NCBI GenBank assembly: GCA_022821065.1
Contig: JAJEEK010000090.1
Location: 83,704 to 147,703, forward strand
Origin: Candidatus Poribacteria bacterium
Lineage (GTDB): Bacteria; Poribacteria; WGA-4E; WGA-3G
DNA: 64,000 bases
Direction of reading: 5' to 3'
Shown here one piece after another: positions 1-64,000 of this stretch. The translations under genes and the position numbers were made by a program. The first letter of the stretch is position 1, and every line of letters begins with the position of its first letter. The notes beneath the pieces are model-generated. The model saw nothing but the letters and a program-made list of their open reading frames with translations. It had not been told where the DNA came from and made no database searches.

Positions 1-742
1 CGAGTACGCTGCCCATTCTTCCGTTGCCCCAACTTTCGTGCCAGATACCTGCGATACCGGGTCCGAGGTCATCTGCGCCGTCGTACTCTGCGACCGGATC
101 ACCGAATTCTGAGGAGTCAGCGAAGAGGTCTGGCGCATCGGCGAGGGGCACATACCAGACTTGGATGAGGGTGCCTGTGACCTCAACACGTGCGAGATAG
201 GCGACGGAGTTGTCTTGTGTAAGACCTTCGCCTAAACCGTGATCGACACCGAGGAGTTCATTACCGCCGTTTTCGCATGTACATTGGTCGAGACATTGAC
301 CTGAGGGGCAGCATCCGTCTGCGAGGCTTCCGATGATGATTTGGGGTGTTTCGTTATAGCCGAATGCGACGAGGTATCCTCTATCGTCGCCGACACGACG
401 GAACTGGAAGCCGACACCGTCATCGTCTTGCCACGAGAAGACGGCTTGGATGATGCCGTCGGAGAAATCGTCAATACCGGGTATTGGCGTGTTGCCGGAG
501 ATCCCGCATCCCTCTTGGGTTTGATGCAACGCGCCTTCGCCGCCGGGAAATTCCGTCGCTTCTGCCCAAACGGTGCCTTCATTTTCCGACACCCAATTTG
601 CTGGGTCGTTGACACTGGCATCTGGGACTGCGTCTTGGGAATTGGGTTCAAAATCGGCAAAGAAAATTATTTGTGCGCTCGCGTGGCTAATCAGCATGAC
701 TGAAAACAATGCGATGAGCATCATAAGGTGGGTTCGTTTCAT
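1..742 (-). CDS. Secreted protein with LamG/DUF1080-like domain; C-terminus runs off the window edge
   Basis: Hand translation of the minus strand from CAT at 740-742: MKRTHLMMLIALFSVMLISHASAQIIFFADFEPNSQDAVPDASVNDPANWVSENEGTVWAEATEFPGGEGALHQ...GNGRMGSVL, open to base 1; signal peptide present. Missing from the ORF track because it is truncated. Confidence 0.85.
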   Translation of the reverse strand, partial: MKRTHLMMLIALFSVMLISHASAQIIFFADFEPNSQDAVPDASVNDPANWVSENEGTVWAEATEFPGGEGALHQTQEGCGISGNTPIPGIDDFSDGIIQAVFSWQDDDGVGFQFRRVGDDRGYLVAFGYNETPQIIIGSLADGCCPSGQCLDQCTCENGGNELLGVDHGLGEGLTQDNSVAYLARVEVTGTLIQVWYVPLADAPDLFADSSEFGDPVAEYDGADDLGPGIAGIWHESWGNGRMGSVL

Positions 743-1053
743 AATGTCGCTCCTTGTATTGATTGATTTTGTGCAAGCGGCGTGAAGATTTTTAGGACGC
801 GCCTGCGAGTCCGTGCGAAACTACTTCATAACAAGAATTTGGGTGATTTGTAAAAAGCGGTTTTCGTCGCGAAAGACGGACTTTTATGGATGTGTAGGTC
901 CTTAACGAACCGTTGTTAAAAAATATAACAAAATTGCAAATTTTTGTCAAGAAATTAATAGTTATCGGTTTTCGGTTTCCAGTACTCAGTAAAGTGCCCA
1001 CATATTTTCGGATTCTACTATAACAGACAGTTCTGATTGCTGTTTGCTGTTCG

Positions 1054-1239
1054 CTATTTCGCTGCGAGGCTTGCCCAGTGCCATAGGAGGATCGTACCGT
1101 CCGCACTTCCGGTGGCGAGAGTTCTATCGTCTGGTGAGAATTTCAGTGCCTCAATCCGCTTCGTATGGGGTTTGATGGTAGATGTGAGGGTGTAGGTATC
1201 CGCTTGTCCTGAACCTTCTTGATTTATGAGGGTTGTGAA
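1054..1239 (-). pseudogene. C-terminal WD40-repeat remnant
   Basis: Minus-strand translation FTTLINQEGSGQADTYTLTSTIKPHTKRIEALKFSPDDRTLATGSADGTILLWHWASLAAK*, a WD40 signature with no start codon; lies directly after and in frame with the stop of the 1240..1635 gene. Confidence 0.7.
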
Positions 1240-1635
1240 TCAAAGCGGTTTTCCGAAACATAGCACGTAACCGTCGTGGTCTTTGAGTTCAAAGGCGCGG
1301 AGACCGTCGCTGGTGTTTGCGAGGGGTTCGTGGAACGCCACGCCACGGGATTGATACTCAGCAAATAGTGCGTCGGGATCGGAAACGAGAATGAAAGCGT
1401 CCCATTTTGCCCACTCGTGCCGTGTGTGATTGGGTACGGGATGGATAGATTCGGTAATGTGTTTCAGAAGTATCCGGACGTTATCGCGAGATACGATCCC
1501 GAAAAACGGGTCTTCTTCTGGCATAAGTATGTCCGTCTCGAAACCGAGTTTTTGGTTGTAGAAGTCGATGGATTCGGCAAGGTTTTTGACGATGAAGAAC
1601 GGATAAATCCGCTCAAGTGTTGTCTTCTCTGACAT
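1240..1635 (-). CDS. VOC family (glyoxalase/bleomycin resistance) protein
   Basis: 131 aa; IYPFFIVKNLAESIDFYNQKLGFETDI...HDGYVLCFGKPL typical of VOC fold. Confidence 0.85.
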   Translation of the reverse strand: MSEKTTLERIYPFFIVKNLAESIDFYNQKLGFETDILMPEEDPFFGIVSRDNVRILLKHITESIHPVPNHTRHEWAKWDAFILVSDPDALFAEYQSRGVAFHEPLANTSDGLRAFELKDHDGYVLCFGKPL

Positions 1636-1829
1636 TGTTAATTCTCCTATCTTTTTTTTTCGATATCCTAACAGATTTTTGGCTGGTGTTCAATAGGAAA
1701 CCTGTCTTTTATTCCTGCAAATGCCCCTCGCGATTGCTCTTTTTTCTGAAAATTATATCCAAAAATCCGATGGCTTCTGTAGACCTCTTGCTCCGCTGGC
1801 GCAAAGCGGCTTGCCACTCGTTATGTTTT

Positions 1830-1858
1830 TTGACAACTTCTGCGGAATATGGTATGAT
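1830..1858 (+). promoter_or_regulatory. Sigma70-like promoter for the phytanoyl-CoA dioxygenase gene
   Basis: TTGACA (1830-1835), 17-bp spacer, TATGAT (1853-1858); ATG at 1930. Confidence 0.6.
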
Positions 1859-1929
1859 TTTAACCTAAGTTGCTATCTAAAACGTTCTGTATCTGCGAAT
1901 TGTGAGAATAGGGAGTTTTAATAGGAAAT

Positions 1930-2688
1930 ATGGTATCTCAACGAACAGGATTGACACCGGCACAAAAGCGGTTCTATGAGGAAAATGGGTATCTCGTCCT
2001 CGAAAGTGTCTTTGCGGCGGACGAGTGTGAACGTTTTGTGCAACATCTTGAAGACCTCCACGCCGGACGCAAGCAGCTCGACGGGTTCTTTCAGCAGAAT
2101 AAGTACGGATCCCGAACCTTTAATCAGCACCTTTACGATCCTTATGTGTTGGAACTGTTTATTGATCCGCGCTTACACAGACCGTTAGCGGAGTGTTTTG
2201 GAGATGAGCCGGAAGGGGTGCAAACGATGCACTTTTTTGAGGGGTCGGAGCATCCGTTTCACCAAGATCAATACTATTTGCCGGACTGTATGTCGGCGTG
2301 GATTGCGATGGTCAAGGTAGATGCGAATAACGGGCCTCTCGTGGTGCAACCGGGTTCGCATCGGAGACGGTTGATTACGCAAGACGATGTGCCTATGACG
2401 CTGCTACCCGGAGAGACGTACGAGCTGCAACAGCAGAATCGCTATTTTCCAGCCGTTAAACAACTCGTTCGCGACAACGGTGTGGATGCTGTTGAGGTGA
2501 TGGTGAACGCTGGGGATGTTATCTTGTTTGATGGGAAGTTGATTCACGGTGGTGCGAAAATTTTGAGACTGGGTACCCGTAGGCATGCGTTGGCGTGTCA
2601 TTATATTCCATATCATTCCGAGAACTGGGAACGTGATTGGCCTCGGATATCGTTTGATGGGAGTCGTCGGATTCATTATAATTGTTAG
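1930..2688 (+). CDS. Phytanoyl-CoA dioxygenase family protein
   Basis: 252 aa; FYEENGYLVLESVFAADECERF, HPFHQDQYYLPD (HxD), GDVILFDGKLIHGG. Confidence 0.9.
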   Translation: MVSQRTGLTPAQKRFYEENGYLVLESVFAADECERFVQHLEDLHAGRKQLDGFFQQNKYGSRTFNQHLYDPYVLELFIDPRLHRPLAECFGDEPEGVQTMHFFEGSEHPFHQDQYYLPDCMSAWIAMVKVDANNGPLVVQPGSHRRRLITQDDVPMTLLPGETYELQQQNRYFPAVKQLVRDNGVDAVEVMVNAGDVILFDGKLIHGGAKILRLGTRRHALACHYIPYHSENWERDWPRISFDGSRRIHYNC

Positions 2689-2737
2689 CTGCTGGAGCGA
2701 TTTTTGAAGGAAACCGAAAGGTTTCTTTGTAGGATCC

Positions 2738-2758
2738 GGTTCGGTTGCAAACCGAACC
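2738..2758. repeat. Perfect hairpin of the GGTT-N3-AACC family
   Basis: GGTTCGGTT-GCA-AACCGAACC between genes. Confidence 0.7.
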
Positions 2759-2908
2759 TACCGGGCCTGGGTGTCCAAAATTGGGGAAAAAACTGAGAAC
2801 TAAATCGGCCTGGCACCTCCGAAAACTTCTGTGGTAGAGAAAACGAAAAAATGATATAATAATTTAGGTTAGTTTGAACGGTTTAAAAAAAAATAAGGAG
2901 AAGAGATA

Positions 2909-5527
2909 ATGCGATACTTATTGATTTTTGGGGTCTGTTTAATCTTAATAAGTGGTTATTGCCTCTCAGTATCAGCACAGGAGGCGGCGCAACCCACGAA
3001 ACCTGAAGCACAAGCATCGGCAAAGAAAAAAGAGTTTGAAGATTTTTCAAAAGTAACCGAGGATAGTAAAAGTTATCAAGGTTTTTTTCGGCTTTACGAG
3101 AAGAAAGAGAACCTCTATTGTGAGATACAACCGTCCCAATTAGACAAACCTTTTCTCTGCATGATGAGCCTTTCACGGGGGTTGGGAAGAGGGTATCTTA
3201 TTTCTGGTATGACGCTGAATGAATGGCTGCTCGTCTGGAAGCGCGTTGGTGACCGTGTGCACCTCGTCCGAAAAAATGTGCGTTTCCGTGCTGATAAAGG
3301 GACACCGACCGGACAAGCGGTGGACTATAGTTACAGCGACTCAGTGTTATTTTCTCTTAAGATTGAAAGTATACATCCACAACGGCGGAGTTTATTGGTG
3401 AACGTTGCTCCGGTCTTTATGTCTGACTTGCCGCCTTTAGCGGGTAGTATCGGTGGTGGTGCTCGGTTCGACAAAACACGTAGCACTTGGGGAACAATCA
3501 AGGGTTTCCCGAAGAATGTTGAGTTGCGAGTTAAGGCGGTGTACGCCGCGAGCGGCTCTATGACGACTGTCCCGGACAGTCGCGGTATCCAATTGACACT
3601 GCACTACAGTCTTTCCGAGCTCCCATCGAACAACTATCAACCGCGACTCGCTGATGACCGGCTCGGACACTTCATGACCGTTGTCAAAGATTATTCGCTC
3701 CAAACGAGTGATGCGCCATACATCCGGTATGTCAACCGTTGGCATTTGGAGAAGGCGGATAAAAAGGCGGAGCTCTCGCCGCCGAAGGATCCGATTATCT
3801 TCTATATTGAGAAGACGGTGCCGCACCGTTTCCGTCCGTATATTCGTCAAGGGATCTTAGAGTGGAATAAGGCGTTTGAGAAGGCAGGTTTTGTCGATGC
3901 GATTGAGGCGCGGATTCAGCAAGATTATGAGGACTGGGACCCCGAAGATGCGCGGTATAACACGATCCGTTGGGTCGTTGACGCGGGCTTCGCGATTGGT
4001 CCGTCGCGTGTGAATCCGTTGACGGGTCAGATATTGGATGCGGATATTCTTATCAGTGACGGTTTCATTCGGTCGTGGCAGCGAGAGTACACGACCTATT
4101 TCGAGGAACTCGACCACGAACACGATCACCCGATAGATGATTCCTCACGGTTTCAGTGTCAGATGGCATCTGGATTGGCGCGTCAGATGGGATTCATGGC
4201 GAGCGTGCTGCAGGCGCGTGGGGTGGTCGGTGAAGACGGTGAGTTGCCGGAAGCGTTTATCGGTCAGGCACTGAAATCGCTGACGATGCACGAGGTCGGT
4301 CATACGTTGGGATTACGGCACAACTTTAAAGCGAGTACGATCCATTCGCTTGATGACTTGAACAAGAAAAGCGATGAGGCGCTGCTCGGATCCGTCATGG
4401 AATACGACGCTGTGAACATCGCACCTGAAGGCAAAAAGCAGGGTGACTATTATACAACGACGATTGGACCGTGGGATTATTGGGTGGTCGAATACGCTTA
4501 CAAGTCGATCGGTGGGAGCAGCCCTGAAGCGGAATTGCCGGAGTTACAGAAAATCGCTGCCCGCGTCGCAACGCCGGGATTGACGTACGGTACGGACGGT
4601 GATGCGTCGGCGTATCAGAGCAGGGATTTAGATCCGCTGGTCAATCGGTGGGATCTGGGTTCGGATCCGCTTGATTTTGCGAAACAGCGTCGCGAGATTG
4701 TCGTTGAGCTCTGGGATAAGATCGCTGACAAGGTGACGAAAGAGGGGATGGGGTATCAGCGTGTCAGGCGTGCCTTCGGCTCGCTGCTGGGTGAACACGG
4801 CTATTCGATGTACCTTGCAAGCCGTTATATCGGTGGACAGTACCACCACCGGGATCACCGTGGTGATGAGAATGGACGGCTGCCGTTTGTGCCTGTCCCG
4901 GCGGCGAAACAGCGTGAAGCGTTGGATTTTATCAAAGAGCACGCGCTCTCAGACAAAGTGTTCGATTTCCCGCCGGATCTGCTCAACAGTCTCGCGATTA
5001 CGCGTTGGAGCGACTGGGGATCAAGTAGCGGGAGTTCTACACGTCTCGATTACCCGGTGCATAATGTTATTCTGAGTAATCAGAACCGTATTTTGGGACG
5101 CTTGCTCCATCCGAACGTCCTCTCGCGTGTTCAGGATACAGAGTTGAAGTTTCCAGAAGGTGAGGATGCGTTCACACTGCCGGAACTTTTCTCAGGTATT
5201 ACGGATGCGGTTTGGACGGAACTGGATCGGAATGTCGGAGAGAAACAGTGGTCGAATACGGATGCGTTCATCTCCAGTTTCCGGCGTGCGTTGCAACGTG
5301 AGCACCTGAAGCGGCTCATTAAGTTGGTATTAGACGCGGATAGCGGAACACCTGAAGACGCGAGGTCGCTGGCACGCCACCATCTTGGACAGATCAACAG
5401 TGGGATACAGGGTGTGCTTCAGAATGCACAAGGTAGGCTTGATGATTACAGTTTGGCGCACCTTGAAGAGTCACAGGTCCGGGTTACGAAGGCGTTGGAT
5501 GCGAGTTTCCAAGTCCAGAAACGATGA
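2909..5527 (+). CDS. Secreted zinc-dependent metalloprotease (DUF5117/DUF5118-type)
   Basis: 872 aa; signal peptide; LTMHEVGHTLGLRHNFKAS (HEXXHxxGxxH), SVMEYD Met-turn. Confidence 0.9.
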   Translation: MRYLLIFGVCLILISGYCLSVSAQEAAQPTKPEAQASAKKKEFEDFSKVTEDSKSYQGFFRLYEKKENLYCEIQPSQLDKPFLCMMSLSRGLGRGYLISGMTLNEWLLVWKRVGDRVHLVRKNVRFRADKGTPTGQAVDYSYSDSVLFSLKIESIHPQRRSLLVNVAPVFMSDLPPLAGSIGGGARFDKTRSTWGTIKGFPKNVELRVKAVYAASGSMTTVPDSRGIQLTLHYSLSELPSNNYQPRLADDRLGHFMTVVKDYSLQTSDAPYIRYVNRWHLEKADKKAELSPPKDPIIFYIEKTVPHRFRPYIRQGILEWNKAFEKAGFVDAIEARIQQDYEDWDPEDARYNTIRWVVDAGFAIGPSRVNPLTGQILDADILISDGFIRSWQREYTTYFEELDHEHDHPIDDSSRFQCQMASGLARQMGFMASVLQARGVVGEDGELPEAFIGQALKSLTMHEVGHTLGLRHNFKASTIHSLDDLNKKSDEALLGSVMEYDAVNIAPEGKKQGDYYTTTIGPWDYWVVEYAYKSIGGSSPEAELPELQKIAARVATPGLTYGTDGDASAYQSRDLDPLVNRWDLGSDPLDFAKQRREIVVELWDKIADKVTKEGMGYQRVRRAFGSLLGEHGYSMYLASRYIGGQYHHRDHRGDENGRLPFVPVPAAKQREALDFIKEHALSDKVFDFPPDLLNSLAITRWSDWGSSSGSSTRLDYPVHNVILSNQNRILGRLLHPNVLSRVQDTELKFPEGEDAFTLPELFSGITDAVWTELDRNVGEKQWSNTDAFISSFRRALQREHLKRLIKLVLDADSGTPEDARSLARHHLGQINSGIQGVLQNAQGRLDDYSLAHLEESQVRVTKALDASFQVQKR

Positions 5528-5572
5528 AGGTTTGCTTTCGTTCAGAATTTACACAAAATGCCTATATTTGCT

Positions 5573-5593
5573 GGCGAGGTTTTTAACCTCGCC
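5573..5593. terminator. Hairpin 46 bp downstream of the metalloprotease stop; also GGTT-N3-AACC family
   Basis: GGCGAGGTT-TTT-AACCTCGCC perfect 9-bp stem. Confidence 0.55.
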
Positions 5594-5652
5594 AATTTTC
5601 TGTTGTCTGAAAATGAATTGCCCTACCACAAACGAAAGATTAGGAGAAATAG

Positions 5653-6579
5653 ATGGAGATCGTCCAATATACCGCTGATTTGCAAACGCCGGTGACGCAA
5701 TTTTACAATCGTGTGACCGCCAACGTTCCGTACTGCTACCCTGTAAAGGAAGAAGAATTTGCTGTCGCATTACGCGGGGTTACGACCGGTAAATCCGATA
5801 AAGATGCGGGTGGCATCGACGCTGAAGCCGCTTTTGCTGCAACGGTGAACGGTGCTGTGCAGGCGTTTATCCATGTCGGTATCGGTCAGACGGGCAAGAA
5901 TAGAGAAGAAGACGTAGGTGTGATTCGGTTTTTTGGGTATGAACGGGGTATGCGGCATGTCGGACAAGCCTTACTTGAAAAAGCGGAAGATTATCTGAAA
6001 ACTTATGACATTTTCCGAATCCTCGCCTTTTCACAGGACTACCGATACCGTTTCTATCATTTCGGGCATTCCTATCTGTCGGATGCGCTTGACCAAGTTC
6101 AGGCACTCCTCGGATTCAACGGATACCGTCGTTGCGCTGGTGAGGTTTTTTTGAATTGGGAAGACTATACTGTTACACCGATACCTGCAAGTCTGTCAGT
6201 GGAACTTTCTGTGGAGTGGGAGGATGGACGCGGGGAACGTCCGAATTGTACTGTGAGAGCCTATCAAGGCGACGAACAAGTTGGTATCTGTGAATCTGTG
6301 TGCGGTGGCGAGTTTTCAAGCCATCCAGATGCGCAAGACTGGCTACATACGGTTTGGCTCGGTATTGAAGATGATTTTCAGGGACAAGGCTTGGGACGCT
6401 ACCTACTCCAGTATGAGCTTCAAGAAATGAAAAAGATTGGATACCGACACGCGGCGATTAGTACGGCTTGGGATAACCATCGTGCGTTTCTATTTTACAG
6501 CAACTGCGGTTATCGGACGGTAGATTGGACTTATGGATTTGTCAAAGACCTCTCCGAAACACCGACACAGAAGTGGTAA
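5653..6579 (+). CDS. GNAT family N-acetyltransferase
   Basis: 308 aa; C-terminal WLGIEDDFQGQGLGRYLLQYELQEMKKIGYRHAAISTAWDNHRAFLFYSNCGYR. Confidence 0.85.
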   Translation: MEIVQYTADLQTPVTQFYNRVTANVPYCYPVKEEEFAVALRGVTTGKSDKDAGGIDAEAAFAATVNGAVQAFIHVGIGQTGKNREEDVGVIRFFGYERGMRHVGQALLEKAEDYLKTYDIFRILAFSQDYRYRFYHFGHSYLSDALDQVQALLGFNGYRRCAGEVFLNWEDYTVTPIPASLSVELSVEWEDGRGERPNCTVRAYQGDEQVGICESVCGGEFSSHPDAQDWLHTVWLGIEDDFQGQGLGRYLLQYELQEMKKIGYRHAAISTAWDNHRAFLFYSNCGYRTVDWTYGFVKDLSETPTQKW

Positions 6580-6582
6580 TTC

Positions 6583-6765
6583 TTGATTTGGATCAACCGA
6601 GACTATCGGTGTGGCGCGCTGATGCATCCCGGAATTGAACGCCGCGGGACCACCACCGACATCAACAATGTCCCGCGCCAAGTCGTCTTCGGAGAGGTTG
6701 AACATATCCAAGTATTCATCAAATGACCTACCCCACGGAACAATATCTTTGTAATGGAAATCCAT
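6583..6765 (-). pseudogene. N-terminal remnant of a class I SAM-dependent methyltransferase
   Basis: MDFHYKDIVPWGRSFDEYLDMFNLSEDDLARDIVDVGGGPAAFNSGMHQRATPIVSVDP then loss of similarity at the GNAT 3' end; only motif I region retained. Confidence 0.65.
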
Positions 6766-6786
6766 CAGATGTCCTTTTGGGATGCC

Positions 6787-7392
6787 TTATGCTTTTTGGT
6801 TAACCATGCTGGAGAGGATGCCGAGGATTTTGTCGCACCGCTCGATCGCGTACAGTGTCATATCAATATATAGTTTCTGCCCTTCTAATTTGAGGAAAAG
6901 CCACTCTGTACCGGTGGTGGTCGCCCCATAAATACAAGCGATATTATTGCCTTTTTGCTGATTAAAACACTGTGCCGCGAGCATTTCGGCGACACATTGC
7001 CCGATGCCAAGTGTTGGGTCCGCATTCTTCGCTTCAACAAGAATGATGACAGGTGCCTCTAAATAAAATTGTTCTGGCGACAGGCTTATCAAAAAATCGC
7101 ACGTTCCTGTTAATCCTTTTTCGGTATCAACGCTAAAGTCAATTCCCGAAAAAAGACTAATCCGTCGATCGAATTGCTCCCGGAGCTCAACGAGAACGTT
7201 GGTTACAATAAGTTCTGAGCGTGCCTTTTCTGTCCTTATAGCGATTGCTAACTGCACCTTTTTCGCCAATTCTGCAACGAGTGCTTCGCTCGGTGGTATA
7301 GGCTCTATATCAGAAAAGATATTTGGGGATTCAATCGTCTCTAACTGGAACTTTTCCTGCACTGTTTCTAAAGTAAAATCGCTATAAGACAT
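6787..7392 (-). CDS. Hypothetical protein with PD-(D/E)XK-nuclease-like motif
   Basis: 201 aa; GTCDFLIS...VIILVEAKN (D...ExK). Confidence 0.6.
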   Translation of the reverse strand: MSYSDFTLETVQEKFQLETIESPNIFSDIEPIPPSEALVAELAKKVQLAIAIRTEKARSELIVTNVLVELREQFDRRISLFSGIDFSVDTEKGLTGTCDFLISLSPEQFYLEAPVIILVEAKNADPTLGIGQCVAEMLAAQCFNQQKGNNIACIYGATTTGTEWLFLKLEGQKLYIDMTLYAIERCDKILGILSSMVNQKA

Positions 7393-7407
7393 GGAATAGA
7401 ATCCCTC

Positions 7408-8451
7408 TTAATCGGCAGCATCAACACCTACTTCCTGTAAAACCGCTGCGGCCCGCTGTGCCAACTCAGTTGTCGCATCACGCTTGATTGCCCTGTTTAA
7501 GTGTATGATGGCGCGTTCATCGCCGTCTTTCGCTAATTCTAACGCTTCCTCAAACCCTTTGTTCCCGTAACTGAAATCCCTTGGAATGACAGTAAGATCA
7601 CGGTCTTTCCAGTAATACTTCAATTCATCAGATTCCCAGTTGCGGTAGACATCTTCCCACTTGAGGGAGTTGAAGATATTCAGGTGGGGTTCGAGCATGT
7701 GCTCAGCGATCGGGGCATCGACAGCCTGATAGCGGTTGTCGAGCGATACGCGGAGCCTGTCTTCGGTCAAATTCGGTAGTGCTTTGTGGATTGTCAAAGC
7801 GGGGAATATGAGTGTATCGCCGACTTCGTAGTTTGTGGAGTGCCACTCACCGGACAACTCGTCCTCTCTGACGCAGAGGCTGCCGGCACCAAGTGAAAAG
7901 TGGTGCTCCATGACCTTATTGACTTTATGCGAGCCGGGGAGGACTGCTAAACCGCCTAACTCTATCGGGCAATCTCCGACCGGTGCCCAACAGGTATAGG
8001 TTTGGAAATTTCCTTGGAAGTGGACGAAGTCTTGATGTATCGGTGTTGTATGCGCTGTGTATTTCGGGAACCAGAGGCGTGTAATCTTCTGTGGGTGCGG
8101 GAGTACTTCTCTACCGATAATCTTCTCCACCATGTCAACGACTTCGTGCCAGTGTCCGGAACGGTGAAAGGCTTGTAATTTATAGACTTCGTGGTATACG
8201 TCCGTGTACTCGGAGTCGCCTTCGGTGCACTGGGCGGAAATATCGGCGATGCCGTCCATCGGGTCGGTCCCCGCGACGAGCCATCCGCCTTCTTGCATAG
8301 TGGTTAGCATCTCTCGCCGCAATTCCCAGAGTTTGTCGGGGTTTTGCAGCTTCTTGAAGAAGAGGTAGCCTTCTTCTGAGATTCGGTGTCGCAGTTCTTC
8401 TGGATCATGCATCGCGTCGTTGGATACGCGAAGTTCTTTTAACGTCTCCAT
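7408..8451 (-). CDS. Phytanoyl-CoA dioxygenase family protein
   Basis: 347 aa; TTPIHQDFVHFQGNFQTYTCWAPVGDCPIELGGLAVLPGSHKV...GDTLIFPALTIHKALPN. Confidence 0.9.
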   Translation of the reverse strand: METLKELRVSNDAMHDPEELRHRISEEGYLFFKKLQNPDKLWELRREMLTTMQEGGWLVAGTDPMDGIADISAQCTEGDSEYTDVYHEVYKLQAFHRSGHWHEVVDMVEKIIGREVLPHPQKITRLWFPKYTAHTTPIHQDFVHFQGNFQTYTCWAPVGDCPIELGGLAVLPGSHKVNKVMEHHFSLGAGSLCVREDELSGEWHSTNYEVGDTLIFPALTIHKALPNLTEDRLRVSLDNRYQAVDAPIAEHMLEPHLNIFNSLKWEDVYRNWESDELKYYWKDRDLTVIPRDFSYGNKGFEEALELAKDGDERAIIHLNRAIKRDATTELAQRAAAVLQEVGVDAAD

Positions 8452-8477
8452 CTGATTTCTCCTTGGGTCTATCGGTG

Positions 8478-8966
8478 TTAGTGCCCGTTCTGTGACGGGG
8501 GCGGTTCATTGAAAGGGATGCCTTTCGCCTCCGCTGCGAGTCGGCGTTTATTCCAATCGGCAATGGCTTGGTACGCTTCTGTACGTCCCTGCTCAATCCC
8601 TTGTTCAATTCCCTGTTCAATCCCTTGTTCAATCCCTTGTTCTTTGGCTTTTTCAAGGCTTTGTGCATGTTCAGCACGCCATTCGTTAAACCGTCTTAAC
8701 ATGATATCCGCTCCTTCTTTAAAGATAATAAACGCAATTGCGGTTCGATTAAACGCTGGAGACGTTACGTCTAATTTTCTTAACGTCTGCAAGATGCCGT
8801 TCCATCCTGTGATAAGTTCGTAGAGACATACGCCGATAATATAGAGAAGTCCTAACACCGTATAAGTGATGAATTTGTACTGCCATCGGAAATTAGGGGC
8901 ACTCTCTAAATCAAGATTGTGGTACAATAACAATCTGATTGAAAGGAGTCTCTGAAACGTCCGCAC
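8478..8966 (-). CDS. Hypothetical protein with hydrophobic segment and (EQGI)n coiled region
   Basis: 162 aa; KEQGIEQGIEQGIEQGIEQGRTEAY. Confidence 0.55.
   Translation of the reverse strand: MRTFQRLLSIRLLLYHNLDLESAPNFRWQYKFITYTVLGLLYIIGVCLYELITGWNGILQTLRKLDVTSPAFNRTAIAFIIFKEGADIMLRRFNEWRAEHAQSLEKAKEQGIEQGIEQGIEQGIEQGRTEAYQAIADWNKRRLAAEAKGIPFNEPPPSQNGH
8591..8642. repeat. 12-bp tandem repeat, about 4.3 units, inside the 8478..8966 CDS
   Basis: GCTCAATCCCTT GTTCAATTCCCT GTTCAATCCCTT GTTCAATCCCTT GTTC; encodes the EQGI repeat. Confidence 0.85.
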
Positions 8967-9036
8967 TCAGCGTTACGGTATTTGACCCTATGGAATTTGA
9001 CCGAAAAAACTTGTTTTAACTTTGCTGATTTTGTGG

Positions 9037-9056
9037 TCTGAATTACCGTTGGCACT
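9037..9056 (+). repeat. 20-bp direct repeat, left copy, flanking the MTase/FRG-TPR module
   Basis: TCTGAATTACCGTTGGCACT, identical to 12302..12321. Confidence 0.85.
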
Positions 9057-9134
9057 TCAGGATGTCAATCGGAGATTGATAAAAATAGCAGAATAGTGGA
9101 TTGACACAGAGTACGGGTAAAAGTGTTGTCAGAA

Positions 9135-10580
9135 TCACTTTATATCTGAATCAAATTGAATATCGGGAAAAAGTCGATCACCTTTCTTTGTCGGTTTAAC
9201 ACGTAACTTCCCCGGCAGTTGGAGTACATCATAGACTGATTCAGGATCATCAAAAAACTTATCCGTGATTTGCCAAAACTGAAGTCTCGGAAATGACAGC
9301 CCTTTATACTTGAACTTTTCTACTTTGTCAGCGATTTTGCGCATTTCGGAAGTAACAGGTTCAAGCGTAATCAATATAACAATATCTGCTGTATCGTTCT
9401 CAATAAATTTCTGAAGCTGACGAACCTGACCTGGACTCGGTTTCCCAACTTTAACTTCTGCAGCTATCCGCACATCTGACCTTTTCTTGTCTCTCAATGA
9501 CCATATTGAAATATCCGAATCATTGTCAGCATCTTTAGATGGAGTAAGATTAAGCCGTGTTGCTGCCCAATTTGATAATATTGTATGCTTCGTTTCTTTA
9601 TTGGCGAGTTCTTTCACACCCTTGAAGTTTGTTGGAAATCCTACTATCTCGTAGTCTTCTGATGGTTTTAAACTGTATTTATCCTTGAGGCGACGCTCTG
9701 TTACATCCAATGCAATAATTGAGCTGTCAATCCCTATCCATTTCCGTTTGAGTGCTTGCGCAGCATTAAGCGTAGTGCCACTTCCACAGAACGGGTCTAA
9801 TACCACGTCTCCATCTTCTGAGGAGGTTTCTATCATACGTGTGTAGAGTAGACTTGGCTTTTGTGTGGGATAACCCAGACGTTCGGAAATCGCTAAAGAA
9901 AGAACTCCAACATCATCCCAAACATCACGCAAGAATGCATCGTCAGTTTTTGTTCGTATTCTTTTATACTGCCCCTTATCATCTTGCATACGATCCAGTT
10001 TTTTGTCTATTATATCTTTTTCTTTATCTCGACGAAAAAGCTTGTTTTCATACACAGGTTTAGGTGTAATGAAAACATAATTTTCAGTTTTCGTATAGAA
10101 CAAGATAATATCGTGCATTTTTCGGTACTTTCTTGAAGCACCTGAAAAACGACGATAATACCACACTATTTCATTCTTAAAAGATTCACTTTCCTGTCCA
10201 TTGCTATGGTTCCAGATAGCATCCATTAACACTTTAAGATAGTGACTTATATTAGGATCACAGTGCATATACATACTTCCGGATTTAGTGAGTACTCGGT
10301 GCATTTCGACAAGTCTCGGTCCCATAAAAGTAAGGTAGGCACGTATCGCGCCTTTGTTGCCAGTCACAGCATTGCTTAGCAACATATCGTATCCACTTAG
10401 ACATTCATTGAGTGCTTTATATACTTTACAACTTTCAGATCGCTCTTTAATGTCAACTCGTGCGTATTCTGCATTGTTAGGTCCACTGTTGAATGGCGGA
10501 TCTGTACAGATTAAATCCACAGATTCATCCTTGATTTTCCGTAAGATGTCAAGGTTGTCGCCCCAATAAAGTTTATTCAT
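9135..10580 (-). CDS. Site-specific DNA methyltransferase (N6-adenine/N4-cytosine type) with C-terminal PD-(D/E)XK-like extension
   Basis: Start MNKLYWGDNLDILRKIKDESVDLICTDPPFNSG (CAT 10578-10580); motif IV DPPF; motif I VLDPFCGSGTTL; C-terminal SDVRIAAEVKVGKPSPGQVRQL. Confidence 0.88.
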   Translation of the reverse strand: MNKLYWGDNLDILRKIKDESVDLICTDPPFNSGPNNAEYARVDIKERSESCKVYKALNECLSGYDMLLSNAVTGNKGAIRAYLTFMGPRLVEMHRVLTKSGSMYMHCDPNISHYLKVLMDAIWNHSNGQESESFKNEIVWYYRRFSGASRKYRKMHDIILFYTKTENYVFITPKPVYENKLFRRDKEKDIIDKKLDRMQDDKGQYKRIRTKTDDAFLRDVWDDVGVLSLAISERLGYPTQKPSLLYTRMIETSSEDGDVVLDPFCGSGTTLNAAQALKRKWIGIDSSIIALDVTERRLKDKYSLKPSEDYEIVGFPTNFKGVKELANKETKHTILSNWAATRLNLTPSKDADNDSDISIWSLRDKKRSDVRIAAEVKVGKPSPGQVRQLQKFIENDTADIVILITLEPVTSEMRKIADKVEKFKYKGLSFPRLQFWQITDKFFDDPESVYDVLQLPGKLRVKPTKKGDRLFPDIQFDSDIK

Positions 10581-12282
10581 CTTCTTCCTCACTTGTGTTG
10601 TGGTTGAAAACTTCCTGTAATAGAGAACTAAATTCTGCAATCATTTCATCGTTTTCTTGTTGTTTGGCAAGTTCTAATGCATCTTCAATGTCTTGTCTTG
10701 CATCATCAACAAGAACAAGAAAAAACAAAGTTTCTGACCTATGATAGTAAACAGATAGTTCATTTGGGTTTAGCTCAATTGCCCTGTTAAAGTCATCAAG
10801 TGCAGAAGGATATTCCTGTAATTCTTTCAATATTAAACCACGTTCAAAATAAGCGTCAAAATAATCCGGCCTTAGTGAAATTGCTTCAGCAAAATCTTCC
10901 AAAGCTTCTTCCTCCTGACCAAGATAATACTTACTCAGTCCACGATTATAATATGCCTCTTCATAGTCTTCTTTTTTATTAATTGCTGTGTCATAATCAT
11001 TTATGGCATCCAAATATTGACTTTGTTGTTGGTATAAATACCCTCTATTGAAATAAGTTTCAGCATCATCTGGATCTATATTTTCTGCCTCTGCAAAATC
11101 CTTCAATGCCTGGTCATATATCTCAAGTGAGGTATATGCCCTACCCCGTAAATTATATGCTTGTATTCTATTTGGATCCTTTTGGATGGCTCTTGAAGAA
11201 TATTCTAATGCCTTTTCGTATTCCTCTTTTTCCTCTTTTTCAATTGCACTGTCACCAAAGTCTATTAGTGCTGAATAAGTAGGTTCAGTGTACGGTGCCT
11301 CCTTACGATTTACCCATGCGAAACCTTCAAAATCTGGGAATAGTCTATCTTCGGTATAACCTGATGTTCTCTCAAGCTCTGTAAGTATTTTACCCTTGCA
11401 CCCCTCTTCAATTATACATTCATCATCTGCATCAAGTTCATAGTTTCCAAATAGTAGAACGGATTGCTGTGAGATAATTCTGTTGTTCTGAAACATCGGT
11501 TTTAAGTAATAAAGTGGAGAACCTTTAGGTTCCTTTAGAAAATCATCAATTGTCTTCTCCGCACCTTTTTTCATAAAATCAGGTGTAATCTCAGTAAATT
11601 TTGATCGTTTCATCTGTATGACCGAGACTTTACCGTGCGGAGGTTTATTAATATTTTGCGACTCACCATTTTCGTCCTTTTTCTGAAAATCTCGACACGC
11701 AAACCAGAGAGCAATTTGGGCACTATAACTAAAATCAATTAGACATGTTGCAGCACCATAATGCTGAAGTTCAACGAGTATTTCTAAATCACTCCATTCC
11801 GTTCCATCTTTCCTATCGTAACCTCGCTGTCTTGCTGCTCTGATTAAATCTTTATTGATATTGAGGAATTTCTCAAAGTCCATTTCACTTTCTACTGGTC
11901 GCCGATAAGCGGATGCTTGAATTTTATACGCTTTATTCGGAACACCTCTAAATACATAATGCCCTTCCTCAAATTGCTTCGACCATTTTATAAAATCATC
12001 CAGTGATTTTATGAGTTTACCTTCGTTTTGGGTTTCTTCGTTTGCGTGAATTTTCCAATACACAAGTGGTGGTTTCTCAGCTTTCCCATCTTTCTTCAGA
12101 TTATCCAATGCTCTTTCAACAGGATGAATCTGTGCCGTATGTGATAAGCCGCCTCGTTGCTTATGTATTTCTTCAACTTTTGTTTTAATTACTTGTAATT
12201 CTTTTGTTTGTCCAGCGAATAGTTCAAGGATAAGTTGTTCAGCTATACTCGGAACTAATTTTTTATTTTCACTAATATTCAT
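10573..12282 (-). CDS. FRG domain protein with N-terminal winged-helix-like region and C-terminal TPR repeats
   Basis: 569 aa; FRG: YVFRGVPNKAYKIQASAYRR...VELQHYGAATCLIDFSYSAQIALWFACRD; at least 5 TPR units (e.g. AYNLRGRAYTSLEIYDQALKDFAEAENIDPDDAETYFNRGYL). Stop overlaps the MTase start (ATGAATAA). Confidence 0.88.
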   Translation of the reverse strand: MNISENKKLVPSIAEQLILELFAGQTKELQVIKTKVEEIHKQRGGLSHTAQIHPVERALDNLKKDGKAEKPPLVYWKIHANEETQNEGKLIKSLDDFIKWSKQFEEGHYVFRGVPNKAYKIQASAYRRPVESEMDFEKFLNINKDLIRAARQRGYDRKDGTEWSDLEILVELQHYGAATCLIDFSYSAQIALWFACRDFQKKDENGESQNINKPPHGKVSVIQMKRSKFTEITPDFMKKGAEKTIDDFLKEPKGSPLYYLKPMFQNNRIISQQSVLLFGNYELDADDECIIEEGCKGKILTELERTSGYTEDRLFPDFEGFAWVNRKEAPYTEPTYSALIDFGDSAIEKEEKEEYEKALEYSSRAIQKDPNRIQAYNLRGRAYTSLEIYDQALKDFAEAENIDPDDAETYFNRGYLYQQQSQYLDAINDYDTAINKKEDYEEAYYNRGLSKYYLGQEEEALEDFAEAISLRPDYFDAYFERGLILKELQEYPSALDDFNRAIELNPNELSVYYHRSETLFFLVLVDDARQDIEDALELAKQQENDEMIAEFSSLLQEVFNHNTSEEEDE

Positions 12283-12301
12283 GATGTTTTTTAGGTAAGA
12301 T

Positions 12302-12321
12302 TCTGAATTACCGTTGGCACT
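12302..12321 (+). repeat. 20-bp direct repeat, right copy
   Basis: TCTGAATTACCGTTGGCACT identical to 9037..9056. Confidence 0.85.
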
Positions 12322-12350
12322 CCATCTCCTTTTATGTTGGGTTTAGAGTT

Positions 12351-12371
12351 GGGAGTGCTTATAACACTCCC
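12351..12371. terminator. Hairpin between the DUF262 and FRG-TPR genes
   Basis: GGGAGTG-CTTATAA-CACTCCC. Confidence 0.45.
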
Positions 12372-12411
12372 ATTACCCACGCCCAAAAGCCTTGACTTTT
12401 TCATTTCTTGT

Positions 12412-12533
12412 AGAACTTACGCAATTCCCTGGTAGGTGCAGTTTTGCAGTCTACTCGCCCAAATGCCATCTGCATTCCTTAACCACACCGAGTGTGTGGT
12501 TCGTAGCAAAATTCCGTGATTTGCGTAAGTCCT
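12412..12533. mobile_element. MITE-like element, copy A
   Basis: TIRs AGAACTTACGCAA ... TTGCGTAAGTCCT; same TIR as 21608, 25059 and 63792. Confidence 0.65.
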
Positions 12534-12550
12534 GCCTTAAATAAAATAGG

Positions 12551-14539
12551 TTATTCACCTTTAAACCAGTCTAAAGATGGCCATATTTCACAAAAATTGG
12601 CTATTAACTTTTCGGCACGTTCATGAATCTCGTTGACATCCCACACATCTACTTCGCAGATTTCCTGATTCAATTTTAGCCGTGAATGTTTATCTAAAGC
12701 GGCTTTCTTCTCAGGGAACGTCCGATTTCCGTTTTTGGAATTAAGTTCTCTTGTGACGAGCGTAAGATTCCCGATACTTTCCAATAAATTGTCTCTGGCT
12801 AACGCCAAATTATACGTATTATTACGCATATCTTCATAGGACGGATCCACTAAACCCATTCGGTCGGTTTTGACTTCTGGATCAGAGAACAAATCGGCGT
12901 AAAACATCTCCTGACTCTCCACATCTCTATTGACATAAACCATGCGAGTGTTCTCATCATAACTGACAGATCCTGCGCCCACTGGTAAAGACCAAGTTTC
13001 CTTCCATTTCTCCGGAATAATGTGTTCTAAAGTCGTCAAATTGTCTTCAAAAGGTAAAGGCTCGGTAAATTTGTCGTCGGCTACTTTCCTCAGTTCAATT
13101 CGATACAAGATATAACGGATAAGTTTTTTCTTGATGGCTCCAGCAGTGTCCGTCCAAAGTTTCTCCAAAGCCGCTCTAACAAATCGATCATCCGGAAAAA
13201 TTATTGTCGTGTCGTCAGGGAATGGTAGCGGATCTCGTTCAAAACGTGTGTGCAAGGCAGGTCTAATCTCACTCTCCGTCGGATATTTATTCGTAGCGGA
13301 TGTTTGCTCGGAGAGAAGGTTAATGAAGTTTTGTAAACTAAAATTGTCTCCAAGCCGTTTTATGAGGCTCGCAAAGAACTTGTTAAAATTCTTTACCCCG
13401 CCTGTGCCTTTGAAACAGAGCATCCGCCGGATGGTATAAGATTCAAGAATATGAAGCACACGGTCAAGTTGATGTCCTTTGAGTTCAACTTCACATGTTA
13501 GATATAAAACGAACGGATGCAACGGGGTGAGTTTAAATGTTTTATAAAACCGCATCCGCTTCCCAAGCATCGAATTCTCATCGCAGTCCGTTATTTTTCG
13601 ATAAACTGCCGAATATCGCTTCAAATCAGAAAATTCATCTTCTATTGTCATATCCCCGCGTTGCTTCAAACGTGGTAAATACCTCCGTTCATAGGTAAAA
13701 AATTCGGGTTTGACACTTTCGGTTCCTAACTTTGCCATAAGGAAATGCTGTAGGAAGATGTCAGAAGATGTTCCAACCTTCGTTTCCTCTGGATCCCAAT
13801 AAGCATCTTCAAAATTCTCCCAGTACTTTTCATATAAACTGTCTCTATCTTCACCAGCCCGTAGAAACAAGTTATTCCGGAGCAAATCAAACTGAAAAAG
13901 ACTTTTGCCTCTGGCATTCAGCGATTCAAATATCTTTTCAGGTTTATCTCCCTCATCAATAAGTATCTGAACAAAACGAAAGTGATTTTTGATACACAGA
14001 AACAAGGAGTGAATTTTTTCCTTGTCCGTGTCAACATACTCTGTAATCTCATCGTAGAAATAACTATACGCCGAATAAATCCTGCCCCGACTCTTCTCTA
14101 CGCGCTCATTAACTAACGATATAAACGAGTCTCTATCTCGCTTGGTAGGAACCAGTTTATATTGTTCATCCTCTGTCAGCATCTCCCCTTGATTCTGGAT
14201 ATAGCGACGTATGTCACTTGCCATATCTGCATGCTCATTTTCCGCACATATATCCCTGATTGCACATAGAATGATTTGAAAAGTGGTCAGACGTTGCTGC
14301 CCATCAATAATGTCATACTGCGGGACATCGCCGGCGAGAGTGCTTTGATGCTGGATGACAATCGCACCCGTAAAATGGTCAGACGGTTTTTCTTGTGATT
14401 CGTGTTGATGCAGAATATCGTCCCACAAAGGTTCCCACTGGGTATCCTCACTCCAAACATAATATCGCTGAAAAAGGGGGATTTTATACTGCACGTTGGT
14501 TTCAAACAAACCCGAAACGCTTATTTGTTTTGTTTCCAT
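12551..14539 (-). CDS. DUF262/DUF1524 (GmrSD-like) protein, probable restriction/defence nuclease
   Basis: 662 aa; DUF262 YDIIDGQQRLTTFQIIL; DUF1524 HNH-like LTTLEHIIPEKWKETW ... IGNLTLVTRELNSKNGNRTFPEKK. Confidence 0.9.
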   Translation of the reverse strand: METKQISVSGLFETNVQYKIPLFQRYYVWSEDTQWEPLWDDILHQHESQEKPSDHFTGAIVIQHQSTLAGDVPQYDIIDGQQRLTTFQIILCAIRDICAENEHADMASDIRRYIQNQGEMLTEDEQYKLVPTKRDRDSFISLVNERVEKSRGRIYSAYSYFYDEITEYVDTDKEKIHSLFLCIKNHFRFVQILIDEGDKPEKIFESLNARGKSLFQFDLLRNNLFLRAGEDRDSLYEKYWENFEDAYWDPEETKVGTSSDIFLQHFLMAKLGTESVKPEFFTYERRYLPRLKQRGDMTIEDEFSDLKRYSAVYRKITDCDENSMLGKRMRFYKTFKLTPLHPFVLYLTCEVELKGHQLDRVLHILESYTIRRMLCFKGTGGVKNFNKFFASLIKRLGDNFSLQNFINLLSEQTSATNKYPTESEIRPALHTRFERDPLPFPDDTTIIFPDDRFVRAALEKLWTDTAGAIKKKLIRYILYRIELRKVADDKFTEPLPFEDNLTTLEHIIPEKWKETWSLPVGAGSVSYDENTRMVYVNRDVESQEMFYADLFSDPEVKTDRMGLVDPSYEDMRNNTYNLALARDNLLESIGNLTLVTRELNSKNGNRTFPEKKAALDKHSRLKLNQEICEVDVWDVNEIHERAEKLIANFCEIWPSLDWFKGE

Positions 14540-14872
14540 CTATGATCCTCACTATTCGTTGATAAAAAATTTTATCCAATTTTGACGATTTCGGCGGTTG
14601 CCTCGGTATTCTCCCGGAGACTGGAGAGATCGTACCCGCGGAGTGCAAGTTCTTGGAAATAAATTGTTGATACCGATACAGTTCTCTATTCAGCACGAGG
14701 CATTTTTTCTTTTTTCGTCATTATAATGAGATGATTTCATGAATTCCTATGTCCATTTCATTGGCACTCGAAATTGTATTGCCTCTATTCACCTATAGTA
14801 TAACACATACGAAATGAAAAAATCAATTTTTTTATCGGCGATCAGCGGTCCCTTAAACTTATGCTTTCCAAT

Positions 14873-15703
14873 TTATTTTCCTCTATTTTTTTCAAGCCAA
14901 TCAACTGCGAAATCTACGATGGCGCGTTGTGGCATGAGTTGACAGTTTGCGATGCCGACCTTGCCTTGTTGAACTACCGTGCCTGCTTCGGCATGCAAAA
15001 AATCTTCGCCGAGGCGATCAAAATCCGAATCGTCTACGTTGATGTCTTCAAAAGTGGTCCATACCCTTGAACCTTCTTGTGAAATCGGAGCACTCTCCGA
15101 AACAACACGTTTAGTTGGGAAGTCAGCGCGGCATTCTGCGAGGTGTATAGAGGTATTGCGCGAATGTCCGACACCGAGGAGTAGGATAAAGCCGTTCAAA
15201 TCGTAGATTCTGGCAAGTGGTGAGTGCTCTCCCATACCGTGAGCCAAGGCGTGATTATTTACGATATAAGATGCTTGTGGACCGCGGGCGGAAAACGAAC
15301 TCTGTGGATGCGTACTGCGGAGGATGCCTTTTTGTTTTCGGAACGTTTCGGCAATTTTGCCCATTGAACGCGTTGGGGTTAGATCGGGATCGTAAGCAGG
15401 CATCGTTTCTCGTATTGTTTGCCACCACGATTCAGGGACGGGCGGGTTCTCCCACTGACTCGGATCGCTGAGGTCGGTCGAGTGGGCGGGCATCACAAGG
15501 GTTCCCGTTTCGCCTAAGACTTCTTGAAGTGCGATGATGACAGCGACGGCACCGCCACAAACCCATCCAATCGCGCTTAACGATGAATGGACGAGTAAGA
15601 CCATCCCCTTTTTGATACCGAGTGCTCTCAAGTCGGTTTGTAGCGATTCGATTGTGGCGGGTGTTTCCGCCTTGCGAACCGCCTGGCCTTCAGACATTAT
15701 CAA
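14873..15703 (-). CDS. AAC(3) family aminoglycoside N-acetyltransferase-like protein
   Basis: 276 aa; LRALGIKKGMVLLVHSSLSAIGWVCGGAVAVIIALQEVLGETGTLVMPAHS...RSTHPQSSFSARG. Confidence 0.88.
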   Translation of the reverse strand: MIMSEGQAVRKAETPATIESLQTDLRALGIKKGMVLLVHSSLSAIGWVCGGAVAVIIALQEVLGETGTLVMPAHSTDLSDPSQWENPPVPESWWQTIRETMPAYDPDLTPTRSMGKIAETFRKQKGILRSTHPQSSFSARGPQASYIVNNHALAHGMGEHSPLARIYDLNGFILLLGVGHSRNTSIHLAECRADFPTKRVVSESAPISQEGSRVWTTFEDINVDDSDFDRLGEDFLHAEAGTVVQQGKVGIANCQLMPQRAIVDFAVDWLEKNRGK

Positions 15704-15908
15704 CTACCTCCATTTTTGATTTTCTCAGTTTCATTGCTGCATCACTGATCTCCTCCACGCTCTTTTCAACCCATAGTTTCCTCTGCCACTTGGTGTAATC
15801 AAACTGAGAACGCATAACCAATGCGATGAACTTTTCAGCCCGTACATCGCCCAAAGCTTCCGTAAGAGCCTTTAAGCCTTCTACTTTGAGTTGTTCATCT
15901 GTTATCAT
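15690..15908 (-). CDS. Small hypothetical protein, overlaps the AAC(3) gene start by 14 bp
   Basis: MITDEQLKVEGLKALTEALGDVRAEKFIALVMRSQFDYTKWQRKLW...; start refined to CAT at 15906-15908. Confidence 0.6.
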   Translation of the reverse strand: MITDEQLKVEGLKALTEALGDVRAEKFIALVMRSQFDYTKWQRKLWVEKSVEEISDAAMKLRKSKMEVVDNV

Positions 15909-15938
15909 CGAATGTACTCCTATTCTAACACAAGCCAC

Positions 15939-16370
15939 CTATTTACTTACATAGCACTCCGCTGGAGTGCAGGACGTTGATATACCTTTATCAATCAGAT
16001 GATAGAGCGGTCCCAATAGCAGAACAACGTCCGCGGACGCGGACGCAAAACGGAGTGTCCGCGCGTCGCCGATTGATATACTGGCAATCGGGTGTTCTGG
16101 CTGTCGATCTGAGGCTTCCTGCGCTTCTTCAATATGTAAATCGACAGGATCCACGAGATGGGCTTCGTATCCCGTTTTTGCTAACCAACAGGCATAAGGA
16201 CCTGAACCGCCGCCGATGTCTAAAACGACTGCTGGTGGTCCCGGTAGATAGCGTGTGATAATCTCTTGGGTCCGTGCAAATTCTATCTGACCTCTGACAT
16301 TATTTGTAAGTCTTTTCGACTCCTGTGTCTGTCTATAGTACGAAAGAATTTCATCTGAAAGTTGATACAA
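15939..16370 (-). pseudogene. Class I SAM-dependent methyltransferase truncated in its C-terminal half
   Basis: MYQLSDEILSYYRQTQESKRL...VVLDIGGGSGPYACWLAKTGYEAHLVDP...DVVLLLGPLYHLI then the frame runs into the palindromic repeat at 15954..15986 (DKGISTSCTPAECYVSK*). Confidence 0.7.
15954..15986. repeat. Short palindromic dispersed repeat
   Basis: CATAGCACTCC-GCT-GGAGTGCAGGACGTTGATATACC; related to 56327..56360. Confidence 0.6.
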
Positions 16371-16387
16371 TTTTTTATTTTTTTCCT

Positions 16388-17284
16388 CTATGAAGCCAGA
16401 TCGTCGAGCATCTGGCGGATGTTGCGTTCGCCGCTATCGATAAACAGTGGTGCTAAGGGACCTCTGCCGTGTAAAGTTTGAAGTAGCATGTCAATCTGTA
16501 TCATACGCTGTTGTGGTGTGCGGCAGCTCAGCCACCTTTTAATAAATTCACGTGCGGGTCTCGGATTGCCCGTTCTTAGTGAACGGGTACTTTTACGCCA
16601 CGCCTGCCACCTGAAAGTATATTCACAATCAGGACATTCGAGTTTTTCGTCCTTCTTCTTTAGGCTCTTGCGGTAATCCCGCCATCGGCGTTTGTAGCCG
16701 CAGGCTGTACATTCGATGTTGCCGTGCTGATGGTGCGCGACCGCTTGACACTTCGGACAGTGCAGCTCAGGCCTGGATCTCCGAGTTCTGACAGTTTGAT
16801 CTCTTGGTGGCGGAGCTGGTCTGCGGACGAGATCAAGGCAGTGCGGACACGGCAAGAGGACACGCGTTCTTACGGATTGATTATAGGCTTCCTGGGACCA
16901 GGTTTTACCACAGGTGCATCGCAACACAATTTCTTTGTGTAGAGCGTCGCGACAATCGAAACATCGCGGGGTGTCTCGGAGTGCTTGTCGACAGTCGCGC
17001 CAGAGCAGGCGTTCGCCGCAATGTGTGCAGTGGAACCAGTTCTCGTGAGTTCCACCTTCACCTTTACTAAAGAGCGGGTCAATTCGGCGTGTAATCTTCG
17101 TGCTGCATTTTGGACACGGAACGCGTCCCTCGCGATAGACATCGGCAACTGTGGCAATATCCGTACAACGCGCATAAAGTTCCCAACCGACATCGTGTAG
17201 CAGTAGATCGTCGTAGATGCCGAGTCGGGCGTATCGGTAAAGTTGACGGATTTTTATGGGTTTTACACGCGGGGACCAGTTCAT
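16388..17284 (-). CDS. Protein with multiple CxxC zinc-ribbon-like knuckles
   Basis: MNWSPRVKPIKIRQLYRYARLGIYDDLLLHDVGWELYARC...; pairs CPKC, CTHC, CFDC, CTCG, CPHC, CPKC, CTAC, CPDC. Start refined to 17284. Confidence 0.8.
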   Translation of the reverse strand: MNWSPRVKPIKIRQLYRYARLGIYDDLLLHDVGWELYARCTDIATVADVYREGRVPCPKCSTKITRRIDPLFSKGEGGTHENWFHCTHCGERLLWRDCRQALRDTPRCFDCRDALHKEIVLRCTCGKTWSQEAYNQSVRTRVLLPCPHCLDLVRRPAPPPRDQTVRTRRSRPELHCPKCQAVAHHQHGNIECTACGYKRRWRDYRKSLKKKDEKLECPDCEYTFRWQAWRKSTRSLRTGNPRPAREFIKRWLSCRTPQQRMIQIDMLLQTLHGRGPLAPLFIDSGERNIRQMLDDLAS

Positions 17285-17306
17285 AGTGGTTCCTTTGAGT
17301 ATCAAT

Positions 17307-17582
17307 TTATGAGATTGGTAAGTAGCGGATACGCGCCCTCCGATCATCAATGGTTACTGCACAACCTTCCGCTAACCTATCTTCGATATGAGGTAAGAAT
17401 TCCAACAATTTTCGCGTAATAATCACACGATTTTGCTGGCGAGCAAAATCAAGAATTTCGGAATCTTCGGCATCCATAGGTAAGACTTGCGAAACTCGAA
17501 GAATATCCCAGCCCTGTTGACGTAAATCATTAACTATCCGTGGTGAAAGGTTCATATCGACGAGAAAGCGAAGCGAAGGCAT
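17307..17582 (-). CDS. DUF5615 PIN-like protein (putative toxin)
   Basis: MPSLRFLVDMNLSPRIVNDLRQQGWDILRVSQVLPMDAEDSEILDFARQQNRVIITRK. Confidence 0.85.
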   Translation of the reverse strand: MPSLRFLVDMNLSPRIVNDLRQQGWDILRVSQVLPMDAEDSEILDFARQQNRVIITRKLLEFLPHIEDRLAEGCAVTIDDRRARIRYLPIS

Positions 17583-17590
17583 TCAAACTC

Positions 17591-17836
17591 CTACGACATT
17601 GTTTGTGTCTCTAAAATCTGGTCTGAAGCCATCCAAGCAGCATATTTCATTGCTTCCTGAATATCAGCAGCTTCCAATTCTGGATAAAGATCAATAACAT
17701 CTTCGATTGATCGCCCATTGGCTAACAATTTGAGAATTATACTGACCGTGATTCGGGTCCCTTGAATCACAGGTTGCCCAAGACAAATCTTCGGATTAAT
17801 TTGGATTCGATCTAACTTTTCCATTTCTACCTCCAT
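17591..17836 (-). CDS. DUF433 protein (putative antitoxin)
   Basis: RIQINPKICLGQPVIQGTRITVSIILKLLANGRSIEDVIDLYPELEAADIQEAMKYAAW. Confidence 0.88.
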   Translation of the reverse strand: MEVEMEKLDRIQINPKICLGQPVIQGTRITVSIILKLLANGRSIEDVIDLYPELEAADIQEAMKYAAWMASDQILETQTMS

Positions 17837-17868
17837 TAACCTACGGCTAACGATGCTGATAATTACAA

Positions 17869-17887
17869 GCGGGGTTACAAACCCCGC
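17869..17887. repeat. Hairpin of the GGTT-N3-AACC family
   Basis: GCGGGGTT-ACA-AACCCCGC. Confidence 0.65.
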
Positions 17888-17909
17888 CTGCATGGGTATG
17901 AATTAGAGA

Positions 17910-18929
17910 TTATGCCGGAATTTGGACGACTTCTCCGGTTTCGACGCTGCGGCTCATCGCTTCTAAGACGCGCATGTTCTGATAGGCATCCTCAAGGCTG
18001 GAATGCGGTTGTGTGCCCTCTTGCAATGATTTTGCCCAGTGTTGCATCTCTTCGAGATAGCCGGGTCTGCCAACACCGTGATATGCGGTGTTGAGGTCCC
18101 ATTTTTCACTGGGTGTATCTGCGTAGCCGCCGCCGGAACCGAGCCATGTCGGATTCCGATAACGACGCAATTCGCGCGTTTCAAACACCTGAATCGCTTG
18201 ATTGCCTGTGCCTTTGACGAAGACCATCGCTTCCAAGACGGGACCGGTGCCGAGCGTCATCGTACCCATACCCCCGTTCTCGTAGCGTAGGTTCACGGAT
18301 ATTGAGACGGTACTTGACGCGGCATCAACTGTGCCTGTTGCGTAGACTTGGCTGACTTGCCCCATAAAGAAACGCATGCAATCGGTTGGGTGGATGACCT
18401 GATCGAGCATGAAGGGCCACGCAAAAGGTGATCCTGCTTCCTGAAGACGCGGTCCTGGTGCGAGGTATCGGGTATGGTATTGGCAGGTTTCACCGAATTC
18501 TTCTTCGTTCATCAACTGTTTGGCGATCTGGTGTGCGGGTGCGTGTCGCCACATCGTGCCGACCATACCGGTTTTGCCGGTCTCAATTGATACATCAACG
18601 AGCATTTTCGCGCCTTCAGCGGTGGTCGCCGGTGGTTTCTCGGTGTAGATGTGATAACCATTCTTGAGGCACTCTATGCCGATGTCTCGGTGCAGTTTGT
18701 CCTCCGGTCTGCCGACAACAGCGACGGCGTAGAGGTCTTCGTTCTCGAACATCTCGTTGTAGTCGGTGTAGTGGCGGAGTGCGCCGAACCTTCGTGCGTT
18801 CGATGCTGCCTTCTCTTCGACAAGGTCACAGGTGGCAACGAATTCAAATTCGGGTATCATCGGTATGCACTGCTGCAATTGTGTGGACATGGGACCACAA
18901 CCGATGAAAGCGATTCGGATTTTATCCAT
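17910..18929 (-). CDS. Gfo/Idh/MocA family oxidoreductase
   Basis: 339 aa; IRIAFIGCGPMSTQLQQ...YAVAVVGRPEDKLHRDIGIECLKNGYHIYTEKPPATT. Confidence 0.92.
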   Translation of the reverse strand: MDKIRIAFIGCGPMSTQLQQCIPMIPEFEFVATCDLVEEKAASNARRFGALRHYTDYNEMFENEDLYAVAVVGRPEDKLHRDIGIECLKNGYHIYTEKPPATTAEGAKMLVDVSIETGKTGMVGTMWRHAPAHQIAKQLMNEEEFGETCQYHTRYLAPGPRLQEAGSPFAWPFMLDQVIHPTDCMRFFMGQVSQVYATGTVDAASSTVSISVNLRYENGGMGTMTLGTGPVLEAMVFVKGTGNQAIQVFETRELRRYRNPTWLGSGGGYADTPSEKWDLNTAYHGVGRPGYLEEMQHWAKSLQEGTQPHSSLEDAYQNMRVLEAMSRSVETGEVVQIPA

Positions 18930-18964
18930 AGTGTTTCTCTCCTTTGTGTTTAGGAACGAGGTTC

Positions 18965-19531
18965 CTATTGAAAAAATTGTGTGACTTGACAGGCAAATCC
19001 CGGCACGACATCCTCACCGGTGAGCGTGTCGTTGATGGTAAACACTTTAATATCTGTTACGGAACGATACACTGTCACTGTCTTCATGACAGATTCAACC
19101 ACCCATACCATCTGGGTCCCCGCTTCTAGATAGGCTTGTACCTTTTCAGTGATACGCCACTGAACATCTGTTGGTGAGACGACTTCGACAGCAAAATCAG
19201 GTGGAATTGGAGACCCCTTACTTTCATCCTCAGGTAGGCGCGCAGTTGAAATAAACGCGACATCCGGTTTCATCCCGCGTTCTCCGACTTTAAATCCTGC
19301 TTCTACATACACATCTCCCAACTGATTTTCACTGACATACGTAAATAAATAATGCGTAATTCTCGTACTAATCTTCGCGTGTCCCAATGATGGAGACGAC
19401 ATTGGTATCAATTCTCCTTTAACGTATTCATATCCTTCTATATCGCGTGCAAGAAATTCATCCAGCGTCATTGTGATGTGTTCCGGTAAGGGGATTTCTT
19501 GGGCGACTTCGGAAATTTCTTGTAAATCCAT
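18965..19531 (-). CDS. Uma2 family (DUF820) endonuclease-like protein
   Basis: 188 aa; EYVKGELIPMSSPSLGHAKISTRI...KPDVAFIS...PPDFAVEVVSPTD. Confidence 0.92.
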   Translation of the reverse strand: MDLQEISEVAQEIPLPEHITMTLDEFLARDIEGYEYVKGELIPMSSPSLGHAKISTRITHYLFTYVSENQLGDVYVEAGFKVGERGMKPDVAFISTARLPEDESKGSPIPPDFAVEVVSPTDVQWRITEKVQAYLEAGTQMVWVVESVMKTVTVYRSVTDIKVFTINDTLTGEDVVPGFACQVTQFFQ

Positions 19532-19631
19532 TTTCTGTTCCTCCGTAATGTGTTTGCGGTCTAAAGTTCTTAGAACGTCTTCGCGTGCAGACAGACAAAG
19601 AATGTGAAAAATCCATTCACAAACTTATGGG

Positions 19632-20351
19632 TTATATTATCCCCAACAAATCCGCCAGTTCGTTAAAATCAGTGGCGACGAGGTCGGACGGGTGTGCGGT
19701 TACTTCTCGGACGTTATCAGGGCCGTATTCCAAAGGACGCGGCACGAGTGCTGTCTGAAAACCGACGGCTTGTGCTGCGCGAAGGTCGCCAGGATGCGCG
19801 GCGACCATCATGACTTCATTAGGGGACAGACCGAGCAGCTCAGCAGCGGTTTGGTAGACTTCTGGATCCGGTTTGTAGTGTCGCGTTAATTCGGCAGAGA
19901 GAATACAATCCCATGGCAGTCCTGCGAATTTCGCCATATTCGTCAATAGCGCGACGTTGCCGTTAGAGAGTGTCGCGATGATATACCGTTTACGCAGTCG
20001 TTCCAACCCACTGATAGCATCGGGCCACGGTTTAAGTCGATGCCAAGCACGATTCAGATACTCTTTTTCCGTTTCGCTTAATCCAGTAATTTCAAATGCG
20101 TCAAGCAAACCGTCTAAAATGCGTCGGTGGAGTGCGTCAATGTTCTGCCAAGGCAATTCGCCACGCCGAACCTTGTCCATAGCGGGACCGTATCCGGCAC
20201 GCCATTTCAAGGCGAACTGTGCCCAGTCAATATCAATACCGTGTGTGTTTCCAAATGTTTCGCCTTCGGCAACGATTGAACCGTACCAGTCTACAACTGT
20301 GCCGAAAACATCAAAGGTGAGTGCTTTGATGTCGGAATGTGCGTTTTGCAT
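19632..20351 (-). CDS. Haloacid dehalogenase type II
   Basis: 239 aa; ALTFDVFGTVVDWYGSI ... ATLSNGN ... HYKPDPEVYQTA ... MMVAAHPGDLRAAQAVGFQTALV. Confidence 0.92.
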   Translation of the reverse strand: MQNAHSDIKALTFDVFGTVVDWYGSIVAEGETFGNTHGIDIDWAQFALKWRAGYGPAMDKVRRGELPWQNIDALHRRILDGLLDAFEITGLSETEKEYLNRAWHRLKPWPDAISGLERLRKRYIIATLSNGNVALLTNMAKFAGLPWDCILSAELTRHYKPDPEVYQTAAELLGLSPNEVMMVAAHPGDLRAAQAVGFQTALVPRPLEYGPDNVREVTAHPSDLVATDFNELADLLGII

Positions 20352-20549
20352 CGTCCCATTCCCCTCTGATTCGTCTGAGGTTTTCTAAGAAGGGGTCCGT
20401 TTTTTTCCGAACCTAAGTTATATCATACATCAATTTGTTTGGATTGTCTATTGAATTTGGGATTTATTGGAAGTGAAAATCGAAAAAAAAAGAGGCACTC
20501 TGACACGGAGTTACGTGTCAGAGTGCGTCAAAGTCAAAAGTTATCAATA

Positions 20550-21140
20550 TTATAGGTTTGCTCTGTAGGGAGCCAAAAATTTCCGGAGTTGCTGAATTGC
20601 TGCGTTTTTGCGTGAGGCAACGGTTCCAATCGGACATTCGAGGATTTTTGCGACTTCTTGATAAGACAATCCCTGAACTTCTGTTAAACGGAACACCAAT
20701 TGGTGTTCTTTTGATAATTTACCGATTGCAGCCTGAATCGCCTCGTAGGTCTCTTTAGCAATGAGCAGTGCCTCCGGTGAATAACGCGTATCTGCTACAG
20801 CAACAGTGATCGGCGATGAATATTCATCATCTTCTCCATGTGGTGTATCTAATGAATCAACCTGAGGGGTTCTCTGCTCTTTTTCCAACTGTTTGAGACA
20901 GACATTCCGTGCGATGTGGTAAAGGAATGTTCTGAATTTAGCGATAGGACGGTACGTTGGTACGCAGCGCCACAGCCGTAGAAACGTCTCTTGGCAGAGG
21001 TCTTCCGCAAGTGTCTTGTTTTTGACAAATCGATAGATAAAACTTAAAGTGTTCGCGTAGTGTCGATCGGTTAAAATTCGGAATGCGTCTCTGTTTCCAT
21101 CTTTCACAGAGAGCATCAACTGCTCGTCAGTATGTAACAT
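20550..21140 (-). CDS. ECF-type RNA polymerase sigma factor, free-standing
   Basis: MLHTDEQLMLSVKDGNRDAFRILTDRHYANTLSFIYRFVKNKTLAEDLCQETFLRLWR ... YQEVAKILECPIGTVASRKNAAIQQLR; start refined to 21140. Confidence 0.9.
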   Translation of the reverse strand: MLHTDEQLMLSVKDGNRDAFRILTDRHYANTLSFIYRFVKNKTLAEDLCQETFLRLWRCVPTYRPIAKFRTFLYHIARNVCLKQLEKEQRTPQVDSLDTPHGEDDEYSSPITVAVADTRYSPEALLIAKETYEAIQAAIGKLSKEHQLVFRLTEVQGLSYQEVAKILECPIGTVASRKNAAIQQLRKFLAPYRANL

Positions 21141-21607
21141 GCGTGTCTCCTCAAACGAGGAGCGTCTCAAGCGAAGGCGAGTGACCCTCCTTCGAGTACC
21201 GGCTTATAGTGGAGGATGCCTGCTTGCTCGCTCCTTGGTCTGTGCCTTCTCCATAATCGAGTCGTAGTCCAACAACGGTGCACGTCGGCAGTTTTAGCTG
21301 CCCGTGCCTTTCTTGAAGTGCGCTCTCCTAAAGCGCAATCTCTATCATTGCTTCTACTACCGCTATTCCATACACTCTTGCCAACCGCCCAAGTGTGAGA
21401 CGGTGCCGTTGTTAAACACAAAACACTTCGATACATTCTATAACCCTCCTATAAGGTTAGTCATCAGATAAGGACAATATTTAATGTCCTTTTTCGGTTT
21501 AAAAAAAGATCGTCTATAGTTTAACCCGTATATTTTGAAACAATTCATTTAAAATTAAAAAAATAAATTTGCACTATTATTTTCGATTTTCTGTGGTGTT
21601 TTTTATC

Positions 21608-21731
21608 AGGACTTACGCAATTTTGACTGCAGCCTGTTCTGTTAGATGAGATTTCTCTGAAAACATAGCGCTCTGGTGGAGAACCCAAACTGGAAAGTTT
21701 GCGCTACAAAAGTGCAGCATGCGTAAGTCCT
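21608..21731. mobile_element. MITE-like element, copy B
   Basis: AGGACTTACGCAATTTTGACTGCAGCCTGTTCTGTTAGATGAGATTTCTCTGAAAACATAGCG ... CATGCGTAAGTCCT. Confidence 0.75.
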
Positions 21732-21733
21732 AT

Positions 21734-22840
21734 CTATGTAATTTCTGGCTGAAACGGTTGTAATGACAGCGAGGGCTCTCCTGTTGTGAGCAGTTCAGCG
21801 ATGAGCTGCCCTGTGATGGGTGCGAGCAGAATCCCGTTTTTGAAGTGTCCGGTCGCTAAGGCGACGTTGTCGTATCCTGGTAGATAACCGAGAATCGGTC
21901 CTTTTTTGGCGTAGGGACGTAGACCTGCCCACGTTTGCACGAATGTGGCATTCGCGAGTTGCGGTGCGATGGCGACACCGGCATCAATCATCTGCTTCGC
22001 GCCGTCCACGGTTGCGGTTTTGTCATAACCGGCATATTCCACAGTTGCGCCGAGTAGAATTCTGCCATCTGTCCTTGGGACGATGTAGATGCCTAACCCG
22101 TCAACGATATGCTCGAAGAGCGGTGGCATCGTTTCAACGAGGACGATCTGTCCTCTGACAGGTTCGACCTGTATCGGTACGCCGAGTTGATTAATAAGGG
22201 TGCCTGCCCAACATCCAGCGGCAATTACGAAGGTATCGGCGTATAAGGTTTCGCCGTTGATGACAACACCGATAACGCGTTCGTTTTCTTTGACGAAGTT
22301 CGTGACGGGGTTGCCGAGTCGGAAGCGTGCGCCGAGTTTTATGGCACCTTTTGCGAGTGCTCTCACCATTTTTGGGTTGCGTACTTGTGCGTCCTCAGGG
22401 AACAGGACTGCGCCAGCGATAGATTTTGCGAGTGCTGGTTCTAACTGCCATGCCTCTTTTGCTGTGAGGATTTCCGCTGAAAAGCCGCGTTTCACGCGCC
22501 GGTCTGCAAGTCCGATTAACCCTGCTGCCTCCGTTTGATTGAAAAAGACCGATAGTGTGCCGGACCGGATGAATTCGATATCTATTTGGGTTTCTGTGCG
22601 CAGTTCTTCCGCCAACGTCGGGTAGCGTGCGAGACTCGCTCGGCAGAGCGTCGGATAGGGTTCGTGTGTTGAGGCGTGTGAGGTTAGAATCCCGGCACCT
22701 GCCCACGAGGCTTCTGTCCCGACACGGTTTGCTTTGTCGATGACTAAAGGTTTCACGTCCCGTTTGGCGAGATTATAAGCGATGGCACATCCGATAATAC
22801 CGCCACCGATAATGATGACATCTGCGTGATCTTGATTCAA
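21734..22840 (-). CDS. thiO: Glycine oxidase ThiO-like FAD-dependent oxidoreductase
   Basis: 368 aa; DVIIIGGGIIGCAIAYNLAKRDVKPLVIDKANRVGTEASWAGAGILTSHA; PVRGQIVLVE; ATGHFKNGILLAPITGQLIAELL. Confidence 0.88.
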   Translation of the reverse strand: MNQDHADVIIIGGGIIGCAIAYNLAKRDVKPLVIDKANRVGTEASWAGAGILTSHASTHEPYPTLCRASLARYPTLAEELRTETQIDIEFIRSGTLSVFFNQTEAAGLIGLADRRVKRGFSAEILTAKEAWQLEPALAKSIAGAVLFPEDAQVRNPKMVRALAKGAIKLGARFRLGNPVTNFVKENERVIGVVINGETLYADTFVIAAGCWAGTLINQLGVPIQVEPVRGQIVLVETMPPLFEHIVDGLGIYIVPRTDGRILLGATVEYAGYDKTATVDGAKQMIDAGVAIAPQLANATFVQTWAGLRPYAKKGPILGYLPGYDNVALATGHFKNGILLAPITGQLIAELLTTGEPSLSLQPFQPEIT

Positions 22841-22875
22841 ACTTTTCTCCGTTGTATCAGGTATATTTTAGAAAT

Positions 22876-22905
22876 AGTTTAGCATACGACTTGATGGGTT
22901 GTCAA
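22876..22905 (-). promoter_or_regulatory. Sigma70-like promoter upstream of thiO
   Basis: Minus strand TTGACA, 18 bp, TAAACT. Confidence 0.5.
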
Positions 22906-22984
22906 TTGGACTCAGAGAAATGGTTGTCAGTTATCGGTTTTTAGTGTTTATACACATTTTTGGATGCACTTTAGAGATTGTCGG

Positions 22985-23013
22985 TTGAAATTTCAGTAGG
23001 TTTCGTGTATAAT
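22985..23013 (+). promoter_or_regulatory. Sigma70-like promoter of the EutN/CcmL-like gene
   Basis: TTGAAA (22985-22990), 17 bp, TATAAT (23008-23013). Confidence 0.65.
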
Positions 23014-23043
23014 TTTATGTGTGCGAAACGAATGATCTCAAAC

Positions 23044-23073
23044 TCGGTGATGGAGGGACGGCCTCCTCACCGA
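23044..23073 (+). promoter_or_regulatory. Strong leader hairpin 21 bp upstream of the EutN/CcmL-like start
   Basis: TCGGTGA-T-GGAGG GACGG CCTCC-TCACCGA, 12 bp paired with one bulge. Confidence 0.6.
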
Positions 23074-23094
23074 ATAGGAAAGGTTTTAAATTAA

Positions 23095-23382
23095 ATGACC
23101 CTTGGAAAAGTTACAGGGACAATCGTCGCGACACAGAAAGACGAGAAACTCATCGGTAGCAAATTGATGGTTGTCCAAGATATAGACCTGAACGGAGAAG
23201 TTGACCGGAAATATACGGTTGCTGTGGATGCGGTTGGCGCGGGTATCGGTGAAATTGTCCTTGTTGCGACTGGAAGTTCAGCAAGGCAGACCAGCGTCAC
23301 ATCGAACAAACCGGTCGATGCTGTGATTATGGCAATTGTTGATACTGTAGAGGTCGCTGGAAAAGTCAGGTATTATAAGTAG
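23095..23382 (+). CDS. EutN/CcmL family bacterial microcompartment vertex (pentamer) protein
   Basis: 95 aa; MTLGKVTGTIVATQKDEKLIGSKLMVVQDIDLNGE...YTVAVDAVGAGIGEIVLVATGSSARQTSVTSNKPVDAVIMAIVDTVE. Confidence 0.92.
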   Translation: MTLGKVTGTIVATQKDEKLIGSKLMVVQDIDLNGEVDRKYTVAVDAVGAGIGEIVLVATGSSARQTSVTSNKPVDAVIMAIVDTVEVAGKVRYYK

Positions 23383-23522
23383 ACGACGGAACGCACACCT
23401 ACTGTTGTGTCACGTCAAAAATGACAGATTATACTGACTGAAGATGTTGGGTTTAACTGCGTTCAACCCAACCTACAATCCGTTAAAAGAAGCATGACAG
23501 AACACTACAAGGACAAAAAATA

Positions 23523-24086
23523 ATGGAACGCGAACGCGTCCGCGCTGAGATGCTTCGCAAGCGTGACGGACTCGCACCGGAAACCCGTGCCGTGTTCAGC
23601 CAACAGATTGTCGATGCTGTCATGCATTGGATACAGCGTGAGGGTTCCGATACTGTAATGCTCTATCTGAGTATGCAGAGTGAGGTCGAAACTGACGGTC
23701 TCCTTGAGGGGTTGCTCCATGCAGGCAAGCGGGTCTGTGCCCCTGTCGTTGATACGGAACGAAACTCCATGATACCGCGGCAAATACGGGATGGAAAAAC
23801 CGACTTGGTTCGGCATCGTTACGGTATGTTAGAACCGAGTACAGTGTGTCCGATTTTTCCGGTCGCGCAGCTGCAACTCATTGTTGTTCCCGGTATCACC
23901 TTTGATCTTAAAGGGTATCGCCTCGGATACGGCAAAGGGTTCTATGACCGGTTTCTCGTGAACTGCCCGCATGCTGTTTCGATCGGATTGGCATATCAGA
24001 TACAGATTATAGAAGATACGTTCCCTGAAGCGTGGGATGTGCCGGTTCAGCACATTTTTACGGAGACAGGTAGGATAGAAGTCTAA
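23523..24086 (+). CDS. 5-formyltetrahydrofolate cyclo-ligase
   Basis: 187 aa; VIVVPGITFDLKGYRLGYGKGFYDRFL-type motif (LIVVPGITFDLKGYRLGYGKGFYDRFL). Confidence 0.93.
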   Translation: MERERVRAEMLRKRDGLAPETRAVFSQQIVDAVMHWIQREGSDTVMLYLSMQSEVETDGLLEGLLHAGKRVCAPVVDTERNSMIPRQIRDGKTDLVRHRYGMLEPSTVCPIFPVAQLQLIVVPGITFDLKGYRLGYGKGFYDRFLVNCPHAVSIGLAYQIQIIEDTFPEAWDVPVQHIFTETGRIEV

Positions 24087-24482
24087 CTACTCAGCATCAA
24101 TGAAGGGTCTTAGTTTTTCGAGTGTCTTTTCACCGATGCCTCTGACGTTCTGGAGATCGTCCACACTGCTGAAGTCGCCGTGTTGTGTGCGGTAGTCGAT
24201 GATTCTTCGTGCCGTCGCCTCGCCGATATTCGGTAGCGTTTCGAGTTCTTCCGTAGATGCGGTATTGATATTAAGGAGTTCCGGTTTGTTCGGTGTTACA
24301 GCGTTCGTCCGATTTTGTGGACGCGCATCGTTCGGTACGGCGATCAGATCGGGTTTGCCGAGGAACATTGCTGGTGCGAATCGCCGGACGCCCCAGAAAG
24401 CTGCCCCCGCCAAAATTAGGATCACCAGAAAAATGACTGCCCGCCAATAGTGGCGTTCAACGGCGTTTTCTATCTTATTCAT
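24087..24482 (-). CDS. comEA: ComEA-like helix-hairpin-helix protein with N-terminal TM
   Basis: 131 aa; LLNINTASTEELETLPNIGEATARRIIDYRTQHGDFSSVDDLQNVRGIGEKTLEKLRPFI. Confidence 0.85.
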   Translation of the reverse strand: MNKIENAVERHYWRAVIFLVILILAGAAFWGVRRFAPAMFLGKPDLIAVPNDARPQNRTNAVTPNKPELLNINTASTEELETLPNIGEATARRIIDYRTQHGDFSSVDDLQNVRGIGEKTLEKLRPFIDAE

Positions 24483-24491
24483 TAAATGTCC

Positions 24492-25031
24492 CTAATCAAA
24501 GTACTCGTCTTCGTTAAACCTCGTCCACGATTCAAATATGGGGAAGGGTCGAGGAAAATTATCGTTTTCAATGTTCAACTTGAACCTGATTTTCTTACCG
24601 TCAAACGGATCTTGAATGGAAATTGAGATGCCTGTCGTTTCAATGCAATTTTCGCACTCCGTCGGGAGTATTTGCGCTGAACGTGGTGCCTGAAAATAAA
24701 TTCGGTATTCCGACCCCGCCTTTTCAATCCGATAGTCCTCTGATAATATTTCCCACTCGTTAATCGCATAAGGCCCTTCGGCATATTGTGCCCATAGGCT
24801 AACACCGTTAAAGAAGTCGAGGATAACGGCTTTTCGCTTGTCGGCATCTCTGGAGGGATCAAACTGGCGGAATGAGCGATTGTCCAATTCGGCTTTTATC
24901 TTTTGTTCTTCTTCGCTGCTGATGGGTTGTAACGGTGTTGTGCAAGAAGAGAAAATCAGACAGGTGAACATGAGAATAAAAGGTAGGAAGCGTGCTGTTG
25001 TGTTTGCTTTAAAAGTGTTGTGTTGATGCAT
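24492..25031 (-). CDS. Hypothetical lipoprotein
   Basis: MHQHNTFKANTTARFLPFILMFTCLIFSSCTTPLQP (lipobox LIFSSC); start refined to 25031. Confidence 0.7.
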   Translation of the reverse strand: MHQHNTFKANTTARFLPFILMFTCLIFSSCTTPLQPISSEEEQKIKAELDNRSFRQFDPSRDADKRKAVILDFFNGVSLWAQYAEGPYAINEWEILSEDYRIEKAGSEYRIYFQAPRSAQILPTECENCIETTGISISIQDPFDGKKIRFKLNIENDNFPRPFPIFESWTRFNEDEYFD

Positions 25032-25058
25032 GTGTATTTCCTCCATTTTTTATTCTGT

Positions 25059-25177
25059 AGGACTTATGCAATTTTGGATTTAAATTGTTCTGTTAGATGA
25101 AATTTCTCGTAAAATCCAGCGTTTTTGCATCACAAACCAATAGTTTGTGGTACATAAAGAGCCGCATGCGTAAGTCT
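25059..25177. mobile_element. MITE-like element, copy C, with flanking direct repeat
   Basis: AGGACTTATGCAATTTT...GCATGCGTAAGTCT; flanked by TATTCTGT at 25051-25058 and 25178-25185. Confidence 0.78.
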
Positions 25178-25369
25178 TATTCTGTAAATTTTAACGTTAA
25201 TCGAATAAGTTTGTCCAAGTAGATGTTGAGATTAATTGAAAAATCAGGATTATACTTGATATGGAGGTCCGTCTCTGCTAAAATACGCAGTAAATTTGTA
25301 TTTACGGTTAATTTGATTTTTCGTTATTGAATTCATGGTAGGAAAGCACAAAGAGTTAAGAGGTAAAAT

Positions 25370-26866
25370 ATGGCAGACACCAATGAACGTGTAGCAGGTG
25401 GTACGCTTCCCGATTGGGAGGTTGCGGAACTTCCCGAACCACCGAAATATCAATTTGGCAAAGCGTTTCGGAGCATCTTAGGTCCTGGTATCATTGCGTT
25501 GGGTGGTTCGATCGGAAGCGGAGAATGGCTGCTGGGTCCCGCCATCACGGCGCAGTACGGGGGTAGGCTCCTCTGGATAGCGACGATTGCTATTCTATTA
25601 CAGGTGATCCTGAACACAGAGGCGATCCGTTATACGCTTTATACCGGCGAACCTATGTTGAGCGGTTATATGCGTTGCAAGCCGGGTGCGCCGTTTTGGA
25701 TGACCTTCTACTCGAGTGTTAACTTTTTTGGGATTTGGCCGGGTTGGGCGATGACTGCTGCAACAGCATTGGGTGCGGCGTGGCTCGGTTATATGCCGCA
25801 AGATGCGGATAGCGGAACCGTTCGCCTGTTTGCGTTTATCATCTTTTTCGCGTGCTTGGGGATTGTGCTGTTCGGTGGCAAGATTTACAACGCCCTTGAG
25901 AAGGTGCAGCTTTTCATGGTCATTTGGATTATCAGTTACCTCGTTGTCATAGACCTGTTTATGGTACCGCCGAGTGTGTGGTGGGATGCCATCAAAGGTT
26001 TTTTTAGTTTCGGAGCACTTCCTGAACCGGGACCCGATGGACAGGTCAATTGGTTGCTGCTTGGTGCCTTCGCCGCCTACGCTGGAAGCGGCGGCTTAGG
26101 CAATGTCACAATTACGAATTACGTCCGCGACAAAGGATGGGGTATGAGCAGTCTCGTCGGTGCGATTCCATCAATGATCGGTGGACAAAATGTGACGCTC
26201 TCACACTTGGGCAAGGTCTTTCGCATCACACCCGAAAATCTGACACGCTTCAAGGAGTGGTGGAAATACGTCCGTTTCGAGCAGTATGGTATCTGGATGC
26301 TTGGATGCTTCGTCGGTATTGCGTTACCTGCGATGTTGACCTTGGCGTTTGTGCCTTCTGGACAGGAGATGGACCAATGGGCAGCGGCAGGCTTCCAAGC
26401 GGACGGACTCGCCGAAAAAGGCGGGAGAGTGATGTGGTATCTCACCCTGCTATGCGGGTTTTGGGTGTTGTTCTCGACGCAACTCGGTGGTGTAGATGGT
26501 GTCCCTCGCACCTATACTGATATTATATGGACCGGATTGAAGCGGGTCCGAAGCTTGGACGAGCACAACGCAAAATGGATCTATTATCCGATTCTCGGTG
26601 TCTATATTATCTGGGGTGTTATCGCGATGTATCTTGCGAAGCCGTTCTTTATGATTCTGGTATCGGCAACGGTCGGTGGGTATTTGTTGGTGATTACAGC
26701 GTTACACACGCTTTATGTCAACCGGAAGTTCTTGCCGAAGGAGATACAGCCCCCGATGTGGAAACAGGTCGGATTGGTTCTGTGTGCGGGATTCTATTCG
26801 ATTTTCGGGACGATAACGGTTTATCAAAAGGTGCTTGTGCCTTATATTTTCCCGATTTTTGGGTAG
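25370..26866 (+). CDS. Nramp-family-like integral membrane transporter
   Basis: 498 aa, about 11 hydrophobic segments; FRSILGPGIIALGGSIGSGEWLLGPAITAQYGGRLLWIATIAILLQVILNTEAIRYTLYTGE. Confidence 0.8.
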   Translation: MADTNERVAGGTLPDWEVAELPEPPKYQFGKAFRSILGPGIIALGGSIGSGEWLLGPAITAQYGGRLLWIATIAILLQVILNTEAIRYTLYTGEPMLSGYMRCKPGAPFWMTFYSSVNFFGIWPGWAMTAATALGAAWLGYMPQDADSGTVRLFAFIIFFACLGIVLFGGKIYNALEKVQLFMVIWIISYLVVIDLFMVPPSVWWDAIKGFFSFGALPEPGPDGQVNWLLLGAFAAYAGSGGLGNVTITNYVRDKGWGMSSLVGAIPSMIGGQNVTLSHLGKVFRITPENLTRFKEWWKYVRFEQYGIWMLGCFVGIALPAMLTLAFVPSGQEMDQWAAAGFQADGLAEKGGRVMWYLTLLCGFWVLFSTQLGGVDGVPRTYTDIIWTGLKRVRSLDEHNAKWIYYPILGVYIIWGVIAMYLAKPFFMILVSATVGGYLLVITALHTLYVNRKFLPKEIQPPMWKQVGLVLCAGFYSIFGTITVYQKVLVPYIFPIFG

Positions 26867-26890
26867 ATAAAGATTTGTATGTAAGTGCTG

Positions 26891-26909
26891 GCGCGGTTAG
26901 AAACCGCGT
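26891..26909. terminator. Hairpin between convergent genes; GGTT-N3-AACC family
   Basis: GCGCGGTT-AGA-AACCGCGT. Confidence 0.5.
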
Positions 26910-26926
26910 CTACCAATTATAGGGAT

Positions 26927-28453
26927 TTAGACTTTAATAATTGCTTCTACAAGACTCTCTATTGTGGCTTGTTTTGCAACGACATCGACCTTCATGCCGT
27001 GTTCTATCGCCGTTTTTTGTGTTTCGGGACCGATGACTGCGATCTGAACGCTTTTTAGCAGGTCGGCAGGCGTGTGTGTTGGGAACATTTCCAAGAAATT
27101 GGTAACTGTAGAGGAGCTGGTGAAGGTGACGAAGTCGATGCTGCCATTCAAGAGGTCGGTTTCAATTGCGTCTCGCCCTTTACCGCTATCGCTTGCGACT
27201 TTGAGGGTATCGTAAAGTGGTACATCGTCAATGTGTGCGCCTCTCTCACGTAGACCCTCTGGTAGCACGGCGGATGCGATTTTAGCACGCGGTAGAAGGA
27301 TTTTCTTCCCGCAGACGCCCTCTATTTCAGCGGCGATTGTGCTTCCACGGGAGTGCGATGGCACAAAATCTGGATGGATACCGATGCTGTTGAGTGCCTC
27401 AACCGTCTTCGGTCCAACTGCACAGATTTTGGTTTCGGCAAACGCTCGTACATCTTTCCCCTGCTCTTGCAGGTGTCCATAGAAGATTTCTACGGCGTTG
27501 ACGCTTGTGAAGATAACCCAATCGTATTCGTTTATAGAGCGGACATAAGTGCTGTCAAGCTTCAGCGGACGGATCTCTATCGTCGGAAATTGGATGACCT
27601 CAGCCCCGTTTGTTTCTAAAAGACCAGCGAATTCGCTTGCTTGTGCGCGAGCACGGGTTACGAGGATCCGTTTTCCGAAGAGCGGTTTGGTGTCGAACCA
27701 TCGGAGTTGTTGGCGCAGCCGGTTCACTTCACCGACAACGATAAGTGCTGGACTTTTGAGTTGGGCTGTTTCTGCTTTTTGTGCGATATCGTCAAGTGTG
27801 CCTTGGATGACCTGTTGTTGCGATGTTGTGCCGACTCGGACTAAACTCACGGGTGTCTCTGGGTTTCTACCGTGTGCTGTTAATCGTTCTGTGATCTGTC
27901 GGAGGTGTGCAACCCCCATATAGACGACGAGTGTGTCTACGGCAGTCGCGAGCTGCTTCCAGTTGATGTTTGTGTCTGGTCGTAGTGCGGCGGAATGTCC
28001 TGTAACAAATGCGACAGATGAGGCGTATTCTCGATGCGTGACGGGGATGCCAGCGTACGCGGATGCGGCGATTGCGGAAGTGATTCCGGGAACGACCTCA
28101 AACGGGATTCCGGCTTCGGTCAGTACGACTGCTTCCTCGCCACCGCGTCCAAAGATATAGGGGTCGCCGCCTTTGAGACGGACGACAACTTTGCCTGCTT
28201 TGGCGTGTTCTATGAGCATCTGATTGAGCTCTGCTTGTCGTGTTGTTCGGACTCTCGGATCGGGCGCTTGGATTTTTTCGGTGTGTGTGGGGCAGTGTTC
28301 GAGGAGCGTGTCGTTGAGTAGGAGATCGTAGATAACGACATCTGCGCGTTGAAGGCACTCTACACCTTTGAGTGTGATGAGTTTTCTATCGCCGGGTCCT
28401 GCGCCTACGATATAGACGATACCTGTGGGTAGCGTGTTCGGGGACGGTTTCAT
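26927..28453 (-). CDS. cobA-hemD: Uroporphyrinogen-III C-methyltransferase / uroporphyrinogen-III synthase fusion
   Basis: 508 aa; SUMT: VYIVGAGPGDRKLITLKGVECLQRADVVIYDLL, VRLKGGDPYIFGRGGEE; HemD: GKRILVTRARAQASEFAGLLETNGAEVIQFPTIEI. Confidence 0.95.
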   Translation of the reverse strand: MKPSPNTLPTGIVYIVGAGPGDRKLITLKGVECLQRADVVIYDLLLNDTLLEHCPTHTEKIQAPDPRVRTTRQAELNQMLIEHAKAGKVVVRLKGGDPYIFGRGGEEAVVLTEAGIPFEVVPGITSAIAASAYAGIPVTHREYASSVAFVTGHSAALRPDTNINWKQLATAVDTLVVYMGVAHLRQITERLTAHGRNPETPVSLVRVGTTSQQQVIQGTLDDIAQKAETAQLKSPALIVVGEVNRLRQQLRWFDTKPLFGKRILVTRARAQASEFAGLLETNGAEVIQFPTIEIRPLKLDSTYVRSINEYDWVIFTSVNAVEIFYGHLQEQGKDVRAFAETKICAVGPKTVEALNSIGIHPDFVPSHSRGSTIAAEIEGVCGKKILLPRAKIASAVLPEGLRERGAHIDDVPLYDTLKVASDSGKGRDAIETDLLNGSIDFVTFTSSSTVTNFLEMFPTHTPADLLKSVQIAVIGPETQKTAIEHGMKVDVVAKQATIESLVEAIIKV

Positions 28454-29379
28454 TCTAATGCCCTTTGTGCCATCATCAACAGTTCCATTGCGCCATTGTT
28501 CTGAAGTTTTTTGGCAACAGTTTCCGCTAAGTGTAGTGCTGCGTAAGGCTGCCCGACAGCACTCTCAAAAATACGGAGTGCGCCGTCTGGGTGACAGACG
28601 GTGCTGATGAGGCGCAGTTTATCATCAACATACCTTGCGTAGGCACCAATAGGTAATTGGCATCCACCGCCGAGGGCTGCTAATAGATTTCTTTCAGCGG
28701 TCACCGCTGTGACTGTCTGTTGATCGTTCAATGGTTTGAGGAGTTTTGCGACTGCGACATCACCCTCTCGTGCTTCAATAGCGAGTGCGCCTTGCCCGGG
28801 TGCTGGTACCATGCGTTCTACCTCAAAAAATTGGGTAATAACTTCAGCTTTTCGGAGGCGGTTGATGCCTGCTGCGGCGAGGATAATTGCGTCGAGGTCA
28901 CTATCTTGTAGTTTTCGGAGGCGGGTATCAACGTTGCCGCGTATATCAACGACTTGTAGGTCGGGGCGCATACAGAGCAGTTGTGCCTTTCGACGTGGAC
29001 TTGCGGTGCCGACTTTCGCGCCGTTCAAGAGGTCTTCTAAACGTAGCCCAGTGGCGGTGATGAATACATCGCGCGGATCCTCGCGTGTTGGTATCGCTGC
29101 GATGCAGAGTCCGTCAGGCATTTCTGTTGGGAGGTCTTTCAAGCTATGGACAGCGAGGTCAATCTCGCCTTCTAAGAGCGCGATATCTATCTCTTTGGTA
29201 AAGACTCCTTTACCGAGTCCGGTTATGGAGCGTTCTGGAAAAGCGTCGCCTGTGGTTTTGATGATTTTGAACTGAACATCGAGACCCGTATAAAGGTTTT
29301 CGAGTTGCTCTTTGACGAATTGTGCCTGCCAAAGCGCGAGTTGACTACCACGTGTGCCGATTACGAGTGAGTTTTGCAT
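28450..29379 (-). CDS. hemC: Hydroxymethylbilane synthase
   Basis: 309 aa; IGTRGSQLALWQAQFVK, HSLKDLPTEMPDGL, LGGGCQLPIGAYA. Overlaps the next gene by 4 bp. Confidence 0.95.
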   Translation of the reverse strand: MQNSLVIGTRGSQLALWQAQFVKEQLENLYTGLDVQFKIIKTTGDAFPERSITGLGKGVFTKEIDIALLEGEIDLAVHSLKDLPTEMPDGLCIAAIPTREDPRDVFITATGLRLEDLLNGAKVGTASPRRKAQLLCMRPDLQVVDIRGNVDTRLRKLQDSDLDAIILAAAGINRLRKAEVITQFFEVERMVPAPGQGALAIEAREGDVAVAKLLKPLNDQQTVTAVTAERNLLAALGGGCQLPIGAYARYVDDKLRLISTVCHPDGALRIFESAVGQPYAALHLAETVAKKLQNNGAMELLMMAQRALE

Positions 29380-29430
29380 TAAAATCCCCTCTATTCTAAA
29401 GCCGTGCTGGATGAGGCACCGAACATCACC

Positions 29431-30732
29431 CTACGACTCCAAGTCTTCATCCTTAACATCCAAAACGAACAATTCTTGTAGTGCCTGGACGTATTGCCCG
29501 TGGTCGGCATCCCCATCGTTGACAGCGCAGCGGAGATTTTTCATGGGATGGTGTAGTAGTTTTTTGACAATTGCTTGTGTCATAGACGCTACGTCTGCTG
29601 CCTGCTGATCGGAGAGCGATGCTTTGTAGAAACACGCTTGTAATTCCGTATCAGCGATCTCTCGAAACTGCTGATGGAGTGCCTTAATAGTAGGATTGAC
29701 TTGAAAGATTTGTAGTTGGTTGTAGAACCGCTTCGCTTCTTCGGTTACAATCTGTTCTGCGCGTGTTGCCTCTTGTTGTCGGTCCTTGAGGTTAGAGGCG
29801 ACGACAGCTTCGAGATCATCGATGTTGTAAAGGAAGGCGTGGTCAATTTTATTCACATCGGGTTCGATGTCGCGTGGCACAGCAATATCGATGAGGAACA
29901 TATATCGGTGTCTGCGTTTCCGCATGATGTCAGCGAGGGGTTGTCGCTTGATGAGATAATCGGGGGCATTGGTGGAACTGATGACGATGTCGGCATCAAT
30001 AAGGAAGTCGAGATTGCTATCGTAAGCGAGCGGTGTGCCGTTAAATTTCTCGGCGACTTTTACGGCGCGTTCGTAGGTGCGGTTTGCGACGATGACATTA
30101 GAGACCCCGTTTGAAACGAGGTGTTTTGCCGTGAGTTCGCTCATTTCACCGGCACCGACAATTGCGACGGTTTTGCCTTCGAGTGTGTTGAAAATCTTTT
30201 TAGCGAGTTCAACAGCGGCGTAGCTAATAGAAACAGCACCGGTAGCGATGGTCGTCTCGGATCGGATACGTTTACCGACACTGAAAGCCTTGGTGAAAAG
30301 ACGGTTGAGGATTGTCCCTGCGCCGCCGGCTTCGCGTGAGGCATCGTAAGCCGCTTTGACCTGCCCCAAAATTTGGGATTCCCCAACCACCATAGAGTCG
30401 AGGCTTGTCGTCACTCTGAATAGGTGTCGGATCGACGCCAAGTTATGATGGAGATATGTCCATTTCTTGAGCGATTCGAGGCTAATCCGATGGTAGTGTG
30501 ACAGAAATTCGACCAACATTTTCGTGGCTGCGTCGTTAGAAGGCATTGAATTCGCCACGGCGTAGACCTCAACGCGGTTACAGGTCGAGAGGATCACAGC
30601 CTCTTGAACCTGAGAGTTTTCACGCAGGTGCTGGACGGCTTCAGTAAGTTGCGCTTCGGAAAACGCCAACTTTTCCCTGAATTCTATTGGGGCAACATGA
30701 TGGCTGGTTCCGATAGAGACGATTGGGTGCAT
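29431..30732 (-). CDS. hemA: Glutamyl-tRNA reductase
   Basis: MHPIVSIGTSHHVAPIEFREKLAF, ILSTCNRVEVYAV, GESQILGQVKAAY; start refined to CAT 30730-30732. Confidence 0.95.
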   Translation of the reverse strand: MHPIVSIGTSHHVAPIEFREKLAFSEAQLTEAVQHLRENSQVQEAVILSTCNRVEVYAVANSMPSNDAATKMLVEFLSHYHRISLESLKKWTYLHHNLASIRHLFRVTTSLDSMVVGESQILGQVKAAYDASREAGGAGTILNRLFTKAFSVGKRIRSETTIATGAVSISYAAVELAKKIFNTLEGKTVAIVGAGEMSELTAKHLVSNGVSNVIVANRTYERAVKVAEKFNGTPLAYDSNLDFLIDADIVISSTNAPDYLIKRQPLADIMRKRRHRYMFLIDIAVPRDIEPDVNKIDHAFLYNIDDLEAVVASNLKDRQQEATRAEQIVTEEAKRFYNQLQIFQVNPTIKALHQQFREIADTELQACFYKASLSDQQAADVASMTQAIVKKLLHHPMKNLRCAVNDGDADHGQYVQALQELFVLDVKDEDLES

Positions 30733-30784
30733 TCGTTTAACCAAAAAAATTAAAAAGGTGAAATGTTGTTTATACGCTTCGTAA

Positions 30785-30813
30785 ATTATATCATATATCA
30801 GCGATTGTGTCAA
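30785..30813 (-). promoter_or_regulatory. Consensus sigma70-like promoter for hemA
   Basis: Minus strand TTGACA-17 bp-TATAAT, perfect hexamers; ATG about 50 bp downstream. Confidence 0.75.
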
Positions 30814-30852
30814 ATTTTGCGGTAGCGATGCCGAGAGGCGTTCCGTTTTCAA

Positions 30853-31695
30853 CTACCGATATGTGTGCATACTATCCAAAAAGAGTTCTACGCCAGCATA
30901 GGTGCAGAGGACAGCACCGAACCCGATGATTGCTGCATACGCTGCCTTTCGTCCATGCCACCCCCAAAATTGCCGGAGACCGATTTGAACGACATAGATG
31001 AGCCATGTCATCAGCGTGGAGATCACTTTCACATCGAGCCACCGCCACGGAACATCTGTGATATATTGCGTCCAGAGACTACCGACAATGACCCCCATTG
31101 TAAGTAGGATCACACCGAGGATTGTACAACGGTAGCCGAGTTCGTCGGAGATACCGAGCGAAGGCAGAAGATTGTCCAATAGTGTATCCTTCTTTTTACG
31201 GATTTTCCGTTCTGTCATCAGATACATGAGTCCGAAACCGAATGCGGCGATGAACGCTGCATAAGCGAGAAAGATGAGTGTTGTGTGCGCGAGTAGCCAG
31301 TAATTGCGTAAAGGTTCCGGTAGTGCTGCGGTATGTGTCGCAAAGCTATAAGAGATGAGTATAGCGATGAATGCGACGGGCATCACGAAGCTGCCGAGTG
31401 TGCGGAGATGCGTCAAACGGACGATGATGAGATAGATCAGGGTGACTGCCCAGGCGAAGAAGGCGATGGAGTCTGTCCAGTGTGTCATCGGGAAATGCCC
31501 TTGCTGTAGCCACCAGAGCGGAATAAAGAGTGTCAGAAGAGCGAAACCGATATTTGTCGCCCAAAAAGCGATACGCTCTATCGTTGAACGGATCGCCATC
31601 GCTTCGGTGCGGTTGCCGAGTGCCAGCGAAAGGGTCTGAAAGATACCGGCTGCTAAGTATATTAGGAGTGTTAGAAGAAATAGAAAATTAATCAT
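30853..31695 (-). CDS. Cytochrome c assembly (CcsA/HemX-like) membrane protein
   Basis: 280 aa; LRNYWLLAHTTLIFLAYAAFIAAFGFGLMYLM ... GSLWTQYITDVPWRWLDVKVISTLMTWLIY. Confidence 0.85.
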   Translation of the reverse strand: MINFLFLLTLLIYLAAGIFQTLSLALGNRTEAMAIRSTIERIAFWATNIGFALLTLFIPLWWLQQGHFPMTHWTDSIAFFAWAVTLIYLIIVRLTHLRTLGSFVMPVAFIAILISYSFATHTAALPEPLRNYWLLAHTTLIFLAYAAFIAAFGFGLMYLMTERKIRKKKDTLLDNLLPSLGISDELGYRCTILGVILLTMGVIVGSLWTQYITDVPWRWLDVKVISTLMTWLIYVVQIGLRQFWGWHGRKAAYAAIIGFGAVLCTYAGVELFLDSMHTYR

Positions 31696-31828
31696 ATTTT
31701 TAACTATCGGGTTTCCGCTCGGTTTTGTCCGTTGTCCAAAACTGGTTTCCGATTAAATAGAACGCTAAAGGAACCCTGAAACGTTTTAGATTTGCTGGCA
31801 TAGTTGGCTTGCCTCACCAATAGCGTAC

Positions 31829-33004
31829 CTACCAGTTCTGCTTTCTATTTCCGCTATGTGCCGCTAACAGAGCTGTAGTAAAGGTGTTGGCGCGTTCGAG
31901 ATTATCACTCCGAATCCAGTTGAAAAGGCATTCAGCAGAACATTCAGGATTTGTGAATCGAAAACAACACGTCTGCGGTTCTGGACTCTCCGGTTTAACG
32001 GTGTCAATGAGCGTATCGAAAAATTCGGCCCGTTTTTTTGAAGTCGGAAAAGCCTTTAGGACTTCTGGGCGGAGCGTTCCGAGGAATTCAATAAATGCAC
32101 CGTAGCCGTTGTTTTCAAACTGGTTTGTGAGTTGTTTATGTAGGATCCTCGCTTTATGGATGTCGCTACTTTTTCGGGATGATACGCTAATTATCAGATT
32201 GTCATCTATTACGAGATTCGGGGTGAAATATATGCCTGCGCTCGGTTTGTCAAGGTATTCGGAAATGAACCCACTTTCACCTTTAGAAACTGTGTTCACC
32301 ATGGATACATTGTCAGCAACGACAAGGAAAGCGTCTTTAAGGTGATGGGATTTTAGTTTATGGGGTGCTATGTGGACGACAGCTGCGCCACATCGGTTTA
32401 ATAGCGAGATACGACGTTCAATCTCTGGTGTCTTTTGTTGGCATAAGATGATACATGTGCGACCTTCCAACAGAAAATAGACCGGATAGGGTAGACCTTG
32501 ATTCTCAATCGGTACGGGTTTCCCATCTTCGTATCCGAGTGTATATAGAGAAGATGCGTGCAAGACTTTTTCAAAGTGTTCACGGATGCGGCGGCTCGTT
32601 GCCGGACTTTTTCCGCTTGTAGATATGCTGAGCATCAGTTCGCCGTCTGTTACGACAGAGGCAGCGGCGAAAGTGCATTGCGGGATAACGTCAACAACAT
32701 TGACCAATCGGATTTTGTTTTTCTCGTGCGCTTCTCTGAAAACGGCGGTGTTAATATGGGTGAAGTCGGTTGCGGCGCAGACGAGAAAATAGCCGTTTGT
32801 ATCGCCTGCCTTCACCTGTCTTTTGTGCCAGCGAATTGTGCCGCTATGTGCGAGGAACGCCACTAATTCCGTTGCGTCTGGACTGATGACGGTAACATCG
32901 CCGCCGCTGATGAGCATAGCGACGACTTTCCGTTCCGCAACGGTGCCGCCGCCGATAACGAGACATTTCTGGTCTTGAAGGTTTATGTATGCTGGATAGA
33001 ACAT
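31829..33004 (-). CDS. Precorrin-2 dehydrogenase/siroheme synthase-like protein with internal duplication
   Basis: 391 aa; domain 1 YPAYINLQDQKCLVIGGGTVAERKVVAMLISGGDVTVISPDA...LMLSISTSGKSPATSRRIREHFEK; domain 2 YPVYFLLEGRTCIILCQQKTPEIERRISLLNRCGAAVVHIAPH...LIISVSSRKSSDIHKARILHKQL. Confidence 0.88.
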   Translation of the reverse strand: MFYPAYINLQDQKCLVIGGGTVAERKVVAMLISGGDVTVISPDATELVAFLAHSGTIRWHKRQVKAGDTNGYFLVCAATDFTHINTAVFREAHEKNKIRLVNVVDVIPQCTFAAASVVTDGELMLSISTSGKSPATSRRIREHFEKVLHASSLYTLGYEDGKPVPIENQGLPYPVYFLLEGRTCIILCQQKTPEIERRISLLNRCGAAVVHIAPHKLKSHHLKDAFLVVADNVSMVNTVSKGESGFISEYLDKPSAGIYFTPNLVIDDNLIISVSSRKSSDIHKARILHKQLTNQFENNGYGAFIEFLGTLRPEVLKAFPTSKKRAEFFDTLIDTVKPESPEPQTCCFRFTNPECSAECLFNWIRSDNLERANTFTTALLAAHSGNRKQNW

Positions 33005-33007
33005 ATT

Positions 33008-33190
33008 ATAGTTATCGGTTGTCAGTACGGTTTTCTGCGAAAACCTTTCGGTTAATAGTTTTCAGTTACCAGTACGCAGTACACAGTTAAAGAGGTATAT
33101 TGTAGTCGGAATATGAAGGTAACAGCCACAAAGTATTAACTGAAAACTGTGTACTGTTAACTGTTAACCGGTCCCCTGACAACTGACAGC
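33008..33190. repeat. Heptamer-like CAGTTxT repeat block with two inverted arms
   Basis: gttatcggttgtcagtacggttttctgcgaaaacctttcggttaatagttttcagttaccagtacgcagtacacagtt ... ttaactgaaaactgtgtactgttaactgttaacc. Confidence 0.65.
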
Positions 33191-33196
33191 CACTCC

Positions 33197-34180
33197 TTAT
33201 GACTCGCGTGAGACGACGTAGTCTGCAAGTCGCTTGAGAGCGATGCGGGCGGGTGTCTCTGGTAAGACGGATAGTGCTGCTTTTGCGCGGTCAGCGTAGC
33301 TTTGTGCGACTTTTAGACAGTGTGCTTCAACACCATACCGTTGGAATAGTGCCTCAACGAAGGTGATCGCCTCTGCTTCATCTGTATTCGGATTCAGGAC
33401 TTTTTCGAGGGTCTGCTTTTCATGATCATTGCAGACCGACCTGGCGTAGATGATCGGAAAAGTAAGTTTTCCCTCTCGGAGGTCCCCGAATGCGTTTTTC
33501 CCTAATTTGTCAGCATCTTCTGTGAAGTCGAGTACATCATCGACAATTTGGAAAGCGGTTCCGATTTGTTGTCCGTAGGTTGTGAGAGCCTCAACCTGCT
33601 GTGTGTCTGTTGGGTTTCCGAGGTGTGCGCCGAGCGTGCAGGAGGCGGCGATCAGTTTACCGGTTTTGAAGCTGATAATTTTGAGGTACTGGTCTTCGGA
33701 GATGTCAAAATCGCCGCTCTTGTATGCGTGGATGACTTCACCTTCGCACATCGCCTGCGTGGTATCTGCGAGGATCGCCATTGCTGGGTCATCTGCTCGG
33801 CGTGCGACGAGCATGGAGAGGACGCGCGCGTGGAGGTAATCACCGACGAGAACGGCGACTTTATTCCCCCACTTCGTCTGTAATGTCTCACGTCCACGGC
33901 GGATCGCGGCTTCATCGAGTACATCGTCGTGAACGAGCGATGCGACGTGGATGAGTTCGACGACAGCGGCGAGCGTGTGTGCGTCGCTGCCTGTGTATCC
34001 ACAGACTTTGGCGGAAAGTACGACGAGGATCGGACGGAGTCGTTTGCCGCCCCCTTCTACGACATGTTGGACTGCCATATCGACAAAACTGTATTCACTC
34101 GCTGTCTGTTCGGTGAGTTTCGCCTCAACGGCAGTGAGATCATCGGCAATCAATTCAACGATTTGCTTAAAGCTGGACAT
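33197..34180 (-). CDS. Polyprenyl synthetase (octaprenyl-diphosphate synthase type)
   Basis: 327 aa; GGGKRLRPILVVLSA, LVHDDVLDEAAIRRG, FQIVDDVLDF. Confidence 0.93.
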   Translation of the reverse strand: MSSFKQIVELIADDLTAVEAKLTEQTASEYSFVDMAVQHVVEGGGKRLRPILVVLSAKVCGYTGSDAHTLAAVVELIHVASLVHDDVLDEAAIRRGRETLQTKWGNKVAVLVGDYLHARVLSMLVARRADDPAMAILADTTQAMCEGEVIHAYKSGDFDISEDQYLKIISFKTGKLIAASCTLGAHLGNPTDTQQVEALTTYGQQIGTAFQIVDDVLDFTEDADKLGKNAFGDLREGKLTFPIIYARSVCNDHEKQTLEKVLNPNTDEAEAITFVEALFQRYGVEAHCLKVAQSYADRAKAALSVLPETPARIALKRLADYVVSRES

Positions 34181-34186
34181 AATGTA

Positions 34187-34312
34187 GTAGTTTTCAGTTA
34201 TCAGTTTTCAGTCGTCATTCAAGAGGTTCCTCGTGGTTTCGAGAGAAATAGCAACCGCCACAGGAGATTAACTGATAACCGAAAACTGATAACTTTTCCT
34301 CTGATAACTGTT
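34187..34312. repeat. Second CAGTTxT repeat block with inverted arms
   Basis: agttttcagttatcagttttcagtcgtc ... aactgataaccgaaaactgataact. Confidence 0.6.
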
Positions 34313-35627
34313 AAGAGAGATTCGCGAGTACCTGTGTTGCGGCTTGAACGGTTTTGTTGATGTCATCCTCGGAATGGACTAATGAGACGAAACCTGCCTC
34401 AAATTGTGAGGGTGCGACATAGACCCCGCGCTCGGCGAGTCCCCAGAAATATTTCCTGAATCGTTCGGTATCTGCTGTGCGTGCGCCGTCAGCATCGGTA
34501 ACGGTTTCCGGTGTGAAGTAGAGCATCAACATTGAACCGACGCGGCTATGCCAAGCGTCAACGCCGTGTTTTTGGGTTGCTTCAGCGAGTCCATCTGCGA
34601 GTGCGGCGGCGCGACTTTCGAGTTGTTCATACACACCGGGTTCAGCGAGTTTTTTCAGCGTTGTTATGCCAGCGGTAACGGCTAAAGGGTTCCCGGACAG
34701 GGTTCCCGCTTGATAGACATCGCCTTCTGGTGCGACACACTGCATGATCTCCTGTTTTCCACCATACGCGCCGACGGGTAGCCCGCCTCCGATAATTTTT
34801 CCGAGACAGGTCATATCGGGTGTGACGTTATAGCGGGTTTGTGCGCCGCCGTACGCCACCCGGAATCCGGTGATAACTTCGTCGAAGATGAGAACGACCC
34901 CGTGCTGTTGGGTAATTTCACGGATTTCGTTGAGGTATCCGTCTTGTGGTGGGACGATCCCCATATTTCCCATAATCGGTTCGAGGATGAGGCATGCGAT
35001 TTCGTCTGGATTGGCTTCTATTGCTTCTCGAACAGCGTCGGTGTTGTTGAAAGGGACAGTGAGTGTATTGCGTGCGAAATCTTCGGGGACACCGCCACTA
35101 TCGGAGAGTCCGAAAGTTGCGACTCCTGAACCGGCTTTCGCCAGCAGATAATCAACATGTCCGTGATAGCACCCATCAATCTTGAGGATTTTATCTCGAC
35201 CGGTATATCCGCGGGCGACGCGAATTGCGCTCATTGTTGCTTCGGTTCCGGAATTGACGAGGCGTACGCGTTCGATTGAAGGTACAGCGTTGACGATGAT
35301 TTCGGCGAGTTCTGTTTCGAGAGTTGTGGGTGCGCCGAAACTGGTGCCGTGTGCTGCGGTTGCGCTGATAGCGTCTACAACGCTTGGGTGTGCGTGTCCC
35401 AAGACTAAGGGTCCCCAAGAGGCGACGTAATCAATATATTCGTTTCCGTCGATATCGTATATTTTTGAACCTTCGCCGCGTGCGATGAAACGCGGATGCC
35501 CGTCGACTTTGCTGAAATTTCGGACGGGACTGTTGACCCCTCCGGGGATAAACTGTTGCGCTTTTTGCCATGCAGCCAAGGATTTACGACTCTCCAAAGT
35601 GTTTCCTCCAAAATTTTTTATACCCAT
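34311..35627 (-). CDS. hemL: Glutamate-1-semialdehyde 2,1-aminomutase
   Basis: 438 aa; [50 protein letters not shown]. Confidence 0.95.
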
Positions 35628-35628
35628 G

Positions 35629-36600
35629 TTATATCCATTCTACAACGGATTTTGCGAAATAGGTTAGAATCATATCTGCGCCTGCGCGCTTGATGCTGGT
35701 TAATGTTTCGAGTGCGACCCGTTCTTCATCAATCCATCCGTTTTGTGCGGCTGCCTTAATCATAGCGTATTCACCGCTGACGTTATAGGCGGCGACAGGC
35801 ACCTGAAATTCTGTTTTGACGCGATGGATAACATCGAGATAGGCGAGTGCGGGTTTCACCATGAGGATATCCGCGCCCTCTTGGATATCCAAGGCGACTT
35901 CCCGTAATGCTTCTTCGGCGTTCGCTGGGTCCATCTGATAGGAGCGGCGGTCGCCGAACTGTGGTGCGGACTCCGCGGCTTCGCGAAAGGGCCCGTAAAA
36001 GGCGGAAGCGTATTTAGCGGCGTACGCCATGATCGGTATATTCTTGTACCCGTTTTCGTCGAGTGCGTTGCGAATTGCACCGACGCGGCCGTCCATCATA
36101 TCTGAGGGTGCGATGACATCGGCACCGGCGCGTGCGTGTGAGAGGCTTTCTTTAACGAGCAATTCCAGTGTCGGGTCGTTTTGGACTTCGTTGGCTTCAA
36201 TGACGCCGCAGTGTCCGTGATCGGTATATTCACAGAGGCAGACATCTGTGATTACCAGCAGGTCCGGCACGGTATCTTTGATGGCGCGAACCGCCTGCTG
36301 AATGACCCCGTCTTCGGCATAAGCCTCAGTGCCGAGTGGATCTTTCGACGCTGGAATACCGAACAGAATTGTTCCTGGAATGCCGAGTGTAGCGAGTTCT
36401 TTCGCGGCAACGACGAGTCTGTCAACCGAGTACTGATAGCATCCTGGCATTGCTGAAATTTCGGTTGCTGTATCGTTTCCGTGAATGACGAACATCGGAT
36501 AGATGAGGTCATCGACGGAGAGAGCTGTTTCGCGAACGAGTCGTCGCAGGTTTTCGTTTGCGCGTAGCCGCCTTGGACGGTAGACAGGAAAAGTGCTCAT
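35629..36600 (-). CDS. hemB: Porphobilinogen synthase
   Basis: 323 aa; [50 protein letters not shown]-type motif, [12 protein letters not shown]. Confidence 0.95.
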
Positions 36601-37523
36601 TCGGCCTCCGAAGGCGAACCTTTGATTTCGTAGTTCGTGAGTTCCAGTGTTTTCTCTCCTTGGGGTGGCAACCCGATTTCTGCTCTTGCTTCATCGGATT
36701 CGGGGTGTTCGTGCCTGAATTTGACGATCCCGACGTTTGGTGCTAACCAGAGGGTTGTTATGGTGGATGCTTCCCGTTCTTCGGGTTCTTGCTGTTGTGC
36801 TCCGGGTACGGAGAACGCCATTTCCGTTGTTTCGTTCGTCTGGTATTCGATGATCAGACAATCTTCAAATGTGCCAGCAGGCGTATCAACAGTCTCTGTG
36901 TCAGTGACTTTCCCGATCTCTGTAACGGTGCTGTACGTTGTGATAGTTGGTGCGCCGCCTGGGATTTCTATCGGTGCGCCTTGAATGTTGATTGTGAGGG
37001 TCAACGTTGCACTTAACTCAAGTGCTGTCCATTCTTCATTGAAGGTTGCGGGTGTTGGTAGCAGATAGAAATAGTCTTGCGATTCTGCCTCGAAATTGTA
37101 GTCAATATCCATAGAGATGGGTGCGCCTTCTGGGATTTCTGCCAGCATCTGTTCCCGCAGGATGGGGAGTACCTCGTCCATCTCTTGCATCGTGTGTGCT
37201 TTAAGTGCATTTTCGATTTCAGTGCCAGCAAAGAACGCCACCCAATCGTCTCCGACCTGATAGTAGTAAGGTTGAACGTAATACTCAAAGTCTGCCCAGT
37301 TTTCTAAGGCAGGTTCATAACTGAACGCCCGATAGGTTTCCCCGTCAATATTTTCAGGTTCTATGGCGTAGCGTGTTAATTCGTTGCCGTCTTGGTCTTC
37401 ATAGGTCCAGTAGCTGCCTGGGGTGCCGGGGAAATAGTAGTTTGCCCACTCGTTTCCTACGGACACTGCGCTGAAGCTCAACACGAGTATTAGAACGATA
37501 ACGAATTGGATTCTTTTTAACAT
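36597..37523 (-). CDS. Secreted hypothetical protein, paralogue of 37591..38490
   Basis: 308 aa; signal peptide; [39 protein letters not shown]...; ends [20 protein letters not shown]. Confidence 0.8.
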
Positions 37524-37590
37524 GGTAGGTTCCTTTTGGGCTCTCAGTGCGACTTGAAAATCGCCGAAAGCATCTGTTCACAGGACGGGA

Positions 37591-38490
37591 TCAGTTGCTT
37601 TCGCTGCTTCCCGACTCGGTGGTTTTGACTTCGTAGTTTGTTAATTCGAGGGTTTTCCCGACACCGCTATTTTCAGATTCTTGTTCCATTTTAACGAGTC
37701 CGACATTAGGAGCCAGCCATAGAGTTGTTATTGATCCGCCATAAGCGTCTGCGAACATACTCTTCGCTTCGGGTATTTCTGGGTTCGTCTCAATCGTTGC
37801 ATCTGTGCTATAGATGACTACGAGGCAATCTTCAAACGTTCCTGCCTCGGTATCGACGGTTTCTGTCCCGGTGATGATGCCGGTTTCAGTCAGTGTCAGT
37901 GACATTGTAATGGCTTGTGTTGTTGGCGGGAAACCTGCCATATTACTTGTCATCTCCATCTCCAAGTCGACTTGCATATCGATACGGAGTGCTTCCCATT
38001 CTTCATTGAAAGTCGCGTTGTTTGGCAGGAAATAGAAATAGTCCTGCGCTTGGATGTCGAGGTTATAGGTCACATCGAGGTCAATCCGCATTCCTTCAGG
38101 AAGTTGGCTATTTATCTGTTCCTTCATCATCGAGACGACTTCTTGCCATTGTCGTTCTGTGACCGTCCGTGTTGCGTTTTCGATATCGTCGCCGACGAGG
38201 AATGCGGTCCAGTCGTGGCTGACTTGGTAGAAATAGGGGTGTGTATGATAGTCATAGTCTGCCCAATCTTCCAAAGCAGGCTGATAACTGAACGCGCGAT
38301 GCATCTCGCCATCAACGTCTTGTGGTTCTATTGCATAGCGCGTTAATTCGTCACCGTCTTGGTTTTCGTATGTCCAATAGCTGCCGAGGGCATCGGGGAA
38401 ATAGTAGTTTGCCCACTCGTTTGCTGTCAACGTTGTGCTGAAACCGAAGACGAACAGAAGCAGAAAAGCAGACCAAATTTTTTTCAACAT
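37591..38490 (-). CDS. Secreted hypothetical protein, tandem paralogue
   Basis: 299 aa; [39 protein letters not shown]; ends [21 protein letters not shown]. Confidence 0.8.
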   Translation of the reverse strand: MLKKIWSAFLLLFVFGFSTTLTANEWANYYFPDALGSYWTYENQDGDELTRYAIEPQDVDGEMHRAFSYQPALEDWADYDYHTHPYFYQVSHDWTAFLVGDDIENATRTVTERQWQEVVSMMKEQINSQLPEGMRIDLDVTYNLDIQAQDYFYFLPNNATFNEEWEALRIDMQVDLEMEMTSNMAGFPPTTQAITMSLTLTETGIITGTETVDTEAGTFEDCLVVIYSTDATIETNPEIPEAKSMFADAYGGSITTLWLAPNVGLVKMEQESENSGVGKTLELTNYEVKTTESGSSESN

Positions 38491-38528
38491 GTAGGGTTCC
38501 TTTTGTTTTGTGATTTCACCAATTTTAA

Positions 38529-38557
38529 AGTATACAGAATCTTAGCGGAAACGGCAA
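38529..38557 (-). promoter_or_regulatory. Sigma70-like promoter for 37591..38490
   Basis: Minus strand TTGCCG-17 bp-TATACT. Confidence 0.45.
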
Positions 38558-38567
38558 GGAAAATGTA

Positions 38568-38650
38568 TTAATAGTTGTCAGTACTCAGTACGGTTTTCTG
38601 CGAAAACCTTTCAGTTTTCAGTACTTAGAAGAATGGCTGTCAGTGGTTAA
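38568..38650. repeat. CAGTTxT repeat block with central hairpin ACGGTTTTCTGCGAAAACC
   Basis: atagttgtcagtactcagtacggttttctgcgaaaacctttcagttttcagtactta; shares the central hairpin with 33026-33050. Confidence 0.6.
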
Positions 38651-38715
38651 TTGAAGCGGGGTTGCAAACTCTGGAAGAAGCCCCTAAGCAAAAACCCTGT
38701 AAATAGGGAACGGAA

Positions 38716-39801
38716 TTACCGTTTTTCGTATTCAAATGGAAAGGTGACGGGTGCTCCGTTGTTTGACCATGAGCGTGACATTGCGACATCAATCTCTCGG
38801 TCTTTACGCCCGTTGTAGGCACCGTATTCGGGTTCTGTATCGTTACGAACGGCATTGACGAGGCTCATGAGTTCCGAAGCGACGGTGATTTCGCCATCAC
38901 TGAGCGGATAGTTTTGCAACGGGTTTTCCCAGACCACTTCGGGATCGGTGTCGGCGACGAGTGCGGCTAAGGTGTTGTAGCCGTCAACGTTATTGGTTCT
39001 GCGTGAAATGTTAATAGCGCGCTGTTCATCGGCGGTATCGTTTAAGATGACAGCGTCATTTCGGAAGCACATCCCGCGCTCTGCGTAGAATTTTGAACCG
39101 TTAAAACCTCGGAGTGGTGACCCGTAGGAGAGTCCACTGAAGTTGAAGATGCCGACGGCACCGTCTGCGAACTCAATAACGGCGTGTTGCCAATCTTCGG
39201 TGTCGCGTGTGGGTTGCCCTTTCCGCCAGACGTGTTCCTGAACGTTATATCCCTTTCGGAAACCGTAGACTTGTACCGGTTCGTTGTCGAAACCGACATA
39301 GCTGCGGATAAGCCCGATGCCGTGATAACCGTGTCCACGAAAATCGTTATAGGCGACGTTGACCTTACCGAAGACACCCGCGAGGATCATCTCCCGTTTG
39401 ATACGTTCTGTGGGTACCCGATAATAGTTTTCGTTGACCTCGAGTTTGGTTCCGTTCTCCTGTGCGGAGGCGATCATCTTGTCTGCCCATCCGAGGTCGG
39501 TATCGATTGGGGTTTCTGTGCAATAACTGATACCACGCTCGGAGCAGAGGAGTCCGGGGACATGGTTGTTGCTCGGTGTAATCACGATGGCGCAGATGTC
39601 GGGTTTCACTGTATCCAACATCTGTTCGGTATCAGTATAGGCGGGAACGTTGTATTTCTCGCCCTGTTCATTAACGCTCTCTTCGCGCGGGTCGCAGACA
39701 GCGACCAACTCAATGTCTTTCGTCAGCTTCGCGATAAGAGGCAGGTAGGTCCCGGACCCACGTCTCCCCGTACCGATGTGTGCGATTCTGAGTTTGTCCA
39801 T
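38716..39801 (-). CDS. Gfo/Idh/MocA family oxidoreductase
   Basis: 361 aa; LRIAHIGTGRRGSGTYLPLIAKL...VAVCDPREES. Confidence 0.9.
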   Translation of the reverse strand: MDKLRIAHIGTGRRGSGTYLPLIAKLTKDIELVAVCDPREESVNEQGEKYNVPAYTDTEQMLDTVKPDICAIVITPSNNHVPGLLCSERGISYCTETPIDTDLGWADKMIASAQENGTKLEVNENYYRVPTERIKREMILAGVFGKVNVAYNDFRGHGYHGIGLIRSYVGFDNEPVQVYGFRKGYNVQEHVWRKGQPTRDTEDWQHAVIEFADGAVGIFNFSGLSYGSPLRGFNGSKFYAERGMCFRNDAVILNDTADEQRAINISRRTNNVDGYNTLAALVADTDPEVVWENPLQNYPLSDGEITVASELMSLVNAVRNDTEPEYGAYNGRKDREIDVAMSRSWSNNGAPVTFPFEYEKR

Positions 39802-39828
39802 GACTTTCCTCCATCTGGTGAGGTGTGT

Positions 39829-40323
39829 CTATTCTACCCAGAAGATATGGCTGCGTTCAAAGAGGTCGCCATCCAAGTAGACTTCGACGAACCATTCACC
39901 TGTAATGTCTGGTTCTGGTAGGTCGATGTAAAACCAGGTAATTTTATCGCCGTTTGTTGATGTCAGTCTCTTTTCTTCTGTCCAGAAGGGTGGGTCCTCG
40001 ATATCGTCTTCTGGTGAGTACCACGAGACTTCGATTGTGTGTTCATCTGTGATATTTGACCATAGGAGCCACAAGAAGACTTGGTCGTTAAATTCGGCGG
40101 AGAAGGTGTTTGTGATGCCATCGGGTCTGTCGTCAAAGACGCTGATCGCTAAGGCGGAATCGACGATCATCGGTTCATTGCGTCCTACGTCTGTGAAGCC
40201 GCTTCCGCCAGCGGGATCCTCACTGCAGCCGCTCAATGCAATCGTCAACGACAGTAAGGCAATACCGAGCAGGGGATATGGATTTGTGAGCAGTGTCTTG
40301 ATGCGTGTGTGGGGTTGGTGCAT
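39829..40323 (-). CDS. Hypothetical lipoprotein
   Basis: MHQPHTRIKTLLTNPYPLLGIALLSLTIALSGCSEDPAGG; start refined to CAT 40321-40323. Confidence 0.7.
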   Translation of the reverse strand: MHQPHTRIKTLLTNPYPLLGIALLSLTIALSGCSEDPAGGSGFTDVGRNEPMIVDSALAISVFDDRPDGITNTFSAEFNDQVFLWLLWSNITDEHTIEVSWYSPEDDIEDPPFWTEEKRLTSTNGDKITWFYIDLPEPDITGEWFVEVYLDGDLFERSHIFWVE

Positions 40324-40393
40324 GTGTTTGCCTTCCAATGTATTGTATTTTAATCGTGAGCGGAGTTTGTGTCTACATGTATTGTGTTTTAAT

Positions 40394-40434
40394 CGTGAGC
40401 GACAAGAAACACCGGAGCAAAACACTCGCTCCTA
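40394..40434. repeat. Dispersed 41-bp repeat, copy 1
   Basis: CGTGAGCGACAAGAAACACCGGAGCAAAACACTCGCTCCTA; similar to 63911..63951. Confidence 0.6.
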
Positions 40435-40446
40435 GCGATTTTTGTC

Positions 40447-40475
40447 ATTCTATCAAGCGTTTGATTTTTTGTCAA
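40447..40475 (-). promoter_or_regulatory. Sigma70-like promoter for the 39829..40323 lipoprotein
   Basis: Minus strand TTGACA-17 bp-TAGAAT. Confidence 0.6.
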
Positions 40476-40626
40476 TAGATATGTGGGTAGCAGTCACAGG
40501 TTGTCAATATTCAGGACGGTTTTCAGTTAAGAGCCGCTTTGATGAATCAGGTTTCCATTTCATAATAGACAGTTACCTACGGAAGGATATAGTGTAGAAA
40601 TTCACGTTTTTCGCCTTAGTTTTCTG

Positions 40627-40656
40627 TTGACATGCACGGGCTTTTGATGGTAGACT
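40627..40656 (+). promoter_or_regulatory. Sigma70-like promoter for the amidohydrolase gene
   Basis: TTGACA-18 bp-TAGACT; ATG at 40681. Confidence 0.5.
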
Positions 40657-40680
40657 CAAGCAACTATAGAGGAGTAATTT

Positions 40681-42228
40681 ATGAGATTTGATACAATCAT
40701 TGCAGGTGGAAATATTGTTGATGGAACGGGTGGACGGGAGCCGTTTGTTGCAGACATCGGCATTCAGGCTGACCGAATCGCTGCGATTGGCGACCTTGAA
40801 AAGGCGGAAACCTCCAATCGGATTTCAGTTGCGGGACAGGTTGTCTGTCCGGGTTTTGTTGATGTGCATGTGCATTCCGAGATATCTTTGCTCGGTGGCC
40901 GCGACCAGTTCGCTGCTGTGCGTCAAGGCGTAACGACGCACTTAGCCGCGCCGGACGGCTTTGGCTGGGCCCCATTACCTCCCGTGCAGGCGCGAGAATT
41001 GTGGCACTACACGCGTTTTGCTTATGGCGATGCAGAACTGCCACTCGACTGGCAGACCCCCGATGCGTATCTCAGTATATTCGACGGATGTATCCCCGCG
41101 AACCTGTATCCACAGGTGCCGCATTGTGCTGTCCGAATTGGTGCGATGGGGTGGGATCCGCGTCCGGCGACTTCCGATGAATTGAAGGCGATGGAGCGGA
41201 CGACACGAGAGTGGTTAGAAGCGGGTGCGTGTTGTCTCTGTTTGGGATTGGACTACCAACCCTCGGCGAATGCGGATTTGCATGAACTGGTGTACCTCTC
41301 GAAGGTCGCTGCGAGTTATGATGCGATCTATGCCGCGCATATCCGGTATCGTATCCTCGGCAGGAAGCAGGCGTGGGAGGAGACGATTGAGATTGCCCAA
41401 CGCGCGGAGATTCCGGTACATATTTCACATGAACGGGTAGACGATGAAGCCGCGGCGGTGCTTGAACGGGTTGATCGGGAGCAGATAGATTTGACGTTTG
41501 AATCGTATCTTTATCCTGCCGGTATGACGCACCTTGCGATGCTGCTGCCGATGGAATATCAGACGGGTGCGCCGGATGAGATGTTAGCGGAATTGGAGGC
41601 TCCAGAGGTCCGTGAGAAATCGCTCGTGGAACTGCGGGAGGCACTCCGAGACGGTAGTCAGATTGTCGGTTACAACCGTTCGGGTCGTTTTATCGGTATG
41701 ACGCTTGCTGAAGCTGCGGAAAGTGAGGGCAAATCTTGTGAGGAATTCGCTTTCGATTTCATCTGTGAAGAGGCGGCGATTGAGACCTTTGTGATGCCGT
41801 GGGCAACGCCTCCCGAAGAAAATGAGCGGATTTTGAATCAGACGGCAAACCACCCGCGTATGATGATTGCAAGCGATGGCGTTTACAATATCCCGCACCC
41901 GCATCCGAGAAGTTACGGTTGTTTCGTGCAGTATCTCGGCAAGTTTGTGCGTGAACGTCAGTTAGTGTCGTTGAAAGAGGCGATCTATAAGATGAGTGGT
42001 TTCCCTGCGGAACGGTTTCGGCTCCACGATCGCGGCAGAATCCGTCAAGGACTTGCTGCGGACATCGTTGTCTTTGACCCGAACACCGTTGCGGATAGGT
42101 CTACATGGTTTGATCCTGTGCAATCGCCTGTTGGTGTAAACTGGGTTTTCGTTAACGGCGTTTCAGTTGTTGAAGAGGGCAACGTGACCGGGCAGTTGCC
42201 CGGTAAGGTGCTGCGTCAACAACGATAG
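40681..42228 (+). CDS. Amidohydrolase, N-acyl-D-amino-acid deacylase-like
   Basis: 515 aa; MRFDTIIAGGNIVDGTGG...CPGFVDVHVHSE...GRIRQGLAADIVVFDPNTVAD. Confidence 0.88.
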   Translation: MRFDTIIAGGNIVDGTGGREPFVADIGIQADRIAAIGDLEKAETSNRISVAGQVVCPGFVDVHVHSEISLLGGRDQFAAVRQGVTTHLAAPDGFGWAPLPPVQARELWHYTRFAYGDAELPLDWQTPDAYLSIFDGCIPANLYPQVPHCAVRIGAMGWDPRPATSDELKAMERTTREWLEAGACCLCLGLDYQPSANADLHELVYLSKVAASYDAIYAAHIRYRILGRKQAWEETIEIAQRAEIPVHISHERVDDEAAAVLERVDREQIDLTFESYLYPAGMTHLAMLLPMEYQTGAPDEMLAELEAPEVREKSLVELREALRDGSQIVGYNRSGRFIGMTLAEAAESEGKSCEEFAFDFICEEAAIETFVMPWATPPEENERILNQTANHPRMMIASDGVYNIPHPHPRSYGCFVQYLGKFVRERQLVSLKEAIYKMSGFPAERFRLHDRGRIRQGLAADIVVFDPNTVADRSTWFDPVQSPVGVNWVFVNGVSVVEEGNVTGQLPGKVLRQQR

Positions 42229-42248
42229 GCAATCCAGGAGGTAGAAGC

Positions 42249-43670
42249 GTGTACGATTTAACGATTATCGGTGGTGGGAGTGCGGGCCTCGTGCTTGCCG
42301 TAGCGGGTGCGAAGTTGGGCAAGAAAACTGCACTTGTAGAGAAGCACCGCATCGGTGGCGACTGCCTCTGGACGGGGTGCGTGCCTTCTAAAGCACTTTT
42401 GAAGGCGGCGAAGGTGGCGAACTACATTCGGAACGCTGAGAAATACGGTATCGGTGTGCAAGGTAATGCCCCTGATTGGCATCGCGTAATGGACTATGTG
42501 CGCGGTACGCAACACGTCATAGAGGAAGAACACGACAACCCGGAACGGTTCCGAGAGATGGGAGTCGATGTCATCTTCGGAGATGGGCATTTTGAGGCAT
42601 CGGATACTTTTGTTGTGGCAGATACCGAAAGCGGAGAGACGCGCACGCTTGAAAGTAAAAAGTTTGTGGTTAGTACGGGTTCGCGTCCGGTTGCGCCTTC
42701 TATACCGGGCTTGGAAACGTGTGATTATCTTGACAGTGAAACGGTTTGGGAGTTAGAAGAATTTCCGGAACGGCTGCTCGTTGTCGGTGCGGGTCCGATC
42801 GGTATCGAACTCGGACAGGCGTTCTGTCGCCTTGGTGCGGATGTGACAATCGCGCAACGGAGTGGACGGATTCTCACCAAAGAGGATGCCGATGTCTCCG
42901 CACAGATGCTGCGTTATCTTCGTGCGGAGGGGATCACGATCCGGCTGAATACGAATATCGCGCAGGTCGTTCAGCATCAAGAATCCACAAATGTGACGTT
43001 CAGCAACAGCGAGCAAGAGCCAACGGAAGAGACGTTCGACAAAATCCTGATTGCTGCGGGGCGCGCACCGAATGTTGAGGGTTTAGGTCTCGACAAAATC
43101 GGGGTGCATGTCGGCAGCCGTGGAATTGAGGTCAACAACAAGCTCCAGACGCGTGTCAGGAATATCTACGCTGCAGGTGATGTGATCGGACACTATCTGT
43201 TTACGCATGTCGCTGCTTTCCAAGCGCAGCTGCTCCTTCGGAATATCTTTTTTCCGTTTTCTAATACGATCAACTACGGCGTTGTGCCGTGGACGACCTT
43301 CTGTGATCCGGAGGTGGCGCGTTGTGGTCTGACAGAGGCAGAGGCGCGCGAGAAATATGGTGCCGTTGATGTATTCACACTCGACCAACACGATGTTGAC
43401 AGAGCCGTCGCTGAGGGTGAGACGCACGGGTTTAGTAAGGTCATCGCGACGCGGTGGACGGGGAAGATATTGGGCGTTCACCTTGTCGGTGCGAATGCGG
43501 GTGAGGTTGTGCATGAGTATGTGTTGGCGATGCAGCAGGGGATCCCGTTGCGGAAGTTGAGCGGTATGATCCATGTGTATCCGACGCATTCGAGCGGCAC
43601 GTGGCGCGTGGCAGGTAAATGGTTTTCGGAGAGTACACTGATTCAGACGTTGCGGAAGTTGCTTCCATAA
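42249..43670 (+). CDS. Pyridine nucleotide-disulfide oxidoreductase (mercuric reductase/Lpd-like); GTG start
   Basis: 473 aa; YDLTIIGGGSAGLVLAVAGAKLGKKTALVEKHRIGGDCLWTGCVPSKAL (redox CxxxxC-type CLWTGC), NIYAAGDVIG. Confidence 0.93.
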   Translation: MYDLTIIGGGSAGLVLAVAGAKLGKKTALVEKHRIGGDCLWTGCVPSKALLKAAKVANYIRNAEKYGIGVQGNAPDWHRVMDYVRGTQHVIEEEHDNPERFREMGVDVIFGDGHFEASDTFVVADTESGETRTLESKKFVVSTGSRPVAPSIPGLETCDYLDSETVWELEEFPERLLVVGAGPIGIELGQAFCRLGADVTIAQRSGRILTKEDADVSAQMLRYLRAEGITIRLNTNIAQVVQHQESTNVTFSNSEQEPTEETFDKILIAAGRAPNVEGLGLDKIGVHVGSRGIEVNNKLQTRVRNIYAAGDVIGHYLFTHVAAFQAQLLLRNIFFPFSNTINYGVVPWTTFCDPEVARCGLTEAEAREKYGAVDVFTLDQHDVDRAVAEGETHGFSKVIATRWTGKILGVHLVGANAGEVVHEYVLAMQQGIPLRKLSGMIHVYPTHSSGTWRVAGKWFSESTLIQTLRKLLP

Positions 43671-43761
43671 GAAATATTTAACAAAAGAGGCAGTCGGCAA
43701 AGAAGCAGTCGGAAAGCAAGAAGCAGTCAGCCATCGGCAAAGAATGGATCGAAAATATCCA

Positions 43762-43854
43762 GATCGAAAATATCGACAATAATGTTATTGAACAAAAGCA
43801 CGATATTTTCGGTCTGAATAATGTTATTGAACAAAAGCACGATATTTTCGATCC
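43762..43854. repeat. 53-bp palindromic element plus partial tandem copy
   Basis: GATCGAAAATATCGACAATAATGTTATTGAACAAAAGCACGATATTTTCGGTC; the 34-bp core is repeated at 43817..43850. Confidence 0.8.
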
Positions 43855-43910
43855 AATCGGTAAAGAGGTTTCCGATAGCCGATAGCCGATAGCCATTCCC
43901 TCCGAAATTA

Positions 43911-45800
43911 TTACTCCACCACGTCTGCCAAGTTTCCTATCGGCAGTACCGCGCCTGTGCCTTCCGCTTTAATCACAATCTGTGCCTCTTTAGACCCTGC
44001 TACGATAAAGCCTTCAATAATGAGTTCAGTTTCTATGGGCTGTTCCTCAGAATTGTTTGGGAGTGGGAATTCTGCGGGTAGCGGGAGTCCACCAAAAGCC
44101 GATGGTGTCAGGGTTATTGTAATTAGCCCTGCATCCATCTGATCTTCTTCCTTCTGACGGATGAGTTCGTCGAGGTTCCGTGGTACCGGTTTTTCCTCCT
44201 CTTCCTCGCCTAAGATTTCATCGAAAACATCGCCGAAGAGTTGTGTGAGTTCTGTGTCGTCAACCGATTCATCGGCGGCGGAAACCGTGAGGTTTGCTTC
44301 ACCGATCGGGAAGCCATCAGGAATGTTAATTATAACTTCTCTTTGAATTATCCGTTCAGCACCGGCGGTACTCCAATGCGGAATTAGCACAACGGAAACG
44401 GTGAGGCTTTCTCCGGGCATCACTTCAGCTGGCACGATAATTTCGTCAATTTCGGCTGTGGCGATTTGCGGTTTGTCCGTGATAGAGATCGTCACTTCTT
44501 TTACGGTCGCTTTGCCCGCGTTGTTTGTAAGTGTATCGGTGAAGGAATGAATAATCGAACCTGTTTTTAAGAACACGTCGAAAAATGGATTTGAGGAGGC
44601 TGTTCGAAATTTTTCTGTGTACACAGTTTCGGTTTCTTGAAAGTGAAGTGTCACAGTGCCTTCGACTGTTGCAGCGTTCCGCTCCATCCGAATTGCGTCC
44701 ATTGTTACTGCAGCAACGTACGAAATTGCCCATTCTTGCCCATAAGCCACAACGTGATGTTTTTCTATTAGCGTGTTATTAACGGGACGGTAGGAGACCT
44801 TTACTGGAATCATTGCGGGGCCCGGACCGAGTTCCCCTACAATTCCAGGGTGTAGATCCTTGCTGATTGTCCCAATCGGATTCCCATACGCTGAGACAGA
44901 TTTACTTGATATCGCCAAGCTGGACCTGATTCCATGGGTTACAGCTCTATATACCGGTAGGGTAGACTGCCCATCTGCAAGAAATGGGTGACCGAAGGCT
45001 ACAAATTTATCATCATAAACCTGTGTCACTGTTCCATAGCCAATGAGACTCGTAACATCTCCTGTAGCGACGGCAGCACCAATCATATCGCCTGCAGCGA
45101 GTTTTGTTGTGGCATCTGCGGGCGGTGCTCCGGGCGCGCCGCCGATATCACCAAGCAATTCAACAAAATCGAATTTTGCGTCAGAGAGATGCGAAGAAAG
45201 TTCTTGGATTCTGTGGGGTTGGATCCCTGTCATTATCAGCGGTGTTTTAACTGGTGCGTACATAGCATTCATCGCCAGTGCAGGTGCAGCGGGTGCCGCC
45301 TCGCCATTCAAAAACTCACCAAACGTTGGATGGTCTATGGCTGTCTCCATATAATCAATAGGTGTGACCAAGAACCGATACGGTGGTTTACTAAACGTGT
45401 ATGCGAAGGCGAGAGCCCCCATTACGCGGCCCGGGGGCCCTACAGGACTGCCTGACATTCCTCGGGCGATCTCTGCTGATTCATCAATGAGTTCGCACTC
45501 GTAGATGGGTGATCCATAGGGTCCCTCTCGAACTGATCGAAATTGAGCCTGAAGACTGACTTTGCTGGTGCCTTCGAGTACGGTAATGATTTCCAGTGGT
45601 GTTTTGCTGGTCAGTTTCCCCGCTTCATCCTCATACATATTTTCCAGTACAACATCACCGACAAAGCGTGGGGCGTTAAGAGCTGCTGTTGCATCGTTGG
45701 TTATGGGGTTTTCAGATTGTGTTTGCTCTTCATCAAGAGAGCAGCTAAGTTGGGATAGCATCGCAATGGCGATACTTGCGAAAACGAGAAGACGTTTCAC
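43911..45800 (-). CDS. SpoIVB-type peptidase S55 domain lipoprotein
   Basis: 629 aa; lipobox-like MLSQLSCS; IARGMSGSPVGPPGRVMGALAFAYTFSKPPYRFLVTPIDYME; KFVAFGHPFLADGQSTLPVYRA. Confidence 0.82.
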   Translation of the reverse strand: MKRLLVFASIAIAMLSQLSCSLDEEQTQSENPITNDATAALNAPRFVGDVVLENMYEDEAGKLTSKTPLEIITVLEGTSKVSLQAQFRSVREGPYGSPIYECELIDESAEIARGMSGSPVGPPGRVMGALAFAYTFSKPPYRFLVTPIDYMETAIDHPTFGEFLNGEAAPAAPALAMNAMYAPVKTPLIMTGIQPHRIQELSSHLSDAKFDFVELLGDIGGAPGAPPADATTKLAAGDMIGAAVATGDVTSLIGYGTVTQVYDDKFVAFGHPFLADGQSTLPVYRAVTHGIRSSLAISSKSVSAYGNPIGTISKDLHPGIVGELGPGPAMIPVKVSYRPVNNTLIEKHHVVAYGQEWAISYVAAVTMDAIRMERNAATVEGTVTLHFQETETVYTEKFRTASSNPFFDVFLKTGSIIHSFTDTLTNNAGKATVKEVTISITDKPQIATAEIDEIIVPAEVMPGESLTVSVVLIPHWSTAGAERIIQREVIINIPDGFPIGEANLTVSAADESVDDTELTQLFGDVFDEILGEEEEEKPVPRNLDELIRQKEEDQMDAGLITITLTPSAFGGLPLPAEFPLPNNSEEQPIETELIIEGFIVAGSKEAQIVIKAEGTGAVLPIGNLADVVE

Positions 45801-45868
45801 TTCGATTCATTCCTCCAAAGATAAAGGTTTGGTTAATTGTTTTGTTATTGTACACACTAAATTGACCC

Positions 45869-46666
45869 CTATAGATGAAATTCTCCAGTTGTCCATCTTC
45901 GGAACACTTGAACATCTGTAAAATCTTTGAGAATATATCCGATTAATACGGGATCCTTGAGTGCCAGCCAAATAAGTGCATCCTGTTCGCTATATTTATC
46001 AAAGAGTTCTGCAGCGAGCGCAGCGTCTGTCCGCTCAGTTTCTTGGACGTGAAGGTTGATTGCCACGGTAAGGAAGATGAGGTCCAGCCCATTTAAAATA
46101 TTACGCTCGTGGTCTACAAAATGCTTAAAGGCTATATTCATTCCGGGGCCGTCCAACAATTTCTCCAATTCGTCTTGAAAAGTATCAGGATCTTCCCCAT
46201 GGTATCCACGTGTCAGAACATGTCTGTAGTGGAGTGCGAAAAGATGTACATTGGCGGCATCTTCTTCGTCGGGTTTCTCAAGCTGCTGCTCCAAAAATGG
46301 CATGTATCGCGACGGATGAGACGCTGCGATTTCCCAGAACGTATCATAAGTTTGATAGCGATTTTCTAACGGATGGTTACGTCTGAGGAAGTCTAAATAG
46401 GTTTTGGAATCGACGAGCCGCCGGAGCGTTCTGAAGTCTTCATCTAAAATGTTATCGGGGTTCTCTCGCTTGAGTTGTTCAAACGTCTCCTCGATCGTTG
46501 GCGGTTGTGCGACTGGCGCAATACTGCTTTCTATTTTCACGTCTCCTTTTTCGGGCTTTACAACGCCTGGGTCAGGACTGGATTGACACGCAAAAAATAG
46601 TGAGATTCCTAAAAAGAGACACGCTGACAAGAGGTAGAAAAAGTGTTGGCGTTCAAAGCATCGCAT
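45869..46666 (-). CDS. Hypothetical lipoprotein, paralogue of 46760..47683
   Basis: 265 aa; LFFACQSS lipobox; ends LKDPVLIGYILKDFTDVQVFRRWTTGEFHL. Confidence 0.8.
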   Translation of the reverse strand: MRCFERQHFFYLLSACLFLGISLFFACQSSPDPGVVKPEKGDVKIESSIAPVAQPPTIEETFEQLKRENPDNILDEDFRTLRRLVDSKTYLDFLRRNHPLENRYQTYDTFWEIAASHPSRYMPFLEQQLEKPDEEDAANVHLFALHYRHVLTRGYHGEDPDTFQDELEKLLDGPGMNIAFKHFVDHERNILNGLDLIFLTVAINLHVQETERTDAALAAELFDKYSEQDALIWLALKDPVLIGYILKDFTDVQVFRRWTTGEFHL

Positions 46667-46759
46667 GTTCGTTATATCCTCCGAGGGTTAAGATGTACCG
46701 GAAAGTACGACTTGTAACACGCTGCTCACAATATCGTAATGCTGCAGGCGGACGTATCC

Positions 46760-47683
46760 CTATTTTTCGTTGTTCTCATTGTTCCGCCACCATGCGACTT
46801 CACTGAATTCTCCATTGACCCATCTCCTGAACACTTGAACGTCTGTGAAATCTTTGAGGACATATCCCAGACGCACCGGTTCTTGGAGTGCAACCCGTAA
46901 AAAGCCTTTTTGAGTGCCGTGTTCAACAAAAAGGGCATGGATCTTTTCGCGGTCTTCCTCTTGCAGTTCCTCGACCAGAATGCTATGATAGACCAAGAGT
47001 TTTATTAAAAACAGAATAGTTATCGGATTGGCATCAACAAAGTGTTGCTCTAACCAACTGTGCACGGGTTCATTCATCATCATATCTATCATAACTTCAT
47101 CTACTTCGATCAACCCGTGGTACATGCGGACATTCAGGTTGCGCTGATACAGCGTCATATAATGAAGGACAGCAACATCTTCTGCAGTGGGTTCGGGGAG
47201 CGGTGGCTTAAAATGTTCGTTCAAAAGTTCCAGATACCGCGCCTCATCTACGGATGCCAACGCCCAAAACTCATCGAAATTCTGGAACTGATTTTCCTGT
47301 GGATAGGTACGTTTCAGGAAGTCTAAATAGGTTTCTGAGTTGATGATTTCTCGAATCCTTGTGAAGGCGTCGTCTAAAACGTTGCCGGGAAATTCCAGAC
47401 GCAACTGTGCCATCATTTCAGCAATTGACGGAGCTCTTTGCATCGGTGCCATTGGGACTGCGTCAAATTGCGGTGCAGATTTCATTGCCAAGATGTTTTT
47501 CTGTACATCTGACAGTACTTCTGCTGCTATTTCTCTCGTGATGAGTTGCGTCGTTGTTTCTGGAGGTGCTAACGCGTTGCGATTTTCGGATTCCGAACAG
47601 CCGCAAATCGCTGCACATCCGAGAAGCACACAAACCGTCAATAAATTGAATAGACATTGATATCGAGGTTGAAAGTATACCAT
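46760..47683 (-). CDS. Hypothetical lipoprotein, tandem paralogue
   Basis: 307 aa; CAAICGCSES lipobox; LQEPVRLGYVLKDFTDVQVFRRWVNGEFSEV. Confidence 0.8.
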   Translation of the reverse strand: MVYFQPRYQCLFNLLTVCVLLGCAAICGCSESENRNALAPPETTTQLITREIAAEVLSDVQKNILAMKSAPQFDAVPMAPMQRAPSIAEMMAQLRLEFPGNVLDDAFTRIREIINSETYLDFLKRTYPQENQFQNFDEFWALASVDEARYLELLNEHFKPPLPEPTAEDVAVLHYMTLYQRNLNVRMYHGLIEVDEVMIDMMMNEPVHSWLEQHFVDANPITILFLIKLLVYHSILVEELQEEDREKIHALFVEHGTQKGFLRVALQEPVRLGYVLKDFTDVQVFRRWVNGEFSEVAWWRNNENNEK

Positions 47684-47847
47684 TTTTTAATTTTCCTTGC
47701 GGTTTTTCAGGTTCGTTGAGTGCCAAGATACGGTTGTTTTCTGTCCGTCCTGCACGTTGTTTGGACTATGTTTTGCTATTGCACCTAAAGCCTGCTGGAA
47801 ACGTAGTGGATAGCAGAATAGGTGCTCCATTTTTTTAATTTTCCTGA

Positions 47848-47900
47848 GACCGAAAATATCGTGCTTTTGTCAAATAACATTATTGTCAATATTTTCGGTC
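47848..47900. repeat. 53-bp palindromic element, inverted relative to 43762..43814
   Basis: GACCGAAAATATCGTGCTTTTGTCAAATAACATTATTGTCAATATTTTCGGTC. Confidence 0.8.
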
Positions 47901-47964
47901 TCGGTTTTTCGGGTTCGTTGAATTCCAGAATACGGTTGTTTTCTGTAGCGTCTTAGCATCAGCA

Positions 47965-50900
47965 TCAATTGTTTTCTGTTTGAAGCGATGCCTGAAACAT
48001 CCCGCTCCGTTCGGTAGCGATATAAAGTTTATCGCCATTGATGGCAATGGAGACGACCCGGTTTGGCAGCCCTGGCAAGATTTGCTCCCATTTGCCGCGG
48101 GCATCCAATTGATAGACCCCAGTAGTGCTGGCACCATAAGTCGTCGTGTCAATTACAGTGATTCGATCTATAATAGTGCGTGTCCCTGTTCTATCAGTTA
48201 TCATACGCCAGTTTTCACCGTCCATTGATGTTAAGACACCTGCGTCTGTAGCGACATGGATCGTTGAACCGGCAAAAACGATTTCGTTGAAATGTTCAAA
48301 TCGAAGCGGCAGCGTTGCAGTCAGGTCTTTCCATGTGTTCCCAGCATCAAGCGATCGAAAGAGGTGCCCATCGCGTTTTCCAACGTAGACGGTTTCGCCT
48401 GAAACAGCGAGAATCAAATGGTCGGGCCCCTCATCGTTAGCAGGCGCGTTGATGTCCACGAGTCCAGTGTCGAACCATTCAGGTTCGCCGCGTCTCCACC
48501 GCAGGAGCCGTCCCTGATACGCCACATAGAATGTCTCGCCGCTGACTGCAAACGCCCGAGGCACCGATATATTCTGGCGAGTTGACTCTGTCAATTCACC
48601 TGTTTTCTTGTGATTGTTATCGGCGTTATCGGCTCTATTTTCTTCGGACCCCTCCTGCAATTCCGTTTTTTGCATTTCTATAGAACGATTTTCGCTAAAA
48701 GTCGGGGTCCCTTGAACAAGGACCAGATCAGTGTCACTCGCGGAGAGATAGAAAATGCAGGCGGTATCTTTGACACCTGAGACTGATGTGATGCCGTAAA
48801 GGATACCGTCAGAAACCGTTAGTTTTGGTACGAGCAGTAAACCGCCAGCATTCATCAATTGTTTTTTCCACGTTGATGTCAATTCATTAGGATCGAAATG
48901 CAAGGTTTGCCACGACATTCCGCCGTCTGTGGATTTGGCGATGCGCGTGCCGGTATTGCCGTAGAGGGCATTTTTGAAAGCTATGAGGTTAGATATTCTG
49001 GTGGCTATCATTCCTGTCATAAAGGGCTGCCACGATTCGCCCGTATCAGTTGAACGGTTAATCCCAAAAATTCCCGCCGTGAGTACAGTATTTTCGTCCA
49101 CACCGACAGCAGGGAACATACTCAATAAAAATGAATTCATCATTGCAACTGAGCTCGGCTTCTGATCACCCCCTGACCATGTTTTTCCACCATCCACGGA
49201 TCGGAGATGGAAACCGATGTATCCGATTGCTAAAAGTGTTCTTCCAGCAGTGAGGATTTTTACACCGGGTGACATCCTTATAAACGGTGATTCGGTTTGA
49301 GGTGTTATATCTGTCCACGAATCGCCCAAGTCGGCTGAGTGGAAAATTTCCCACATATCATATTGTTTCTTATCTACTGCTTCTTGTATAGATGCCTTCG
49401 CTTGGGAAGAATTTAAAACATCGGGTCCTGTCCCGACATAAAGGTTATTTTTTAAAACTGCCAAAGAATGGATGGCTCGGGTGGTATTCAGTGGCAATTT
49501 TTCTAAACCGTGTCTTGGCTTGATACGGTAGAGCCCCTGATTTGTGGCTACGAACACGGTATTTTTGATGCCGGTTATTGCATAGCTGATTATCTCTGTT
49601 CCTTCCTCATTCAGTGGGGTCCATTGTGTGCCTATATCTTCAGATCGAAAAACGCCTTCATCTTTGAGTGCAAGGTAGAATGCTTCATCGGTTACTGCCA
49701 GTCCGATAGCGACTCCTTTTGGGCGTGCGCCAAGCGATGTCCATGTCTCTCCTTTATCGGTTGAACTAAACACTTCATCAACAGAGACAAGATAGAGCGT
49801 GTTATTTTTCTCTGTCATCGGTATCATGTTGCCGCCGCTGGCAGCGGTTGGAAAGTTAATGGCTGATGCGGGACTGGTGAAGGCCCATGCAGAGGCATTG
49901 GGTGTCAATTTATAGATACCGAGGTGCGAAGCGGCGTAAGTATCGCCTTCTGAACTTACGAATAAACCCAATACTGGACCGAAACCCGGTGCATTTGCTT
50001 GTTTCCACTGCTGCTTGAGTGTCGGAGGCACTTCCTTGTCTACCTGCAGGGTGGGAACCGGTACAACCGGTTTTGCAATTTGCACACCGGTTCCGCTGTT
50101 TTTACCTGTGACATCGAGATGTCCGGCTTGGTTTCGCAGATCTGGTTCCGCTTGTGTATCAATGACAACGGGTGCGTCAATGATTTCAACAGTGGTTTCG
50201 GATTGGGCGTTCAAGTTGTAAGGTTTTTGGAAACGGAGGAGGTGTTGCGCCCCGACCCCGAGCATTAGCATTATGAAGATGGCAGCTGCGCCGAAAGCTG
50301 CCCATGGTAGGATCGGCTTTCCAACTTGAGGGGTTGCTGGTTTTATGTCGGCGACTTGTTGCATAATGCGCTCAATGAAATTGGTAGGCATCTGGACGGT
50401 TCCAAGCGTTTCGCGAATCAGGTGTTCTTCGGCTTGTAAACGCTCTCGTGCGCGTCGCAGCCGACTTTTAATCGTGTTCACCGAGACCCCCAGGAAGTTG
50501 CCAATTTCTTTCGTTGTCATTTCACCGAGGTAGTGAAGTGTCACCACCGTGCGTTCACTTTCCGGCAATGTTTCGAGAAGTTCTTTGACAATTTCGTGGC
50601 GATGTTCCATGGCTTCCGTCTCCCGTTGCTCTGATACATAACGTTTATAAGAAGAGCCCTCTACCTCCGCTACAGATGTGTTTTCCAGGGATTGCATCGC
50701 AGGTTTGTTGCTTTGATGCCACCGTTTGCAAAGGTTGCTTGCAATAACATAAAGCCATCCAGCAAACTGGTTGGGATTCCGTAGCGTAGCGAGGTTTTTG
50801 TAGGCTTGGATGAAGGCATCTTGGGCGATTTCTTCAGCGATGTGAAAATCGCCGATCTTCCGCCATGCGAGTGCGTGAACGCTCTTTTGGTACTTTTGAA

Positions 50901-50970
50901 CTAAAGTCGTGAACGCGGCTTCATCGCCTGATAAGATTCTGTGGATTAATTGAACATCATTTTCTACCAT
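47965..50970 (-). CDS. ECF sigma factor - TM helix - Asp-box/BNR beta-propeller fusion (copy 1)
   Basis: Start refined to MVENDVQLIHRILSGDEAAFTTLVQKYQKSVHALAWRKIGDFHIAEEIAQDAFIQAYKNLATLRNPNQFAGWLYVIASNLCKRW; region 4 LHYLGEMTTKEIGNFLGVSVNTIKSRLRRARERL; TM ILPWAAFGAAAIFIMLMLGVG; Asp boxes SSTDKGETW, HSADLGDSW, RSVDGGKTW, RSTDTGESW, KSTDGGMSW, RSLDAGNTW. Confidence 0.92.
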   Translation of the reverse strand: MVENDVQLIHRILSGDEAAFTTLVQKYQKSVHALAWRKIGDFHIAEEIAQDAFIQAYKNLATLRNPNQFAGWLYVIASNLCKRWHQSNKPAMQSLENTSVAEVEGSSYKRYVSEQRETEAMEHRHEIVKELLETLPESERTVVTLHYLGEMTTKEIGNFLGVSVNTIKSRLRRARERLQAEEHLIRETLGTVQMPTNFIERIMQQVADIKPATPQVGKPILPWAAFGAAAIFIMLMLGVGAQHLLRFQKPYNLNAQSETTVEIIDAPVVIDTQAEPDLRNQAGHLDVTGKNSGTGVQIAKPVVPVPTLQVDKEVPPTLKQQWKQANAPGFGPVLGLFVSSEGDTYAASHLGIYKLTPNASAWAFTSPASAINFPTAASGGNMIPMTEKNNTLYLVSVDEVFSSTDKGETWTSLGARPKGVAIGLAVTDEAFYLALKDEGVFRSEDIGTQWTPLNEEGTEIISYAITGIKNTVFVATNQGLYRIKPRHGLEKLPLNTTRAIHSLAVLKNNLYVGTGPDVLNSSQAKASIQEAVDKKQYDMWEIFHSADLGDSWTDITPQTESPFIRMSPGVKILTAGRTLLAIGYIGFHLRSVDGGKTWSGGDQKPSSVAMMNSFLLSMFPAVGVDENTVLTAGIFGINRSTDTGESWQPFMTGMIATRISNLIAFKNALYGNTGTRIAKSTDGGMSWQTLHFDPNELTSTWKKQLMNAGGLLLVPKLTVSDGILYGITSVSGVKDTACIFYLSASDTDLVLVQGTPTFSENRSIEMQKTELQEGSEENRADNADNNHKKTGELTESTRQNISVPRAFAVSGETFYVAYQGRLLRWRRGEPEWFDTGLVDINAPANDEGPDHLILAVSGETVYVGKRDGHLFRSLDAGNTWKDLTATLPLRFEHFNEIVFAGSTIHVATDAGVLTSMDGENWRMITDRTGTRTIIDRITVIDTTTYGASTTGVYQLDARGKWEQILPGLPNRVVSIAINGDKLYIATERSGMFQASLQTENN

Positions 50971-51130
50971 CAGAACTCCCTGTGATTCGCGCGAGTTGCC
51001 ATCTTTTGGGTTGTAATAGTTGTTGTGGTATAGACTGTTAATCTGTGCTTCTGCGTCTGCAAACGAACAATTGAAAGCACAAAACGGAGACTTGATAGTT
51101 AATCTTGTCTGTGGCAACTTGGGTGATTTA

Positions 51131-51190
51131 ATAATTAATGATACAATTTTGAGGGGAAAAGGGTGCATAAGAAAAAAAAAATCTGACACC
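51131..51190 (-). promoter_or_regulatory. Candidate promoter/operator shared with 63351..63420
   Basis: Minus strand GGTGTCAG...TTATGCACCCTTTTCCCCTCAAAATTGTATCATTAATTAT. Confidence 0.5.
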
Positions 51191-51219
51191 GGTAGGATTT
51201 GTGTAAATTCTGCTACAAT

Positions 51220-52074
51220 TTAGTGCATTGCTTGTTTTAGTTGTCCCCATGTCGCTGTTAGTTTGCCTTGGGGTTGGCCCGACAAATTGCCGTGATTTGG
51301 TACATCTTTACCTGTAATCTTGAGATTGTCGAATCGAGCGGTATAGCCTGTGAGACCGAAACCGACACTGCCAACAGTGAGATCCTCCTTAAACGGAAAG
51401 TTTTGGAACAGACAGGTGAAAGATAGAACATTCTCTCCATTAACCGAGAGTGTAAACTGTTCTTGATCCACGCGTAGTTTCATACGATTCCACTCCCTTG
51501 TTTTGAGAAAAGGGTGCGGGAAAACCGTTGTGCAATTCATAATTGCTCCCGCTTTCAAAATCTCTTCTTGGATTTCTTCGCCCGCGGGTCCGTTGAACAC
51601 TTCGTTTAATTTGTCACGCTCTATATTAGCAAATTTATCTATTCTGGCAAAGAAAAGCGGCAGTCCCGCGATCTGTCCTGTAGACAAATTGAAAACGACA
51701 CCTGAGACTGTCGGTGATGGTGCGTTCCAGAAGATATTCCCGATTGCGAAAACAACGGCGTGTGTTTCATTGACTCTGGCGGCAAGCACGATGTGTCCGC
51801 GTCCGTGTCTGACGAGCGGCATTACATCAATTTCTACTTCATAATCGTGCCATGCTGCATTTTTTATGACCAGCATTCGGATGGCGTTATCCTTGCTTTC
51901 TGCGTGAAGTTCGCCATTAACGAGTTTCCACTCAACAACAGGGAGATTTCGCTCAGTAACTTCTTCCCAATCCTGGAAGTTAAAGTTATCGAATGTCTCC
52001 AGAAATGTTCCAGCAAAGCTGGATAACGTCTGGATAAGGGTGAGACTTACAATCATCAAAATCGCAAACTTCAT
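51220..52074 (-). CDS. Secreted DUF1080/LamG-like protein with WGxLK tail
   Basis: 284 aa; signal peptide; GTFLETFDNFNFQDWEEV...; ends GKLTATWGQLKQAMH. Confidence 0.8.
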   Translation of the reverse strand: MKFAILMIVSLTLIQTLSSFAGTFLETFDNFNFQDWEEVTERNLPVVEWKLVNGELHAESKDNAIRMLVIKNAAWHDYEVEIDVMPLVRHGRGHIVLAARVNETHAVVFAIGNIFWNAPSPTVSGVVFNLSTGQIAGLPLFFARIDKFANIERDKLNEVFNGPAGEEIQEEILKAGAIMNCTTVFPHPFLKTREWNRMKLRVDQEQFTLSVNGENVLSFTCLFQNFPFKEDLTVGSVGFGLTGYTARFDNLKITGKDVPNHGNLSGQPQGKLTATWGQLKQAMH

Positions 52075-52146
52075 GGTATGCTCCTTAGAAGGGTAAAATA
52101 TAAAAGGGACGTAGAAGTTGTAATAGATTTCTTCGATAAGAGAAGA

Positions 52147-53178
52147 CTACTTGGTTGTACTTTCTGGTTGTTTGAGTTTGCCCCAAAGCGTCATCTGTTT
52201 TTCCGCGCTCGGCGATACAGAGAGAAAACTGTCTGGGACCCATTGAATATCGCTCCCGACTAATTTTCTCGTCGTTTCAAGCGGTTTGTCGCTGCCAATG
52301 TCTGCTGTATTGACAACACTGATGACGGAGTTAGCAAAAATGCCTTCTGCGGGAATCCATATTCCAGGACGAATTTCTGGTAGTTGAACCAGAACATAGG
52401 CGACGCATTTTCCGCTCGGAGACCATATCGCGTCGGAGATTGTTACGAGTCCTTTATACAAGCGGGTGAGTTGACGCATATTTTTCCCATCTACATCAAT
52501 ACTGAAGAGAGCAGTGCCTCCTACAGCATCTCCGGGTGGGACAAAAGCGATCTCTTTCCCATTGGGTGCCCATGTGCATACACGGGTAAACGTATCTGTG
52601 AGCCGTCTCAACCCTCTGCCTTCAGCACTCATGACATAAATAAAGGATCCTATTTCTGCATCTTTTCTTTTTCCGCTAAAGGCAATTGATTGACTGTCAG
52701 GAGACCAAGCGGGTCTTTTGCAGCCCCCTCGGTTCGTCAGTCGCATTACATTTCCGCCATTCGCGTCCATTCTGTAGATGTCCATTTCTCCGTTCCGTTC
52801 CGAGATGAATGCAATCCACTTTCCATTCGGAGACCACGCGGGCGAAATATCTCTGCTATCTTCCAAAAAAGTCAAGCGATGGTGTGTGTTCGTTCTCACA
52901 TCCATTACATAAATATCGGGGGATCCGTTTCGGTTCGAGCTGTAGACAATCGAAAGTCCGTCAGGTGACCAGCTGAAGTTGCCCATAGATTCGGGACCTA
53001 CCGTCAGTTTTTGAAGTGGTTCACCTTGGGTATTTATAAGATGGATGGAGTGCTCTCCGTTCGTTCTGGGCAGAAAAGAAATGATCTCAGTCTCTGCTGC
53101 CCACCCATCGCTGATGAATAGGCTAATACTTGGCAATAACACTATTGCTAATATCAAATAAATTCGTATGCGTTTCAT
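52147..53178 (-). CDS. Secreted TolB-like beta-propeller with WGxLK tail
   Basis: Repeats SPDGLSIVYSSNRNGSPDIYVMD, SPNGKWIAFISERNGEMDIYRMD; ends SVSPSAEKQMTLWGKLKQPESTTK; start refined to 53178. Confidence 0.85.
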   Translation of the reverse strand: MKRIRIYLILAIVLLPSISLFISDGWAAETEIISFLPRTNGEHSIHLINTQGEPLQKLTVGPESMGNFSWSPDGLSIVYSSNRNGSPDIYVMDVRTNTHHRLTFLEDSRDISPAWSPNGKWIAFISERNGEMDIYRMDANGGNVMRLTNRGGCKRPAWSPDSQSIAFSGKRKDAEIGSFIYVMSAEGRGLRRLTDTFTRVCTWAPNGKEIAFVPPGDAVGGTALFSIDVDGKNMRQLTRLYKGLVTISDAIWSPSGKCVAYVLVQLPEIRPGIWIPAEGIFANSVISVVNTADIGSDKPLETTRKLVGSDIQWVPDSFLSVSPSAEKQMTLWGKLKQPESTTK

Positions 53179-53239
53179 ATTTATCATGTCTTTCTTTTTA
53201 AGGCATGGTTCTGTTTGGTACTGAAGGTTCTGCATAGGT

Positions 53240-54115
53240 TCAAAATGATTCTGACTTGACTTGTCCCCAGGTTGTGGTTATGGAAGTATTTCTCGGATTG
53301 ACAGCAAGCGCACCACTGGTAGTCGCCCCATTCATGCCAATTAGCGTATATCCATTCCCCGATTTATCTTTAAAGCGAGTTTTTCCTGATCGCTCGTCAA
53401 AGTCCCAAAGTGCTAACGTGTGCGCATCGTTAGGGAGACGATGCGGTGGATCAAATGGCTCAATTCCGCGTTCGGCAGGTAAGTCGTACCGGGCGATATT
53501 TGAAAACCTTATCACATCAATTTCGCCATGGAAGTAGGTATATATGTGTTGCAGTCGGTTTCCGCCAAACACTTCTACCTCTTCTTGATATCCACCGATG
53601 AAGAAATCTTTACGTTTTCTCCTAACCTCCGCAGCCACTTGATTCATTCTGTCAAACTTTTTTGATCGGAGTATCCAATTGTTGTGTACGAAATGAAATG
53701 TGCTGTCTCTGTAAATGATTGCCACATAGTTCCACTGGTTTCTTTCCACTTCAACATCGGTTCCTGTGACGCCGTGAGCTGTTGCTCCTTGAAGGTGTGC
53801 TGCACCCCAGCAACAGAATTGATTCTTACCAAGTTCACAATGTCCACTTGGGGTCAATCCGAAGCTAACTTGCTGTTGAAGAATTATCTCTCGTTCTTTG
53901 CGTTTCGGTCCAGTCTTTGGGTAAAACCACATTTCGACAGTGAACTCATGGGTATGTTTGGGGAAAATATAGCCATGTTCGGCAAGTGGGAGAATTGCAT
54001 AGTCATCCTCACCATCAAGCATCAAGACACCACCGGAAGGCTCGAAAGAAAAGACAGGCAGAACGAAACTCAGCAATAACACCGCACTGAGTAGTAATTT
54101 AAAGTTAATAAACAT
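53240..54115 (-). CDS. Secreted LamG-domain protein with WGxVK tail
   Basis: 291 aa; HEFTVEMWFYPKTGPK...HGEIDVIRFSNIARYD...HTLALWDFDERSG; ends TTTWGQVKSESF. Confidence 0.85.
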   Translation of the reverse strand: MFINFKLLLSAVLLLSFVLPVFSFEPSGGVLMLDGEDDYAILPLAEHGYIFPKHTHEFTVEMWFYPKTGPKRKEREIILQQQVSFGLTPSGHCELGKNQFCCWGAAHLQGATAHGVTGTDVEVERNQWNYVAIIYRDSTFHFVHNNWILRSKKFDRMNQVAAEVRRKRKDFFIGGYQEEVEVFGGNRLQHIYTYFHGEIDVIRFSNIARYDLPAERGIEPFDPPHRLPNDAHTLALWDFDERSGKTRFKDKSGNGYTLIGMNGATTSGALAVNPRNTSITTTWGQVKSESF

Positions 54116-54209
54116 TGAGGGACCTCTTTTCCCCTTATCAGGGGAGGGTGACTCTAAGACGGGGTGCGTAAATCGTATAAATTAACATATTCCTTCTGTA
54201 ATATCGTTG

Positions 54210-55325
54210 CTACTTGGTAGCCTTTTCTGGTTGTTTGAGTTTGCCCCAGAGTGTCGTCTGCTTCTCTGCACTTGGCGAAACTGAGAGGAACCCTTCTGGT
54301 ACCCACGCGGGATATAAGTTCAACGATAAACCTCTTTTCTCCATCAGAAGCGGTTTTCCGCGTCCGTTGTTAATCGCGTTTATGACATAGATATCAGAAC
54401 TTCCAGGCTCTAACACACTGTAGGCAATCCGGTCTCCATCAGGGGACCACGCTGGGTAAGAAATCAGGGGATTTGGAAAACCTATCACTGCTACCGGTTC
54501 TAATCCAGGTCCACCTTGAGTGAGTTGGTGAAAGTTTTTTCCGTCTGTGTCAATCACACAAAGGTGTGTTCGCTTCTGCTTAGGGATATCCATACCAAAA
54601 GCGATTTGTTTTCCATCGGGGCTCCAGGAACATTCACCTCGAAATATACCATTGAGTGCCTGTACCGCTTTATCATTAATTCGTCTTAACCTTCTTCCAT
54701 CGGCATCCATCATATAGATACCTTTCCGTTCATTGCCTCGATGGCGGGAGATGAACGCAATCCATTGACTGTCTGGAGACCAAGCAGGTCTCCCGTTTGT
54801 TCCCTGATTCGTTAACTGTCTCAGGTTTTCCCCGTTAGCCTCGGTTTTATAGATGTCAGAGCGATGTGCGTGTCCAAGTCCTTTGTTTTCGGGTTTTTCG
54901 TGGTCAATAGAGAGGAACGCGATTGATTGCCCATCAGGTGACCAAGCCGGAAACCATTCTTCTTCGTGACGGTTTGTTAGCCGCCGGTGTTCTCTTGTTC
55001 TTGTGTCCATTACATAGATCCTATAAGTGCCGTCTTGGTTGGAGGCGTAGGCAAGAAGCTGCCCATCTGGTGACCACGCCGGAGATCGTTCATCGGCGGG
55101 ATGGTTCGTGAGGCTGCGGAGGTTTTCGCCATCGGTGTTTATGACATAGATATCAAAGTTGCCCGTCCGCTTAGAGGCAAAGGAGATCCGCTTACTTCCA
55201 GCAGCATCTGCCGAGTTACCTATGAACGGTAGAGTGCCATTTAGAAATAGGACTGCCGCTAATATTGGACCTACAAGCCTACTTTTCGTAAAAAAGAGAG
55301 GGGTCTCAATCCTTGTCCATCTCAT
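54210..55325 (-). CDS. Secreted TolB-like beta-propeller with WGxLK tail
   Basis: 371 aa; SPDGQLLAYASNQDGTYRIYVMDTRT...; ends SVSPSAEKQTTLWGKLKQPEKATK. Confidence 0.85.
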   Translation of the reverse strand: MRWTRIETPLFFTKSRLVGPILAAVLFLNGTLPFIGNSADAAGSKRISFASKRTGNFDIYVINTDGENLRSLTNHPADERSPAWSPDGQLLAYASNQDGTYRIYVMDTRTREHRRLTNRHEEEWFPAWSPDGQSIAFLSIDHEKPENKGLGHAHRSDIYKTEANGENLRQLTNQGTNGRPAWSPDSQWIAFISRHRGNERKGIYMMDADGRRLRRINDKAVQALNGIFRGECSWSPDGKQIAFGMDIPKQKRTHLCVIDTDGKNFHQLTQGGPGLEPVAVIGFPNPLISYPAWSPDGDRIAYSVLEPGSSDIYVINAINNGRGKPLLMEKRGLSLNLYPAWVPEGFLSVSPSAEKQTTLWGKLKQPEKATK

Positions 55326-55379
55326 TATTTTTTTCTTTCCAAGATATGGTCCGTTTGGGACCGAAGGCTCTGCCTAAGT

Positions 55380-56270
55380 TCAAAACGATTCTGACTTCAC
55401 TTGTCCCCAGGTTGTCGCTAAAGAGTTATCGGGACGAATTTCAAGGCTTCCAACATCTCCGCCATCGACGACAGTGGCACCATTCATGCCGATGAGCGTC
55501 TTCCCATTGCCAGACGCATCTTCAAAGCGGTCTGCGCCTTCCTTGTCATTGAAATCCCAGAGTGCTAACGTGTGTTCATCATTCAAAAAACGAGGGGGTG
55601 GATCAAACGGATTGTGCCCCTGTTCAGCGCAGTCATACCGAGCGATATTTGAAAACCTGATCGCATTAATTTCGCCATGAAAACCACTCACTTGGAATAA
55701 CAAGCCCCCGTTAGGTGCCACAAACTTATCCTCACCATATCCGCCTACGACGAAATCCTGAACGCCTTCAGGTCTATTGATATGCAAAGATATCCTGTCC
55801 ACAAGAGGAAGTCTCCAGCCTTGACTAATTCGGTCATTGGTCGCATGACAAAGCGTGCTGTTCTTGAAAATGATTGCTATATAGTTCCATTGATCCTTCT
55901 CAATTGCACTATCAGATCCTACAAGTCCGTGAGCTGTGTTGCCTGAAAGATATGCATGACGATAACTGCAAAGTTGATTCTGTCCGAGTATACACTTTTC
56001 TCTGGCCAGCAATCCGATGGAAACTTGCTGAGTCAGAATAAGGTCTTTATCTTTCTCCTTCGGTTCAGTTTTCGGATAGAACCATACTTCAACAGTAAAC
56101 GCATGGGTGTTTCTGGGGAAAATATGCCCATGTTCCTTAAAAGGGAGTATTGCATAGTCATCCTCACCATCTAATGACAAAACTCCACCAAAAGGCTCCA
56201 AAGAAAAGACAGGCATAACTAAACTGAACAATAACACCGTACTTAATAGTAATTTAAAGTTGGTAAACAT
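55380..56270 (-). CDS. Secreted LamG-domain protein with WGxVK tail
   Basis: HAFTVEVWFYPKTEPKEKDKDLIL...HGEINAIRFSNIARYD; ends LATTWGQVKSESF; start refined to 56270. Confidence 0.85.
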   Translation of the reverse strand: MFTNFKLLLSTVLLFSLVMPVFSLEPFGGVLSLDGEDDYAILPFKEHGHIFPRNTHAFTVEVWFYPKTEPKEKDKDLILTQQVSIGLLAREKCILGQNQLCSYRHAYLSGNTAHGLVGSDSAIEKDQWNYIAIIFKNSTLCHATNDRISQGWRLPLVDRISLHINRPEGVQDFVVGGYGEDKFVAPNGGLLFQVSGFHGEINAIRFSNIARYDCAEQGHNPFDPPPRFLNDEHTLALWDFNDKEGADRFEDASGNGKTLIGMNGATVVDGGDVGSLEIRPDNSLATTWGQVKSESF

Positions 56271-56317
56271 CAGAATCTCCTTATTTATAACGCAAGTTGC
56301 CCCCCATTTATCCATTT

Positions 56318-56394
56318 ATAGACATAGCACTCCTACGGAGTGCGGTCGCTTAGATATACCACTTCTATAGACATATCATCCCTACGGGATGAGG
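56318..56394. repeat. Two adjacent short palindromes of the TATAGACATA family
   Basis: TATAGACATAGCACTCC-TAC-GGAGTGC ... CTATAGACATATCATCCC-TAC-GGGATG; the first resembles 15954..15986. Confidence 0.65.
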
Positions 56395-56554
56395 AAAAAT
56401 CCTTGAAAAATGCTGTGGAAATCCGCAGAAACCTCCAAGCAAAAACACCTCCCTTATCAAGGGGAATTGGGTCATTTGTAGATGTCAATATATTTTTATA
56501 ATTTACCATAGATGCAAAAAGCAGTTATTTTCGTCCTCGAAATCCTCTATTCCT

Positions 56555-57529
56555 TCAGTCACCGGCAGACTGCTTGAGTTTACCCCACAAGGTCGACTGC
56601 TTCTCCGTACTCGGTGAAACGGAGAGGAACCCCTCCGGTACCCATTCGGGATGCTCATTTTTCCCGGGATGCTTTGTGATTTGGCGAAGTTTGCCGCCAT
56701 CAACAGCGACGAGGTAAATATTTGCATCTACATTCGGGTTGCCCCAAGGATTGTCAATCTCTGCATCGTAGGCAATCCAAGCCCCATCTGGGGACCATGC
56801 CGGATTGTGGCTCCAAATATTATTCGGTGTCACGCGCCGCGTATTTTGACCTTGGGCACCCATGATGTAGATACCACTTCCCATAATACCTGCATAATAG
56901 GCAATTTGCTTTCCATCTGGTGACCAAGTCGGAGATGTCCCTCTATCTTGTGGCTGCATCACGCGTCTGATACGTTTCCCATCAAGATTCATCACATAGA
57001 TGCCACCGTTGTCATTTGGTCTGGAATAGAAAGCGATCTGTTCTCCATCTGGTGACCATGAAGGAACAAAATTGTATTTTCCATCGTCGGTGAGTTGTTG
57101 TAGATTCTCACCGTTGATATCTATTTTGTAGATGTCATAAGTCTGTTTTTGGGGGATACGAGATGAAAAAGCGATCCACTTTCCATCAGGCGACCACGCT
57201 GGATTGGTATCTGATTCTGGACGGTACGTTAATCGTCGCGGTTCTGTCCGATTGAGGCTCATGATATAGATTTCAGCATTTCCATCTCGGTTAGAGACAA
57301 AAGCAAAGGCGCGCCCGTGCGGTGCCCACGTTGCCTGGGAGTCCCATGAAGGATGATTCGTTAAGTTACGTAGATTTTCTCCATTTATATCCATGATATA
57401 GATGTCATAGTTTCCTATTCGGTTGGAACTGAAGGAGATATACGGAGCTGCCCAAGTGTTTACGGTTTGTAGAAGTAGAATAAACAGTAGTGTTGTGCCG
57501 AGGCCTTTGTAGGTATGTTTCATTTTCAT
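56555..57529 (-). CDS. Secreted TolB-like beta-propeller with WGxLK tail
   Basis: 324 aa; FSSNRIGNYDIYIMDINGENLRNLTNHP...; ends SVSPSTEKQSTLWGKLKQSAGD. Confidence 0.87.
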   Translation of the reverse strand: MKMKHTYKGLGTTLLFILLLQTVNTWAAPYISFSSNRIGNYDIYIMDINGENLRNLTNHPSWDSQATWAPHGRAFAFVSNRDGNAEIYIMSLNRTEPRRLTYRPESDTNPAWSPDGKWIAFSSRIPQKQTYDIYKIDINGENLQQLTDDGKYNFVPSWSPDGEQIAFYSRPNDNGGIYVMNLDGKRIRRVMQPQDRGTSPTWSPDGKQIAYYAGIMGSGIYIMGAQGQNTRRVTPNNIWSHNPAWSPDGAWIAYDAEIDNPWGNPNVDANIYLVAVDGGKLRQITKHPGKNEHPEWVPEGFLSVSPSTEKQSTLWGKLKQSAGD

Positions 57530-57558
57530 TTTTTGATTTTCCTATAAATTCGCTGGGT

Positions 57559-58299
57559 CTAAGGTCTTTTCAAGTTTCCCCAAGTTGTCGCGAGTTTTGC
57601 TTTGGGTGTTACAGGGAAATCACCGCTGTTTGGAATGGTATCGCCGGTGACAGTGATGTTGTCGAAGATTGCCGTATAGTTCCAGAGCCCGAAACCGACA
57701 CCTCCGCTCTGAAAGTCTGGAAAATCAGCAAAGACATCAATCTGCCTGAAGACTTGAAGTTTCGTCGGTGCCATAACCTGCTCATCATCAATCCAGAAGG
57801 TAAAGATATCGCCTTCAGCACTTAGTTTCAGATGGTGCCATCTGTTTAATTTTAAAAGTGGGTGCGGTTCCACGATAAGGGTGGCAAGTGCTGGACGGTT
57901 CAAACTGGTAGCAGAACAACTTATTCGTTCCTCTTGAAACGGTGGGTCGTCACCCCTTATAATCACGGGATCAAAAATACGACAGGAAACTAACCAAGTT
58001 CCGTCAACCCGCGCAGCGATTGCGATTCCGCCAATCCCGTGTTTTTTTAGCGGCTTGACATCGAGTTCCATGGTGTAGTTTTCCCATGTGTTATCGCCAG
58101 TTGTCAGCAAGTGCGTATACGCCTCACGACTGTCTGCGTGCAGTTCACCATCAACAATATCCCAGACAGTGGGGGCCTTATCGCTCCAAATTTGCTGCCA
58201 TCTGTCCAACTCTTTGCCATCAAAAGTTTCGAGAAATGTGCCTGCTGAAACAGATAAAGAGAATAGAAATAGGGTTGTTACAATAATTAGAAATTTCAT
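57559..58299 (-). CDS. Secreted DUF1080/LamG-like protein with WGxLK tail
   Basis: 246 aa; GTFLETFDGKELDRWQQIW...; ends FPVTPKAKLATTWGNLKRP. Confidence 0.82.
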   Translation of the reverse strand: MKFLIIVTTLFLFSLSVSAGTFLETFDGKELDRWQQIWSDKAPTVWDIVDGELHADSREAYTHLLTTGDNTWENYTMELDVKPLKKHGIGGIAIAARVDGTWLVSCRIFDPVIIRGDDPPFQEERISCSATSLNRPALATLIVEPHPLLKLNRWHHLKLSAEGDIFTFWIDDEQVMAPTKLQVFRQIDVFADFPDFQSGGVGFGLWNYTAIFDNITVTGDTIPNSGDFPVTPKAKLATTWGNLKRP

Positions 58300-58317
58300 T
58301 AGTATTTATCGCCTCCG

Positions 58318-61251
58318 CTATTTACGAGAAAGGTCGTTTTTGGCTTTTTCAAGTGGAATCTGAAACATCCCATGGTGTTCGGTGACAATATAGAGTTTGT
58401 CGTTTTTAACGGTGAGAGAGAGGACTTTATCTGGCACATTTGGTAAGACTTGTTCCGGTTGTCTATTGTTGCCTAAGCGATAGATACCGGTATCACCAGC
58501 CATATAAACTGTTGTGCCATTGACGATAAGTCTATTGGCAATGATATACTCGCCTGCGGTGTCTGTGAGTACGCGCCAGTATGTGCCGGTTTTTGAAGTT
58601 AAAATGCCTCTGTCGGTTGCGACGTAAGCGGTTGAACCGACAAAAAGGATCTCTTTGAACCGGTTAAAACGGAGAGGTAGGCTGGGTGTAATATCGCGCC
58701 AACTGTCACCACCATCAAGCGACTGAAAGAGACTACCATCTCGCTTGCCGACATAGACGGTTTCGGCTGAGACCGCCAATTTGAACCCATTTTTTGAACC
58801 GTCATTCGTGTGCGGACCGGTATCTATGAGTCCAGTATTTTTCCATTCTGGATATCCGCGTTTCCACTTGAAGAGTTTCCGTTTGTATTCGACATAGAAC
58901 ATCCCATCGCTGACTGCAAACGCGCCGACTTTCCTGTGATCTTCCATGAGACGCACTTCATATAGCGATTCCCGATCGCTTTTCTGATTGCCCGAGAGGT
59001 AAACACCTTGTGCTTCTGCGATCTCTTTCAACACAGCCGTAGAGAGATCCTTCGTACCAAAAATGGGGAGCCCTTGAACTGGAGCAAAAGTATTATCACC
59101 CGCTGATAGATAGGAGATACGTAGGTTGTCAGGTTCAGAGACAATTGTATAGAGAAGGTTGCCGACAGTGACGAATTTTGAATTACTGTTCAGAACGCCT
59201 TTGTTAATTTGATTTATGTATTCTAAGTTAGATACGCGTTTAGGTGCCTCCATCGGAACGGTTTTCCAAGATTTGCCGTTGTCCGATGATTGAACGATAT
59301 CGTTGTCGGTTTGTACGTAGAGTGTATCATTGAAAGCGACGACATCTTGTACGCCGGTTCCGACCATGCCTTCCATAAAATGATGCCACGATTCACCAGC
59401 GTCGGTTGTGCGGTAGAGTCCATAGATTCCTGTTTTGTAGAGGGTGTTTTCATCGGCTGCTAAATAGGCATAGGTATTTGGGACAGGTCCAAGATTTGTC
59501 CAAGTCATTCCGCCATCCACTGAATGAAATAGTCTGGCGCCGCGTGCTAAGATCGTTTCGTTTTTAACCGCTATTGCCATAGCGACTGTTGCCATGAAAA
59601 GACCGTGTTTGGGTTTAGGTGTGATCTCAGTCCAGGACATTCCGAGATCGTTTGATTTGAAAATTCTGCCTCTCCTTGAGGGCTCAATTCGCATGTACTG
59701 CTCAACTTTGCGCCCTGTTCCGACGTAGAGGTTATCTTCAAAGGCGACCAAGTCGTGTACAACTCTGGTTGTATCGAGTGGCAGCAGTTCCCAAACGTCG
59801 TTTTTGAGTCGGTAGAGTCCGCTGTCTGTGCCGGTGAATATTGTCTCATCAACCGCAGCGAGATTATAAACCTTTTTACCTCTCAATCCGTTGTTCACGG
59901 GTGTCCAGTGTTTTCCGACATCTGTAGATCGGAAGATCCCGTTATCCGAAAGTGCGAGATACATTGTAACAGTTTTGTGTGCTGCAGTGTCTATGACGAT
60001 GAGTTCAACCGGATCCCCCGTAGGTCGGGTCCCTAATGTGTTCCATGTCTCGCCATCATCGGTTGAAGCCAATAGTTGATCAGTAGTGACGATATAGAGG
60101 GTGTCCGCATGCTCTGCTATAGGCACTCGGAAGGTGCCGTTCGGGATATTGATATCTACAGGTATCCACAGCGTTGTTCCAGCTGTTAGTCTGTAGACCC
60201 CGATTGACGCATTAGCGTAGAGTGTCTTTTTAGATGTCTCAAAGATATCAAACACGAAACCGCCTGGGGGTCCGTTCATCTGTGTCCAGTGTGAAGTCGA
60301 GAATGTGGCGGGGAAATCCACCGTTGTTGCGGATGCGGTGGTTATATCAGCGGCACGTAAGCCGGTCCCGATACTTTTATTCGGGATCGTCGCGTGTCCG
60401 ACCTGATTTCGAATGGTCGGTTTGGCGAGAATATTGAGCGTGATGGGTGCGTCAACGATTTCAACTGTCGGCTCGGATTGTGCTTCAAAGTTGTATGGTT
60501 GCTGGAATCGGAGAAGGTATCGGTTGCTTAGACCGAGGAATAGCACCAAGAGAAGGGCAGTCACGCCGACAGCGGTCCAAGGGAGTAAGGGTTTCGTAGT
60601 TGGGGCGGAGGCAGGTTTGAAATCGGCGATTTGCCGTGCGATGTTCTCGGTGAAGTCAGCGGGGAATTGGATGCTCCCGAGTATTTCGCGAACCCAGGGT
60701 TCTTTGTTCTGTGCCCGTAAACGTTCTTTTGCGCGTTGGAGTCGGCTCTTGATTGTGTTTGCGGATACGCCTAAGAAGTTGCCGATTTCTTTGGCAGTCA
60801 TCTCACCGAGGTAGTGGAGTGTTATGACTGTGCGTTCACTTTCGGGTAGTTTTTTCAGAAGTTCTTTAACGATTTCGTAGCGGCGTTCGGTGGCTTTCGT
60901 CTCTTGTTGCTCCGACAGATAATTTTTATAGGACGCTTCGTCCACTGCTGTCCGGGATGTTTTTTCCAGCGATAGCATTGTCGATTTTTTCTTTTTGAAC
61001 CGTTTAATGCAGAGCCGGTTGGTAATTACATATAACCAGCCTGCAAACTGGCTGGGGTTGCGTAGGGTCGCGAGTTTTTTGTGGACTTGTAGGAAGGTAT
61101 CTTGTGTAATCTCTTCAGCGATGTGAAAATCGCCGATCTTCCGCCATGCGAGTGCGTGAACGCTCTTTTGGTACTTTCGGACTAAAGTCGTGAACGCCGC
61201 TTCATCGCCTGATAAGATTCTATGGATTAATTGAACATCATTTTCTACCAT
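58318..61251 (-). CDS. ECF sigma factor - TM helix - Asp-box/BNR beta-propeller fusion (copy 2)
   Basis: 977 aa; MVENDVQLIHRILSGDEAAFTTLVRKYQKSVHALAWRKIGDFHIAEEITQDTF; NFLGVSANTIKSRLQRAKERL; TM LLPWTAVGVTALLLVLFLGLS; ASTDDGETW, RSTDVGKHW, KSNDLGMSW, HSVDGGMTW, QSSDNGKSW, QSLDGGDSW. Confidence 0.93.
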   Translation of the reverse strand: MVENDVQLIHRILSGDEAAFTTLVRKYQKSVHALAWRKIGDFHIAEEITQDTFLQVHKKLATLRNPSQFAGWLYVITNRLCIKRFKKKKSTMLSLEKTSRTAVDEASYKNYLSEQQETKATERRYEIVKELLKKLPESERTVITLHYLGEMTAKEIGNFLGVSANTIKSRLQRAKERLRAQNKEPWVREILGSIQFPADFTENIARQIADFKPASAPTTKPLLPWTAVGVTALLLVLFLGLSNRYLLRFQQPYNFEAQSEPTVEIVDAPITLNILAKPTIRNQVGHATIPNKSIGTGLRAADITTASATTVDFPATFSTSHWTQMNGPPGGFVFDIFETSKKTLYANASIGVYRLTAGTTLWIPVDINIPNGTFRVPIAEHADTLYIVTTDQLLASTDDGETWNTLGTRPTGDPVELIVIDTAAHKTVTMYLALSDNGIFRSTDVGKHWTPVNNGLRGKKVYNLAAVDETIFTGTDSGLYRLKNDVWELLPLDTTRVVHDLVAFEDNLYVGTGRKVEQYMRIEPSRRGRIFKSNDLGMSWTEITPKPKHGLFMATVAMAIAVKNETILARGARLFHSVDGGMTWTNLGPVPNTYAYLAADENTLYKTGIYGLYRTTDAGESWHHFMEGMVGTGVQDVVAFNDTLYVQTDNDIVQSSDNGKSWKTVPMEAPKRVSNLEYINQINKGVLNSNSKFVTVGNLLYTIVSEPDNLRISYLSAGDNTFAPVQGLPIFGTKDLSTAVLKEIAEAQGVYLSGNQKSDRESLYEVRLMEDHRKVGAFAVSDGMFYVEYKRKLFKWKRGYPEWKNTGLIDTGPHTNDGSKNGFKLAVSAETVYVGKRDGSLFQSLDGGDSWRDITPSLPLRFNRFKEILFVGSTAYVATDRGILTSKTGTYWRVLTDTAGEYIIANRLIVNGTTVYMAGDTGIYRLGNNRQPEQVLPNVPDKVLSLTVKNDKLYIVTEHHGMFQIPLEKAKNDLSRK

Positions 61252-62278
61252 CTGGATCCTCCTTTTTCATTTCGCCCCATGTCGTCGTTAGCAACTCAGG
61301 TTTTGGTGAAACGGGTAGCGCAAACGCTGGGTCAAACCAATCGCCACCAGTATTCGTTCGACGGAAAGGTCCAGCAATATGTGTCAACTGCGTTTGAACG
61401 CCGGTATTTATATGAATCTTGAAGATTTGGGAATGTCCGTTAATCTCTTGTGTATAGAGCACTTCCTCTCCATCCGGCGATAACACAGGATGCTGTGCAT
61501 AGGGACCGTCTTCCTTGACCAGTTGACGCAAACCGGTTCCGTCTCGGTTGACGATGAAGATTGTCTGGTTGTCCCTCCATGCGTTGTGCAGGTCGCGATC
61601 CAAGATGACCGGCAACAGATGTTTGATCCCAGAAAAAGCGAGTCTATCCCCCGAAGCAGACCAGGATGGCTGGAATTGCCATCGGAGTGCTTTCGTAGGT
61701 AGCGGTTGTTCCACCTCGCGTGTGCGGACGCTGATGAATGTCAGCCGAGATGTCTGTGGGTGAGGGCTTATATGACAAGCGATTTCGGAACCGTCCGGGG
61801 ACCACGCGGGGGAAGCGCAGTGCGGTAGGAGTTCGGCATCTTCTTCACCAAACGTTCCAAGATAGAGCTCGGTCTTCGGGCGCGTCCGGTCTGAGGTCAC
61901 ATAAGCGAAGTGTTTTCCATCAGGGGACCACGTCGCGTTTCCGCGCCACGCCGTTATTTTTTTCTTGAAGACGCGCCGGACATTTGTGCCATCGGGGTTC
62001 ATGAGATACAGGTCTCGCATTCGCGTGCCTTGTCGGTCTGAGACGAAGAGGATCTGATCCCCTGTCGGTGACCAGACAGCCCCCAGATCCCCCGCGGGAT
62101 GTTGTGTGAGGTTGACCTGTTCGGAGCCATCTGGATTCATCATATAAACCTCACGATTGCCGTCCCGACTGGAGGTAAACAGGATTTTGGGTGTTGTCGG
62201 AGCTTTTGCAAAGAGCGGAGATATTGTTCCATATATCAGCGTTAAGAGGATGATAAAAAAAATTGCCTTCAATTTCAT
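61238..62278 (-). CDS. Secreted TolB-like beta-propeller with WGxMK tail
   Basis: MKLKAIFFIILLTLIYGTISPLFAKAPTTPKILFTSSRDGNREVYMMNPDGSEQVNLTQHP; ends TTTWGEMKKEDPDGRK; overlaps the sigma-propeller start by 14 bp. Confidence 0.87.
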   Translation of the reverse strand: MKLKAIFFIILLTLIYGTISPLFAKAPTTPKILFTSSRDGNREVYMMNPDGSEQVNLTQHPAGDLGAVWSPTGDQILFVSDRQGTRMRDLYLMNPDGTNVRRVFKKKITAWRGNATWSPDGKHFAYVTSDRTRPKTELYLGTFGEEDAELLPHCASPAWSPDGSEIACHISPHPQTSRLTFISVRTREVEQPLPTKALRWQFQPSWSASGDRLAFSGIKHLLPVILDRDLHNAWRDNQTIFIVNRDGTGLRQLVKEDGPYAQHPVLSPDGEEVLYTQEINGHSQIFKIHINTGVQTQLTHIAGPFRRTNTGGDWFDPAFALPVSPKPELLTTTWGEMKKEDPDGRK

Positions 62279-62298
62279 AGGTATTTCTCCTAAATTTA

Positions 62299-63321
62299 TT
62301 ACTTCTTTTTTTCTTTTCCCCATGTCGTTGTTAGCAAATCCGGTTGTGGCGATACGGGCAAGGCATACGCAGGGTCAAACCAATCGCCGCCAGAATTCGT
62401 TCGACGAAAAGGTCCAGCAATATGCGTCAACTGTGTCCGCACGCCGGTATTTATATGAATCTTGAAGATTTGGTAATGTCCATTAATCTCTTGTGTATAA
62501 AGCACCTCTGAACCGTCCGGCGATAACGCAGAAACACCAGCCATGGGACCGTCTTCCTCAACAAGTTGTTGGAGACCGGTGCCGTCGCGGTTGACGATGA
62601 AGACTGTGTCTTTATCCTTCCATGCGTTGTGCAGGTCGCGATCCAAGATGACTGGCAACGGATGTCTGTTCCCAGTAATCGCAAGCCTATTTCCGGTAGC
62701 AGACCAAGATGGACCGGATTGCCATTGGAGTGTTTTATCGGGTAGCGGTTGTTCGAGTTCTCGTGTGCGGACATCCATAAATGTGAGTCGAGATCCGAAT
62801 TGATGAGGTATAGAATAGGCGATTTCGGAACCGTTAGGGGACCATTCAGGTGAATTTCCATACGGTAGGAGTTCAGCATCTTCTTCGCCAAAAGTTCCAA
62901 GATAGAGACCGAACTCGAAACGATCCCAGTCTGTGTATTTGTAAGCAAACTGTTTGCCATCGGTAGACCATGCCGGACTATGCCTCCAACCCTTTGCTTT
63001 TTTCCTGAAGACGCGGCGGACGTTGGATCCATCGGGGTCCATGAGATATAGGTCTCGCACACGCGTGCCTTGTCGGTCCGAGACGAAGAGGATTTGCTCA
63101 CCCGTTGACGACCAGGCGGCACCAAAATCACTGGCGGGATGCTGCGTAAGGTTCACTTGTTCGGAGCCATCTGGATTCATCACGTAGACCTCCGAGTTGC
63201 CATCCCGTGAAGACGTGAACAGGATTTTGGCGGTTGTTGGAACTTTATTCGCAGAAAGCCAACACACATCTCCACACATCAGCGTTAAAAGTGTGATATA
63301 AAAAATCGCCTTCAATTTCAT
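62299..63321 (-). CDS. Secreted TolB-like beta-propeller, tandem paralogue of 61238..62278, variant tail
   Basis: MKLKAIFYITLLTLMCGDVCWLSANKVPTTAKILFTSSRDGNSEVYVMNPDGSEQVNLTQHP; ends LLTTTWGKEKKK. Confidence 0.87.
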   Translation of the reverse strand: MKLKAIFYITLLTLMCGDVCWLSANKVPTTAKILFTSSRDGNSEVYVMNPDGSEQVNLTQHPASDFGAAWSSTGEQILFVSDRQGTRVRDLYLMDPDGSNVRRVFRKKAKGWRHSPAWSTDGKQFAYKYTDWDRFEFGLYLGTFGEEDAELLPYGNSPEWSPNGSEIAYSIPHQFGSRLTFMDVRTRELEQPLPDKTLQWQSGPSWSATGNRLAITGNRHPLPVILDRDLHNAWKDKDTVFIVNRDGTGLQQLVEEDGPMAGVSALSPDGSEVLYTQEINGHYQIFKIHINTGVRTQLTHIAGPFRRTNSGGDWFDPAYALPVSPQPDLLTTTWGKEKKK

Positions 63322-63350
63322 ACGTATTTCTCCGATTGGCATTATTATCC

Positions 63351-63420
63351 AATTATTAAAGAGACTATTTTTAGGGGCAAAGGGTGCATAATTTGAAGAA
63401 ATGGGATGGTCACTGTCACC
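63351..63420 (-). promoter_or_regulatory. Candidate promoter/operator upstream of the TolB/sigma-propeller block
   Basis: Minus strand GGTGACAG...TTATGCACCCTTTGCCCCTAAAAATAGTCTCTTTAATAATT. Confidence 0.5.
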
Positions 63421-63791
63421 TGAGAGTATAGCACGCTTTTATGGTGAGTGGTATAATTATTTGTGGATTTGCGGAAAGTCGGGGTTGGAAACCGAGCTTG
63501 CAGGGGAGCGAGCCGTTGGATTAGTAGGAGCCGGATCCGTTTTCCTAAGCGGTCGCAAAACTTCAGGGATGTTAGCCTAACGCGTGTTGTATAGGTTTCT
63601 GCAACCGTGCCTTTTAGGAGTTACGATTCCGGCTTACCCAAGGAGGCTTGTTTGTGTATATGCAATTTTCATGCCAACAGAAAAGTGTCTGTTTTTGGCG
63701 ATAAGTGTTGGAATTTTGCCTATTTTTTGGACATGTATGGTAAAAAAGTAGACATTGCAGGACAGTTGGCAGTTGTCAGTTTAACGGTAAT

Positions 63792-63876
63792 AGGACTTAC
63801 GCAATTTTGACTGTAGGTGGTTCTGTTAGATGAACTTTTTCTGAAAACACAGCGTTCTGGTGTCACAAACTAAATG
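63792..63876. mobile_element. MITE-like element, copy D, lacking a recognisable right end
   Basis: AGGACTTACGCAATTTTGACTGTAGGTGGTTCTGTTAGATGAACTTTTTCTGAAAACACAGCGTTCTGGTGTCACAAACT, similar to copies B and C. Confidence 0.65.
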
Positions 63877-63910
63877 AAGATTAAATAAATATTTCGGTAA
63901 TCGTTAAAGA

Positions 63911-63951
63911 TCGCGAGCACAAGAAACGCCCCAGCAAAAACACTCGCTCCT
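63911..63951. repeat. Dispersed 41-bp repeat, copy 2
   Basis: CGCGAGCACAAGAAACGCCCCAGCAAAAACACTCGCTCCTA; similar to 40394..40434. Confidence 0.6.
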
Positions 63952-64000
63952 ACAGTAAGAGGTTATTGTATTACCGAATTAAATTCTTAAACTTCATACA

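Follow-up and report, generated by a model that had tools for sequence, protein, structure and literature searches.

A short C-terminal tag on secreted proteins of many folds across the Poribacteria, possibly read by a type IX-like sorting pathway

Toward one end of the window, the whole 64,000-nucleotide stretch of Poribacteria DNA analyzed here, lie nine genes whose products belong to different folds and end in one short tail (Table 1). All nine C-termini quoted in the initial annotation are present in the window. Its consensus for them, T-[TL]-W-G-x-[LVM]-K, describes seven of the nine; the other two deviate slightly, reading TATWGQLK in the gene at 51220-52074 and TTTWGKEKKK, in which E replaces L/V/M, in the gene at 62299-63342. 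The tail had also been described as absent from every other protein of the window, which is the case among ORFs of at least 60 aa: the sole extra match, in ORF 2897-5527, is internal, 674 aa before the end, and is thus a chance occurrence.

Table 1. Tagged genes of the window and their C-terminal tags, in window positions
Feature	Position	Strand	Description
Tagged protein	51220..52074	-	284 aa, signal peptide, 3-keto-disaccharide hydrolase/DUF1080-like (PF06439)
C-terminal tag	51223..51279	-	GQPQGKLTATWGQLKQAMH
Tagged protein	52147..53235	-	PD40/TolB-like beta-propeller (PF07676)
C-terminal tag	52150..52215	-	SPSAEKQMTLWGKLKQPESTTK
Tagged protein	53240..54115	-	Laminin_G_3/LamG (PF13385)
C-terminal tag	53243..53299	-	NPRNTSITTTWGQVKSESF
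Tagged protein	54210..55325	-	PD40 beta-propeller
C-terminal tag	54213..54278	-	SPSAEKQTTLWGKLKQPEKATK
Tagged protein	55380..56315	-	LamG (PF13385, slightly under cut-off)
C-terminal tag	55383..55439	-	IRPDNSLATTWGQVKSESF
Tagged protein	56555..57529	-	PD40 beta-propeller (AlphaFold: propeller confident)
C-terminal tag	56558..56617	-	SPSTEKQSTLWGKLKQSAGD
Tagged protein	57559..58299	-	3-keto-disaccharide hydrolase/DUF1080-like (AlphaFold: fold confident)
C-terminal tag	57562..57612	-	VTPKAKLATTWGNLKRP
Tagged protein	61238..62323	-	PD40 beta-propeller
C-terminal tag	61241..61309	-	SPKPELLTTTWGEMKKEDPDGRK
Tagged protein	62299..63342	-	PD40 beta-propeller
C-terminal tag	62302..62352	-	SPQPDLLTTTWGKEKKK, E where L/I/V usual

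The tail, V-[ED]-P-x-G-K-L-[AT]-T-T-W-[G/A/S]-x-[LIV]-K, is about 15 residues long and is followed by 1–10 residues and the stop codon. Across the collected tails the Trp and the Lys are each invariant (310/310), and the position after the Trp is occupied by G (87%), A (12%), or S (1%). Tails are about 65% identical, compared with 24–30% for the protein bodies, and the tail is under strong purifying selection across the 27 homology clusters into which the tagged proteins fall. Codons for the T, G, and K of the tag vary freely among synonyms, so selection acts at the protein level; the same freedom rules out a DNA-level element at the ends of the genes, for example a repeat or an attachment site. 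AlphaFold assigns pLDDT below 50 to the tail of the propeller at 56555..57529 (residues 304–324 of 324) and to that of the DUF1080-like protein at 57559..58299 (residues 227–246 of 246), and the tail is predicted to be disordered and to extend beyond the folded domain. It is short, flexible, and charged. As first proposed, it matches no named family: in scans of the nine window proteins and the 75 tagged proteins of the same genome, no Pfam or NCBIfam model covers the tail, and a single weak TIGR04183 match (0.0054) falls outside it, on propeller residues 161–229. Nor does any of the 310 tails contain a transmembrane helix (19-residue window, mean hydropathy >1.6), again as proposed, and a crude regular expression finds a lipobox-like match in only 7 of the 310 tagged proteins; these counts rule out a tag of the exosortase, LPXTG, or lipoprotein type.

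Within the 5.14-Mb genome to which the window belongs, a codon-level search for TWGx[LIVMF]K yields 69 matches compared with 1 in the reversed control, and about 75 proteins are tagged, nearly all of them with a signal peptide. The motif is concentrated at C-termini and not equally frequent internally, as 76 of the 81 distinct ORF matches in this genome lie 1–8 aa before the stop codon. Signal peptides, scored by our own crude method and not by SignalP, are found at the N-terminus of 209 of 227 tagged ORFs in the fetched loci, compared with 241 of 960 untagged ORFs (Fisher p ~1e-81), and of 73 of the 75 tagged proteins in the window's own genome, the remaining two being truncated ORFs. The tail is shared by LamG, PD40 propeller, CBM9, F5/8, and DUF1080-like proteins; the folds of the tagged cargo are mostly carbohydrate-binding-like. 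C-terminal enrichment, signal peptides, and unrelated domains together support, as far as sequence allows, the suggestion in the initial annotation that proteins of different folds carry one common terminal tag for sorting, anchoring, or docking.

The tag occurs in 85/85 Poribacteria genomes examined, with 4–119 matches per genome compared with 0–9 in controls. Among the GTDB strict matches listed, 79 of 80 belong to Candidatus Poribacteria, none comes from T9SS-bearing Bacteroidota, and the sole exception is from Planctomycetota NIOZ-UU13 (locus L156); motif counts in the NIOZ-UU13 genome are at background (4, compared with 2 in the control), so this locus is likely a stray or misbinned contig. 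Our literature search on Poribacteria secretion and sorting turned up no previous account of the tag, which very probably represents an address label not described before.

A candidate processing enzyme, the co-occurrence of which the initial annotation had put forward as a check, is encoded alongside the tag: C25 peptidases of the PorU family, PorU-type sortases with the catalytic His and Cys, are found in 84/85 Poribacteria genomes. Matches to the PorU model reach 5.6e-129 and exceed the cut-off in locus L273, and the PorU of the window's own genome aligns to solved PorU (4e-31) with His and Cys conserved. SprA is present in 84/85 genomes and PorV-like barrels in 85/85, a PorV/UPF0164-like barrel following porU in loci L272 and L273. 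SprA from a more conserved member of the phylum (locus L228) aligns to solved SprA (8e-31); a phmmer comparison of the own-genome SprA with solved structures gave no match. A search for GldM of the T9SS motor also gave no match, the control was likewise silent, and the result is thus uninformative. No conserved operon links the tag to this machinery: a tagged LamG gene adjoins sprA in the window's genus only and is therefore not general, and the sprA operon was dropped as a general clue to the partner. Kamke et al. (2014; PMC3909097) described Poribacteria with type-A CTDs and found no Por genes, and reviews confine the T9SS to Bacteroidota (PMC10202324); the presence of SprA, PorU, and PorV homologues raises anew the question of a T9SS in Poribacteria.

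Beyond what was first noted in the window, the tag is phylum-wide and also stands directly before T9SS-type CTDs. This arrangement, with a type-A-like CTD, is seen in at least 11 (about a dozen) unrelated genes from families including FG-GAP/ASPIC, GSDH, subtilase, WD40, and BNR, and the pattern has 61 matches in 54 genomes and 0 in reversed controls. In a search that permitted about ten different lengths, the linker from the tag Lys to NYPNPFN is 6 aa in 56 of 58 cases and 5 aa in the other 2, and this fixed spacing suggests that tag and CTD are read together. The tag before a CTD sits near the position at which the PorU sortase cuts in Bacteroidota.

With somewhat less than an even chance of being right, our preferred reading is that the tail is a dedicated Poribacteria C-terminal sorting tag read by the phylum's T9SS/PorU-type surface pathway. 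Sec would bring signal-peptide proteins of many folds into the periplasm, where a type IX-like sorting pathway comprising the SprA translocon, PorV-like barrels, and PorU-family C25 sortases would read the V-[ED]-P-x-G-K-L-T-T-W-[GAS]-x-[LIV]-K sequence of the flexible tail, with surface display or attachment as the outcome. In the simplest mechanism, W-[GAS]-x-[LIV]-K would mark a sortase-processed boundary, because in some larger proteins an identical tag lies six residues before the CTD, at about the PorU cut position; most tagged proteins would carry this boundary element alone, without a folded CTD. Recognition by T9SS-like machinery, export, cleavage, and attachment are steps that we infer, and the link between tag and T9SS is positional and genomic. 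In favor of this reading are the occurrence of the tag throughout the phylum, its high conservation, its fixed spacing before CTDs with the Trp kept there, the existence of one domain with either tail, and the presence of SprA, PorU, and PorV; moreover, the G/A/S after the tag Trp are the residues before which PorU cuts (PMC10202324, PMC4560394). Against it, Trp is not among the known PorU P1 residues (T/E/D/N); tag-only proteins lack the CTD, which in Bacteroidota is both required and sufficient for export by the T9SS; about 46 of the 49 CTD proteins of the window's own genome have no tag; and T9SS-bearing Bacteroidota show no tag among the GTDB matches listed.

The main rival, a real possibility though short of likely, is a docking or retention tag independent of the T9SS: the tail would be kept, and its Trp/Lys motif would bind a receptor specific to Poribacteria, located in the periplasm, in the outer membrane, or in the surface layer, by a logic like that of encapsulin cargo peptides or dockerins. 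A short, flexible, charged tail without a transmembrane helix, on cargo that is mostly carbohydrate-binding-like, would suit this role, as would conservation of the tag even where a CTD follows; CTD removal would leave the tag at the new C-terminus, and the mature end of a tag-plus-CTD protein would equal that of a tag-only protein. However, no receptor candidate was found, and the fixed six-residue spacing suggests joint reading of tag and CTD. We consider it unlikely that the tail is a stand-alone PorU-family sortase motif, with W-[GAS]-x-[LIV]-K as cut site or acyl donor and no CTD or membrane anchor; if true, no short sortase signal lacking an anchor would have been seen in a diderm phylum before, and it would serve roughly 70–120 surface proteins per genome. 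More doubtful still is a stand-alone export signal, in which the tag alone would drive passage through SprA and would be interchangeable with the CTD. In Bacteroidota, GFP is exported when it carries the final 22 residues of the HBP35 CTD, and a C-terminal Lys is important (PMC10202324); one domain occurs with either tail (tag-only in locus L304, CTD protein in L327, 65% identity over 204 aa); and replacement of the Trp by F or L is seen before CTDs only (three gene cases). Yet a signal made redundant by a following CTD would be expected to decay, and in one tag-plus-CTD protein the Trp is missing from just 2 of about 45 orthologues, which were collected without requiring it; nor was the tag shown to be homologous in sequence to the CTD. 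Very improbable is a vestige, in which tag-only proteins would be former CTD proteins with a functionless leftover linker: they do end within a few residues of the would-be CTD start, but the strong purifying selection across 27 clusters, the invariant Trp, and the presence of the tag throughout the phylum argue otherwise. We give least credence of all to the last strand of one domain common to all nine proteins, or to single-family paralogy, since, although LamG-type proteins dominate (40 of 75 in the window's own genome) and paralogous arrays exist, the folds are unrelated and the AlphaFold tails lie outside both modelled folds, which rules out a shared last strand for those two.

Poribacteria are abundant uncultured sponge symbionts, and their surface proteins are the likely point of host contact. 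A tag on about 70–120 proteins per genome would allow a proteome of the surface or envelope to be delimited from sequence data only and, if it is read by PorU-type sortases, would show how little CTD such a system needs.

Among known systems, encapsulin cargo-loading peptides and dockerins resemble the tag as short or modular C-terminal docking elements on varied cargo; encapsulin cargo is cytosolic, whereas tagged proteins carry signal peptides, and the tail lacks the dockerin repeat. Lipoprotein anchoring differs in its lipobox Cys, a match to which occurs in 7/310 tagged proteins by the crude expression. With LPXTG/sortase A the tag shares a short conserved motif near the C-terminus, a conserved Gly, and, as a candidate, sortase-type processing; unlike that system, it has no LPXTG motif, hydrophobic anchor, or charged tail, its host is diderm, and the candidate enzyme belongs to the C25 (PorU) family. 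PEP-CTERM/exosortase, IPTL-CTERM, and GlyGly-CTERM systems likewise place a short C-terminal signal on many unrelated exported proteins per genome, but the tag lacks the transmembrane helix of PEP-CTERM (0/310) and the basic cluster after it. The T9SS type A CTD (TIGR04183/PF18962) is a folded Ig-like domain of about 70–100 residues, whereas the tag, of about 15 residues, is predicted to be unfolded (both AlphaFold models give pLDDT <50 over the final 20 or so residues), has no Ig-like domain and no CTD-model match, mostly occurs without a CTD, and was not seen in Bacteroidota among the GTDB matches listed. Like that CTD, it sits at the C-terminus of proteins that have signal peptides and diverse folds, in a phylum that has SprA, PorU, and PorV, and one of its positions holds a small residue (G/A/S), a feature of the PorU cut site too.

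The nine ORFs carry the C-terminal tails that the initial annotation described; the window forms the right-hand end of contig C48, from a draft assembly of 5.14 Mb (all genomes analyzed are draft MAGs). Codons for TWGx[LIVMF]K occur 69 times in this genome against once in the reversed control, and the TLWG form 7 times against once. The motif is indeed enriched at C-termini, with 76 of 81 distinct ORF matches lying 1–8 residues before the stop codon, and its association with signal peptides also holds. With a home-made scorer, used throughout, 73 of the 75 tagged proteins with usable ORFs in this genome have an obvious signal peptide, the other two both being truncated; across the fetched loci, the score is positive in 209 of 227 tagged vs 241 of 960 untagged ORFs.

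The consensus of 310 tagged proteins without a type IX C-terminal domain (CTD) is V-[ED]-[PA]-x-G-K-L-[AT]-T-T-W-[G/A/S]-x-[LIV]-K. The Trp is followed by G (87%), A (12%) or S (1%), the final Lys is preceded by L (54%), I (23%) or V (18%), and the stop follows this Lys after 1–10 residues, 2 or 3 in 79% of cases. Trp and Lys are present in 100% of the 310 tails, the Trp in part selected by the search patterns (part of the set was collected with TWG); the A- and S-bearing tails, outside the reach of that pattern, all have the Trp too. As annotated, the tail contains no transmembrane helix (TM-like segments in 0/310), and lipobox-like matches among tagged proteins are rare (7/310). The claim that one tag caps different folds is borne out by the 27 homology clusters into which the tagged proteins fall, domains in the 75 from the window's genome including LamG (40), PD40 propeller (10), 3-keto-disaccharide hydrolase (5), CBM9 (2) and F5/8 (2). 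In homologous pairs the 15-residue tail is ~65% identical, the bodies 24–30%. AlphaFold models of a propeller and a DUF1080-like protein from the window are confident on the fold, with pLDDT <50 on the tail, placing it outside the folded domain, and no Pfam or NCBIfam model covers it, in keeping with the earlier view that it matches no named family.

Tag matches occur in all 85 Poribacteria genomes, in every family (4 to 119 each, against 0 to 9 in reversed controls). With a stricter pattern in GTDB r220, 79 of the 80 matches listed come from genomes named Candidatus Poribacteria (or uncultured Poribacteria); the remaining match is from a Planctomycetota MAG. Because of this distribution, and because the Planctomycetota genome is otherwise at background level, the window's organism is a Poribacterium and the tag is close to phylum-restricted, so far as the sample shows. 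That MAG, NIOZ-UU13, has its single strict match on a 4.4-kb contig, probably a misbinned Poribacterial one. Two genomes of one class (G050, G054) have few matches, 4 and 13, and nonetheless encode SprA, C25 and PorV homologues; divergence or loss of the tag is possible in these two.

The window's genome encodes 49 type-A-like CTDs, and in one protein (L050) the tag is internal, with such a domain immediately after it. Phylum-wide, this combination gives 61 matches in 54 genomes and none in controls, in unrelated families (FG-GAP/ASPIC, glucose/sorbosone dehydrogenase, subtilase, WD40, BNR). The tag's Lys precedes NYPNPFN by 6 residues in 56 of 58 hybrids and by 5 in the other two, under a search pattern that left ~10 spacing lengths possible; these 58 represent ~11 distinct genes, one orthologue group dominating the counts. 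Among ~45 L050 orthologues, found by protein similarity rather than by motif, all but two keep the Trp and three have R in place of K; paralogues without the CTD also lack the tag. In three of the copies that precede a CTD, the Trp is replaced by F or L. One domain occurs with either tail: across 204 aa, the tagged L304 and the CTD-bearing L327 are 65% identical.

Type-A CTDs have been reported in Poribacteria, with structural Por genes not found (Kamke et al., 2014; PMC3909097); the Poribacterial SprA, PorU and PorV-like proteins run counter to the latter statement. A SprA homologue of ~2,200 aa is present in 84/85 genomes, mostly under the curated cut-off; the one above it aligns to solved SprA at 8e-31. 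Peptidase C25 proteins of ~1,700–2,200 aa likewise occur in 84/85. Four of these, tested against the PorU sortase model, scored 1e-102 to 5.6e-129, one above cut-off. The copy in the window's genome aligns to PorU of solved structure (4e-31) and retains both the GHGG histidine and the TC cysteine. PorV-family barrels are found in 85/85, and in two genomes barrels of the PorV/UPF0164 kind follow porU. None of the three families matched in the control-set genomes; a search for the GldM motor gave no match, and its control no signal either. Within the genus of the window's organism, the SprA gene has a tagged LamG gene as its immediate neighbour (L227, L232, L245, and L241 with the variant LTTVWASVKSER).

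The window's tagged cluster is flanked by proteins in which an ECF sigma factor is joined, apparently via a membrane segment, to a BNR/sortilin-type propeller. In both L132 and L145 a homologue is likewise followed by a tagged-gene array, and in L272 a sigma+WD40 fusion adjoins porU-porV; this placement suggests a conserved regulator of tagged surface proteins.

Locations of secretion-related and sigma-fusion genes in the window and in fetched Poribacterial loci (L-numbers)
Feature	Location	Strand
SprA/PorU/PorV-like gene	L227:5405-12022	
SprA/PorU/PorV-like gene	L228:1-5760	
SprA/PorU/PorV-like gene	L257:2586-7733	
SprA/PorU/PorV-like gene	L259:3100-9660	
SprA/PorU/PorV-like genes	L272	
SprA/PorU/PorV-like genes	L273	
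ECF sigma-propeller fusion	window 47965-51189	(-)
ECF sigma-propeller fusion	window 58318-61251	(-)
Sigma-propeller homologue	L132:1713-4694	
Sigma-propeller homologue	L145:1283-4210	
Sigma+WD40 fusion	L272:12696-15731	

What is observed is the motif, where it sits, how well it is conserved and the constant distance at which it precedes CTDs; from this we infer that a T9SS-like pathway may read the tag. A docking tag independent of T9SS would account for most of these facts nearly as well. For the T9SS-like pathway, the comparison is with PorU of P. gingivalis, which cuts before G/A/S at a site ~10 residues N-terminal to the CTD's first strand (PMC4560394 Table 2; PMC10202324); in proteins with both tag and CTD, the small residue that follows the Trp lies 11 residues ahead of the NYPNPFN Tyr, a comparison of spacing that is our own reading. 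The P1 residue disagrees, being Trp in the Poribacterial tag vs T/E/D/N for PorU, and for both these reasons we offer cleavage between the W and G of the tag only as a hypothesis.
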